From: Zygnema cylindricum
Lineage: Eukaryota; Streptophyta; Zygnematophyceae; Zygnematales; Zygnemataceae
Assembly: GCA_037447655.1 (NCBI GenBank)
Contig: JBBHKE010003062.1
Span: forward strand, 181,920-241,153
Reading direction: 5' to 3'
DNA length: 59,234 bases
A program made the translations under genes and the position numbers. Below are positions 1-59,234 of the stretch, one piece after another (position 1 is the stretch's first letter; each line of letters starts with the position of its first letter). Below the pieces are notes generated by a model. The model was not told the origin of the DNA. It did no database searches and saw nothing but the letters and a program-made list of their open reading frames with translations.

Positions 1-470
1 GGTGAGGGGGGGGAGAGATGGGGGAGGGAGGGCGGATAAAGGGAACTGGAGAGGTGGACTCAGGTGAATAGGCGGGAGGGAGGGGGTAGAGAGGGGGGGG
101 AGTGGAGGAGAGGGAGAGAGAGAGAGAGAGGGAGGAGAGGAGAGTAGGAGAGAGAGGAGATGTGGAGAGGGAGACGGAGGGGATGGATGGGAGGGACTGG
201 AGGGACATTTGGAGGGTGAGGAGAGGGAGGGAAAGAAAAAGTGGGGGGTTGAGGAAAGGGAGGAGAGGGAGGAGAGGGAGGAAAGGGAGGTGAGGAAGGG
301 GAGGGGAAGAGGGAAAGGGGGTAATCATGGAAAAATGGAAAAATTAAGAAGAAGGGAATTATGGAGGAGGAAAGGAAGGGAGGGGGAGAGGAGAACGGAA
401 AGAAAGGTGGAGGGATGAGGTAAGGGAGGGAAAGGGAGGTACGGGACGAAATTAAAGGAAAAGAGCATGA
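1..470. repeat. Purine-rich (GGAGA) low-complexity tract
   Basis: The plus strand is almost entirely G and A, with runs of GGGAGG and GAGAGA. Apparent reading frames are Arg/Glu/Gly repeats with no domain content, so I call no gene. Similar purine tracts lie beside probable exons at 21.5-23.3 kb and 58.9-59.2 kb, so this could be intronic sequence of a gene that continues to the left of the window. That is inference. Confidence 0.85.
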
Positions 471-589
471 ATGTTCTTTTCGAATCCTTTTCAGACTTTT
501 TCTTTAAGATTATATATATGTGCATTTTAAATCTACAGTTCTGAAAATCTATATCTGGGTCATACTATATCATATTATATTGATATTGT

Positions 590-905
590 ATTGTGTTTTA
601 TCATATCATATCATGTCATGTCATGTCATGTCATGTCATATCCATCATATCCTATCATATCCTATCATATCCTATCCTATCCTATCATATCCTATCCTAT
701 CATATCATATCATATCCTATCATATCCTATCATATCCTATCATATCATGTCATATCCTATCCTATCATATCGTATCATATCATTCATACCATATCATATC
801 ATATTATATCATATCGTATCATATCATATCATATTGTATCATATCGTGTCATATTACGTTGTATTGTATCATATTTCATTCGATGTTTTGTCGTACTTTA
901 TCACA
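590..905. repeat. CATAT/CCTAT pentanucleotide microsatellite
   Basis: About 300 bp of interspersed TCATA, TCCTA, TCATG and TCGTA pentamers. The purest part is 640-760, and the 3' side is degenerate. Reading frames through it give Ser-Tyr-His-Ile repeats in all three frames, which is what a pentamer produces; they are not genes. Confidence 0.9.
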
Positions 906-1023
906 TTCTATCGTACTATACCTTTCCTTAGCTTACCGTGTTGTACCAAAGTCCTAAAATTGTATTCATCATAAAATAATGTATATAATTTGTATTGTTG
1001 CTGATAAACCTTACAAAATCATG

Positions 1024-1180
1024 CCTCAAAAACCCAAATAAGAAAACCCTTTTAAAACCATTTTAAACCCCTTTCAAAAACCTTTGAAAACCCTTTTAAA
1101 AACCTTTAAAAACCCTTTGAAAACCCTTTTAAAACCCTTGTAAATCCCTTTTAAAACCCTAAAAAGTCCCTTAAAATAAC
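1024..1180. repeat. Degenerate AAAACCCTTT repeat
   Basis: Alternating AAACC and CCTTTT blocks (AAAACCCTTTTAAAACC-like) recur every 10-13 bp. It resembles scrambled plant-type telomere heptamers, but the spacing is not 7 or 8 bp and the strand sense alternates, so I call only simple repeat. 1180-1855 is AT-rich filler with a CAAAAAC run near 1255-1300 and a purine run near 1380-1460; I see no gene there. Confidence 0.7.
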
Positions 1181-1854
1181 CGGTAAAAATGTACTAACAA
1201 TTGGTAGAGGGTCGTTTTTGGGTGTGGTGGGGAATCATGTTTTTCATAAAAAAAAAACGAAACAAAAAAACAAAAACCAAAACAAAAACCAAAAACCCAA
1301 AAGTTTATTGAGGATGGGAGTAACGAAATCGTTCTTGAGTTGGCAAAAAATTGCGGCAAAACTCACCACTGGATGTCAATGGAAAGGTAGAAAGGGAAGA
1401 AAAGAGGAAAAGGGGAGGGAGAGGGCAAGGGGGAAGAGGAAGGGTAAGATCGAAGGCTGAGAAGGAGATCGAGAAAAATATGGTCTCAATCGAAAGTGAT
1501 ATATTTAAAGAAAAAAGAACCCCAGATTCTTGTGAGGGGTTCCTGCTCCTTTTTCTTTTTTCTTCTTCAAGTTTTTTTTTGTTTTTCTGCAAGCTTTGCA
1601 TAAAGAAACTAGTCTCTCCAATTTGGCTTTATACTCCGCATGAATTATTTATTTCGACCAACAGGAGAAAAAAAATAAAACCTGGTTCCTTTTTTTTTCT
1701 CCTCTAAAATTCATTTTTTTCCTAAAATCAATATTTTTTGTCTTTGAGAAATTTTAATACACGGGATTTTTATTGTCCAGAATTCTTTTGTTTTTCGTAT
1801 ATCATAATCTTTTATCCTTACAAAAGATACAAATGCTCATATCAGTTTTGACTT

Positions 1855-2165
1855 CAAAACCCTCTTCTTATTCTTCTTCGTATTTGTCTCTTTCTTCTTC
1901 TTCTCTCTTCTTTCTTTTTTCTTTTTTCTTCGTAATTGTCTCTTTCTTCTTCTTTTTCTTCTTATTCTTCGTCTTGTTCTTATTCACTCCTCTTCTTCTC
2001 GTCTTCTCTTCCACTTCTTTTTCTTCATTTTCTTCTTTTTCTTCTTTTTCTTCTTTTCTTCTTTTTCTTCTTTTTCTTCTTTTTCTTCTTTTTCTTATTT
2101 TTCTTCTTTTTCTTTTTCTTCTTTTCTTCTTTTCTTCTTTTTCTTCTTTTTCTTCCTTTTTTCGT
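1855..2165. repeat. TTC/TTTTTC polypyrimidine microsatellite
   Basis: Nearly pure T and C on the plus strand, built from TTCTTC and TTCTTTTTC units. The Phe/Ser-rich reading frames are composition artefacts. Confidence 0.9.
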
Positions 2166-3120
2166 GATTGCAGAGAAAATCAAAGGAAGATCTTCTTATA
2201 TTTTTTCCCAAACTCACTTGTTTCCAAGTTCACAGTTGAAAATGGCAATTTTTTTTGAATATATTTAAAAAAAAGCCAAACCGCGAAACTGGGTCACAGA
2301 TAAATTTTCTTTTTCGTATTTCTGGTGGTTTTTTTGTCGTTTTTTGGTCGTTTTCTGGTGGTTTTTGGTGGTTTCGTCAATTTTTTGGTGTTTTTCTCCA
2401 TCGAAATAGTGGTTTGAACTATTTTTATAATTTTCAGGTTTGGTTTTTTTTTTTTTTTTGTTTAAAAAGGCAAAACCTACAAAGTACCAAAAATAGTAGT
2501 GTCCCTTTGAAGGCAAAATTCTACTGTGAAGTATTTTTTTGCTGAATGATTTTTTTTTATCTGTATTAGTTTTGTTTTTCGAGGCAAAAGAATAATCTGA
2601 ACTTTGCTTTCTGAGGGCAAAAATGTTAATTTGAGTATTGTGTTTCATAGGATTTTTTTTATTTTTTTTGCCTATACTTATGTGTTTTTAAAAAGCAAAA
2701 TGTGTATATCAAGCATTAAAAGTTTGATAATAAATATTGTGTTTTTTCAGTTAAGAATGTTAATCCCAAGTATATTGTCTTTTCTGAAATCGTAAGTTTT
2801 TATTTTAGATATTTTGTTTGGAAAGGCACTTTATGTTTTTAAACTTAAATGTGTTTTTAGAAGCAAAGTGTTATTTTAATTGTTATGTTTTTGAGAGCAA
2901 AACTTAAGAAAGAGTTGGGCCTTTTCTTTAATTTGAAAAGTTTGCAATTTTGTGGTTTTAGAGGCAAAAAAATCGTTTTTTAGTGTAAAGAAATTATTGA
3001 TGGAAAGAAACAAATAGTGTTGTTAACTCTATTTTGGGTTCTAGGGCATAACGTCAACAAATCATTAAATGTAAAATGTACACATGTAACACTAATACGA
3101 TATACATTCTCATAGTGTAG
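2166..3120. other. AT-rich DNA with recurring GGCAAAA motif
   Basis: No gene is recognisable. From about 2465 to 2970 the heptamer GGCAAAA or a close variant (AGCAAAA, GGGCAAAA) recurs eight or nine times at irregular spacing of 30-75 bp, always followed by T-rich sequence. This is probably a decayed tandem repeat or minisatellite. Confidence 0.4.
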
Positions 3121-3134
3121 TCGCTATATTCCGC

Positions 3135-3215
3135 GTTCACATAGTTGATGTTTAAACGTGTGTTCACATAGTCAACGTTTAAACGTGTGTTCTCGACGTC
3201 TAAATGTGTGAGAAC
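3135..3215. repeat. 27-bp tandem repeat, three copies
   Basis: GTTCACATAG units start at 3135, 3162 and 3189 with a constant 27-bp period. The first two are nearly identical over GTTCACATAG and TTTAAACGTGT; the third is diverged. 3215-4330 has no recognisable gene. Confidence 0.7.
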
Positions 3216-4329
3216 ACCTTCACGAGATTTTTCGTGGTCTTCATTACTAGGAAATCAAATTTTAGGGCGATTTTCCGTGTCGACGCCATTCACCTTCCCT
3301 TGTCGGCGCCATGATGTGACAATTTTCTTGTGCTGTTGTACAAAATAACGTGCGGTTTTTGTAAGGACTGACACATTTTTGTACTTCACACTATCTAACC
3401 TTTTGAATTGAATTAATTGACATTAATAACCTATATTAGCGTAAAGGAGAAAATAGCATTGTTAATTCTATTTTAAGTTCGAGGGTCGTCATTTAGAGGC
3501 GCCTATATATTGTTATTAACACATAGCGATTTATGGTGTACTTGAAAAAAACAGTAGGTGCACAAAATAGTAGAAAACAACAAAACAGGCATATAATTTC
3601 TCATTATTTTCAAGGCATACACCCGATACGACCAAATATCGGGTAACTTAACCAAATATTGAGTAACATCACCGAAAAAAGACCAAACTAGGCGGTATCA
3701 TTCGTGACTTTTTGACTTTTTTACGAATTTTCATTATTTTTCATGATATTGAGCTTTCCGTAAATTTCGTATGCTTTTCTTTGCCCGGTAAAAAAAATGA
3801 AGAAGTAACGTCAAAAGCGTCGACGCGTCACAATTTCGAGCGAAATTTGTTGAGGACTCGTTAGTTTTGGACTACTGAGCGGCGGATATTGACAAAATGA
3901 AATAGTACGATTTCATTTCTTTAGTGATTGCTATGTACGCAAATTGTCGACATTGCATCGGACGGACGAGATGATGCCGCAAACAAATCGAATTGACTTT
4001 TTAAGTTATTTTTGACGAAACTAACCTAGTTGTTACGTCACAGTTTGGTGAAGGTCAATGTGAGTCAACGCATTTAATGGACACTGCATTCGATCCATGC
4101 GAATATTTGTGACCATGCAAATATTCGTTACTTTTGGGCTGTTGCACCATGCGTTTCACGCGAATGAGACCCCCTTGGGCCAAAACATGACCAAAGCATG
4201 ACTAAAAATTGCAAGTGAGAACATGCCTAACGACTCATGGTATACTTAATGACTCATGGTGTTTTTGGAAGACGAAAAAATAAGGAAAGATCTTTTTTCG
4301 ATGGATTTAAACAACTCAGTTTGAAGACC

Positions 4330-5373
4330 TTCATCAGTCCCCACAGTAATAAGTGGATTTATTGTGGTAAAAATCAATAACATATTTCAATCCTATGTAA
4401 AATATGAAATAATCTCCCCTTGTGCATTCAATTGCATGAGAGTCATCACTTGCCCAAGTCAGTTCAATCAAAAGTACAAAAAATGCTTTAAAAAAAGTGC
4501 TAGAAAACAGTTGCATATTCATTTTCTGAAGAGTGCTAAGAACATCTCGCCCATAGAAAATTTTCATCTTATAAATAAAAAAAAAAGTCTCAGTTAAACC
4601 GTAACACATGCAATTTTATTAATAAGATAACTAAAATAACTGCGTCTCACCGACTTTTGTCTCTTTGTTACCATTCATAGGCTATAAAATCTTAATAAAT
4701 CTTTACGGCTATAAATGGTAACAATGAGCCTTTTTTAATTTCCTGCCTTCAATAAAATTGGTGCCATAATTTCGCAATAACCTGTCCTACCACAAATGCG
4801 GTAACCAATTCTCTGCTAAGGTTAAAATTTAAGCAACAAAACATCAACTAATCAATAAGTCCTAACCTTTCTTTTTTACATAACCGTGCACTAACGACTC
4901 ATTTACACTTATTCATATTCCTGGTTACTTCTCAAGTCACATTTAGTCACTTTTTGGTACAAGCTTGCAACTACACTCCAGAAATTCACTACTGGTAATG
5001 AAATGTTTCCTCAGGTACGCCACTCTCTTTATCAATTTACCAGTAGAGATAAAAAGTGTTTCTTTCCCTTCATGTAGACATTCCAAATTCTGTGATGTTC
5101 CTAAAGAGGAAAAAAATCTAACTACCTACTGATACAAAACAAGTGAAAATCTATCCTTTGATTGTGCAGCAAATACTAAGTAATTGTGGAAAGTATTCTA
5201 CACTCATATACACTACACACATTACAAGTTTCAAAAATTTGGTAAAACGTTATTTCACTTGTGTGTGTTGTGTGTGATCCTCTTCCTCATTCTCTTCTTC
5301 AACATCAATGAACGAGTCATCACTTCCCACTTTTTAATCTGCCGAGAAAAATAATACCTCTCCCCTCCCCTCT
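4330..5373. other. 3' flank of the two-exon gene
   Basis: AT-rich, with no second gene seen. On the minus strand an AATAAA hexamer occurs near 4615 (TTATTAATAAAATTG) and could serve as a poly(A) signal about 0.75 kb after the stop. Small open frames here are short and lack features. Confidence 0.3.
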
Positions 5374-6714
5374 TCAGTTCCTCACTCGGTTTGACTTGCT
5401 CCTCCCGGAAAACCAGTCTACTAACCAGAAGACACTTTGTCTGGGACTAGAAGAAGCTCTTCTTTTTTGTGTAACATCTTTTGTCCTTTCTATGACTTTG
5501 TTTGTCTCTTCCTCCAACTTTTGGAGCCTCTGAACTTGCATCTCTGCCTCCAAAATTTCATGTGCCGCATTTTGCATCCTTTCTTGAGCAGCAATAATCC
5601 GCTCCATGGAACAGAAATCTCTCAGTTCATCTGTTAAAAGACAAAAAAGTAATAGAAGATCAGTTTTGGCTAAAAGTTCACAATTTTAAGGCAGAAAAAG
5701 AAACCACTAATTTTTACTTCCTGGTAGAAAATGTAAACATTTAGTTCTGAACAGATTTCCTACCAAGAAAACAGAAGTAGATGCAACTTAAATTATACAT
5801 AACAGGAAAGCAAAATTGCAAAATGCCAAAAAGAAACAACCATCCAGCCAAATTATCAACATTATCATATCATGATATAATACTTGTCGTTATCACCATC
5901 ATGAGATGAAGTGATTGATAAATAATAGATAAATAGTCGTCATTCAAAAGTAGTACAAAAGCGATTGAGCTTCTAACTCACCAAGAAGAACGCACGAGTC
6001 ATTTTGCACCAATCGCGGCTTTTTAACTCCATTTGCTGACGAGGTTTCTTTACAATTTGGCCAAATTATTGGAAAATCCTCGGTTTCTTTCTCTGACAAT
6101 GCCAGCCAATAACGTGAAGGAAGATTCTCCCAGTCTTCATCTTGGTATTGTACCCCATTTGAAGCTTTTTCTGAATACTGGATACTTCTCTCTTCCTTTC
6201 CTCGTAATCCTTTTTTCTCAAAACCTTGGAAACCTCCATCTCGTTTGCCAACATTTTTATTCTTTTGTTCATGTTTCCTGTCGTTTTCTTCTTTGCAAGA
6301 ATCAAAAGAGAAGTTCTCTCTTTCTTCGTCGGAGGTTTCGTATTCTTCTCGACAAGAGTCCTCTATAATTTTTTCCATCCTTAAAGCAGAAGCTTCAAGA
6401 ATGCTTTGATCCAAACGTAAACCCGAATATACTTTATTGCGAATACTGCTTTTAAGGAATTGTCTCCCTCTCTCGTTAGGAATACATTCGCTAGTAACGA
6501 GTGTATCTGATCCGTACAGAATTTTGTCGTTTTCTGGTAAACAGGTTCCAGCAGAACCCTGCGTTTCAGATTTGAGATTTTGATTCAAAAATGTCACATC
6601 AATAGTGACAGCAAGGTCACTATTTTCTTTTTGAGAATCACTGTTAATCGAAAGGGAAGGAGAGAGTGGTACCAGATTTGGTGAGGATTCTATTGAATAG
6701 GAGGAGACAGCCAT
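5374..6714 (-). CDS. Unknown host protein, two exons (6714-5982, 5630-5374)
   Basis: I do not recognise this gene, but its structure is convincing. The ATG at 6714 lies in a strong context (AACCATGGCT on the minus strand). Exon 1 ends at 5982 at a consensus donor (TTG|GTGAGT). A 351-bp intron ends in a T-rich tract and TTTTAACAG. Exon 2 starts at 5630 and the frame is restored exactly (733 + 257 nt), giving about 329 aa and a TGA stop at 5374. The N-terminal half is Ser/Asn-rich and acidic, with a charged Glu/Lys stretch around residues 110-170. A short aromatic segment (SRYWLAL, about residue 200) follows. The exon 2 product is a heptad-like helix rich in Glu, Gln and Leu (MERIIAAQERM to KLEEETNKVIER), probably a coiled coil. 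The tail is basic with an aromatic patch (VFWLVDWF). Coding-like composition and a single clean intron argue for a genuine nuclear gene; the function is unknown. Confidence 0.75.
5631..5981 (-). other. Phase-1 GT-AG intron of the two-exon gene
   Basis: On the minus strand it begins GTGAGTTAG and ends with a pyrimidine-rich stretch and TTTTAACAG. Splicing joins G to AT, making an Asp codon, and keeps the reading frame open through the downstream exon. An unspliced reading would stop about 12 codons into the intron. Confidence 0.75.
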
Positions 6715-8457
6715 GGTTATGACTCAATAATATACTCGCAGGTTCTATTTTTGGTAGAAAAACGCGTGAAGTCTTTGACAAAAAGAAAGCGATTTGGATG
6801 CAGAAAGTTTCACGAAAAACAAATCCTTTTGACAAAGCTTTTGACAAAGAACAATAAGGATCAGAAAGCCTGTCAGAACCCGGAAAGTACAAGAAAAATG
6901 ATGTTTTTGCTCTTTGAATCAAGAATGTAGGAAAAAAATCAAGAAAGTGTACGGTCTTTGAGAAAGCAACCGAAAACCTGGGAAAAGGGGCGAGTGAGCA
7001 GGAGACTTGTATAGAAAAAATGACCTAAAAAATCTGAAACTGTGGGATTGCAATACCTGCAGTACGTATCTGACTGCAGAGGAATGAGCTTCTAGTTTAT
7101 ATGCCTGCAGTATCCGGATTCATTGTACCGTACAGATCTGGAGGTCCTCAGGGAGATCCATAGCGTCCATGTATGCATCAACGTTCCCGATTTCATTTCG
7201 GCAATCGTACAGGAGCCCTTCCGCTGGTTTGGCCGCGGTCGTTGTCGTGCATGCGACGGTCTTCTAGGGAGGAATGTCGTTTCCTGCGACAGTTTCTGCA
7301 GAACTGCAAAAAGCTTCGTTACGGCGACTGTTGCCCGGCGACCAATTTTTTCGTTGCTGTTATTTTTTTTCCCTTCCGTTAACATATCCGTACTGACGTT
7401 TGTACTTTATTTGACCGTTCAGACGTCACATCTGTACTTTTCTTGTGAACAGAAAGGACATTTCATCATCGCTGCCGTTATTTTCTCTTTTCTTTCAATA
7501 TCATGATCCCGTTATGTTTTGACAATCGTTTTCCGAAAACACGGAATCTGCTGCTTTTCCTGGCAGCCCTTACGTGGATGAACCATTTGTCGGATTCAAT
7601 AATGTTGGAGAATTCGTGGCAAGTGTTCCGCCTGCATGGCAACTTCTAATTGGTTAGATTGTGTAAAGTTCCCACTCATATGGTTTCTAATTTACCACGC
7701 TGTCCTGCCAGCGCCGCTATAACCACGTGTCACTGATATCGACTGACGCGATCGGAGTTCAACGAGCATGCATGAAAGCATGCAAGTCATGACAATTTCC
7801 TTTCGGAAAAGACATTTCACCGTACCGTACAAATACAAGTGGGTCGGTGCAATATGCACCATTGGCTGCCACGTGTAGAGACTTTTTCGAAACCTTTACC
7901 GTACAGATGTCATCATTCGTCCTCCAAATGATAGTCACATGCGTCCTCAACCGAGCGTTTTAGAGAGTCTATTACGTCACGACAAAATCAGATCTGCATG
8001 GACGTTAACGTTGACCAAAGGCTTGGGTGAATCTGGCCAAAGTTTCGGCACATAGCCGTCGTTTTGCGCAATATTCGTTTCTGTGGCCCATGGCTTGACA
8101 TGCGTCATACTCTCTACCATTCACAAAATTTCCACGTGACGAATAGTAACAAAATAAAAATAAAAAATTGAGGAAGGAAAAAAATATTTGAAACCTTTCT
8201 TTTGACAGCTGCTTAACCAGTACCAAAATTTTCTAGGGATCATCTATTGAATATGGACCAGTCGACTTCCTTTTCGTTACGTCGAAAATGTTTATCAAAC
8301 AATTTTCTGGTTACCTATTCTGTATCCTGGTTTTTTTTTAGCCCGTCAAAACACGCGAAACTGAGTGGCCCGCTTCGCGGTTGTCGCAATTATTGAGCTT
8401 TCGCAGGTTTATTTTCGGTTATGCCCTGTTCTCACCCTTTGTGAATGTACTGTACAG
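6715..8457. other. 5' flank of the two-exon gene; no gene recognised
   Basis: Holds the presumed promoter and 5' UTR of the minus-strand gene (6715 to about 7100), then 1.3 kb of unannotated sequence of moderate GC. Open frames up to 127 codons at 7092-7506 and 7759-8226 have no recognisable domain and overlap on both strands. I see no TATA box that clearly decides a start site. Confidence 0.4.
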
Positions 8458-8459
8458 TA

Positions 8460-9975
8460 CACCGCGAACCGCTACTAGGGTTAATCACGCTAATTAGGGG
8501 GTGTCCCCATGTAATCGGTACTTTGATAAAGTATTTTGGACTGTAGTGAAGATTCTCCGTACTACTTTGAAGAGCGTCCCAATGTGCGAAAATGAAATCG
8601 GAACTTTGACACGTGACGGTTCTCTAAATTAAGAATGAATGACGCTAAATTTTTTCTTTACTCTAATAATTTCCTTACGCTAATAGCGATTCGCGGTGTA
8701 CAGTACACCGCGAATCGTAATTAGAGTAATGAAAAAATTAGAGTACAAAAACTAAAAAAAAAATTATAGTAATTAACGCTAATTTATGTGATAGAGATGT
8801 TTCAACTATGAAGTTTACTCTAATTTATTTAAGTACTCTAATTTGGCACGCTAATATCCTATACTGTAAATAAGGTATACGTACAAAATTTGGCAAAACG
8901 TACAGTTTATAGTCACTATGACGTTTGCACTACGTGGTTTGTTAAAACGCAGTTACATGATAACGGCCTGTATTAAATCATTATTTGTACTTTTTTCCTT
9001 AATAAAGTACAGTTTTGCACGGTTGGAGGTTGTCCGTACTCCACACTATTTAAAACGAACCTATATTAGAATTAAAAACGCTAATTAAACTTTACCTTAA
9101 TAGAATAATGAAAAAATTAGAATCATTTACTCTATTTCATGTGATAGAGTCGAAATTTCGAGCGACCAAATTAAAGTAATTTACTCTAATTACGATTCGT
9201 GGTGTACACCGTGTATCGCTATTAGGGTTAATAATTTTTCGACACTTCAAACATCTTTTCTCCGTACACACATGTCGGATTGTGGATCTGACGGTTTCGA
9301 TTTAAATATTAAATTTTCAGCTTCCGATTGGCGGTGGCAGATTATAAAATCGTACCAGTGTACACTTAGAAAAGATGTTTTAAACTCGAATTGTTTTTTT
9401 ACGTTAATGTAGGTACTGTACTTTTCAATCAGCGTTAATAACTCTAATTTGGACACTTCTAAATAGTGTAATGTACGAAGTGATCCGGTCCGTACTAAAA
9501 CTGCTCAATATTTCGTACTGTCATACAAAATAAGTGTCAGATAAATGTGTCGACACGTGAAATTGAGGGTGTCGCCAAATAAAATCGCACTCATATTTGA
9601 TTCCTAGTTATAAAGACGAGGAAAATTCACGCGAACTTGTTCTAACGTGTTCAAACGTCATATATGTGAACACAGGTTATACCAGCTACACTATGGGAAA
9701 TAATATTTTAATTGCCCAAATTAGCGTTAGTAAATAAATAAAAGTAATTTCTTTTTGGCGAAGGGCCTCGAACTCAAACTAGTGTTAATAACGCTAATTG
9801 TTTTTGTACAATAATTATTTCTTAACGCTAATAGCGATTCACGGTGTACAGTACACCGTGAATCGCTATTAGTGTTCATGTTTTTTTTACCACTTATTAA
9901 TTCTATTTTTTGTTCGAGGGTTAATATTTGGGGGCGCTGAATCAGCGTTATAAACGCTAATAGCGATTCACGGTG
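8460..9975. mobile_element. Four TA-flanked MITEs laid end to end
   Basis: Four non-coding elements run 8460-8698, 8706-9204, 9207-9846 and 9854-9975. Each begins with a CACCGCGAATCGCTATTAG-like TIR and ends with its complement, flanked by TA. Neighbours are separated only by TACAGTA (8699-8705 and 9847-9853) or share one TA (9205-9206). Interiors are AT-rich with short CTCTAATT/ACGCTAAT motifs repeated inward from each end. No transposase is present. A TA duplication suggests the Tc1/mariner group, but the TIR starts CAC and I do not recognise the family. Confidence 0.75.
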
Positions 9976-10133
9976 TACGTTTGACCTGCGAAAAACAATA
10001 TAATCAACCGCTGGAGTTTTGTCGCGCCTATAAATGTCAACAACCGAAGCGGTCCGCTAACTGAACTGTAACGAACCAAAAAAATCAGTGTTGTGAGCAA
10101 GCACACTATTTTACCAAATTAGGGTGTGGTTAG

Positions 10134-10973
10134 TAGTGTTGGGTATCGAGGACCGTTTGCCGATATTCGATATATATCGAATTTCAGGTACCCGATAATT
10201 GATATATCGCTTCGATATATCGAATTTCAAATCATCGCGATGTATCTCCAATATATCGCATCTATATCGTATCGTAAATATATCGAAGCTAAAAAAAAAA
10301 AAAAGTCCCACAGGTTTTCAAAGTCTCGTGACTTCGGACAAAGTGACCGTAAAATCTTTGCCGGAAAGAAATACGGTTTTTTCCTGAAAGTCAGCAGAGT
10401 GAAGGAGATCTCTGAGGTACATTGACGCGGTACACTTGTGAAGTACACGTACGTTATACGCAGGTACGATTTTCCAGACGAAAAAGGTCGGTTTCCAGAT
10501 ATTCGAAGATTTTTTAGATTTGGTAGTCAGCTTACGTGGAACCACTCATATCAGAACGCGTATGTCAAACATTTTGACAAAAGATACGCGATGTACCCGA
10601 GGCCTCTGTAATACATTTTGTTTTCCGTACTATTACAGAGACCTCCTCGTGTAACCATACCCCAAATAATTAATTATTACAATTTCAGAATTAATACTTG
10701 TTTGTCGGTTACATTTAGCGGCGTCTACATTTAAGTCACGGAACGAAAATCACGGCGTACGTGGCGTATTAGACAATTTGACTTTTTCGCTAAAATAACA
10801 TATTATATAAAAAAATAAAAAATAAAAATATAGAAAATACTATACATCGCGATATATATCGCGATGATTAATATTGGTCTCGGTACGATATATCGAGGAT
10901 CCTGCTCGATCGATATTCGATATATCGAATATCGAGATTATCGCGACATGAATTTACCCGATACCCAACACTG
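10134..10973 (+). mobile_element. TATCGATATATCG-type MITE, copy 1 (complete)
   Basis: It begins TAGTGTTGGGTATCGAGG and ends with the complement CCGATACCCAACACT. Inside the TIRs both arms carry GATATATCGAA repeats that can fold back. A variable A tract of about 14 follows the left arm. The middle (10300-10690) includes CAGCAGAGTGAAGGAGATC and CTCGTGTAACCATACCCC. This second motif is a TIR-like end shared with the TTA-flanked elements, so the family may itself be an old composite. Non-coding. Confidence 0.8.
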
Positions 10974-11277
10974 CGATATAGAGTACATAAGTCTAATAAC
11001 GATTCACGTTGAAGTTTTCTTCTTTGCTTGAGAAAGCGTATCTAACAAAACAAGTAAATTACAGTACATTACAGTACAGTAGTCTGTACTGTACACCATA
11101 TATGTCCAATTCGTACGGATTTGGACTTTTTTACGAAAACTACGTAGTATTCATTTGTTTCGTAGCTGTCGTAAATTTCGAACGTCTCAAATGTACAAAA
11201 CATTGTACGGACATTAAAAAAAAAATTGCTTCATTTACGCGCTCTTATTTTTTATCTTGTCCTCCAATCAGTCTTCA
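10974..11277. other. Unannotated spacer
   Basis: AT-rich sequence containing a diverged TAATAACGATTCACG end near 10995 (a TA-MITE fragment) and GTACAGTA repeats near 11062-11095. No gene seen. Confidence 0.4.
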
Positions 11278-11431
11278 GAAGGAAGCCGCCGTTGGAGACG
11301 CCATAAATTCCGGCACGCGCCGCTAGTTCGTTGCACTCATCCGTTTTGTAGTTTTGCTTCATTTGCGACTCATATTTTTTTTTGTTCGGCGAGCCGCGGA
11401 ATTTATGGCGTCTCCAACGGCGGCTTCCTTC
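11278..11431. repeat. Perfect 35-bp inverted repeat with 84-bp loop
   Basis: The arm at 11278-11312 (GAAGGAAGCCGCCGTTGG...) is exactly complementary to 11397-11431. Each arm is preceded or followed by a GCTTCATTT module. A third, diverged version of the arm with the same flanks lies at 11953-11985, so the unit is a repeat that duplicated in inverted orientation. Confidence 0.85.
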
Positions 11432-11443
11432 AGCCGTTTTGCT

Positions 11444-11901
11444 CATAGTTCAAAAGTAGGCATTTTTTGGTAGGCCTTTTGTAGGCCGCCTTTAGCGTAA
11501 GTTGTGTTACGGGCTTTCCATGTGAACTTCTTAGATCGCTACTTTCATCAGCGACCGTCTGATCGTCCAAATCTGACGATAGTCCTATCGTAAGTTGTGT
11601 TATGGGCTTTTCATGTGATCTTCTTAGATCGTTACTTTCATCAACGACCGCCAGATCGTCCAAATCTGACGGTGTAAATAAAAAGTCGCTCAAAACTCAT
11701 AGAAAAAGATTTTTTTGTCCGGTTTTTTTTTCAAATTTAGACATGACGTTTAATTCTCTATCGATCCATGTGCAACTCAAACCCTGTAAATATTTTAATT
11801 CATTTTGCGGCCAATACAATATGGGTCTTAAGGCCATATTGTATGTTTTGCATACAATAGGCATATTGTATGGGCGTACGGTCACCTACTTTTGAACTAT
11901 G
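11444..11901. mobile_element. hAT-type MITE with perfect 8-bp TSD
   Basis: The 17-bp perfect TIR CATAGTTCAAAAGTAGG at 11444 is mirrored at 11885-11901. The 8 bp immediately outside are identical on both sides (GTTTTGCT at 11436-11443 and 11902-11909). An 8-bp duplication and a TIR starting CA are hallmarks of the hAT superfamily. The 458-bp body carries a 93-bp tandem duplication (11496-11681) and a palindromic CATATTGTATG region near 11812-11875, but no transposase. Confidence 0.85.
11496..11681 (-). repeat. 93-bp tandem duplication inside the hAT MITE
   Basis: Units start at 11496 and 11589 (CGTAAGTTGTGTTA) with about ten substitutions between them. The period is a multiple of three and the minus strand is open through both units, encoding a 31-residue repeat beginning SDLDD. 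I treat the open frame as probably incidental. Confidence 0.7.
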
Positions 11902-12302
11902 GTTTTGCTTCATTTGCGCGCACGTATTTTCATCTGTCCTCTAATCCCTCTTCAGAAGGAAACCCTCGTTTGAGACGTCGTAAATTTCGGCGCTCGCCTC
12001 TAATTCGTTGCACGTTTCAGTTTTTAGGGTTTTCAATATTTAAATATTTGAATTTGAAAAGTACACAAAAGTACGAATTTTACTTATGAATTTTAAAAGT
12101 TTGAAATTATTTTATGCGCACTCTACGTAGTATTCGTTAGTTTACTCCGTGCGTTTTATGCGCATATGACATCTATGCTGTACACCGCCAATCGCTATAA
12201 AGAGTAAAAAACCCTAATTACGTGTCCTTTAAAAAAAAAAAAAAACCTGAAATACAATCCATAAATCTATTTTTTCCATTATTCTAATTAGGGTTTTTTT
12301 TG

Positions 12303-12457
12303 TAGTGTTGGGTATCGAGGACCGTTTGCCGATATTCGATATATATCGAATTTCAAGTACCCGATAATTGATATATCGCTTCGATATATCGAATTTCAAA
12401 TCATCGTGATATATCTCCGATATATCGCCAATATATCGTATCGTCGATATATCGAAG

Positions 12458-12493
<36 letters not shown>

Positions 12494-12998
12494 CAGGTTT
12501 TCAAAGTCTCGTGACTTCAGACAAAGTGACTGTAACATCTTTGCCGGAAAGAAATACGGTTTTTTCTTGAAAGTCAGCAGAGTGAAGGAGATCTCTGAGG
12601 TACATTGACGAGGTACACTTGTGAAGTACACGTACGTCATACGCAGGTACGATTTTCAAGACGAAAAAGGTCGGTTTCCAGATATTCGATGATTTTTGAC
12701 ATTTGATCGTCGACTTACGTGGAACCACTCAAAAAAAAACACGTATGTAAAAACCTATTTACAGACGATACGCGATGTAACCGAGGCCTCTGTAATGCAT
12801 AAATTTTGCTGTCCGTACTATTACACAGACCTCCGCGTGTAACCATAATACCATACCCCAAATAATTAATCATTACAATTTCAAAATTAGTATTTTTTTG
12901 TCGGTTACATTTTGTGGTGTATACATTTAAGTCACGGAACGAAAATCGCGGCGTACGTGGCGTATTAGACAATTTGACTTTTTCGCTAAAATAACACA
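12303..12998 (+). mobile_element. TATCGATATATCG-type MITE, copy 2 (3' truncated)
   Basis: The left end is nearly identical to copy 1 but carries a longer A tract (about 28 A). Sequence matches copy 1 through the CGCTAAAATAACA motif and then stops at 12998, where TTAGGGTGGAC begins. The right arm that should follow is not found elsewhere in the window. Confidence 0.75.
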
Positions 12999-13266
12999 TT
13001 AGGGTGGACTTCCATTAGGCGTCCCAGTAATTGTACGGAAAATTTTACTGAAGGGTGTCGAGCGTGCCTGGTAACCAGGAGGTCCAGGTTATATGTCCAA
13101 GGAGGTGTGCATGAGAAACCTGCAATCCACCCCAAATGCTGATGCTCCCTTGGATCCGTGATAATGCCCATCTTTGTTCATTACCCCCCCCTAGGGATAT
13201 GCATAGATAGTAAAGAGGAATGCGGTGGAAAAGAAAGGTGCCCTGTACCCCCCCCCGAGATTTCCC
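12999..13266. mobile_element. Left end of a TTA-flanked TIR element
   Basis: TTA (12999-13001) followed by GGGTGGACTTCCATTAGGCG matches the TIR style of the elements at 25163, 39617 and 41456. It interrupts MITE copy 2 at a TTA present in the intact copies. No matching right end with a TTA duplication is visible. The following 230 bp, up to the broken reverse transcriptase, are not recognisable as retroelement coding sequence. Confidence 0.45.
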
Positions 13267-13818
13267 CGCAGTCCTCTCTCGGTGTTTCGGCTCCATTGCA
13301 ATCTGGTGGAATCCATTTTTCATATCCAAAGTGGAGTAAATGGTGGCCCCAGCAAGAGAGTCTAAGATCTCTTCCGGGGTAGGCATAGGATAACGGTCGG
13401 AGACAGTTGCCGCGTTGAGCATCCGATAGTCCCCACACATCCGGAAGTCTACAGTTTTTCCGGAGGAGTCTTTCTTTGGCGGGAGCACTGTTGGTGAGGC
13501 GAACCCATGTAGTCCTGTACTCTCCTGAACCAGCCCAGCTTCCACCAAAGTATGCACCTTTGAAGTGATGAACTCCTTCTCCTTGAAATTGAGAGGGTAT
13601 TGTTTCTGCCAAACAGTATCCGTCTCGTCGATCAAGTCAATCCGAAAGGGAGTCCCTTTATAGATCCCTACATCGGTGTCAGACCAGGCAAACACCTGCC
13701 CGTTCTCTTCTAACAGCTTGGAGAGTCGGGCCTTCTGCTGTGGGTCTATCTGTTCACCTAGAGTCCAGTCCATCTTCCCGGGTTCCACTGCTGCCAATGC
13801 TTCCAGTGGTCTACCCAA
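13267..13818 (-). pseudogene. Gypsy reverse transcriptase, N-terminal part
   Basis: RNA-dependent DNA polymerase domain of the gypsy pol. Visible blocks are a PVFAW-like region (QVFAWSDTD), LPPKKDSSGK, FRMCGDYRMLNAAT (the vDYRxLN box), YPMPTPEEIL, and STLDMKNGFHQIAM, which includes the first catalytic Asp. Similarity ends after EPKHRERTA near 13267. The remaining palm with YxDD, the thumb, RNase H and integrase are absent. It is in a different frame from the methyltransferase; the shift falls at a CTCTCTCT run near 13820-13830, a likely slippage indel. Confidence 0.85.
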
Positions 13819-15287
13819 GAGAGAGAGATGTCGAAGGTCGCTCTAGCTGTGGGTCCGTCCCTTGTTCGGCTGTTAAAACACTGCTGGTGACAACTTCCTC
13901 TAAGCTGTCCTGTTTTGAGACTCCGCCCCCCCCCACTAAGGAAACTCCTGGGTCCAGTGTGCCATTGCTCCCCCCCACTGAGGAAGTTCCTGGGAATTTG
14001 GTGAATGTGAACTTTTCCCTCCTTGTCTCTCCCCCCCCCTCGAGCTTTAGAGTTGCTTGCATGGCCAACAGTTGTGGAGCTTGAAGGTATGTTGTCCGTG
14101 ATTTTAGAGACTGAAGGCTTGAGAATGCAAGAGAATGTTTCAGCACCCAGGAAATTGCATTTAAATCCATGATTTGTCCGATTAAACTGCACCTTCTTGA
14201 AGCCGATACCCCTGGCGCAGCTGTGGTTCCCTGTTGAAACCCCATTGCTTGTTCCCGTTCTGTAATATTCGGCGCTGTCCACGTGGCGGTTGTACTGTCA
14301 AAGATCATTCCTGGTGCGCCCTTCCGGTAAGCGTGGCTATTAGGAAAAGATACCAGAATTGGGAGGGCCCTCCGTGGATACCCAGGCTTATTACAACAGA
14401 AGAAGGGTGCTTTGTCGGCTGTGATCACCGGTGTAGCCATTCGCCCAGGTCCGAGGATTTGTTGGACCGTGATGTTGGGATCTGTAACCTGTGTTCTCAA
14501 CAGCTGTTGGAGGATTGAAAGAGGAACCAAGTTGGTCCAATATGCCCGAACTCTGTGGGCTCTTGATCCGATCTGAGCTGCATCAAAAACTATGGGAGTC
14601 CCTAGAACCTTGGTCAATTAGTTCCAGCTGTTGACCACCTGTTTTCTCTTATCATCTGTGGGGTGAACGTTATCCAAGACGTACCCCACTGGTGTGTCCT
14701 GGCGTACCTGTAACCCTGTTATTAGTCTGATCATTTGAAAGAAAGTTCTGCTACGAACGTCCTGGTGTCCTCGGCCCTGTCCTGCTAACGAATACCCTTG
14801 GCATGGCCATCCAGCGACCACAAGGTCTACCCTTCCGAGCTTTTCCAGATGGGACTCCGTGATATTATCCACATTCTGGGGAAGCGTTCGATGAGAGTTA
14901 GACATGGCGGACACCGGGAGTTGCTGTGGGTAAAGTTGGTGCAGCTGTTGCAGGCGGTACTCACTGACTGCACGGGCGTCCGGGTCAATCTCGACTGCCG
15001 AGTAAGTTTCTATTTGGTATCCAGCTTTCAGGACGGCTTCCAGATCGGAACTAATGCCAGAAAATAGGGATAGAATCCTAAGTCCTGAAAGCGGGATTTG
15101 TAGTGACACCACTTGTCGATTGAAGTCTTTCCCTTTGTTAGGAACCGTAGGAAGTTCCGACCTGGGGACTTTTGCTGCTCCGGGTGATATTGCAGCTAAG
15201 CTCCTGTCCACTTCCCGCCGAAGTGTGGCCATCTGTACCAATCGGTTCTGATACTCCCTTTCCCACCGCTTGGAAATAGGGAATTGC
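13811..15287 (-). pseudogene. Retrotransposon-encoded DNMT3-like C5-cytosine methyltransferase
   Basis: This would transfer a methyl group from S-adenosylmethionine to C5 of cytosine in DNA. Motif I (LSLFSGI, about 15073-15053) binds AdoMet. Motif IV (GWPCQGYS) has the catalytic Cys codon at 14801-14803. Motif VI reads VLDNV (near 14674) instead of ENV. Motif VIII (RAHRVRAYW, about 14563-14537) and a GRMAT/target-recognition-like stretch follow, then a C-terminal REQAMGF block (about 14257-14237) with a terminal SLIGQ (near 14180). The unpermuted order and the LSLF, DAAQI...RAHRVR and EREQAMGF blocks resemble animal/plant DNMT3 more than DNMT1, and exclude circularly permuted plant DRM. It is continuous in frame with the protease upstream. 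A TAG at 15285-15287 and a TAA at 14618-14620 interrupt it. About 318 aa make up the domain; the downstream part to 13811 is low-complexity linker. It is a broken copy, but every major motif is readable. Confidence 0.85.
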
Positions 15288-15466
15288 TAGAAAGAATCAG
15301 CGATATCGTTAGAGTATTTGAACAGCTCCGAGGGGGTTGAGGCAGAGTAGACGGTATAGCATCCAGACACCGGAACAGTCGTTTTTCCCCGGTTCCACAA
15401 ATCCAAGGGGACCACCACTTTTGTTCCTTCCGGATCCTCAGGGTCTGAGATTGTAACTTGTTCCTT

Positions 15467-16195
15467 CTATACGCTCAACTCCATGTTCAACCTTGTCCAC
15501 GTAGCCATACCCAGCAAAATTTCAAATTGCTTACCTTCCACCACTAGGAAGGGAAGCCGAATCTGCACGTGCTGGCCTGTGTCGTCAGCAAATTCGACTT
15601 CCATGGCTTTTATGATCCCATATACTGGTTGGCTGCCACTGCTGACTGTGCTCAAGCATATGTCACTTGGACTGATTTCTGGCTGGAGTTCCTCAGGCAT
15701 TTGTTGTAACGCTGATGTAGTTATTAAGTTTGGAAGAGCTCCGGTATCCACCACTGCATCCTGGTACCCGCCGTATCCATTAAGTTTAAAATTTCCCGTC
15801 CTGTTGAGAATAAGAGCCACCGAAAGGGCCTTATAATCCCTATCTGCCATAGAGGTTTTTGGTTCTGCCGACATGAAGACTGTCTTGGGCGGTTTTGCCA
15901 ACGCGACCCTTTTCCTCCTAGTGTGAATTTCTTCCCCTAATGCCTGAATGAGGGTTTCTTCGGGCAGATTGTGGGAGGAAGCCAGCGTTTTGACATGCGT
16001 CAAGGCGTAGGGCATTAAGTGTCGTACTAGCATAACTGCCGGTTTGGAGGAAGGAGGGAGAGCTTTGGGCGATGAAATGGGTGAGTCCTTGTCTTCCAAT
16101 TTCTCCTGTCCCCCCCCCCCTTCTTCCTCACTTTCTGCGTCAGAATTCCCCGTAGGAGGTGTAATTGGCGGATCTGTGGACGGTCTCTCTGCCAT
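15467..16195 (-). pseudogene. Gypsy aspartic protease
   Basis: Retropepsin-type protease that cleaves the element's polyprotein. The active-site motif is VVDTGALPN (about 15748-15735), the DTGA form typical of LTR elements, followed by hydrophobic strands and a final ILLGMATW (ILG-like) block near 15500. An acidic, Pro-rich segment with a poly-G run (16100-16112) precedes it. A TAG at 15467-15469 separates it from the same-frame methyltransferase region. The shift from the gag frame lies near 16195-16205, where the sequence fits a 2-bp indel. Confidence 0.8.
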
Positions 16196-16929
16196 GTATA
16201 TCTGTCAAACCACTCCTGATCTGTTTCAGTGGTTGAAGTATTTTCTTTTGGCTGTGTCTTCTTGTATTCTTCAAAACCGGGAAGAAGTTTCTTCGGAGCC
16301 GGAGGAGGCGGGTTAGTCGGCTTGAGTCCCAGTCCAATGTCACTGTTTAGAAGTACTGCTCGCGGGGTAAAGGATAAGGGGCCGGTGGCTTTGCGACTGT
16401 GGTCCTTTTGTTCCATCGGTTGTTTGTCTTTTCTTTGGAAGAATGTGGTAGAGCGCAGTTGCCTGCGACTGTCCCCTACACCAACGTTCCATGCTCCGGA
16501 CAGAAATGTCCTAGCGTGCTGAGCCTTTGGAGGCTCCATATCCCAACCCATCGGGTCATCCTCATCTCCACCCAACGTGGTCTGCTGCTCCAGCTCCGCT
16601 AGCTTTTGTAGCAGTTCTTGCTTTTGTTTCTGCAGTTTCTGAGCTGGCGTAAGAGGTTGAGGAGTGGGGGCAGAGGATCTCAGTCGGAGAGCGGCCAGTT
16701 CTGTTGCCAAAGCGGCCAACTGAGTGCTATGTTGCTGAATGATATGTTCCGGTGTCAGTCTGCTGGGCCCCGGTTCATTTGGAGATCGTCCCCAGGGATA
16801 AAAAAGTTGCAGTGGCAGAGGATTAACGGCAGTTTTCCCTTCGCCTGTAAACAATGCATAATGCATCATTTCCTTCGAACCCCATTTTTCCGAAAGCATT
16901 GCTCTTCTTTGTGGCCTATGAACCCACAA
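16027..16929 (-). pseudogene. Gypsy Gag/spacer region between knuckles and protease
   Basis: Open for 300 codons in a frame different from the knuckle and protease frames. It contains a Leu/Gln-rich, coiled-coil-like stretch (LTPAQKLQKQKQELLQKLAE) and then Pro/Lys-rich linker. The part below about 16200 reads as gag-frame overrun across the protease N-terminus. Role: spacer or capsid-associated coiled coil; no enzymatic domain is visible. Confidence 0.6.
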
Positions 16930-17471
16930 GCTTCACATTTTGACCCTTCAGTAGTATACTTCCCCCTGAGCTCATTAGAGATTTGAGCGTCATCGAATTT
17001 CGGAAGTCTGATTTGTCTCAACTGGGATTGAGACATTTTGGCGGTTTCAGAGCGTGGAGTAGGTTTATAGGTTTCCTTAGTGACCGGGGTTCGGTCTCCT
17101 CCTCCGCCTCCTTGCTTGCGTTCTTGCTGTTTCCTTGTTCTTTCCGCCCGCTCCCTTTCAAACTCCTTCTGCTTGATGGCGAGTTCTGGTTTGAGCTTTC
17201 GGGGGCACCTCTTCCATCCGTGACCTGGCTGGTTACAATTCAGGCAATCGTAAAGAAAAAAAAATTCATCTCCCCCCATTGCAGGTTCAAGTTGGGCATC
17301 CGCTTCGTGTTTCCCCTTAAGCTTCCGCAAAGCTTGCAGTTCTGCCTGTTCGTCGTGGCTGGGCGATGTTTCCCTAGCGAAACTTGCAAAGTTGGTTCTG
17401 GATTTCCCGGTAACAGCCTTTTCTCGTGCCTCGCTATTAACAAAATTATCATACAATTTTATAGCAGCCAA
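16866..17471 (-). pseudogene. Gypsy Gag nucleocapsid with two zinc knuckles
   Basis: Nucleic-acid-binding part of Gag. The first knuckle CLNCNQPGHGWKRC (about 17250-17205) and the second CEACGFIGHKEEQC (about 16930-16890) both fit C-x2-C-x4-H-x4-C. A basic Arg/Glu/Gln-rich linker lies between them. Upstream is a helix-rich segment (NSEAREKAVTGKS). The frame differs from both neighbours, so the gag reading frame is broken on each side. Confidence 0.8.
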
Positions 17472-19621
17472 TGAAATTTCTTGAGCTGTGGGATTTCGAT
17501 CGTGTATAGCCTGACTGGCGCTCCAATTGTCGAGAGCTGCCTGTCCCGTCGGCCCGAAGGAATTTCAAACAGCGACATAATATTTGGTGGCCATAGTCGG
17601 TGTATCTATGGTGGACAGTTTGGTCTTCTGGCAGAGGCTGGAGAGTCGCTTGAACAGCGTTTAGGGGAGTTTCATTCTTCAAACAGCGGAAGTCTGTGAA
17701 CTCCTTGATAGCAATTTCGTTCCTTTCTGTGTAAAGGAGTCTCCAAGCGTCCAGAAGGGTGGTATAGGGATCAGGATTGGCAACCATCCGGGTGGCCGCT
17801 TCGGCTGCTTGTAAAGCTTGAAGGTGGTTGACATAGGCCCTGCCTTGGGCCTGAAGTTTCATATCCATGGTGAAAGTGGGGGTGAGAGGAGCTGCGGCTG
17901 CGGCAGCCAGGTCGGCTGCTGCCTGAAGAGCCTTGGCGTCCAGATCAGGATCCGCTATTTTGATACTGGGGGCCATTAACAAAGGTTGACGCTCCTTGTA
18001 ATCGGCCAAAGCTCCTCCGGCTAGATAATTTACCATCATTGGAAACAGGGTTGTTTCAAAATCTACTGGAATGGCCCCTCCCCTGTATTTGTTGATTTGA
18101 GATTGGGTGAACGACTTCTAAAGCAGTTCGAAATCAGAGAAGCGATTCCCGAGCTATCTCCTGTAAAGATCCTTACGTCCCCCATTTCTTTTTCCGCCTC
18201 TGCAAGGTTGGTGAACTGTGAAGAGGATGTGCCGGTTGGGCTAACAAACTGAACCGGTGAAATTACCCTTGGATCTGCGTCGTCTGGCTCGGGCTTGCCT
18301 CCTTCTCCGGTAGAGGGAGCGGTCTGATGAGAGATGGCACTCCCCCCCACTAAGATGTTCTGGTTACTGGTGGGATAGTGAGATGACCAGTATCTCCCTA
18401 ATGTTGACCCTTGGGAAACGAGGAGCTTATCCCCTTGGGAAAAGCTGCTCGAAGTCCTGCTCCACTATACCCAGGAGAGGCCCGTTCCTCCCGTTGAAGT
18501 GTTTCCACCGAGGGAATGTGGAGAATAGGTTTAGTCACCGGTGGTACTTGAGGGATTGGTGGAGAAGGGGATGGAGATGACCGAGGACTACGATGGAAAG
18601 GTGTTTGTCTCCGTGTACGCCTTTTGGAGGTTTCGGGTGGAGGAGTTCCTTCGCTGGAACCGGGAGAACGTCGGTGAGGAGGAGAGTAGGCAAGAACGTC
18701 GTACTTGTAGGGTAAGACGGGTGGTCCCCGTGACCCACGGACTGCAGCGGCCGGAGATATAGAAGGCGAAGGAGAGGATGCCTGAGGTGGCGATGGAGGA
18801 GGAGTAGTGAGTCCGAGGGAAATGTGTAGTCTTTGGTCTGGTTCTAGCTGCACCACGGCCTCCACGGTAGAAGATCCCTCGACCGAGACAAATGTAGGGA
18901 GATCTGTAGCCGCGGCCACCAGATTACTCGGCAAATCTGCACCCAACCCGTTTTTTTTAGGCCCTGTGGTTTCCTCCCCTTCCCCCTGAAGAGGAGATTT
19001 TGGTCTCGGTTCTGGTGAAGTCCAGGGATCTCGCGTGGCAAAGGGAGTTGCTTGATCCAGAGGTTGTTCTTCCGTCGTGGGACCTGTTCTACGGGGAGGT
19101 GCTACCTGTCCACTAAGGATTCCCCCAGATTTCCGTCTAGCCTCCCGTATCAGGATCAGCTCCTTTTCCAATGCTTTCTTCCTTTCCTCTTCAAGGGCAT
19201 CCTAATCTATAGCGACGGGTCCGGCCCCCGCCGTAGCCTGATCATGCGATCGCAGAATCTCAACCAATTTCTGGGTGCTGCTCACCACACCCGAGAGATC
19301 CGCAATCCCCAAGCCGGGTACCTCGGGGTCCGTAGGCCTTGAACGCCATAGTCCTTTGGATGGTCAGACAACTGGTGCGCAAGGAGACATAGAACTTGGG
19401 GAAATTGAGGCAGAAGGAAAGAACGGCTCTTCTTTGATGAGGGGAGCAAATCGACCTTTGCTGTCCCGATGGTTGAACCGGAAATCTCTCTTAGGCTTAG
19501 GTATCTTCCGCTTGCTACTCCCTTCCCTGGTCCGGCCCCGAGATGTTGCTCTGCCCCTAGAAGGTCTACTGGTAGCAGTTTCCTGAGATATGGTGGGCTG
19601 TTGTCGTGCAATAGACGGCAT
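17449..19621 (-). pseudogene. Gypsy Gag N-terminal and capsid region, fragmented
   Basis: A run of minus-strand open blocks in shifting frames. 19621-19364 is a basic Arg/Ser-rich start. 19171-18398 is long, Pro/Ser-rich and disordered (TTPPPSPPQASSPSPS). 18350-18063 and 18039-17449 are folded, capsid-like and rich in Ala and Leu (NHLQALQAAEAAT, LLDAWRLLYTERNEIA). This is the expected order of a large gag precursor. Exact joins cannot be decided because of indels, and the true start may lie beyond the N gap. Confidence 0.6.
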
Positions 19622-19627
19622 CTCCGG

Positions 19628-19637
19628 NNNNNNNNNN
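19628..19637. other. Assembly gap (10 N)
   Basis: Ten N mark a scaffold join. The gypsy element ends just left of it and a different repeat begins right of it, so the two sides may not be truly adjacent. Confidence 1.
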
Positions 19638-19682
19638 TGGCAGCCTACGTATTAGCCTATGCGGTAGCAGACTGTGAAAGTC

Positions 19683-19905
19683 AAATTGACCTACTCCGGG
19701 TCATTTGTTGCGAACTGAAAGTGTCAGACGATGGCGTATCCGATTATGCATCCGACGGTCCACGTTTACGCCCATAAACGTGGAGAATGAAATTCTTCAT
19801 TCAGTAGCCTTTGTTTTTCTGACAATTTTTTTTTGGTACGGCACTGTACGAAACAGTACGGCTTTCAGTAAACAACGGCATTTTTCCCCTAATGGAACCT
19901 CACAC
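19683..19905 (+). mobile_element. Right end of a TTA/TAA-flanked TIR element
   Basis: About 85-90% identical by eye to 40788-41015, the right end of the element at 39617-41072. Both share GACCTACTCCGGGTCA, a 9-bp hairpin (CCACGTTTA...TAAACGTGG, 19758-19781) and the run to TAATGGAACCTCACAC. TAA follows at 19906-19908. The left part is lost at the N gap. Confidence 0.65.
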
Positions 19906-19909
19906 TAAT

Positions 19910-21485
19910 GCTGTTTTCAAAAAAATGGAAAAACTCACGCAAAGACAGTACGGCATGGTACGCTCAAGTACAAAATTCTGTAACATACCTCACTATTCGT
20001 CTGATGTAACCAGTTAACCACACCCTTCGTGAACAAAAGCTACGTGAACTCCAAACTGTAAGCACTTCGTTTCGAACATTTTTCGTCATCATTTTCCCCT
20101 ACAAAAATTATGAAAAAATTGCACGCACTAATTTTTTCATCGCCACTTCCTTCTCTAAAGGGATTTCTTACTATGTCAAAATCGGAGCACAAACGGGGGA
20201 TTTTCCTTCAATAATGAAAAAAATTGGGCCTTTTTTTACAATTAGGAGTTGAAGCACATCAGGTCATAAGAGCGAAACTAAATTGGAATGCAGAAGAAAA
20301 TTGCAAAAATTCCCCAATGCAGAAGGGAAATTAAACTCAAGTGAAATATCGCCAGCTCACATTACATACATTGAAGGATCATAACCTTGACATAGAGACA
20401 AGATGTACAATCGACAAAATACACTCACATTATGTTGAGTCTGTTCCCATACATTCTCATACATTTTTTACATTATCTCACTCACTCACTCTCAAACTAA
20501 CTTTTAACGTAGTCGTAGAATTGAATCTAAAATTTTCATTCACCAAACATCACATTCATAGCGTCCGTAAAAAACAGTCCAAGTGCAAAACAAGGTTTGT
20601 AAAGTTTCGATTAATGTTTCTCAGAATCAAAAACAAGGTTAATAAAGTTTTTTTCAAGATTTTGTCGAGGATTTTGGAGGATTTGAATGGATTTGATGCG
20701 CTTGGAATAAGAAAAACAAGTGGTGACGGGGAGATATGATTGCCAAAAATTCCCAAAAAGAGTCAAAATCCACGATAACGAAAAGAACCAACTCAAACAA
20801 AAAAAAACTAAACAAAATAACTAGAAAACAAATGCGAAAGAAAACAAATAAAAAACAATAATAATAAAAAACAAAAAACAAGCATAAAATTGTCGCACCT
20901 TCCAATATTTCATTTGTAATAAACTTTATTAATAAATGTCAATTTCCACATTAACATTCTTTCAGTTACCAACAAAGAGCTCAATTTCCGGCTTTCCAAA
21001 AACCAAAAAACCTTAAAATTCTAAAAACTCTAAAAATCCTAAAACCTCAAAACTCACCTCAAAACTCTAAACTATGCCCCCCAAAACCTTAAAATCCTAA
21101 TGCTTTATACAGTGTCCCAGGTGACATTCCTTACAAAGAAAATTAAAAAAAAAAAAAGGGTTTTCAAAGGTTTTCCTTCCCACTAAATCCTAACTTTAAA
21201 GAGACTTTTAGAGTAATACTTCGCACTCATTCTATGATTTTCGGAGTTTCTAAAATAAGAATTTCAGCGATACTTTAAAGTTTTCGGGATTTCGACGAGA
21301 TTTTTTTTAGAGTTTTTTAAAGTTTTTTAGGGTTTTCTAAGGTTCACATAAAGAACAATTGTATTGTCAAATTCAACATTTTGAAGTCTCCCACAGTCCA
21401 AATCATAAATCCACACTAAATAAGGTAAGAAAAAATAAACAAATTGCAAACATAGTAAAATTACAGGCGTTTTTGGATCAAGTGT
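19910..21485. other. AT-rich unannotated region
   Basis: No gene recognised. It contains a possible TIR end near 20007-20025 (CTGATGTAACCAGTTAACCA, CACCC), T-rich sequence, and a degenerate CCTAAAA/AACTC simple repeat at 21000-21110. The 132-codon open frame at 20341-20739 has no domain and an A/T-driven composition. Confidence 0.5.
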
Positions 21486-22104
21486 AAAACCTACATAACT
21501 CTCTTTCTCCTCTCTCTATTCTCCTCCCTCTCTCTCCCCCCCTCACTCTCTCTCCCTCTGTCTCTTCTCTCTTTCTCTCTCTCGCTGTCTCTCTCTCCCT
21601 CTCTCCCTCTTTTCAATTTTTCCTCTCTCACCATAGGCTTCTCCACCGTCTCTCCCTTCTCTTCGAAAACAAAATTATTAATCCACGACAGGCCTCCCAC
21701 CTCCCTCCTCTCCACCCTCCTCCACCTTCTCCTTCTCCTTCTCCCTCTCCTCTACCTCCCTCCACCCCTCCCTCTCACACATCGACCGTCACACACCTCC
21801 ACACCTTCCCCACTCTCACTCCCCCTCCCTTCAACTCCCTCCCTCTCCACGTCTCTCCCTCCACCCCCCCTGGTGTATGCTCTTGCACATCTCCCGGCTC
21901 CCTATTCTCTCTCACTCTCCCCTCCCTCCCTCTCCTGCCTCCTCTCCCTCCCCCTCCTCTCCCTCCCGCAACCCCGTCCCCTCCCCCTCCAACACCCCCT
22001 TCCCCTACCTCTCCCTCCCCTCCCCCTCCCCCTCCCCCTCCAACACCATTTTCTCCTACCTCTCTCTCCCCTCCCCCTCCCCTCCCTCTCCCTCCCCCCC
22101 CTCC
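21486..22104. repeat. Polypyrimidine (CTCCCT) tract
   Basis: The plus strand is almost pure C and T (minus strand GA). It borders the last recognisable kelch module and may be intron or 3' flank of that minus-strand gene. Long apparent frames on both strands (Pro/Ser/Leu or Gly/Arg/Glu) are artefacts of composition. Confidence 0.8.
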
Positions 22105-23390
22105 CTCCAACACACACCCCCCCCAACACAAACAACTTCCCCCCCGCCACCGCCAACCCGCAGCTCTCCCTCCCCTGCAACACCCCTCCCCCAGGTCCGT
22201 CCAAAAACCCCGCCAAGCCCCCTCCCCCCACCCCCCCCTCTCCCTCCCCTTCCCTCCCTCCTTCCCCCTCCCCCCCCCCCCACCTCCAACCCACACAACT
22301 CGTTCTCAAAATACCCCACAAACGCGTTCGCCCTCGTGTCATAAAACCTCAACTTCAACGCCCCACACCCCACCCAAAATATACTCCCTCTCCTCCCTCT
22401 CCCTCCCTTCCCCCCCTTCTCCCTCTCCCCCTCTCTCCCCCCCTCTCCCCCCTCTCCCCCCTCTCCCTCCCCCACCCTCCCCCCCCTCCCACGCCACCGG
22501 CATCGCCTGGTCGTGCCACGGCACCCCCCACACCTTCGGCGCCGGACACTCCACATCCACTACACTCCACTTCCCTCCACCCCCCCCACCCCCCCCCACC
22601 CCCCCTCTCCCCCCCCCTCTCCCCCCCCCTCCCTCCCCCCCCCCCTCGGGTCGTACACCTCCATCCGTACCGGCTGCATCAGGTCCCCCGGCTGACACCC
22701 CCCCCTGTCGCCGCACCCCGTCACGTAGACCTTTCCGTACAGGCTGGCGGCCGTACACACGTGCCACGCCGAGGCCATCGGGGGCAGCGCGCGCCACGTG
22801 TCGGTGCCCGGGTCGTACAGCTCCGCTGACGTCAGCGCCACGTCAGCGCGGTCGCGGCCGCCGGCGACGTAGACTTTGTCGCCGAGGGTCGCACAGGCGA
22901 AGCCGGCGCGGTATTGGAGCATGGGGCGAGAGGGGGTCCAGACACGTGTGGAGAGAGAGAAGCGCCAGCAGCCGGGGGGGGGGGGGGCGGCGGTGCTTCC
23001 CTCCCTCTCTCTCCTCCTCCCTCCCCCCCCCCCACCGGGGGGGGACCCCTCGGAGGTCCCCTCTCTCTCCTCTGGGGGGTCTCTTCCCTCGTCGCGCTCC
23101 TCCTCTCTCGCTCTCCCTCGACCGACGGCGGTTTTCCATTTGGAGAAGAGGGTGTCTCTCTCTCTCTCCCTGTCTCTGTCTGTGTTATTTTCTCTCTCTC
23201 CCTCTCTCTCCTCCTCCCTGGGAGGGGGTCCGAGGAGGAGGATTTCCCCTTTGAGAGGGACCAATCCGAAGGCTTGTCTTTGGGGGTGGAGGGAGAGAGG
23301 TCGCTTGGTCAATCGACGATCGACCAGAATCAGGAGATCGTCGAAGGCGAGGAGTTTGCGTGGCAGTTGTCTGCCGTCACGTCAGGATCA
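22105..23390 (-). CDS. Kelch-repeat protein gene, interrupted by polypurine tracts
   Basis: A beta-propeller (kelch) protein, probably a protein-interaction or F-box/kelch ubiquitin-ligase adaptor; that role is inference. Coding-like modules on the minus strand are LPRKLLAFDDLL...KGEILLLG (about 23390-23250), WTPSRPMLQY...VYVAGG...AELYDPGTDTWRALPPM...VYVTG...MEVYDP (about 22972-22648, two kelch repeats with the GG and Y...W hallmarks), KWSVVDVE...HDQAMPVAW (about 22575-22491), GALKLRFYDTRANAFVGYF (about 22385-22290) and GRESCGLAVAGGKLFVLGG (about 22225-22105). The later modules lie in different frames (mod 3 = 2, 0, 2, 1). Between them sit 60-280 bp tracts of G and A, so the tracts are either introns or frame-breaking expansions. 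A possible acceptor (GACGGCAG|ACAACT) precedes the first module near 23390. No F-box is visible in the window. GC is much higher than the surroundings. Confidence 0.65.
22973..23250 (-). repeat. Polypurine insertion between kelch modules
   Basis: A 280-bp GA-rich stretch on the minus strand splits a kelch repeat between ILLLG and the following CWRFSLSTRVW. Read through, it gives a Glu/Arg/Gly-rich insert of about 90 residues, unlike any propeller loop. Similar tracts lie at 22576-22647, 22386-22490 and 22226-22289. Confidence 0.7.
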
Positions 23391-23399
23391 AGAGATCAA

Positions 23400-25159
23400 A
23401 AGGAGGAATCAGGCGGGAGAATCAAAGATCCGGGAAGGTCGACGAACAAGAGGGAAGGAAGAGAGAGGGAGGAAGAGGTAGGACAATGTTAACAAAGTCA
23501 AAAAAGGAAATTCAAATATACACGGACCCGAAAATATTTTATTTCGTTGGACCATTCATTATGAACGACAAAAAAGTGTTGTGTTTTTATGAGCCAAAGG
23601 TACTTATGATGGCCGGCATGGCGGCCAAATTTGTCGTTTTCTGATCATTGATAATGTCGCTCGAAGAGTCGTACTAAAATCTGAGAAATTGCAAAAAAAA
23701 AGTTTTATTATTTTACGTACTTTATTAATAGTAAGAAAGAAACCCTAACTAAAACCTCTTTATACAATTGTAAAGAAGATAACTTTTGCTTAATAAGTGG
23801 TTTAGCGGATCCTGCGGGATTTGAGAAAATCTCTTTAGGAAGACGACAACGAGGATATGTACGGCATTCTGTTTCCGTACGAAATAATTTGTTGCGTCTG
23901 TTTTCTGATATATTTTCCCCCCGTCAGATTCGTGGCAGGGTTTTATCGTACGGTCTACAAAACTCCGGCCATATCCATATTCTTTAAGAGTTTCGTGCGC
24001 ACTGTACGAATAGTATTTTAACATTTTGCGCAGCATTTGTTCTCCGTACATTCAGAACAAAAAAGGTACAAGCATAATGTAAACCGCGTCCGCTGTTTAA
24101 ATTTCTACCGTACCCCAGATTTCTGGAGTAAATCTGGGCCGTCCGATTTTCCTGCACCCTTCAAAATGCCAACCATGCCAATCTTGTAACCTAGCGGCGA
24201 CAGGTGGCAACCCAGGCTCCCGAATCACTTTGTCGGCTACCGTACAGATGATTCGATCAACTATGAAAGTGTCGTACCTCGAAAACATAAAAGTACGTAA
24301 AACAGGCCACGTTGGCATTTGAACGGATTTCTCGAGAAGCGCTCTGAGAAGGCCGACGTGGGGATGACGTGGCAGTCAGCTGGACCGTCACCGAAACACG
24401 GCTGGCTGTAGATTAACCTAGGGGATTCACCTGTACGGAAGAAATCCTCAAGACCGAAAGGTAATCAGCAGAATATCGGGATTAACGTCGCAAACAGTGG
24501 AGAATTTGCTCCAGAAGATTCTCTTCTGTACGGAAGTAAAAGAAAATTGACCGCGCAGAGGATTCCTGATAAGACAAAGAAACGCTACGGTCAATGGCTG
24601 CCGTACACGATTCTATGAGATTTGAGTGCACGCCTTTTAGCTCGGCTCCATTGGGCCACTCTCTCGGTCAATTTTTTTTTTTTTTCAGCTTACGGCTGCC
24701 GATCGGAACCCAAAAAGAAAAACTAGGATCTGACGGCTGTAAGTTTCTGTTTGACCAGAAATTGACCCGAGGGAGTCGCGCGCTTTTCGTCAACTATCGC
24801 TTGAAAAAAAAATAATAAGCTGCCCCAAAACGAGAAAAATACTTCTATGTTATTCCATGGGACACGTCGTCGCGCAATTTTAGATTAAAATCTGTGCTCC
24901 GAAAAGTCGACAGTATATAACGTTTATTCATTTTTGCTATAATGTTTAATTGTTTAGCCTTGCGGACTGGCGAGTACACGTGTACCGCTGTCGTTTTCGT
25001 CGATGTCTCTTTCGCCAATCAACGTTTCTCTTTGAACATTTGTCGGATTTTAAAATCGAGGATTGTTAATCCGACAGCTGCTGTGGAAACTGAGGTTCCC
25101 GGCTCCCAACTGGCAGTTCGAAAAAGAAATTGAACGTGTGTTCACAAAAAAAAACTGCT
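23400..25159. other. Unannotated intergenic region
   Basis: Contains the presumed upstream part of the kelch gene to about 23500, then sequence of mixed composition with scattered CGTAC/GTACG motifs shared with the MITEs. Frames up to 100 codons (23749-24051 minus, 24594-24815 plus) show no domain. No gene called. Confidence 0.5.
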
Positions 25160-25364
25160 TTAGGGCATGGTTACATCAGACGAAAACTGAGGTTTATTAC
25201 AGAATTTTGTACTTGGCCATACCATGCCGTACTATCTCAACGTGAATTTTTGGAAAAGAACATTACAGAAAATAAGATTACGATTCTCCAAAGATCTGGG
25301 AGAAAACATCAATCGTCCGATTCTATTCTAGTCTTCATCCGCGAAGCAAACGCTCCATCCGCCT

Positions 25365-25409
25365 CTGTATTGGCCAACCCACCTCGCGGAGGTGGGTTCA
25401 CCAATACAG
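25365..25409. repeat. Near-perfect 21-bp palindrome hairpin
   Basis: CTGTATTGG..AACCCACCTC pairs with GAGGTGGGTT..CCAATACAG around a 3-nt centre (GCG), with two mismatches. Shorter relatives occur at 39826-39850 and about 46235-46265. Confidence 0.75.
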
Positions 25410-25527
25410 AACCTATAAAATCGCTACACGTGGACTAAAACCACGTCCGACGAAGAAAAATTAAAATTTTCACACGTCCCCAAAGTCACGTGCCGTCTGA
25501 CAAGGTGACCGTAAAATCTTTGACGAA

Positions 25528-25646
25528 AAGAAGTACGGTTTTTCAAAAACCGTACTTCTTATAGAAGACAAAAACCGTTTTTGCCTTCAAAAAAATGGAA
25601 GGCAAAAACCGTTTTTGCCTTCCAAAAAAAGTACGGTTTTTGTCCT
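25528..25646. repeat. Cluster of nested palindromes
   Basis: 25528-25560 is a perfect 16-bp stem with a 1-nt loop (AAGAAGTACGGTTTTT / complement). It is followed by two near-palindromes of the form GAAGGCAAAAACCGTTTTTG at about 25566-25590 and 25599-25624, then GTACGGTTTTTG again. Confidence 0.8.
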
Positions 25647-26039
25647 CCTTTTAGCACCATGGTTTCGCACGCTATTTTTTGTCGCCTTTGGTTTGAAACA
25701 CAAATTCAAATGGGAATGTAAATTCAAATTGGAATAGAATCTTCCAACCTAATTTTAAATTTCATAAAAGAAAGGAAAGATGGAGTTCCCGCCATCCTCT
25801 CAAAATTTTATGTATCACATCAATTTTTTAAAAAGGAAAACAGATATAAAAATGACCATTGATGCTTATTTAAGTGTGGCAATCCAGGCTGTGGTCTACC
25901 GTGTAAGTTATCCTGAATCTAATCTACTCATCATAAAGATGTCGTTCATAGGGGGCGGTTTCAACCCGTTTGCTTTTCCACCAGAACATTGCCATCATCT
26001 ATTCCACAAAAAAATGGCACTTCTACCATCCACGGAGCT

Positions 26040-26690
26040 GGCAACCAATCCCAGAACTCCGGACCTCTCCCTCTATTCCAAACATTCCCTCTCCATTTCC
26101 CTCTCCTCCTTTCTCTTTTAATTCTGCCATCCCTATCTGCATCTCTCAAAATTCTCAGCTCTCTGCCTATCTCTAATATCAAAAAATTCCCTCTCAAACT
26201 CCCTCTCCTCCCCTCTCTTTTAAGTATGCCGTCCTTATCTTCTTCCCTCATAATATCTGATCTTTTACCTTCCCACTCCCACTCCTTTCAAAATTCCGCC
26301 CCTCTTTTTAAATTCTGCCATCCCTATCTCCTTCCCTCAAAAATATGACCTATTTTTCCCTCTACCACTGCATCTCTCAAAATTCTCAGCTCTCTGCCTA
26401 TCTCTCTATATCAAAAAATTCCCTCTCAAACTCCCTCTCCTCCCCTCTCTTTTAAGTATGCCGTCCCTATCTTCCTCCCTTATAAAATCTGATCTTTTAT
26501 CTTCCCTCTCCCTTTCCTTCTCTCAAAGTTCTGCCTTCTTCCAGACAAAAAATGCCCTCTCCCTTTCCCTCTCCTCCCCTCTCTCAAAATTCTGCTGTCT
26601 ACATTTCCCTCCCGCTAAAATGTAAAGTCCCTCTTTTCCTTTTACTCTCCCTCTCTCACTCTAACCTCTACCCCTTTCCTCTCCTCTCTC
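26040..26690. repeat. CT-rich region with 231-bp tandem duplication
   Basis: Sequence beginning CATCTCTCAAAATTCTCAGC at 26140 recurs at 26371 with very few changes for about 140 bp. The whole stretch is C/T-rich (CCCTCTCCT). No coding potential. Confidence 0.75.
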
Positions 26691-27373
26691 CAAGACATAG
26701 CCAATGTAATAATGTAAAACATAACAAAAACATTGAAATACATGCACAAACCATCCATAAAGACAACGCGAATAATAAAGAGGCCAGAAGAAATTGACCA
26801 TTCTTACGTAAATCATGAGAATGATTCAAAAAAACCGAACGATATCAATTAAGTTCTCCTGTGCTAAAAACATCATGAATGCTAATAAATTCAACCCCTC
26901 TTCACTTTGATGATTACTTTCATTGGAATTTAACAAAAGGCTCAGAATTAAAAACAATTCCATGATCAATCCTTTTTCAAAGTCCTTCCCAATCCACAAT
27001 ATGACCTAATTTAATAAAGTGAGGTTTATTTTTCAAAACGAATAACTTTCTTTTTAAACATGTACAGTGTTGATTGAATTATTTAACCGCTTTAAGTATG
27101 GAGTAATGAGCGACGTCTGTAATGAAATGGAATCTAAAATGGCAGTTTGAAATCAATGTGAGTTTTGTCAAAAAATATATATTTTTATGAAATATTTTTA
27201 GTGTTGAGAAAGTTGTTGACCTTTTTGTATATTTTAGGGATGACTTGCTGAAAGATATTTTTAATTGAAAAGTCTGAACATAATGGTGCAGTGAATTTAC
27301 AGTCAGTGTAACGGAAGAAGAAGACAATGAATTTGCAGTCAATATAAAGGAAAAAGAGGCACGATGACAGTCA

Positions 27374-27481
27374 GCAGAGTGAAACGGATCTTTGAGGTAC
27401 ATTGATGAAGCAGAGTGAAACGGATCTTTGAGGTACATTGATGAAGCAGAGTGAAACGGATCTTTGAGGTACATTGACACG
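27374..27481. repeat. 36-bp tandem repeat, three copies
   Basis: GCAGAGTGAAACGGATC units start at 27374, 27410 and 27446. The same sequence is single-copy in the related MITEs at 10395, 12578 and 44680, so the triplication is specific to this element. Confidence 0.85.
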
Positions 27482-27721
27482 GTACACCTGGAAGTACACG
27501 TTCGTAGTACGGAAGTACGGATTTTCAAAAGAATATGGTCGGTTTTTAAATCTTTGACGATTTTCGAGATTTGATCGTCAACTTACGTGGAACCACTCAA
27601 ATCGAAACACGTATACGAAAACTTGTTTACAGACGCTACGCGATGTAACCGAGGCCTCTGTAATACAAAAATTTTGTTGTCCGTACTATTACAGACCCCT
27701 CCTGATGTAACCATGCCCTTA

Positions 27722-28097
27722 GTGTTCTTAATTATAATATAGGTTCGTTTTAAATAGTGTGGAGTACGGACGACCTCCGACCGCTCAAAATTGTACTTTA
27801 TTAAGTAAAAAAGTACAAATAATGATTTAATACAGGCCGTTATCATGTAACTGTGTTTTAACAAACCGCGTAGTGCAAACGTCATAGTGATGATAAACTA
27901 TACGTTTTGCCAAATTCTGTACGAATACCTTATTTACAGTAGAGGATATTAGCGTGCCAAATTAGAGTACTTCAATAAATTAGAGTAAACTTCATAGTTG
28001 AAACAGCTCTATCACATAAATTAGCGTTAATTACTCTATTTTTTTTTTTAGTTTCTGTACTCTAATTTTTTCATTACTCTAATTACGATTCGCGGTG
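27722..28097 (-). mobile_element. TA-flanked MITE, truncated inverted copy
   Basis: Reverse complement of most of the element at 8706-9204: both share TTAAATAGTGTGGAGTACGG-type interior and end GATTCGCGGTG followed by TA. The inner end is cut where the TTA-flanked element at 25163-27718 inserted. A more diverged relative covers about 30415-30770. Confidence 0.7.
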
Positions 28098-29095
28098 TAC
28101 TGTACCCGTACCCGCCCGTACCCGAATAAGTACAAAATTAATGGTACATCTCCCTTACACCTTCCACAATACCAAAAGTACAAAGTACAATAATGTTGGA
28201 TCGTATCATAGAGGTACCAAGCGTTTTAAACGCACGCATGAAACGTCGAAAAAAATAATGATATATGCGCACGGAACAAATGCAAAAAAAAAAATGCGTT
28301 GACTGACTTTGACTTCATAATAAAATATAAAATAAAAAAACATTTAATCCAAAGTACTACTACAACTTAGGGTATATGCTCATGTATGAAAGTACCGGGT
28401 ATTTTATTATATCTTCCGTCAAAGATTTTCTCGCGGCTTCCGCTGGCCTCGCATCGCATATTTTTAGATAGTGTTATGTACGAAATGTGTCATTTCGTAC
28501 TACAACTGCTCTTTATTCGTACAGATGTACAAAATAAGTGCCAGGTAATGGCGTCGACAAGGAAAATTGAGTGTGTCGCACGGAAAAGCGTACTCAGATA
28601 TTGGTACTGTTTAAATAGCGTTAGTTACTAATTTCGAATGTTTTTAAATAATGTAGCGTATGAAATGTGTCGGTCCGTACTAAAGCTTGTAATTATTTTG
28701 TACAATCGTACAAAATAAGTATCAGATAAAGGCGTCGACAGTGGAAATTGAGTGCGTCGCACAGAAAATCGTACACAGATTTGATTCCTAATCATAAAGA
28801 CGAAGGAAAATAGTGCTAACTTGTTCTCACATGTTCAGGCGTCGAATATGTGAACACGACTTTCGCGGCTATCCTAAAAACATGGGAATGTGTATCTATT
28901 TCTTAACTTTAATAGCGATTCACGGTGTACTTTCAACCTTTTTTTTAGAATTTCGTACGTCTAATTAGTACATTTTTCCGTACATGAGAAGTATACAAAT
29001 CTAATGAAAACTTCAAAATCTTAAAAAATTAACGCATTTTCGTAAAAAAGTGAAAATCCGTATGTTTGGTACCTCTATGGATCGTATGGACACTA
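28098..29095. mobile_element. MITE-derived mosaic
   Basis: 28103-28200 resembles part of the hAT-like element at 44889-45573 (GTACCCGCCCGTACCCGAA). 28490-28600 and 28670-28860 are two tandem diverged copies of sequence also found at 9490-9700 (ACAAAATAAGTGTCAGATAA). A TA-MITE right end (GCGATTCACGGTGTA) lies at about 28914-28930. No gene. Confidence 0.55.
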
Positions 29096-29654
29096 CACCA
29101 CCAATCGCTATTAGCGTAGTGTACGCTAATTCCGTCCCGCTTTTTTTTTATTATTCTCCAATAGCGTAGCTTATTCTATTTTTTTCTGTACGCCATTTAG
29201 GGTTATTTTCCAAGTACCGTACAAATTGGATGTACGTTATCTTTTAAATGGTTTGGTGTATGGTAAGAGTCAGACCGTACAAAGACGTACCTTTTTAAGT
29301 GAAAAGGTACAATTCACTATGTTTAGTAGCCGCGGACGCATGAGAATGTGCGGTCTAAAAAGGGGATCAAATCGGGTTGTCAAATATCACGTTCGCATAT
29401 ATTCGTCCAACAACCACGTTTCGACTGTGTGAACGTACGATTTGTGGACGATTTGTCAGATTTTGTACATATACCTATATTAGTGTAAGCATGTTTGCGA
29501 CCGGCATTTACTTTTTTCAAAGACCCAAATTATAATTATTAAACAATTAGAACGTATGTTTTTTTTCAAAATTTTCAAATTCTTAATTTGCGTAAACCAC
29601 GGTAATTATTCATATACGCTAAAGAAACTTCTACGCTAATAGCAATTGGCGGTG
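29096..29654. mobile_element. TA-flanked MITE (559 bp)
   Basis: Left TIR CACCACCAATCGCTATTAGCG and right TIR (complement) CACCGCCAATTGCTATTAGCG match at 18 of 21 positions, with TA on both sides (29094-29095, 29655-29656). AT-rich and non-coding. Confidence 0.7.
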
Positions 29655-29734
29655 TAGTGTACTGTACAATACTCTACTGTACTGCAGTGGAACTGTGGAA
29701 CGTACTTACGAAAACTTCAATTTCTTCCGTTTTT

Positions 29735-30330
29735 TGCTTATCCGGCCCGTACCCGAATTTGTTTTTTTTTTTAATCATCCGGCCGAATCCGGCCGGCCCC
29801 CAAAGTTTGGCACCCGAATCGTTTCCGTATCCGACGCGACCGACCGGGTACGGATTGGGTACAGATTCGGGCACCCAATTGGCGACCTCTATCTGGAGAT
29901 AATTTTGCATTTGCATTCGTATCGAGTGGCACTAAAATAACACATCGCCAGGTCGTAAAGGACTGCCAGAGGTCGCAAAAGTCAAAATTATACATAACCG
30001 AAACCCACCGTTTTTTTTTTTCAAAATGTGAGTAACCGTCGACCGACCGGGTTATGTCACGCTCCAAAATTGTTAAGCGTTAACAGACTGGCGTTTACAA
30101 AAATAAAAGTTAACCGAAACTCGATTTCTCGCGACTAACCGTGCCCGCCCGTAAGCGAAAAAGTACAAAATTAATTAATGTATGACGTATGAATAAGCCA
30201 ATAATTACGATTTGTCGCGTTCCCTAAGGTTTGCGAAATGTTTAGTGTTACTACTGTGTCAGATTTGCGACGCTTTGTCGCGTTCCCTAAGATTTGTGAA
30301 ATGAATAGTGCTACCGTAAAAAAAAAGTTA
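29735..30330. mobile_element. hAT-like element fragments
   Basis: 29735-29894 matches the right end of the element at 44889-45573 (CCCAAAGTTTGGCACCCGAA ... GGCGACCTCT). From 29967, CAGAGGTCGCAAAAGTCAAA starts a second fragment in the same orientation that includes two 63-bp tandem units at 30213 and 30276 (TGTCGCGTTCCCTAAG). Neither is complete. Confidence 0.6.
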
Positions 30331-31326
30331 TTGTTATCCATTCTAATTTAAATTTTTTCGTTTTTTCAACAATGTTTTACTCTAATTTATCAATAACTCT
30401 AATTTGGGTTTATGTCCGTAATAATTATCCGCTTTGAATATCTTTTAGGTACATATTCAAAATCTATCAAATCGTACAGTTTCACGTCATTGTGACATTT
30501 GCACTACACGGTTTGTGAAAACGCTGTTACATCATAACGGCAAAATTAAATCATTTTTTTTACTTTTTTCGTTAGTACGGTACAATTTTGTACGTCAACC
30601 ACACTATTTTAAACGACACTATACTAGAGTTGTTAACGCTGATTCAAACAATACATTTTATAATATAAAGAAAATTTTAGAGTTATTTACTCTTTTTAAG
30701 GTTTTTGGGTCAAAATTCGTGGTGACGCAATTAGCGTTAATAACGCTAATTACGATTCGCGATGTTGTGTAAATGGAAAATTTTGATTAATAATACTATT
30801 TAATGCAAGGAGACGTGGCAAGTTATAGTCCATGTATTTAAATAATGTTGTTAACTATATTTTGTGATTTTCGGCTATAAATAGTAGCTACTTATTAATA
30901 CTAATAATAATGAGTGGTGTAGTGGTACATCTCCCTTTGCAAAAAGACAGCTCGTGTACCTCTTCTTTTTACTATTTTATCTTTTTGCAATCTCCCTTGA
31001 CGAATAATTTTTTTTCTCGACAATCACCTCTTTCAAGGGATTTGTTCCTAATTTTGCGCGTAACTCTTAGATTCTGACACGTAAATTAGTCTTACATGTA
31101 CGGATATTTAAATTTCACGACGGCGTACGATTTTTTATATTTTGTACGGATACATATATTAATGTGTATAATCGTACAACGAATATTCCGTTTTTGCTGT
31201 TCCCAAATTAGCATAAACGCCGAAATTAGAATACATTTTTTTTTTTTAAATCTTAATTAGCGTCAATGACGGTATATTTACTTCCACACTATTTAAACTT
31301 TGACACTAATAACAATGCGCAGTGTA
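30331..31326. mobile_element. Diverged TA-MITE and AT-rich spacer
   Basis: 30415-30770 is a diverged relative of the 8706-9204 element, ending TTACGATTCGCGATG. The rest, to 31326, is AT-rich with no gene. Confidence 0.45.
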
Positions 31327-32030
31327 CACCGCGAATCGCTATTAGCGTTAATCACACTAATTCGGCACCCCTAAATTTTTACCCTAATTCCTTAACAGAG
31401 TAATTAAAAAAACCCTAAAAACCAAATTAGAGTGACTGATTTCCTTGAACATCACCAAATTTCCAATTAGCGTTGATCACACTAATTGCTCTTTAACGCT
31501 AAATATTTGTTAACGCTAATAGTGATTCGCGGTGTCCTGTACACCGCGAATCGCTATTAGCGTACATCATGCTAATTGGGGTACCTCTTTTTTTTCGGCA
31601 TATTCTCAAATAGAATAAAATACGCTAAATTTTTCTGAACGTTATTTGAGGTACCCCGCTCAATACGGTTGATAACTGTAATTTAGTGCCCTTTTAAATA
31701 GTGTGGTGTACGGACTGTCATATTTGTACTATTCCGTACCTTCTTAAATATAAAAGTACATAAAGTATAATAATATGTAATTGCGTAAATATTTTCCGGC
31801 ATACGCGGATGTCAAAAAAACGCGACGGCGTACGATTTGAACAATTTCGTACATCTACATGTTTTAGTGTGGACATATTATGTGCCGAAAATTTTTACAA
31901 AGCATTTTACAAATTAGAGTTAATGATAAATTAGTATCATTGTGTACCCTAAAAAACCCAATTTACCGTAAAGTACGCTAATTGTTTCATTACGCTATCT
32001 ATTTTATTACGCTAATAGCGATTCACGGTG
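31327..32030. mobile_element. Two adjacent TA-flanked MITEs
   Basis: 31327-31534 and 31542-32030, both with CACCGCGAATCGCTATTAGCG-type TIRs. They are separated by TCCTGTA, the same arrangement as TACAGTA at 8699 and 9847. The right TA of the second is also the left border of the next MITE at 32031. Confidence 0.7.
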
Positions 32031-32895
32031 TAGTGTTGGGTATCGAGTAAATTCATATCGCGATAACATCGATATTCAATATTTTCAATATATCGATTAT
32101 CGATCGGTCATACTTCTCGTTATATCGTACCGGGACCAACATAGATTATCGCGATGTATTTCACGATATATAGTACTTTTTAAATTTAACATTTTTTATA
32201 ATAAGTTATTTTATCGAAAACAAAAAAAATGTTTGATACGCCACGTACGACGCGAATTTTGTTCCGTTACCTCAAGGAAGACGCCGCAAAATGTAAACCA
32301 AGAAAAACTACTACTTCCTAAAATTACTTATTTAGTACGTAGAGAACTTCAATATTTCAAACGAAAAGCTCACACTAATTTAGTCAAATAATGATCTGAT
32401 AAAAAAAAATTGCACTGTTTGTTTCAGCCAGGAATACTTACCAATCAGCAGACAAGAAGCATTACATTGATACTTATCCATTTCCAGCGATTAGTATTAT
32501 AGAAAGGTTACATTTTTAGCTTTCTCCATGGATTCCCAAGGGATAGCTTTCTCCATAGATTCCGAAGGGTTAGCTTTCTCCATGGATCCCACTTATCTCA
32601 TATTTTTGAAATCACATTTTTCAAGCATAATGTGAGAGAAAACCACAAAAATAGATCGAAAAACCAGAAAATAAAATATGGAGCATGTATGGGGACACAA
32701 ACACCAACGGATAGTTATAAAAACCAAGAAAAAAATCTTCGATACATCGCGATTTATTATATCGGCATATCGGCCCGATATATCGACAAAATATCACGAT
32801 ATGTAGCTTCTCGATATATCGAAGCGATATATCGATTACCGTGTGCCTAAAATTCGGTACATATCGAATATCGCGGTCCTCGATACCCAACACTA
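32031..32895 (-). mobile_element. TATCGATATATCG-type MITE, copy 3 (inverted)
   Basis: It begins TAGTGTTGGGTATCGAG and ends CGATACCCAACACTA, in the opposite orientation to copies 1, 2, 4 and 5. The central third is different from the other copies and contains a 27-bp x3 repeat (TAGCTTTCTCC at 32517, 32544, 32571). TA-flanked on both sides. Confidence 0.75.
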
Positions 32896-33480
32896 CTCAC
32901 TACTCCGCGAATCGTTATTAGCGTTATGAACGCTATATCGTCAACCCCAAATTTTGACCCCAAAACCTGAAATAAAATTAGTAACAATATTTTTTTTTAC
33001 GTTAATTAAGGTTCTTGTGAATTAGCGTTAATAATTATAATTTATGATCTTCTTGATTAGTGCGGTGTACGGACGTGTCAGTCCGTAAAAAATGGTACTT
33101 TGTTAAGCAAAAAAGTACGAAACATGGATTAAAATAATCGCGATCGCACGTAAAATTGCGCTCAACATAAAAGACAGAATGAGATCGTACCTATTTTCAT
33201 GTAAATATATTGATCGCGTATTAATTATACTTATGAATAAACTATAGTAAAAGGACGTAACGGTGTACAATTTTGTCTGATTTTGTACTTTTACCTATTT
33301 TACTGTGAAGAGATCCTAATGGCACATCCGTTGTATCCAAATCAACGTTATGGATCAATTAGAATTTTTTTTTTTTTTTTTAATTTTGAAAAACTCAAAT
33401 TACCATTAATAACGCTAATTATTTTTTAACACTATTAATTTCTAAACGATAATAACTATTAGCGGTGTAGTAAATCAATG
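32896..33480. other. MITE ends and AT-rich spacer
   Basis: CCGCGAATCGTTATTAGCGTT near 32905 and TAACTATTAGCGGTGTA near 33455 look like the two worn ends of a TA-MITE. No gene. Confidence 0.4.
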
Positions 33481-33499
33481 CCCGTTACACCGGGCATGG

Positions 33500-33595
33500 A
33501 CCGTGTCATGTTTATCATGCCCGTTTATCATGTCATTTTATCATGTTCGTTTATCATGTTCGTTTATCGTGCCCGTTAATCATGCCCGTTCCAAA
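33500..33595. repeat. TTTATCATG(C/T)CCG minisatellite
   Basis: Six or so degenerate 13-15-bp units (CGTTTATCATG) in a row. Confidence 0.7.
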
Positions 33596-33719
33596 AAACA
33601 ACCACCCGTACCTTTTCCCTGGCTGGTCTTGCGTTTTGTATGCCCCTACTTTAAAACAAAGACATGTACAACCTTTGTGTCACTTTTGGCGAACCGCGCC
33701 AAATTTGAAGTTACCCAGA

Positions 33720-34030
33720 AGGTGTCGGGGTCGTGGTCGCTGTCGTGGTCGTGTCGTGGTCCTTTTCTTGGTCGTTGTCGGGATGTCATGTCATACATAC
33801 TCTTCCGTACTGCAAACGGAAAATGCGCGGAACGACAGACACCGCCTATTTAAAGGTTTCCAAAACGGTTAAAGTGACCCGGTCGGTGTCGGTTTGGTGT
33901 CAATGTCGTTGTGGTCGTGGTCGTTGTCTTGGCCGTTCGCGGGATGTACTACATGGATACGCTTTCGTAATGCAAACGAACAATGCGCGAAATGGCAAAC
34001 ACCGCCTGTTTAAAGGTTTTCCAAAACGGT
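33720..34030. repeat. 160-bp tandem duplication with GTCGTG runs
   Basis: GTGGTCGTTGTC...ACCGCCT(A/G)TTTAAAGG appears twice; the ACCGCCT landmark is at 33841 and 34001. The copies are about 80% identical by eye. Confidence 0.65.
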
Positions 34031-34289
34031 GACCAAAGGTTTATAATTTGTATAAAGGTAACAGAGGAAGACATAAACAGTGTCCTAGTGGAACACGACA
34101 TTGAAAATGTAATACTTGCATTCATTTTTTTGGTGGCTCGCGGTTTTTGGATGTCGCTAACGTCTTCAACACAGTTGATCGTAATGATATCTTTCGAGAA
34201 CTACGATATGCACCTTCGGAATAAACCAACTCTTCCCTTTTGTCCATGATTTTTATTCTCGACCTAGCTAGTTAATATTTCCTCTTGGG

Positions 34290-35720
34290 GGTCCTTAAGG
34301 TGATGTCGCCACCTAAGAGTTTGCAATTGGCACCCTCCAAGGTGATCCTTTAGGAGCACCTCTTTTTGCTTTGGGCCACCTTCAAGCATTGTGAAAATCA
34401 TCTACGACTTTTTTTTGGTTGTTTATTTCCTTCAATCGCAGATGGCACGCATATCGTGGGGTCGTTCTCTCATTTTGAGGACCAACTTCATTAGATCGAG
34501 CCCTTAGTTAAACCGTCTAAGTGCGTGGCTTGGTGCATTAGGCTGCCCAATCAAAGCCACTTATTTATTCAACCAGGTACTTGGTGATGCGTTGTTCAAA
34601 GACCTTTGCTATTGTAAAGACCCTCCCAAGCTGTTGGACTTAGTGGTTGCATTTGCAATATTGATCCGTTGTTTTACTCAACGTTCTCGTTATGTTGCGT
34701 GAACTTTGCCACCAATGGCTTCTCTTTTGCCTTCACTTAAGGATTTTGACAACAATCTTTTGGGTGTGCTTCGCCACCTCGTTGGTCATGGGATTTTTGA
34801 TTGTCGAAAAGGGTCGTTCGCTCGTCAAGCATCTAGCCCCCCAATTTTGACTGACGTTTTGGGGTTGATTTTTGTAGCCAATATTGCGCCAGCGACATAT
34901 TGTTTAGTTGGGATTCGGTGGCACTTATTGTTACTTCTTCTTTCATTGTAGATGTTGTTCTACAAGGTGGCGGAAGATCTCTTACCATTTCAACAAACTC
35001 TCCTCTCACCTCGTACACTACTACCGCCGGACCCTCGAAACTAAGTTCCACCTTTTCAATCTCTCATTACCGACACTAACTTCCAACAACAACAACGCAT
35101 ATTAACAAGTATGGCCGTTGACTTTTGAAACCTCTTAGTGGCACTACCTTTTGACCAATCGCGTGCTGTTTTAAGTTCCTGTTATGGGCCTGGGGCTTAT
35201 GCCTGGCTACAAGCTACACCAAACTTTTCGACACTTCATTATCGTGTGACCACTTTACTCTAACTTTACGTTTGCGTTTCAGTTTGCCCCACCCTCCGCT
35301 TATAGGGGAGCCTAAATGTGAAAGGAATACATTTACTTTGCTGCTCACATGGTGGGGAACGTATTGTCGCGTAGGATTTGGTGCTTGATGCCATTGGTGC
35401 CATTGGCGTTAAACCCGACTACAATGTCAAACTAGAGGTTTCTAATATATTGCAACCCCAGCTTTAGTCGAAGGGTTTTTGGAGCCCTCAGTTTGACTTT
35501 ATTTTCCTCCATGATGTTGGGAGGACACTTGACAATGTGGTCCTCAAGGATCCGACTAGGGCACATATTTCATCTCGCGTGGCTTCTCATCCAAGTGTGG
35601 GTGCTCAGGAGGAAGGGGCTTCCAAGGAAATAGACTATGCTCACCGAGACCGGTCGGATAAGTATGTCCCATTCGTTTGGATCTTTGGACAAGTTATTCA
35701 ACGACTTCTTTCGCTAGTGT
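34290..35720 (+). pseudogene. LINE reverse transcriptase relic (copy A)
   Basis: Non-LTR retrotransposon ORF2 remnant in many frames. Readable pieces are QGDPLGAPLFALGHL at about 34338 (RT motif before the catalytic box), ADGTHIVG at about 34435 where YADD is expected (second Asp lost), and KCVAW near 34520. A C-terminal CCSHGGERIV block (about 35340) and DYAHRDRSDKYVPF (about 35633-35680) match copy B. Stops and frameshifts occur throughout. The domain order fits LINE RT followed by a zinc-ribbon-like C-terminal domain. Confidence 0.65.
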
Positions 35721-36189
35721 GAGCGAAAAATGTTTCAATCCAAGGGTCAAGGGAGTTTTCCACCGAGCCTTCTGGCTGCGTTATATCATCAAAGTGCCAC
35801 GGTTGCCTTTCACCAAGTGAAAGTTGCGTCCCTTTTTTGACAAAGCACAGTGACGGATGTCAAGGTGGGTGGATGTCAAGCGGGGTCTTCCAGGTATTTC
35901 ACCAAGGGACCTGGTCCATATCTATTATCGCCGTGATTGCTGACCTTAGCTTGTTTGTGGGTAGACTTTTCTAGGTTTTTTCCTTTTTCTAGGCGGCCAG
36001 CTTTGGTATTTTTGTTTTGAATCCTTGTTTTTGTTAGTTATGTTTTGTTTGGTTTCAATTTTTAGACATGGCTTACTTTCATGCGATTCTTATAGTCTTT
36101 AAATGTTTTTTTAGTTTTACTTCTTTGGTACACAGATGGTTTTACCATTTCGATTTATGCACTAAAGAATCCACTTTCATTGACGTTCT

Positions 36190-36724
36190 TTCAGGTAATT
36201 TCTCAGTTCACCACCGCCTTAGGTTTCGCCTTGGCCTCCCCCATCCTCTTTTACTTGGCTCTCTTGTTTGTGCATGTGGTCGCGTCTTGGGGCCCGATGG
36301 TGTCCACTTGCTTCGTTGCTCCCATGGGGGAGATATGATCCAGGCGCACGACACTATTCGCGATGTCGTTGCGACTATCGCTTCAGAGGGGGGCTTTTCT
36401 GTGCGTCGGGAGGTTTCTTATATTATTCCCAAGCGTCGGATCGATGTTGTTTTGCTTGATGGTGCCCGTCGCATCTTCGGTGATATTGTTTTGGCGAACC
36501 CTACTTCAGCTACAGTTGTTGGTCAAGCGACTCGACATGTTGGGGTGGCGGCTCGTGATGCCGCTAAGGTGAAGGAGCGTGATTATGCCCACCGGGACCC
36601 TATGGATGACTTTATTCCAATGGCGGTCGAGATCTTTGGTTGTCTGGGTGTTGCAATGGACGAATTTCTCCGTACTTGCGCTCGACGTGCTTTCGAGCGC
36701 CGAGGACCTGGGAGCCCTCCTCCT
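36190..36724 (+). pseudogene. LINE C-terminal domain fragment (copy B)
   Basis: Open for about 180 codons. It starts RFRLGLPHPLLLG, then CACGRVLGPDGVHLLRC (Cys-x-Cys-Gly ... His-x3-Cys) and HDTIRDVVA. A RRIDVVLL...FGDIVLANPT segment, whose spaced acidic residues resemble a PD-(D/E)xK nuclease core, ends the fold. This is the zinc-binding plus nuclease-like tail seen in several LINE ORF2 proteins; the nuclease assignment is inference. No RT is attached upstream, so it is a 5'-truncated insertion or part of a tandem with copy A. It stops at the N gap. Confidence 0.65.
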
Positions 36725-36734
36725 NNNNNNNNNN
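36725..36734. other. Assembly gap (10 N)
   Basis: Ten N directly after the LINE fragment; adjacency across it is not proven. Confidence 1.
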
Positions 36735-36901
36735 TCTCACAAGACTACCTTGCATTACATTAATAATCAATTTTTTTACTGTATACATCTGAACATGCGT
36801 TGAACACTGTGGACTTCAACATGTGTTTTACAACGCTTTGAAGGTTTGCCGATATTAAACTCTGCAAATTGACGTCCGTTATGTTTAAAACACTGAAGCA
36901 T

Positions 36902-37111
36902 ACCCTCCATAACTTACTGCTCAGGGGAGCAAATTCAGAGATTCTTTTTGCTATCGACTCAGGGGAGTCTTGTCTTCACAGGGGTGAAGTTGGTCAGAGT
37001 TTTTGTCTGCCAGGGTGGCAGTTATTTTTTCTTAAACACAAAGGGGTCAGGATTATCCTAGAGGCTTCTTGGAAGCTGTCCACTCTGAGGACTTATGGAG
37101 GTCTCAGAGTT
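36902..37111 (+). repeat. 210-bp dispersed repeat, copy 1
   Basis: About 93% identical by eye to the reverse complement of 46683-46892, with the same length and sharp ends. It contains two CAGGGGAG motifs and a CCTCCATAA/TTATGGAGG pair near the ends. Origin unknown; possibly a SINE or small non-coding element. Confidence 0.8.
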
Positions 37112-38275
37112 ACAACGTACAAACAATACGAAGTCACAAAATTTGTATTGCCTGCAGTTAAACGTCTCAAATTATAGCCGTTTGGAAGTTTCGCAACATT
37201 TTGTGTACAACTTCAGGTGTCACAAGTTGCGTACAAGTCTACATATGTCATTTTTTTAACTAATAATTACATTACGTTCCATCAGAACACTCTAAAGGTA
37301 GTACATAAAATCTTCGCTAAAAATCAAAGTAGTAAGAGTAAGTTTCGGTTACATCGGAAAGTGCCCTTAGTCTTATTATTTGTGTTTTAAAACAATTGTT
37401 GTACCTATTTTGTATTTTTTTGTTTGGTTAAATTTTTGGTATCGTATTTATTTGTGTGATGTGGGACATCTGTCGGCCGTTTTGGACTCCAAGGCAACAT
37501 GCACTGGCAACATTTCATTGTAACTAAAAAATTTTGGTTAGTACACCCGGAATCCCTATCGGTGTAAAAAAGTATTAGTGTTAAAAATCAAACGGTATTA
37601 TCCGTCGTAGTTGTGTTCAGGGACCCAAGGCCAACATAACATTAACGTTAATTAACGCAAATAACATATTGCAGATACGCATTCCCTTAAATGTAGTCGT
37701 TGTAATATGTGTTCATGTGCTTCTCGTTTTAACATGTGATAACAAGTTTGCGTAATCTTCCCCCGTCTTTATTAATATGAAACAAATATGAGTGCTCCTT
37801 GCATAGATGTCTCATGCGCATACAACGCACACATAAAACGCACGAAAAATAACGAATATGCGCACGAAACAAAATTCAAATGTTTTTAGAATGTGTGACC
37901 GAATTTGAATTCATGTTAACGGTTTTTAGGGTACATTTTCGTACATTGCGTATATTTCAGTATAATTGCCTTACATTTTATGTACATCTACGTACAGTGT
38001 CCATATTTTTCCGTACTTTTTAGGTCTATTTTTTTAAAGGTTTTTAGGGTACAGTTTCGTACATTCTCTTATACTTCAGAGTAGTTGCGTTGCATGGTTC
38101 GTACATTTACATATAGTGGCCGTACATTTTTGTCCTTTTAAGGCTATTTAAAGGGGAATTTAGGGTTTTTACTTTTTAGGCTACATTCATTCACGTTCCC
38201 TCATTTTTCAGTACAATCGCATTAAATTTTTCGTACTTTAAATTATTTTAGGGTACACGTCCCGTATAATTTTAT
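37112..38275. other. AT-rich unannotated region
   Basis: No gene. Internally repetitive between 37920 and 38180: TTTTTAGGGTACA followed by CGTACATT recurs about three times. Confidence 0.5.
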
Positions 38276-39089
38276 TAGTGTTGGGTATCGAGGACGATTT
38301 GCCAATATTCGATATATATCGAATTTAAGGTACCCGATAATCGATTTATCGCTTCGATATGTCGAAAAGGTAAACGTCGCGATACATTGTCGATGTATCG
38401 TATTGCCGATATATCGAGGCTTTCGAAAAAAAAATGAATTTTTTCACAGGTCTCCAAAATCACGTGCCTTCGAACAAGGTGACCGTAAAATCTTTACCGA
38501 AAAAAATACGTTTCTTTCTTGAAAGTCAGCAGAATGAAAGAGATCTCAGAGGTACATTGGCGCGGTACACTTGTGAAGTACACCTACGTAATACGCAATT
38601 ACGGATTTCTATACGAAAATGGTCGATTTCCAAATCTTTGACGATTTTAGAGATTTGATCGTCAGCTTACAAGGCACCACTCAAATTAAAACACATGTGT
38701 AAAAACTTGTTTACAGACGATACGCGATGTAACCGAGGCCTCTGTAATACATAATTTATTTTTTCTCGACTATTACAAATACCTCCTCATGTAACCATAC
38801 CCCAAATAAGTAATTATAGAATTAGTATTTTTTTGTGGGTTACCTTTTGCCGCATTTACCTTAAAGTCACTGAACGAAAATCAAGTCGTACGTGGCGTAT
38901 CAGACAATTTGTCTTTTCGGCCAAAATAACATATTATATACAAACATAAAATATTAAATTTAAAAACGACTATATATCGCAATAATTTATGTTTGTCCCT
39001 GTAGGATATATTGAGGATTCTGCTTGATTGATAAACGATGTATCGAATATAGAAATTACGGCGATATGAATTTACCCGATACCCAACAT
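38276..39089 (+). mobile_element. TATCGATATATCG-type MITE, copy 4
   Basis: TAGTGTTGGGTATCGAGGAC at the left and CCCGATACCCAACAT at the right; more diverged than copies 1, 2 and 5 but co-linear over its full 0.81 kb. Confidence 0.75.
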
Positions 39090-39613
39090 CAAATGTTATA
39101 GATTTCCGTATAATTTCCGTTCTTTTTTCATATTTTTTAAGGATTTTTTTTGGTCACACTTTTCATATATTTTTTTTCACCTGCGTTCATTTAAGTACAA
39201 CAAAAAAGGTTCGAATTTACAAAAAGTATGAAATCGACAAGTACTACGCATTTTTCGTAAAAAAATAGAAATCCGTATGAACTGGACAGTTATGGACGAG
39301 ACTGTCTTCACGCGCCCGGCTCTTTTTTCGAAATTCCCCTACATTGCATCCGTACATTTTATCTGTACGAAAAGTATACGCATTTTACGAAACATTATAA
39401 AAGTAGAAAAATAAACGAAATTTCATAAAAATGTCAAAATCTGTACGAATGAGACATCTACGACTCTCTCCCTTGTCGATGCCAGTCACTGTCACGTGTC
39501 GACGCTTTTATCTGACATGTTCTCTACCTATGTATGAAATGACAACCAATTTTTTTTTTCCTATGAACTGAGATATTTTGCACAGTATTATATATACATA
39601 TTATGAATTAGAG
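39090..39613. other. Unannotated spacer
   Basis: AT-rich with GTACG motifs; nothing recognised. Confidence 0.4.
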
Positions 39614-39616
39614 TAA

Positions 39617-41072
39617 GGGTAACGTTTCATCAGACGAAAAGTGGTGTAAACGGGGTAGGTTACAGAAATTCACGACTATCCGCACCAAACCGTACCGCTC
39701 GTTTTGTTGTAATACAAAAAACAACATTAAAGAGAATCTTGTCAATACTCCGAAGGTCGAGGTGGTAATACTTACCGTCGGATGTTCATTTGGGGGGCGT
39801 TCAATTCATTTAACTTTGTAACTGTCAACCCACCTCGAGGAGGTGGATTGGCAAATTCAAAAAAAAAAAACGTGACACGCTGGACGATTAAGCTACGTGT
39901 CACGATGCACAACCAACGAAAAATCACAAGATTTGCACATGATACGTGCTTTCCAAAATACAACCGAAAATAAAAATGTAATTTCGTAACATTCCTTCGT
40001 CACGCTATTTTCGGTAACTTTTGTTCGTCACACTATTTACCTCAAAGGACTTTCGTTATGTTCGAAAACATAATCCTTAAAAATTAAGCTGGCATAAAGA
40101 CTGGCGTCTGCAAAAAGTATAAAACTTCTGTCGTATGATGAATGATTTCGCACGCAGGTACATGGTACGCAAATGAAGATTTGAAGTTAAATTTGTCGGT
40201 GCTAAATATCTGAAAGAATTTCAATATCGGATCGTAGCTTGCGTGGCGCTAGTCAATTTAAATCACGTGGTTTACATACTCTTCGTGATGGAACATCGAC
40301 TCAGAGCATTGTTCCATTAGGCGCTCTTTGTAAACGTCAAAAAATCGTTTACTAAGGCGATCGTTCCATTGTGTCGGGTCAGTAACCGACATTTGTTTTG
40401 CGTGGCACATTTTGATTGGTTTACGTAACAAATGAATACGATTCTGGTAATTTTCAAAGAATCTTTGAGAGCAAATTGTGACCACATATTTGCACCAGCG
40501 AAAGGTAAAAAGTGACTTGTACGACGTATTGAATTAAATATGTACGGGCGCACGAAACGTAAGATATGTAAAAGCGTACGAAAATGTCAGAATGGTTAGT
40601 TCATACCAACAGAAGCGTGAAACAATATCTTCCGTCAAAGATTTTCTTGCGGCTTCCGGTGGCCTCGCATCCTCCCTGGCGGAAAGCACATGTCATATGC
40701 GATGTGTACCCATCTGGTCGCGCGGTCGTCGTGGATATTTGTTCACTTTTCCACGAGGCACGACGCTATTCGTTCAAGCGCTGAGAATTGACCTACTCCG
40801 GGTCACTTGTTGCGAACTGAAAGTGTCAGACGACGGCGTATCCGATAATGCATCCGACGGTCCACGTTTACGCCCATAAACGTGGAGAATCAAATCCCTC
40901 ATTCAGTAGCATTGTTTTTCTGACATTTTTTTTTCTTTGGTACGGTACTGTACGAAAAAGTACGGCTATCAGTAAACAACGTCATTTTTCCTCTAATGGA
41001 ACCTTGCCCTCAATCAACGCAGTCTGTAGAGTTGGCCGTACGATTACAGAAACGTCTGATGGAACTTCACCC
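39617..41072. mobile_element. PIF/Harbinger-like non-autonomous element (1.46 kb)
   Basis: Left TIR GGGTAACGTTTCATCAGACG and right TIR (complement) GGGTGAAGTTCCATCAGACG match at 17 of 20 positions. TAA lies outside both ends (39614-39616, 41073-41075). It holds the hairpin CAACCCACCTC/GGAGGTGG at 39826-39850 and a right half shared with 19683-19905. No transposase domain. Confidence 0.65.
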
Positions 41073-41455
41073 TAAGGGACACTAATTAAACTGTACTTTT
41101 ACTTGCTTGAAGTAAATAACAGTACTAATTTTATTATAGGTTCAAGCCTTCAAGGGTCATAATTTAAGGGCAACGATTTAGTGTTATTCACACTATTAGC
41201 GAATCACTATATAACCTAGAATAATTTTCTAGGTACATATGACGTCCATCCTCTAAAATATGATCTACAGTGCTGTACTGTAGCTTGTCCGTTCATAAAT
41301 AGCGTGTCACTGTCATCCAAAACTTTAGTACAGTATTGTTCATTTTACGTGCGTATAATGCTACGCATTAAAGTACTTTCAAAATAATTCGTGACAAGCC
41401 GACAGTCAAGATCACTGTACATTTCTGCGACTTTCAAAAGAACAGAATGGTTTAA

Positions 41456-42255
41456 GGGTAACCTTCCATCAGGCGTTCCTAGTAATCGTACGAACACGTG
41501 TACTGGCAGTAATATTTGTAACACCCTTCCATCAGGTCGTGCCAGTGAATGAGGTGTTAGATTGCGATTGGTACCACGTAGGACCTGTTGAGCCGCCCAG
41601 GAATAATTATCATTTCCAAAAGGACAAAATCACAGTTGCGTATGTGTACGGGCAGACGCCGATTAAAATATCTTGTAGCGTCACGCTAATGTACAATTTG
41701 AACGTTCTTATGGTTATTGTGGTATCAACAACCGCGAAAACCGTTGCAAAATTAAAGTTTGTAAAAATGTCCAAGAATGTACCATTTGTACGTGAATCGC
41801 TGTATCGCACATTTATGAAGGAGACGTCACAGGATGTCCTACAACCAAGTTTTTTTTGTCGTCGAACAGGCTGGCTAAACAGCCAAGATTTTTTTGTCGT
41901 CGAACAGGCTGGCTTTGATGTCACACAGTACACTCCATCTGCCACATGTAAGTTTATTGCTTCACGTCTGTCGTGGATCGACTCTGACTTTACAAGTGGA
42001 CTAAAACACGCGTCCAGTAATCACAAACTCTCCTCCCGAGGACAGTCGGAGGAGACTAGCTACTTATTGGAAACAAGAAGCGTTTGCGTCGAAAATTGAA
42101 AGACGGTTGTATTTTTTTCCAAGAAGTCTGGAGAATCTCAACGAATTTTTAGTAAACATCTTTTGTAAAAAAAAAAACAAAAACAGTACGGCCTAGTACG
42201 GAAGGGTACTTTCTCTAGTAAACAACCCCACTTTTTGCCTGATGGAAGGTTACCC
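41456..42255. mobile_element. PIF/Harbinger-like element (800 bp) with perfect TIRs
   Basis: The 19-bp TIR GGGTAACCTTCCATCAGGC is exactly mirrored at the right end, with TAA on both sides (41453-41455, 42256-42258). Perfect TIRs suggest it is one of the younger elements here. A 39-bp duplicated segment (CAAG...TCGTCGAACAGGCTGGC at 41845 and 41884) lies inside. Confidence 0.8.
41539..42099 (+). CDS. Hypothetical 186-codon ORF filling the 800-bp element
   Basis: Open from ATG at 41539 to a stop at 42099, covering most of the element. I do not recognise a transposase, Myb/HTH or DDE motif. The product has a hydrophobic stretch (MYNLNVLMVIVVS) and duplicated FFCRRTGW/FFVVEQAG segments that come from the DNA duplication. 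It may be incidental; a chance frame of this length is uncommon but possible. Confidence 0.25.
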   Translation: MPVNEVLDCDWYHVGPVEPPRNNYHFQKDKITVAYVYGQTPIKISCSVTLMYNLNVLMVIVVSTTAKTVAKLKFVKMSKNVPFVRESLYRTFMKETSQDVLQPSFFCRRTGWLNSQDFFVVEQAGFDVTQYTPSATCKFIASRLSWIDSDFTSGLKHASSNHKLSSRGQSEETSYLLETRSVCVEN

Positions 42256-43200
42256 TAAAGCAGATCAGGTCCTGACAAATTTCGCCACTTTACGGATGAA
42301 ATCGCGCCACGTAAAAATGTTCGTACTGGCGACTAATTTCTCCGCCGTACCGGTGGCTGTAGAGAATCAGGACTAGTCAGGATGTTACAAAAATTATTTG
42401 TACGAATTCACTTCGGCGATATCCATACACTAGAAATAGTGTACCATCCACCGACCAAACCTCTGTACGCTACGAGAGTTCAGGAGCATGCCAATGCCGT
42501 CTCCCGTCTCACTACTGTTGTTTTTGAAAAGTTAGTTTCGTGCGAACACGGCGTTTCGTGCGTACGCGATGTTTCGTGCGTACCCATTTACGTGATATAC
42601 TGTGGAGGTTCGAAAGGATTTGCGGATTGGGTGAATTAAATGTACGAGTAAAATTAATGGAGTAATTGAGTGGCGCGAAATGTGAGAGGAAATGGACGAC
42701 GGATCGCGAAGCGATCCGACGTGAGATAATCGACGAAGATAAAATGGTACGTCGCACGCAAAGTACATAATGCGACACGTGGGATATATGAAAAAGGACG
42801 CCGCCGGTACATAGAATCTTTTTGGGGTCAGGTGTACTTATTTTTGGCAGGCGCATTTATGACGAGGAACAAAATTGCGGTACGGACAATTTCGGATGGT
42901 TTGACGAATTTATCGAAAATGACGTGTACCTTATATGCGACAAGGCGCATTTATGGCGAAGTACGTGGTTTCATACGAACACGATTTGGATCGTACAGTT
43001 TGATTTCGGCAAGTTGGTCATGGTACACGTGGAGGGCGGACGGCGTCTGCCGATATTTTTAAGAGATCACATTGTTTTTTATGACGCATTATCTAGTGGA
43101 CCGTACATATGCGATGTCGGTTCACTACGTGGATTTATCTGCAAGTGACTAAGCAAGTTGTCGCTTATGACGCGTATTTTGCGGACGCGTCGGTGTAAAT
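42256..43200. other. Unannotated region with short open frames
   Basis: Contains three tandem GTTTCGTGCG units (42535-42585, about 18-19 bp each) and open frames of 85 and 108 codons (42382-42639, 42822-43148 plus). Neither shows a recognisable domain. Confidence 0.35.
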
Positions 43201-44082
43201 ATTTGAAACATCAATATTTTGTTTTATGCGAACTAATGATTTAGTGTTGATTAAAATAGTTATATTTTACGTGATCAATGAGGATATCGACACTTTAATT
43301 TATGTGTCGTATTTGCAGACAAGTGTACGCTTACGATTGCTTGACTTTCAGGTGTACGCTTACGATTAGTGTTTCTTAGTAATTGGTTATCATGGTTAAA
43401 TATGACTTAATCACAGTTACGTAATTTACGTTGGTTATTTTGACACTTAGTGATTCGTTGACAGCTCACAAGTGTATATATAGGAATGAGCTTTGTTAGG
43501 AATAAATCATCAATGCTTGTTAGAAAAGTAGGGACCAAAGATGTAGTATTTTAGGGTTGTCGATTAGTTCATGCACTTTGAATGATATAATGATTATTTG
43601 ATTATACTTTTGTTTATGTGTGATGCATTTGTTTGTTATTATTTATTTATGTTATTTTATATATGTTTGATATGCATTGTTTATGCATTTGTCCTAGGGT
43701 TTGTTTATGTCGATTATTCCATTAAACCTTAGATGTTGTCATAGGGTTTATTTATGTTGAATATTCCATGAAACCCTAAATGTTGTTTGTTGCGTCTGTG
43801 TACGCATATGGAGGATGCATTTCAAATGATTGTTTATTGGCCTAGCTTTGCTTAGCTTATTGCATGATAGTTTGGGTTGCTTCTGCGGTCTATTTTAGAC
43901 CAAAGAACAACAACTACAAGTATAATGGCCGTACATGCAGAGCCGACAACGATCGCTTTGCCGAGCCAATAAGCCTTATCTTGTCAGACGGTGTCCTATA
44001 CTGTACTTTCGTCCAATTTGTACGTTCACACTGTTCTACATCCGAATATTTTTTTCCGGTGATTGTATTTTTGTTTGCACGC
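43200..44082. other. AT-rich region with a TATA box-like site
   Basis: GTGTATATATAGGAATGAGC at about 43471 resembles a promoter TATA box. A 47-bp repeat pair beginning TAGGGTTT lies at 43695 and 43742. This could be a solo LTR or a promoter, but I could not find matching ends or a gene downstream. Confidence 0.3.
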
Positions 44083-44084
44083 TA

Positions 44085-44301
44085 CACCTGAATCGCTATT
44101 AGGGTTAATGTTTTTTTCGTCTATTAAAGCATATTTTCTCCGTACACACTTGTCGAATTATGGATTCGACGGTTGCGATTGAAATCCAAAATTATCACCT
44201 TCCGATTGGCGGTCTCTTTGTGAAATTTCGGACAGGTGTGTACGTAGAAAGGATGTTTTAAGTGGCGGAAAAATTGTTAACCCTAATAGCGATACACGAT
44301 A
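44085..44301. mobile_element. TA-flanked MITE (217 bp)
   Basis: CACCTGAATCGCTATTAGGG at the left is mirrored by CCCTAATAGCGATACACGAT at the right, with TA outside. The interior (TTCTCCGTACACAC, CTTCCGATTGGCGGT) matches the left part of the 9207-9846 element. Confidence 0.65.
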
Positions 44302-44429
44302 TACTGTAACACTTTCATTGACACTTGTCACCAATCCTTGTAAAGAAAGGACCATTTATATTGCTAAACTTGCGATGGAGAGATCATTAAGGTACAAAAG
44401 GGATAAAACCAAAAAAGAAGTATAAAAAG

Positions 44430-45956
44430 TAGTGTTGGGTATCGAGGACCGTTTGCCGATATTCGATATATATCGGATTTCAGGTACCCGATAATCGATA
44501 TATCTCTTCGATATTTCGAATTTCAAATCATCGCGATATATCGCCAATATATTGTATCGTCAATATATCGAAGCTAAAAAAAAAAAAAAAATCCCACAGG
44601 TTTTCAAAGTCTCGTGACTTCGTACAAAAATACTGTAAAATCTTTGCCGGAAAAAAATACGGTTTTTTCCTGAAAGTCAGCAGAGTGAAGGAGATCTCTG
44701 AGGTACATTGACGAGGTACACTTGTGAAGTACAAGGACGTCATACGCAGGTACGATTTTCCAAACGAAAAAGGTCGGTTTCCAGATATTCGATGATTTTT
44801 TAGATTTGGTAGTCAGCTTACGTGGAACCACTCATATCATAACACGTATGTAAAACTTTTTGACAAAAGATACGCGATGAACCCGAGGCAGAGGTCGCAA
44901 AAGTAAAAAAAAATCATACCCGAAACCGACCGTTTTTTTTTTCAAAATCTGAGTAACCGACGCCCGACCGAGTTTTGTCACGCTCCAAAATTGTTAATTG
45001 TTAACCGACCGTCGTTTACGAAAAAAAAAATTAATCGAATCTTGATTTTTTGCGACTAACCGTGCCCGCCCGTAACCGAAAAAGTACAAAATTAGTCAAT
45101 GTACGACGGAATAAGTCAATAATTACGATTTGTCGCGTTCCCTAAGATTTGCGAAATGAATAGTGTGCTACTGTGTCAGATTTGCGACGCTTTGTCGCTT
45201 TCCCTAAGATTTTCGAAATGAATAGTGTACTACCGTGTCAGATTTGCGACGCTTTGTCGCGTTCCCTTTGATTTGCAAAATAAATAGCTTACTACAGTAC
45301 CGTGTCAGATTTGCGACGCTAATCATGATGCCACGTAGTTCCACGATACCAAAAGTACAAAGAACAATAATTTTGAAAAAAAAAAGTACAAAATTTTCAT
45401 TTTTTTTTGGTTTTTTGTTTGACTGCACGTAACTGACAGTTTTTTTTTCCTGGTGAGTCAACCGACCGTAACCGCCCGGCCCCCAAAATTTGGCAACCGA
45501 ATCCGTTCCGGATCCGGCGCAGGCGGTCGGTTAACGGTCGGTCACGGTTTCGGTTGACCGTTTGCGACCTCTGTCTCGAGGCCTCTGTAATACATAAATT
45601 TTGCTGTCCGTACTATTACAGAGACCTCCTCGTGTAACCATACCCCAAATAATTAATCATTACAATTTCAGAATTAGTACTTTATTGTCGGTTACCTTTT
45701 GCGGCGTCTACATTTAAGTCACGGAACAAAAATCACGGCGTACGTGGCGTATTAGACAATTTGACTTTTTCGCTAAAATAACATATTATATAAAAAAATA
45801 AAAAAAATAAACTTAAAAAATACTATATATCGCGATATATATCTCGATAATTTATGTTGGTCTCGGTACGATATATCGAGGATCCTGCTCGATTGATAAT
45901 CGATATATCGAATATCGAGATTATCGCGATATGAATTTACCCGATACCCAACACTA
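44430..45956 (+). mobile_element. TATCGATATATCG-type MITE, copy 5, split by an insertion
   Basis: Ends TAGTGTTGGGTATCGAGG and CCGATACCCAACACTA. Removing the nested element and its duplicated site leaves about 834 bp, the same length as copy 1. Confidence 0.85.
44889..45573. mobile_element. hAT-like element nested in MITE copy 5
   Basis: TIR CAGAGGTCGCAAA at 44889 is mirrored by TTTGCGACCTCTG at 45573. The 8 bp outside (ACCCGAGG left, TCTCGAGG right) agree at 6 of 8 positions and correspond to one site in the uninterrupted copies. Three 62-bp tandem units (TGTCGCGTTCC at 45131, 45193, 45255) sit inside. 685 bp, no transposase. Confidence 0.75.
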
Positions 45957-45999
45957 ATAAAAAGTTTAAAACGACACGAGTCAAACGAAAATAGGCTTA

Positions 46000-46682
46000 G
46001 GGTGAGTGTCCATCAGTGGAAAAGTGAGGTTGTTTATAGAAACCCGTACCTTTAAGTAACATATCGTATAATTTTTTTTTTTTTTTTTTTTTACATGTCG
46101 TATAATTTTTTTTTATCTTTTTGAAACATTGCATAAATTCCGACCAAGATTCTCCAAGGAGTCGGGGCGCTTATAATGACCGTCCGATCATATTTGGATC
46201 CCCATCCGCCACGCAATCGCTCCATCTGGCTCTGCGATTGGCTATCCGCCTCGGGGGAGTCGCCAGTACGGGCTATAGAAAGTGAAAAATCGGTTCACCT
46301 ACATGATGTCGATTCGTGGGATGCTGGACATCCACCATAATTTCGACACGTGGCAAAGACCATGTTCCTTCGACAAGGTCGACGCGAATCCACCAAATTC
46401 CAATAAAAAGTCTTTGCCGTAAAATTTACTGGCACGCTCGATTTGTCTTCCTTTCAACTTCGTGGTTTACCGCGCTTCGAGTTTTCAATTCAAAAAGAAA
46501 GCAACCGAACAGAAAAAATAACCTTAAAAAAAATGTGTATGTGAAGAAAAGGGTGCTTTAGTGGTATTGCAAGGAAAACTCGTACAAGGTATTGCACGGT
46601 TAGAAGAGTATTTGACGATTCTAATGATATAATCTTTGACCTACGTTTTACCATTCAAAGCATAACAGAAACTAGTCCTTGA
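46000..46682. mobile_element. TTA-flanked element left end and relative of 25163
   Basis: TTA (45997-45999) then GGGTGAGTGTCCATCAG resembles the other TTA elements. 46170-46340 is similar to 25300-25450 including the remnant hairpin. The right end was not found. Confidence 0.4.
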
Positions 46683-46892
46683 AACTCTGAGACCTCCATA
46701 AGTCCTCAGAGTGGACAACTTCCAAGAAGCCTTTAGGATAACCCTGACCCCTTTGTGTTTCAGCGAAAACAACTGTCACCCTGGCAGACAATAACTCTGA
46801 CCACCTTCACCCTTGTGAAGGCAAGACTCCCCTGAGTCGATAGCAAAAAGAATCTCTGAATTTGCTCCCCTGAGCAGTAAGTTATGGAGGGT
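46683..46892 (-). repeat. 210-bp dispersed repeat, copy 2 (inverted)
   Basis: Reverse complement of 36902-37111, with about 14 differences by eye and the same boundaries. Confidence 0.8.
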
Positions 46893-48057
46893 CAAAGTTG
46901 ACCTTTTGTACAGAAGCTCTCTGGGAGAGAGGGTCCTATCTCCTAATTTTTCTAAGTCCTATCTCTCTCACAAACTCTATCTACCGATGTACGGAACCAA
47001 TCAGATTACAGTTCCGTACACAAAAGTACAGCTGCGGGTGTACTTTCTGTACGGACACTGTACGACATGGCCTTAATGTCGACACGTGGTATGTCCGGAT
47101 TCGCTCCTGTAATCCTCGGAGATGCCGCGATCCAATGTTACTCCGCCACGTGTCATCTGATGTGGCGATGACCACAAACTGCCGAAATCCTCTTCCGCGA
47201 TCTCGGCGTTAATTCCGATCGTCCGATTAAATTCACATTTAATCGTAGCCGTAATAAATACATGCGCGGTATTCGTTTCAGTAAATAAATAAATGCGCGG
47301 TATTCGTTTCCAATTCGTACCGTAATCCGTACTTTGACATTACTGGATCTATGTATCCCGTAAACAGTTACAGTTAAATGAATTATCCAAACTGATAATG
47401 TTTAATTAATTATCGAACTATATGTTACGTACCACTAGTTCTAGAGTTAACGGCTAAGGCTACTGGCTACCGGCGGTCTGCCAGCCGGCAGGTACCAAGA
47501 TCAAATCCTGTGGCCGGCACATACCTTTTAGTTAAAACCCCTAACTAATATATATTTCCCGTAGAATCTCTGGATAGCCTAGATAGCCATGGCTCTAGCT
47601 CCCTCTCCAATTTCTCAGTGACTGCGACAAGTTTGAGACTTGGAGAGAGAAGTTAGAGGTAGACTGCCTCGGCTTCTTTCTATTTAGACCTAGAAAATAC
47701 TTAATAATGGACCATTAATTTCTACAGTCCTAAGTGTTAAAGCCACTAATGATGTAAAATTCTCTTAGATGGAACTAGGGCCTGAGGAAGTTTTTATTGC
47801 CAAAAACGCGATGGTAAGACCAGCAAAGTACAGAACATGAACCGAACGGAGATGATCACCATCAAAGGTGAGAGACCAAAATCCTCTAAGGACCAACACA
47901 CCAACAAAGTCTAAACAATAATGAAAGCCTAAAAGGGAATGCAAATACAATTGAAGGAAAAAAATAGTGTTGTGTATCGGTAGGGTTTTGCCTATAACCA
48001 ACATGTCTCTTTTTTGGCTTATCGATATTTGATATATTGGCACGATATACCGATAAC
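46893..48057. other. Unannotated region
   Basis: No gene. A GC-rich stretch (47465-47520: CCGGCAGGT...GGCCGGC) has a tRNA B-box-like GATCAAATCC and could be a SINE remnant, but no full cloverleaf folds. Confidence 0.35.
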
Positions 48058-48125
48058 GGTGTTATCGCGATAAAAAACGATCATGATAAAAATCGATACT
48101 ATCGGTTTTTTATCGCGATAACACC
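48058..48125. repeat. Perfect 21-bp inverted repeat hairpin
   Basis: GGTGTTATCGCGATAAAAAA (plus C) at 48058-48078 is exactly complementary to 48105-48125, with a 26-bp loop. It lies near TAGTGTTGTGTATCGG at about 47966, a relative of the TATCGATATATCG MITE end. Confidence 0.85.
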
Positions 48126-48935
48126 TGTACTAGTAACTGTAAGGTTTATTCCGTACAGTTATACAGATACTTGTCCGTACTGAACGGGACTCCCGTTATA
48201 CAGAGTATGGAACTTATTGTCATGCGTGGCATGCCACGCTATACACATTCTGTAATATAATACAACATATTATATTTTATTCTACTTATCCTCGATAAGG
48301 AATTTGTTGGTCTCAAAGCTATATTTCGGGACCCCTCACCGTTCGATAACAATAACCATCGGTATTCGGTTTTATTGCGAAAAGTTTCTTGTCAATACAA
48401 AACACTATACAAAACAAAAACAAAACCGCATAAACACTACCAAAACACATAATCCTAAGACTATGCCACACTAAAAGGTCAAAAATATTAATATCGTCCA
48501 TATGTGCTAAGTGGCGCTTGCTTAAGTCTCACAATGCTCGACCATCATTCCCCACCATGCTCTGTTGGGTAGAAGTCAAAACTTGGAACCGTTGAAGGGC
48601 AACAATGATATGTTGGCGACAAAAAGTCGACATGAGAGTTGGAGAAGGGCCGCAAGGTAGTCTAACTTTAAAAGATCGACAAACACAGTCACGTTAAATG
48701 TTACTGAAGGAAAAGTCCAAGGTCTCAAGATCTCTAAAACAAATAGTATGAAATTGGGTCGAAGTGTGTGCAGTCGCTTTCTCTTAAGGCCGCAACATCC
48801 CGAGCCGCAATTTTACTATGCAAATGTTGAGCGTGAGGAAACATGGGATCCCGTAGGGTCCGTGACAACTACGTCACCCTTTTTTCTCGTCGCTCCGTAT
48901 AAAAACACAAGATCCACATGAAGGCCACGTGTAGC
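48126..48935. other. Unannotated region, possibly decayed LINE
   Basis: No readable domain. The part from about 48500 lies directly downstream of a minus-strand LINE scrap and may be its 3' remainder. Confidence 0.35.
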
Positions 48936-48936
48936 C

Positions 48937-49200
48937 CTATATTGAGAACGTGGCGATAATATATGGGACACTTTGCGTTGTTGTGTATCTTGCTTTGGAA
49001 CTCACGACAACTATTGCATCACGTACCATGTCGCATGCTGTTGGTCGCTTCCCAACGTGTAAGCAATGAAGTAAATGGACGCCTTGCTTGTTCATAGTTT
49101 GACCACAAATACAACGAGGTTTGCCTAATAGCCAAGGGTGCGACAAGCCAAGGCGTAAGCGAAGAGCAACATATACTTAGGAAGATGATGAATATTGGTC
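48937..49200 (-). pseudogene. LINE C-terminal domain scrap (copy C)
   Basis: On the minus strand LRLRLGLSHPWLLG, CICGQTMNKQGVHLLHC and DMVRDAIVVV align with copy B's RFRLGLPHPLLLG, CACGRVLGPDGVHLLRC and DTIRDVVATI. The Cys-x-Cys-Gly and HLL-x-Cys landmarks are conserved. About 80 residues only, with no RT attached; a dead fragment. Confidence 0.6.
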
Positions 49201-49929
49201 TTGATCGGTTATATCGGCCTTGATGAACGTTAGAATGTTACGGATATACAACGAATTAGAACCGAATCAATTTGTACCATTCTTACGTTCTCGTGCTTTT
49301 CTCAACAATTGTGGACGTTTTCGCTTGTCTTCAAAACTTACATTCGAGAGGTTAAACCTCACGTTTATAGAAACAATTCAAACAAGATAAGGAAGCTCAA
49401 TAGCACTGATTGTTCTCACATATGCACACTTGCTCAACTATCTAATGCGTTTTTGAGAGCATATTGACTTTAGCTGTTTCGACCCCATACAGCCGTCAAC
49501 CATTTTCTAATGTTTTTCATAAATATCAAAATGGCCTTAAGAATGTTACACCACCAGTTTTAGTTACTCAAGACAGTTTACCATCGCGCTTTTCTATTGA
49601 AATTGATTACTTATTTTTGTTTTAGTTACAATATAGTAATACACCGAGCTAACAATTTCAACTAATTCCACATGTTATTTATCTGTTCAAAGACACCAGG
49701 TAACTATGGGGTGGTAAATACAACCATCAGGATAAAATGTATTATGAACTTCTTTGAAAATGAACTTCAACTAAAAATCCAAAAAGGCAATGAAAACCAT
49801 AACACCACATACGAGTGACAAAATTGTCGACATTTCAAGTCCTTCAGCTCAAATTTACTGCCAATGGTCATAAATGACAATTGTAAAAAACACACAATAA
49901 TTTCAAACATTGCACTAATATGGTACGGT
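49201..49929. other. Unannotated region flanking the copia insertion
   Basis: AT-rich, no gene. It carries the left copy of the 5-bp target site (ATGTC, 49930-49934). Confidence 0.4.
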
Positions 49930-49934
49930 ATGTC

Positions 49935-50440
49935 TATAGAATTTGATGACATGGCAGCGGACAGAAAATAGGAAGGAAGTAAATATAGAAAAGGACAAAT
50001 GGTAAAGAAAGACAAAAGTATTTTTTAACTGTATCGAAGAATACGAGCAGTAGTTTAAATAGAATAGAGTAAGTCACAGATGTGACTTTTCAAGATCTAG
50101 AGAGCTTGTGTGACCTGAAAGGTTACTTGGCTCTTTTGCTGAAAATGAAAAACTGAGATCCGTAGTTGTCAGTGAGGGCTAAGGATCTTATCTATTTGTC
50201 AGACACTACAAAAGCTACAGTGTGCGCTTCTTAGAAGCGCCAGGAGAAGAAAACAAAAGACCAAAAGTGGAAACAAAAAATTGAAACTAAGATAAAACGG
50301 AAAACATGAAATCAGGGCTAAGTAGATACCATAGGCTAGAATGCTATAACTAGCTAGATAACGCAAACTGGAATACTAGTTTGCGTTATTAACAAGGTAG
50401 AGCTATTCTGAAGATTATAACAAAAGAAATAAGTTTAACA
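49935..50440 (-). repeat. Copia 3' LTR
   Basis: Begins TGTTAAACTT (minus strand, from 50440) right after the polypurine tract and ends at 49935 (ATTCTATA), next to the target duplication. Confidence 0.9.
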
Positions 50441-50451
50441 CCTCCCCTCTT
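50441..50451 (-). promoter_or_regulatory. Copia polypurine tract
   Basis: AAGAGGGGAGG (minus strand) immediately precedes the 3' LTR; it primes plus-strand DNA synthesis in LTR elements. Confidence 0.85.
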
Positions 50452-50506
50452 GGTTAAAATCGAAGGCCGGAAGAAGACAGATGAAGGGTGAACTGAGGCT
50501 GTGCAA

Positions 50507-50624
50507 GGGCTTTTGTGAGGAATTCAGCTAGTTGCTATGAAGTGGGAGAGCAGGTGAACGTGACAGGGCTTTTGTGAGGAATTCAGCTAGTTGCTCTGAA
50601 GTGGGAGAGCAGGTGAACGTGACA
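50507..50624. repeat. 59-bp tandem duplication at the copia 3' end
   Basis: GGGCTTTTGTGAGGAATTCA starts at 50507 and again at 50566 with one substitution, so it is recent and gives two near-identical RNase H C-termini. Confidence 0.9.
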
Positions 50625-52044
50625 GTGCCCGCAGCAATGGCATCACGGGTGAAGTGAAACTGAATATCAATGTGCTTCGTTCGGCGATGATGCACCGGGT
50701 TGCCCATGAGTGCAAGGGCTCCTTGGGAGTCGTTGAAGATGACAGTGGCGGAAGTTTGAGGAGTCTGAAGATTTGAGAGGAGAAAACGTAACCAGATTGC
50801 CTCCTTTGTTGCATGAGTAGCAGCCATGGATTCCGATTTACTGGAGGAAAGAGCAACCGTCGGTTGCTTTTTAGAAGCCCAGGAAATGAGAGCTCCGTGA
50901 AGAGAGAAACAAACACCAGTTGTGGAGCGTCGGGAATCCAGGTCGCCCCCCCAGTCAGCATCACAGCATCACAGAAGTTAACCGGCTGAGGGGAGGAGGT
51001 ACCATGGAAGGTGAGCTTGAGAGTCTTGGTTCCTTGAAGGTAACGGAGGACTCTTTTGGCGACAAGAAGGTGATCAAGTGAGGGGTTAGAGACGAATTGA
51101 CTAAGCTGCCCGACAGCTACCGCTATGTCTGGACGTGTTCCTGTCATAGCATACATCAAACTACCAACAATAGAACGATACAGCTCATGGGTTACTCCGG
51201 GGACAGGCCCTCCGGTGTTCCTGGTAAGTTTGACATTGGGGTCTAAAGGAGTGGAAACTGGACTGCAATCTGACATGGAAAATCTGGTGAGAATTTCAAT
51301 GACATATTTCTCTTGAGATAAATATAAGGTTTTGGAGGGTCGGTCTCGACCTACAAATATTCCAAGGCAGTATTCTACTTCCCCTAAGTCCGACATAGAA
51401 AAGTGGAGATTGAGCATAGTTTTGATGAGATTGATGAGGGGAAGAGAGGGACTTGCTAGAAGAAGATCATCAACATATATAACTAGAATGACCAAAGACT
51501 CTTCATTACCTTTTAGGAAGAGTCCAAAATCTGCATCGAGCTTGTGAAATCCCTCTTTGAGGAGAACTGCCTCCAAGTGTTTGTTCCAAATGCGAGGTGC
51601 ATGTTTTAGGCCGTAGAGTGATTTGAAGAGTCGACAGACGAGGTGCTCGATGCCTGGTGCGACATATCCTTCCGGTTGGCGGATGAATATTTCCTCATTT
51701 AATGTGCCGTAGAGGAAAGCTGTCTGTACATCTATGTGATAGACGTGCCAATCACGGGCTGCCGCAAGGGAGAGGAGTATGCGAATGGAAGTGAACTTTG
51801 CCAGAGGAGCGTAGGTTTCATTGAAGTCTACTCCCTCCTTTTGCAAGAAACCCTTGGCAAAGAAGCGAGCTTGGTAGCGATCGAGAGATCCGTCAGCCTT
51901 GGTTTTGACTCGAAAAACCCATTTCCAGCCAATGACTTTTCGACTGTGTGGAAGGGAGGTGAGTTCACATGTTCCATTCTTTTGCAAGGATGCAAACTCT
52001 GCATCTGTGGCGACTTTCCAGGAGGCAACATTTGGGCTTATCAT
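50527..52044 (-). pseudogene. Copia reverse transcriptase and RNase H
   Basis: Synthesises element cDNA and degrades the RNA template. The RT is well preserved: GWKWVFRVK, RYQARFFAKGFLQKEGVDF, HIDVQTAFLYG, KSLYGLKHAPR, and the catalytic YVDDLLLA at 51477-51454. RNase H begins NFCDA near 50980 and is thrown out of frame by a duplicated 8-mer (GCATCACA at 50958 and 50966). The correct frame continues ESMAATHATKEAIWL, HHRRTKHIDIQFHF and SEQLAEFLTKALS to 50527. A 59-bp tandem duplication (50507-50565, 50566-50624) repeats the C-terminus. Confidence 0.9.
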
Positions 52045-52059
52045 GGCGGCTGAATAGGA

Positions 52060-53073
52060 CTAAGGTACGTCGACAGTGGCCATGTTTGCTGTGCCAGTAG
52101 ATTCGCGTAGCTGGAGTGCATGAATTCGGTCGCTTTTTTGGATGGATGGGGCAGGGGCAGCATTAGAAGGAATAGAGTTGCCCACTGGAATGTCATACGG
52201 TGGATCATCAGGATTTACGGAGGAAAGTGAGTAAGGATCTGAAACTGTCCGAGTGAGTTTGGGAGGGGAGTTTTGAAATTTGGTCTTTGAAGTTGGTTTG
52301 ATGATTGGGGTGGAAGGGAGTAGTAGAGAAGGATGGGAGTTTGAAGGTAAATTGACTGAATCGGTAGGAATGGTAGAGGAAATGATGGATAGGGGTGATG
52401 AGGGAGGTTCTGTCTCGGCAAGAGGGAGAGGAATGGGGGAGAGGGAGGAGTTTAGAAGTTTGAGAAGAAGAGGACTCTCATAAAAACTGACGTCACGACT
52501 TAAGAAAACTCGTCGTTCGTTCGAGATCCAGATGCGATATGCCTTTGATTCGGTCGCAAAGCCGACGAGGACGCCTGATTTGGCGCGGCTATCCCATTTT
52601 CCGGATGGAGTAAGGTTTTTCACCCAGGCTGTACAACCGAATATACGAAGGTGGGAAACGTTCTTTTTATCTCCTGTCCATGCTTTGTAAGGGGTTTTTC
52701 CATGGAGGGCGGAGGTTGGAGAAAGATTTCATAAGTAATTTGCAGTGGTGATAGATTCGGCCCAAAAATTTGTAGGCAGGGCAGCGAAATGTAGCATGGA
52801 CCTGGCCATGTTGACGACCGTACGATTATACCTTTCGCAAACCCCGTTTTGCTGCGGCGAATGGGCGACCGTGGATTGATGAATAATTCCATGAATGTTA
52901 AGGAATCGCGAGAATTCGGTGGAGAAGTACCCCCCCCACATTGTTGGTTCATAGACATTTGATTCGACGGTCAAGGGTATTTTCAACGAGTGACTTATAA
53001 TCTTGAAACTTTTGAAAAGTATCGGATATTCGGCGAAGTAGGAAAAGATGACAGAAGTGTGTGGCGTCATCAA
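52060..53073 (-). pseudogene. Copia integrase C-terminal part and linker
   Basis: Continues the integrase core: HSPQQNGVCERYNR carries the third catalytic residue (Glu), then FWAESITTANYL. A TGA follows at about 52726-52728, then SALHGKTPYKAW, HLRIFGCTAWV and GVLVGF, the usual copia linker blocks, and a Pro/Ser-rich spacer. It is in the same frame as the RT, from which a single TAG at about 52057-52059 separates it. Confidence 0.8.
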
Positions 53074-53656
53074 TGAATGTTACAAAATATAGAGCGCCTG
53101 TATGACTTGGAACAGACATGGGACCACTAAGATCGGAGTGGACTAATGTGAGGGGACCGTCAGATTTTGAGGTGGAAGTTGGAAAAGACGGACGCGTTAA
53201 TTTTCCCTGGACGCATCCAGAACAAAAAGGTAGATTTTTTGGTAAAAATGGATCGAGGCCATTGACAAGGCCCTTGCTTAAAGCTTGCAGACTAGATGTG
53301 GAAAGATGGCCATATCTGAGATGCCATCGTGGGAATGAATGAGGAGATGGTGATGTAGCATAGTTGGCATATCCGACAGATTGAAATTGGGATAGGATGT
53401 AGATAGATCCGGATTTGATGCCAAGTCCCACTTGAGCGTGAGTTGAAGAAAAGAACGTAATGGTTGTTGTGGAAAAAACAGCAGTGGCGCCTTGAATAAG
53501 AGCGGCGCCAACGGAGAAAAGGTTCTTTTTTAGTCCGGGAACAAAGAAGACATGAGAAAGGGTAATTGGTGATGTCACGTTTGGGCGGCTGACAGTGGAG
53601 ATCTGGCCGATATGGGTGGCAGTCAATGCGGCATTGTTACCAAGTAATATTGTCAT
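52949..53656 (-). pseudogene. Copia integrase, N-terminal zinc domain and first acidic residues
   Basis: Inserts element DNA into the genome. The gag-pre-integrase HHCC zinc motif reads WHLRYGHLS ... FCSGCVQGK. The core begins LVHSDLSGPM (first catalytic Asp) and continues YFVTFIDDATHF (second Asp region). A frameshift near 52950-53070 moves the rest of the domain into the next block. Confidence 0.85.
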
Positions 53657-53689
53657 GGGAGAATGAAGTGGCGATATAGATGTAAACCA

Positions 53690-53760
53690 ATCGGAGCGTG
53701 ATGATAAGTGATGGGACGCTCACCTCGGATACGACTAGGGCGAATCCGTAATCAGATTGT
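53690..53760 (-). pseudogene. Copia protease remnant
   Basis: In another frame, ASHHLSS followed by DWFTSISPL fits the region just after the DSGA(S/T)HH active site of copia proteases, but the DSG residues themselves are not readable and a TGA falls there. Broken active site. Confidence 0.4.
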
Positions 53761-54702
53761 GTCGGCTGATATGGAATAGCCGGTAATTGTCCAGCGACAG
53801 TTGGAGGGGAATTATAAGGATAAGTATTGTACGGCTGAACAATAGGCGAAGGTTGAGTATATTCGCCAAGAAGAGCATTGCTGAATGAGAAAGGATTTGT
53901 CCGCGAAATGTGCAGGGACGACCGGTTGAATCGCTTCTGCAGTAGAAGCGTGACCATGAAAATTGCCGCGGCCACCCTGGCGGCTACGTCCACCTGTACG
54001 ACCAGGACCTGACGGTCCTGCTTACGTTTAAGAGCAAGACAGTTGTCGATGACGTGGTCAAGTTCGCGACAATAGTGACAGGAGGAGATTTTGGATGGCC
54101 GAGTGGACGGATGATATGTCGCCAAGGCGACACCAAGAGACAAATTATATCTTGTCTCTTCATGCACCAGACTGGTGGTGAGAGACAAAATAGTAATAAG
54201 GACAGAAGAGTTGTCGATCGATGAAATGAAGGCGGAGTAGGAGGGCGGCAGTCCTCCCAAGATCGCCGAAATAATATATTCGTCAGATATTGTAGAGTTG
54301 ATGTTGCGCAGGCGACCGACAATAGATTTAATGTTGTGTATGTATTGCTCGATACTGTCAGAAGAAAGTTTCTGAGAAGAGAGAAGTTGTTGACGAAGTA
54401 GGAGTTTGTTGGACCAGGATTGGTTTTCGTGCGCACTGGTCAACAATTTCCAGGCTTCGTGAGCAGAACTAGCGTCACGGATGAGGCCAAGTTGGGAAGG
54501 CTCAAGAGCAAGAACCAATCGCGAGTGCGCCTCATTGCGAAGTATCCAGGCAGGTTTGGTGGCAGCATCGGAAGGTTCTGCCTCACTTACGCTGATAATG
54601 GACCAGAGTTTCTCCCGCCGCGAAAGGTGCTCGATCTGATACTTCCATCCATAAAAGTCCGAGCCATTTAATTTAGCAACGGTGTTGGAATTTGCGCTGA
54701 AA

Positions 54703-54713
54703 GGCCCATAACC
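54703..54713 (-). promoter_or_regulatory. Primer-binding site for half-tRNA (initiator Met anticodon arm)
   Basis: GGTTATGGGCC directly after the 5' LTR is complementary to the anticodon arm of eukaryotic initiator tRNA-Met (GGCCCATAACC). This is the priming mode known for Drosophila copia and Ty5, where a cleaved tRNA half is used. Confidence 0.8.
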
Positions 54714-55220
54714 TAGAGCATTTGATGACATGGCAGCAGACAGAAAATAGGAAGGAAGTAAATATAAAAAAGGACAAAGGGTAAAGAAAGACAAAAGTAT
54801 TTCTTAATTGTATCGAAAAATACAGGGCAATAGTTTAAGTAGAATAGAGTAAGTCACAGATGTGGCTTTTCAAGATCTAGAGAGCTTGTGTGACCTGAAA
54901 GGTTACTTGGCTCTTTTGCTGAAAAGGCAAAAGTGAGATCCTTAGTTGTCAGTGAGAGCTAAGGATCTTATCTATTTGTCAGACACTACAAAAGCTACAG
55001 TGTACGCTTCTAAGAAGCGCCAGGAGAAGAAAACAAAAGACAGAAAGTAGAAACAAAAAACTGAAACTAAGATAAAACGGAAAACAGGAAATCAGGGCTA
55101 AGTAGATACCATAGGCTAGAATGCTATAACTAGCTAGATAACGCAAACTGGAATACCAATTTGCATTATTAACAAGATAGAGCTATTCTGAAGATTCTAA
55201 CAAAAGAAATAAGTTTAACA
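54714..55220 (-). repeat. Copia 5' LTR
   Basis: On the minus strand it begins TGTTAAACTT and ends ATGCTCTA, immediately before the primer-binding site. Near-identical to 49935-50440. It ends in TA rather than the usual CA. Confidence 0.9.
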
Positions 55221-55225
55221 ATGTC

Positions 55226-57725
55226 AAAATACTGCTTGCCTGATACGTACCATGATAAAAAATATGTATCATCCCTATTCACCTGTACGATGAAAAACTA
55301 CTTATTTTTTTAATTACTACTTACTTTATCCAAGGCAGTGAAGAAAAAAACCAACCATGCACATTATATTGCAAGCACAGCTGAAAGACTAAAACGATAA
55401 AGGAAAAAAAACTGATAAAAAAAATAAAAAGTAAAAAAAACTAAGTAAAAAACTAAATGCTGACTATACAAAGCTACCAAAATATAAATTGTTGAGACCG
55501 CAGACATTGAATATTCTAAAATCGGAAAACATATCAAAACATGATGACATTTCAACTCCTGTCCAGTATAAAATATTAACTATTTCGATTTAAAATTATA
55601 TATATATTGCTTTTGGAGTGAAAGGAAATTTCACAACAGTGAGAAGACAAAAACAACAGTGAGAATGATGACAGGGCCATGATATTGCAGAGAAATCACA
55701 AAATGGGAAGAGAAGCAATCCTATTGGACCGAAAATAAGACCAAACCAATGACAAAATGACAAAATGACAAAATGGCAAATTAAAAAAAATAATAATACT
55801 AACAACAAATCGAAACTTGAAACGAAATAAAACTTGTAACAAAATAAAACTTAAGAAAACTCGAAACAAATTAAAAACTAATCAGAAAACTGGAAAAGAG
55901 TTGGTCTAGTGGCAACATTATATTGCAGTTTTTGCAACTAATTATTGTCTACCACTTCTCTAACTTTGTTGACTTTTTTTTTACATACATCTTTGTCAGA
56001 TATCTACCAAAAAATAATTGTTTTTTCTTTTTTTTTTTAATCTCCAAATAATAAATTTTCGGTATTCAATTTTCTTTTTTGGTATTTCATTATTGAAATG
56101 AACGTTGAAGCTCTTACAGAAATTTTTCATTCCAGAGTGATCCAAAAAATGAAAACGTAAATGGGATAATATTAAGATAAGATGATTGGCTATAAAAGAT
56201 TGGATATTTTCAAATATTTCTTTAGTCGAGGCTCGGGTTTTTCTGTCAAAAAACTTATAGTTTTTCCCCTCATTTAAACCCTCCGTCTTCTCGAAGAAAT
56301 TTTTCCTTGAACTTGACGGATACAATTCTGGAAAAAAAAAAAAAAAAAAAAACCAACAAAAGTCACCACAATATTGTTGACAACCAAAAGCAAACGAACA
56401 ATCAAAAGGAGCAAACATAAAAAAGAAAAAAAACAAAACCAAACAAACTAAAAAATGACCAAAGCTACTCTTTATGTTGGACATACTAGAAAACCATTAA
56501 ACGGCAAACAAAAATACAAATAAATACATAATTACGCTGCATAAGTAAATGTACAAATACACATAATTACTTCCAAAATAACTAAGATAGAAATAATTTG
56601 GTTTGGTGCAACCTACATTCAAGTGTGGTTGAAAAAGTACACTGAGTTACAAGTGAAAAAAACAAATCGTACTTTCATGCCAATTGTATACCTAATTTTT
56701 TTTCTGTGACGGACTGTCGTCGCATCCACCTTGATGAATTGGAACCCGGTTCAATAATTACTATTTTGGGTCCTAGAAGTGAAAGAGCCACTAGTACTTA
56801 GGAGATTTGAACTTACTTGAAAATGGTTTTACTTTATTTGCAACTTACTGAAGAATGGTTTTACTTACTTTAAATGCCATGAACCCATAAGCTAAGATGA
56901 CAGATCTTGTCAATCCATAATATTAAAACAGTCCAACTCGACATTTGCGCAACTAATTTCAGCTCACATGGGTGGATGTTTCGGTAGTGTATGCAAAAGG
57001 CAAAAAAAAATTAAAAAAGAAAAAGATGTACCGCATTATCACTAACAATACTTTTAGCGTCCCTATGAGATAACCCATTTTAGCATATGTAAGGGTAGTA
57101 TTGCATATGGTACACTTATTTCCTGCTTATCTTTTTTGTTTACACATACACTACGCTATAAATCGGTTTAAGAATAAAAAAATAATTTCAAACATGAAGC
57201 TTGAATGGAAATTTCTGAGCTGCCCTGCTGCATAAATTCAGGATTTTGCTGCTTTATAATTGGATTAAAATTAAGATCCAATCATTGGTTTCCCAACAGG
57301 CAAAAATGTCACGTAAGTGACATAGTGAGATAGTGTGACAGAAGGTCACATAGTAAATACTCCAAAATTCTTCTAGCTACAATACAATACGATACTCCAT
57401 AGCAGGTGGTATGATTGCCAGCTCTAAAAACCCAAAATCCTTAACATGCAATTCAGCATAATACAATATGATTCAATGTGTAATAAGGATCAATACAACG
57501 CAATCAAATATCAATCAAACACAATAATATTTGACACAATTTGATAGGACATATGACTCCCGACACGGCACAAAGAAGCGACATGAAGTCGATGTATGTT
57601 TCTGAAATATGAGAAAAACTACTCGACCTGCGACCAAGGTCACCCAATCCTACCTCACATAATCAGTCATTTTCCAACCATATGAAAGGTTCCCCTAAAA
57701 CCATATAAAAGAATGTGAAAAGATA
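55226..57725. other. AT-rich unannotated region
   Basis: No gene. Small ATGACAAA tandem repeat near 55750-55780 and a 20-A run near 56331-56351. The 162-codon minus frame at 55996-56484 is Phe-rich from poly-T and lacks a domain. Confidence 0.5.
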
Positions 57726-57729
57726 AAAA

Positions 57730-58310
57730 AAATGTCACCATCGCCCACAGAGTCTCACTCAACGTCACCCAATGTTCATTCAACCCAAATGTCATCTAAT
57801 GTTAATCTAAAACCAGCTCAATCCCAAGCATTTGCCAAACCTCAACCAAATTTCCATCAATTCACCAATTTCCCAGTCAATTTCACCAAATTCTCATTCA
57901 ATTCCACCAAACTTCAACCAATTCCTAACCGATTTCACCATATCCTAACAATTCCCACTCAATTTCACCAAACATCATCCAATTTCTTCTCATTTTAACC
58001 AAAGTCTCACACGATTCCCACTGAGCTTCACCGATTCTCACCAAATTCTCACTCACTTTCACCCAATCTCACCCAAATCCTTGCCAATTTCACCAAATGC
58101 CACAGAAGTCCCACCCATTTCACAAAAATCTCACCCAATTCTTAACCAATTTCACCATATTTCACACAACGCCCACGCAATTTCACCAAATTTCACCCAA
58201 ATCCTACCCAGTTTCAAAAAAAAAACACTCACAAGATGCCCATTCAAATTCACCAAATCCCTCCCACCCAACTTTCCCAAATCTCCCCAGATTCTCACTC
58301 AATTTCACCA
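57730..58310. repeat. TTTCACCAA-based minisatellite
   Basis: Degenerate units of about 20 bp built from AATTTCACCAA and TCTCACTCAATTT. Apparent Pro/Asn/Phe/His-rich frames on the plus strand follow from the repeat. Confidence 0.75.
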
Positions 58311-58610
58311 ACTATCTTTACTGGGCGAGGTTTCTATTCGGCCCACCTTCGGGGTTCCCAAGGGACATTGTTTCACGAGTCTCACGAGGTTCAAAACCTC
58401 GTCCGAAACGACATAACTCGTCTCATTATAAACCCCATCCCAATCCTCTCTACAACTTCGGCTCTCTTCCCTCAAAGCTCCCAACATTCCAAAGTGGTGA
58501 TGTCGAGCCTCGGTCTCGGCATTTAAATTTATCCCCCAAGGAGACTCATTTATGATTTCATGTGTACTAGGCAAGTTCACCTTTTGAAGAGGGAAAAAGA
58601 TAATAAGGCA
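58311..58610. other. Unannotated segment with a tRNA T-arm-like hairpin
   Basis: CGAGG TTCAAAA CCTCG (58384-58400) would fold as a T-arm and has a B-box-like core, but no anticodon arm or matching acceptor stem of tRNA length is present. Confidence 0.3.
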
Positions 58611-58982
58611 AAAAGAGAGGGACGGACAGGAGGGAGAGGATGAGGGAGGGAGAGAGGGGGAGAGGAGAGAGAGGTGGGGGGGGGGAGAGAGGAAGAGGAG
58701 ATCGGGAGAGAGAGTGAAGAGAGAGAGAGAGAAAAAGAGAAAGAGAGACAGAATTGCTCCTTTTAACAAAGTTTATTCAGAGAAGAAAGGACAACATATG
58801 TGGAAGGAGTGTGAATTTTGGAATCAGGATTAATGTTTTTATTTTAAAAACAATTTCTTTCAAGGAACCTTTCCAAATTGTGAAAGAACTTACAGAAATA
58901 ATTAAGCAGTATTAGTAAAAAATCTTTTAAATCTCCCCCTCCCCCTCCCCCTCCCCCCTCCCCCCCTCCCCCCCTCTCCCAC
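58610..58982. repeat. GA-rich and CT-rich tracts
   Basis: 58610-58750 is purine-rich and 58930-58982 is a CCCCCT run (plus strand). On the minus strand the latter is a polypurine stretch starting right after a probable splice donor. Confidence 0.8.
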
Positions 58983-59189
58983 CTTTCTCGGATTTGCGAA
59001 AAACTTTCGATGCCCCCAAAACTGTAAGCACATATTGGGGTCGGGGTAAGCTCCCGAAAGCCAACAATTTGGGGTTTTCTCACGAATTCGAATCCTTTCG
59101 ACTTCAAAACTGTTTTCGTCTTTTTTTGCGTCACAAAGCGTCACGTCCCACGTGTACGACCCGTGGGTGATCCAGGCCGCCTCCGAGTG
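58983..59189 (-). CDS. Probable internal exon of an unknown gene (69 codons)
   Basis: The minus strand is open and has coding-like composition: AAWITHGSYTWDV, DAKKDENSFEVERI, TPNCWLSGAYPDPN and CLQFWGHRKFF. Borders fit splicing. A CT-rich tract and CCTCAAAAAG precede 59189, and AAG|GTGGGAG follows 58983. The length (207 nt) is an exact multiple of three with phase 0 at both ends. The intron after it begins with about 50 nt of nearly pure G and A. I do not recognise the protein; the frame also continues a few codons upstream of the proposed acceptor, so the exon start is uncertain. Confidence 0.45.
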
Positions 59190-59234
59190 CTTTTTGAGGA
59201 GGCGGGAGAGAGAGAGAGGGGGAACGACAGTTAA

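Follow-up and report, generated by a model that had tools for sequence, protein, structure and literature searches.

A Ty3/Gypsy family encoding a DNMT3-class methyltransferase, with permuted terminal repeats, in Zygnema cylindricum

The window, by which we mean the whole 59,234-nucleotide stretch of Zygnema cylindricum DNA that was analysed, almost certainly contains a Ty3/Gypsy pol in which a methyltransferase of the DNMT3 class (DNMT) sits between the protease and the reverse transcriptase (RT). The element lies on the minus strand throughout, and its domains are read in the order gag, protease, DNMT, RT from 19627 to 13056. Comparison with two other genomic copies (C1374 and C544) identifies it as a family-B remnant (13056..19627) that lacks its 5′ end. 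Its 3′ end, ...GACA at position 13056, is common to both of those copies, and C1374 matches it in three blocks with identities of 91.5, 95.3 and 92.6%. The match stops at an assembly gap of 10 N (19628..19637), and there is no element 5′ end upstream of the gap within the window. The copy is dead, having stop codons, changes of frame and a deletion that runs from the RT to the 3′ end.

The gag remnants (16869..18117) are distributed over two reading frames and include two CCHC knuckles (CLNCNQPGHG and CEACGFIGHK); a Pfam search of the window gave no match for them. The aspartic protease frame, containing VDTGA, occupies 15470..16204. Its match to Asp_protease_2 (in 16195-15467; 2.6e-4, 22.1 bits) falls narrowly below the cut-off of 24.3. 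A stop codon follows at 15467-15469. The DNMT (15088-14123, 322 residues) aligns without gaps and with 96% identity to that of a sister copy (L012), and matches DNA_methylase in 15241-14618 above the cut-off (1.4e-11); translation reveals a stop codon within it at 14618..14620. The preliminary description had read motifs I (LSLFSGI), IV (PCQ), VI, VIII (RAHRVR) and IX/X (REQAMGF) here in unpermuted order and in the protease frame, and the translation agrees, motif VI being DNV in this copy and ENV in four other translated family-B copies. It had also placed the RT immediately after the DNMT. An RT domain does lie downstream, with a match to RVT_1 in 13818-13045 that barely exceeds the cut-off (3.3e-7), but a change of frame intervenes and only the first half remains (13268..13647), ending after residue 127 of the 243 in the reference (96% identity). 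Copy comparison shows that the broken RT abuts the 212-base terminal piece B (13056..13267), which opens with four G of a G tract.

The assignment of the domain to the DNMT3 class is borne out by a PDB comparison of the L012 protein, in which 29 DNMT3 sequences rank ahead of HhaI, and DRM2 appears at 0.37. The predicted fold of a relative (P0073, not the protein of the window itself) gives TM scores of 0.77-0.82, by target length, against DNMT3A/B catalytic-domain chains. There was no host-type DNMT3 among the 11 proteins listed in the third protein search. A CMT-like exon has its best PDB matches at 8e-28 to 9mvy, 7ubu and 4fsx, which we take to be chromomethylase structures, and the next DNMT1 scores 7e-12; this affinity is indicative of the green lineage.

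The family is large in this genome (353 Mb). From 3761 candidates, 134 RT matches with 79-100% identity were scored. At least 70 of these have a DNMT upstream, comprising 58 in one listing, with a DNMT-RT spacing of 426-826 bases, and 12 more from 29 of the 123 listed rows of another. Ten of the remaining 64 were fetched, and every one has DNMT coding sequence (whole or nearly whole in five, partial in five). The number of scored family-B DNMT matches is at least 131. The possibility raised at the outset, that intact relatives of this gypsy family lack the domain, is not borne out by the copies compared and fetched. Many genomic copies share the same layout, which together with the profile matches excludes a chance resemblance.

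Two of the copies have long open reading frames. In L009 a single frame of 2395 amino acids spans the DNMT; it is free of stops under the standard code, and an alternative genetic code was dropped for that reason. In L012 a single frame of 1520 amino acids encodes DNMT-RT-RNase H-integrase-PHD. Since these frames pass through the DNMT within the termini of one element, we can dismiss the second possibility raised beforehand, that the DNMT is a separate insertion. The order proposed for the pol, gag-protease-DNMT-RT, is supported. In the L009 and L012 frames Pfam places RT, RNase H and integrase in the Gypsy order, with the integrase after the RT, and finds the DDE integrase domains rve and H2C2 but no phage-type integrase (tyrosine recombinase). 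The polyprotein ends, after the integrase, in a PHD finger that is closest to the fingers of PHF12, BAZ2B, WSTF, KDM5 and PHF21A. Tentatively, this finger might direct integration via a histone mark.

In the interval between protease and DNMT the window copy has the sequence TAG CAA TTC (15281..15289), with the conserved UAG at 15287-15289. In the window's family the same nine bases stand before the DNMT at all 12 of the 12 places read, a count that spans 13 loci, three of which were found by a search that already required CARTTY. UAG-CAA-UUC is close to the leaky stop of TMV type, departing from CARYYA at the sixth base. Ribosomes probably read through the stop into the DNMT-RT-integrase part.

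Complete copies have a permuted layout, A1-coding-B1-GC-A2-B2. It was seen in sequence in two family-A copies (C1344 and C829) and by coordinates in four family-B copies (C2183, C2344, C10 and C1769). There are no identical direct LTRs at the two ends; the 5′ end carries A1 and the 3′ end carries A2-B2, with B1 inside. The outer ends are TGTC and GACA. Seven of the ten copies with both flanks read have a 4-bp target duplication, which in one case is a run of A, and C1374, C544 and C2183 have none. The inner joint, GACA-GC-TGTC, is GACAGCTGTC in nine of ten read and GACAACTGTC in the tenth. With its centre left free the pattern has 448 matches in the genome, and its backward reading has 0. Where a tRNA primer binding site was looked for by eye, the printed copies have a TGG ~20 bases short of the end of A, and no tRNA was matched to it.

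Other forms were also found. C1374 and C544 have A-interior-B without A2-B2, there are solo A-B forms, and in the window copy and L044 truncated interiors are fused at the start of B. L035 and L042 are probably one insertion, as they share a flank. The A-interior-B and solo forms, and the division of the assembly into 2689 contigs, might indicate that the permuted layout is an artefact of assembly or the product of ectopic recombination between ordinary LTR elements. We consider that very improbable. Families A and B have the same layout with a DNMT identity of only ~42%, the inner joint recurs hundreds of times, target duplications flank the outer ends, and the window also contains a Copia-like element whose direct repeats form an ordinary pair.

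The joint between A2 and B2 was sought at 32 places and was absent at 11. At the 21 where it is readable no two strings are alike, and by eye there are ~18 joint types, in which zero to four G remain from the tract, ends are trimmed or filler bases are present. Point mutation accounts for part of the spread of the strings. C1344 and C1407 have 99.7% identity in the DNMT yet different A2/B2 joints, so the joint is not inherited.

We propose that the element integrates from end-joined DNA, and judging from the sequences we give this a probability of about 0.6. Reverse transcription, in which the plus strand is primed at the G tract that precedes B1, would generate linear DNA whose LTRs read B-GC-A. 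Imprecise joining of its ends would then give a two-LTR circle or a concatemer. The DDE integrase would recognize GACA-GC-TGTC inside the LTR, drop the GC, and insert the TGTC...GACA ends, duplicating 4 bp at the target. Within the insertion, the junction made by end joining would persist as the A2/B2 joint. Under this model the A-interior-B form of C1374 and C544 requires either recombination or a one-LTR form.

Alternatively, the cDNA might lack both termini, with the inner B1-GC-A2 acting as a template that completes and closes them in the manner of DIRS elements, and no joining of ends. As expected of such a template, the inner joint contains both termini, and the repeat layout is that of the DIRS elements in the available excerpt of PMC5890265, where the legend of Figure 4 gives the same layout for KnitGypsy-Dnmt3. 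Yet templating predicts a copied and precise A2/B2 joint, whereas that observed varies even between near-identical copies, and the family has a DDE integrase and 4-bp duplications rather than a tyrosine recombinase. Templating of this kind is unlikely in our view. For an element of this class the end-joined, inner-palindrome route would be unusual, and no report of it was found in a search of the literature. In retroviruses, integration from two-LTR circles was once put forward and later abandoned. The idea is reviewed in PMC1180852, which in the excerpt available also describes foamy virus integrase as cutting the 2-LTR-circle palindrome in vitro.

The DNMT, produced along with the RT, could methylate the cDNA so that the element would be pre-marked on arrival. 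We put the chance that it acts on the element's own DNA at even. The catalytic cysteine is kept in 81 of 82 aligned DNMT domains, and a glutamate and arginines are also conserved. Over ten family-B pairs dN/dS is 0.12-0.51, the dN of L019 being inflated by 12 non-aligning residues at the start of its row; this indicates that the family-B DNMT is under purifying selection. The dS values of family A are mostly saturated, with one pair at a dN/dS of 0.75. The DNMT and RT appear to be inherited together (r = 0.73, n = 54), and the excerpt of PMC5890265 reports de novo activity for related enzymes. The conserved residues, the selection in family B, the shared inheritance and the reported activity argue against the view that the DNMT merely travels as a passenger, modifies RNA or acts as a host-sparing brake on the element. 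That view draws on motif IV being ECQ in 52 of the 82 domains, and on the same excerpt, where RNA methylation and attenuation are considered among the possibilities; we regard it as possible but rather doubtful.

The cut site itself may bear on the matter. Both of its central cytosines lie within CAGCTG, a CHG context. Their substitution rate is roughly threefold that of the adjacent CA, counting the listed rows only (100 of 448, and ~100 of 319 by eye), for two patterns that overlap in the copies matched, and against that single dinucleotide. The observed/expected ratio of CpG is 0.63-0.69 in family-B stretches, 0.88-1.03 in family A and 0.72-1.36 elsewhere in the window, which is not decisive.

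Relatives with both DNMT and RT have two domain orders (I and II), and those named include Closterium and Haematococcus; Marchantia has gag-protease-DNMT frames. Among viral contigs the order-II alignment search found no relatives, and the order-I search gave 21 matches, all within query residues 924-1190, the DNMT region. Two loci from another collection, of genome contigs, with RT and integrase and no DNMT match, were used as outgroups. The DNMT tree and the first RT tree are quick trees. In the third tree, which omits P0082, the three DNMT-free RTs fall among the order-I rows, though weakly supported there (54/27), and the tree therefore does not establish that the DNMT was captured only once.

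We suggest, speculatively, that a Gypsy clade whose named members are streptophytes and a chlorophyte joins its linear cDNA ends instead of inserting them and then cuts a palindromic integrase site inside its own LTR, giving circularly permuted insertions, and that the captured DNMT serves the joined intermediate, for example by marking the cut-site cytosines. If true, this would be a natural case of a DDE integrase using end-joined intermediates, recorded in genomic copies. With hundreds of copies, and both PCQ and ECQ enzymes, self-methylation by a transposon becomes testable.

In chromoviruses a histone-reader domain follows the integrase. Here the reader is a PHD finger, and there is in addition a DNMT.

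The capture of a DNMT by such elements, which the preliminary description gave as known, is documented by KnitGypsy-Dnmt3 of Klebsormidium nitens, with DNMT3 within a Gypsy pol (de Mendoza et al. 2018; excerpt of PMC5890265); the excerpt also reports that DNMTs of retrotransposons methylate CG sites de novo. Moreover, the Klebsormidium protein P0077 has DNMT, then RT, then integrase, as in the window's family, so the position of the DNMT within pol, thought possibly new, is not, and nor is a DNMT-bearing Gypsy pol as such. What goes beyond the earlier account is the spread of the family, its PHD finger, the stop of leaky type and the permutation of the repeats. Like the present family, KnitGypsy-Dnmt3 has an unpermuted Dnmt3-type domain in a Gypsy pol, DIRS-like repeats and purifying selection, and by its sequence features our family is of that kind. 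P0077, which is partial, has no PHD match. KnitGypsy copies are fewer than those in Symbiodinium according to the excerpt, in contrast to the abundance of family-B DNMTs here, and the excerpt makes no mention of a leaky stop, a palindromic inner joint or irregular A2/B2 joints for KnitGypsy-Dnmt3.

SymbioDIRS-Dnmt3 of dinoflagellates likewise has Dnmt3 in an RT-bearing pol and A-coding-B-A-B repeats, but carries a tyrosine recombinase (excerpt of PMC5890265). Our family shares the split direct repeats of DIRS elements, and has a DDE integrase with 4-bp duplications where they have the recombinase. That Dnmt3 is present in both DIRS and Gypsy elements with this repeat layout points to a possible role of the methyltransferase on joined or circular DNA. 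With the two-LTR circles of foamy virus (excerpt of PMC1180852) the family shares an integrase and a palindrome built from both termini, with the loss of two bases. In foamy virus the LTR-LTR joint is itself the palindrome. In our family the palindrome is internal to the LTR-like unit B-GC-A, and the insertion would retain the LTR-LTR joint.

The window carries a retrotransposon copy at 19627-13056 on the minus strand, 91-95% identical in three blocks to C1374, another genomic copy. Read 5' to 3' on that strand, gag remnants with CCHC knuckles are followed by a protease with VDTGA, a DNMT of 322 residues (15088-14123), and in the 3' part half an RT and then a 212-base terminal piece. This is the order gag-protease-DNMT-RT, placing the DNMT between protease and RT of a Gypsy pol as the preliminary description proposed. 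The copy is dead, because it carries stops and frame changes and a deletion took out the remaining RT, RNase H, integrase and PHD finger. Its 3' end adjoins one member of a family of repeats several hundred bases long (three to four copies, at 10117-13001, 38259-39088 and 44413-45953). Elsewhere in the window a direct repeat pair (49934-50346 and 54713-55126, 93-95% identical) flanks minus-strand frames at 50590-52059 that look like a Copia pol; this is an ordinary LTR element, the Copia label being given by eye. Pfam's Kelch_1 (4.6e-18) marks a minus-strand Kelch-motif exon at 22560-23312 in very CT-rich, low-complexity surroundings. Short dispersed repeats around ACGCTAATAGCGATTCGCGGTGTA occur at 8623-9848 and 28022-33469 (eight copies of a 78-base unit, 60-79% identity to the reference), and CpG observed/expected is 1.30-1.36 across 24000-50000.

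The genome assembly (353 Mb, 2689 contigs) was searched with PF00145, with 123 matches scored among 782 candidates, and some of the matches with long frames were examined in twelve 9.9-kb stretches. In family B, to which the window copy belongs, gag and protease frames are followed at locus L012 by a 1520-aa ORF encoding DNMT-RT-RNase H-integrase-PHD, the PHD scoring 17.5 bits, below the Pfam cut-off of 24. Family A is represented by locus L009 and others; in L009 a single 2395-aa ORF holds two CCHC knuckles, MDTGA, DNMT, RT, RNase H, integrase (H2C2, rve) and PHD. Two more distant relatives, L003 (contig C412) and L020 (C1100), have 59-62% and 51-52% DNMT identity to the window's family, which suggests further families in this genome.

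The DNMT had been described as part of the element, and intact relatives without it were looked for in family B. Searches with its RT and DNMT scored at least 134 matches (3761 candidates) and at least 131 (1790 candidates) respectively. Comparison of the lists places a DNMT upstream of at least 70 of the 134 RTs, and all ten loci examined from the other 64 have DNMT sequence, partial in five. One RT match (G000:C961:71677-72552) lies within a 5743-aa open frame, far exceeding the element's own ORF.

Assignment of the enzyme to a DNMT3-like class was borne out. The best sequence match of the family-B DNMT is DNMT3A (1.9e-14), and 29 DNMT3 sequences outrank HhaI (8.5e-5), with DRM2 at only 0.37. 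The predicted model of a related database protein, P0073, has a mean pLDDT of 73, mostly >90 in the DNMT part, and superimposes on DNMT3A/B catalytic-domain chains with TM = 0.77-0.82 by target length (best 50 of 571). For its integrase part PFV and Ty3 intasomes rank top by E-value (best 50 of 571), the overall superposition being poor (rmsd 14-16). Values of dN/dS are 0.12-0.51 for ten family-B DNMT pairs. In family A dS is saturated in eight of ten pairs (dN 0.11-0.20), and the other two give 0.16 and 0.75, the latter affected by a misaligned start. A DNMT exon of a different class at L007 1501-1749 in the same genome is probably a host gene; its closest structures are 9mvy, 7ubu and 4fsx (8e-28), which we take to be plant chromomethylases.

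Two protein searches returned 45 and 44 proteins, seven shared, giving 82. All have a DNMT match, with RT also in 57, integrase in 64 and PHD in 52, the PHD always downstream of the integrase. Two were too short for the DNMT alignment, which has 82 domains (80 database proteins and two from this genome). Of these, 81 conserve the catalytic Cys, all 82 have the Glu of motif VI, and each Arg of motif VIII is kept in 80; immediately before the Cys stands Glu (52 domains), Pro (29) or Asp (one). The DNMT precedes the RT in 14 proteins, including P0077 of Klebsormidium and two from Closterium. In 43, including Haematococcus P0012, it follows the RT, before the integrase where both were found. Four Marchantia proteins are gag-protease-DNMT frames. 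Proteins with the DNMT after the RT lie together on one side of a branch (97/93) of the RT tree, and in the DNMT tree they form a single branch of 56 rows (support 99), which also takes in one RT-less fragment from Haematococcus. Distances for the DNMT and for the RT are correlated (r = 0.73, n = 54; none of 2000 permutations as high). Hence the two domains have mostly been inherited as a pair; either a single capture with a later domain move or two captures may lie behind the two orders.

The PHD finger of family A is nearest to those of PHF12 (3e-16), BAZ2B, WSTF, KDM5 and PHF21A. Several of these fingers are readers of unmethylated H3K4. The family-A finger may have a part in targeting.

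The termini consist of permuted repeats. In the family-A copy C1344, A1 (85514-86444), the ORF (87534-94718), B1 (94737-94978), A2 (94981-95911) and B2 (95912-96154) follow in order; C829, also of family A, carries these parts in that order on the minus strand, and the four repeat pieces were placed by coordinates in four family-B copies (C2183, C2344, C10 and C1769). The C1344 insertion, at least, is on this evidence recent, because its A copies are 100% and its B copies 99.6% identical. Outer ends are TGTC and GACA, and a G tract precedes B1 in both families. A 4-bp duplication flanks seven of the ten copies with both flanks read (C1344 TTGG, C829 AAGG, C10 TTTC, C1769 AATT, C2344 AAAA, and the solo A-B forms C2526 ACTT and C321 CGTT; binomial 1.6e-15 at 1/256 each, base composition ignored), and is absent at C1374, C544 and C2183.

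Nine of ten copies read have GACAGCTGTC at the inner joint, B1/A2, and the tenth (L053) has GACAACTGTC. Genome-wide, GCWCGACANNTGTCAWGC has 226 + 222 matches and its backward reading 0. Of 32 places, 21 gave a readable A2/B2 joint, each with a different string. By eye they fall into ~18 types, which show 0-4 G from the tract, trimming of the ends or short filler sequence; point mutation lies behind some differences, and loci L035 and L042 are probably one insertion because they share a common flank. Copies C1344 and C1407 differ at this joint although their DNMTs are 99.7% identical; in C1407, A2 lacks roughly 230 bases and B2 lacks 14. In the window copy and L044 truncated interiors are fused to the start of B, the window fusion including four G of the tract.

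Such joints would arise if LTRs of the form B-GC-A were end-joined and integrase then cut the inner palindrome; concatemers would leave a trace identical to that of circles. In vitro, foamy virus integrase is reported to cut 2-LTR circles at their LTR-LTR palindrome (PMC1180852). Among 100 listed matches to GCWCGACANNTGTCAWGC the central pair is GC in 61, AC in 16, GT in 15, AT in 4 and other in 4. With the adjacent CA left free instead there are 319 matches, and 14 of ~100 listed differ, six being TA (eye count). The central pair is changed in 39/100 and the adjacent CA in 14/100 (Fisher p = 1e-4, for matches listed and one neighbouring dinucleotide). The central changes are mostly C-to-T on either strand in CHG context, which fits methylation-driven decay, with no indication of the enzyme responsible. 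We tentatively propose that this Gypsy clade joins its cDNA ends and cuts a palindrome inside its own LTR, the DNMT serving the joined intermediate (probability about 0.4, from 0.45). DIRS-like templating, in which the inner stretch would template the termini in place of end joining, seems unlikely, if less so than before. Both estimates moved because the cut-site comparison covers listed matches and one neighbouring dinucleotide and because the joint variety is partly point mutation.

DNMT capture by such elements was known in principle, as had been stated: the accessible text of PMC5890265 describes Dnmt3 in Gypsy and DIRS pol, and that of PMC12344493 refers to earlier reports of DNMT3s in DIRS and LTR Copia elements. 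The accessible parts of PMC6338049 and PMC11244446 hold nothing further on DNMT3-bearing elements, and the literature searches listed no second Gypsy-DNMT report. Titles and abstract openings, with few subscription journals, yielded no report of integration from joined ends or of a Gypsy-DNMT-PHD element.

At the protease/DNMT boundary of family B, TAG CAA TTC stands in every one of the 12 genomic places read (13 loci, of which L006 duplicates L012), with variable codons upstream. L003 carries it despite only ~60% DNMT identity; L003, L059 and L060 came from a search requiring CARTTY, so that in these three of 13 the independent observation is confined to TAG and the final C. L020 was beyond reach of the stop-context match. 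Ribosomes likely read through this stop. The TMV-type readthrough context is CARYYA, all six bases of which are reported to matter in the test context of PMC4132726, whereas that of family B ends in C.
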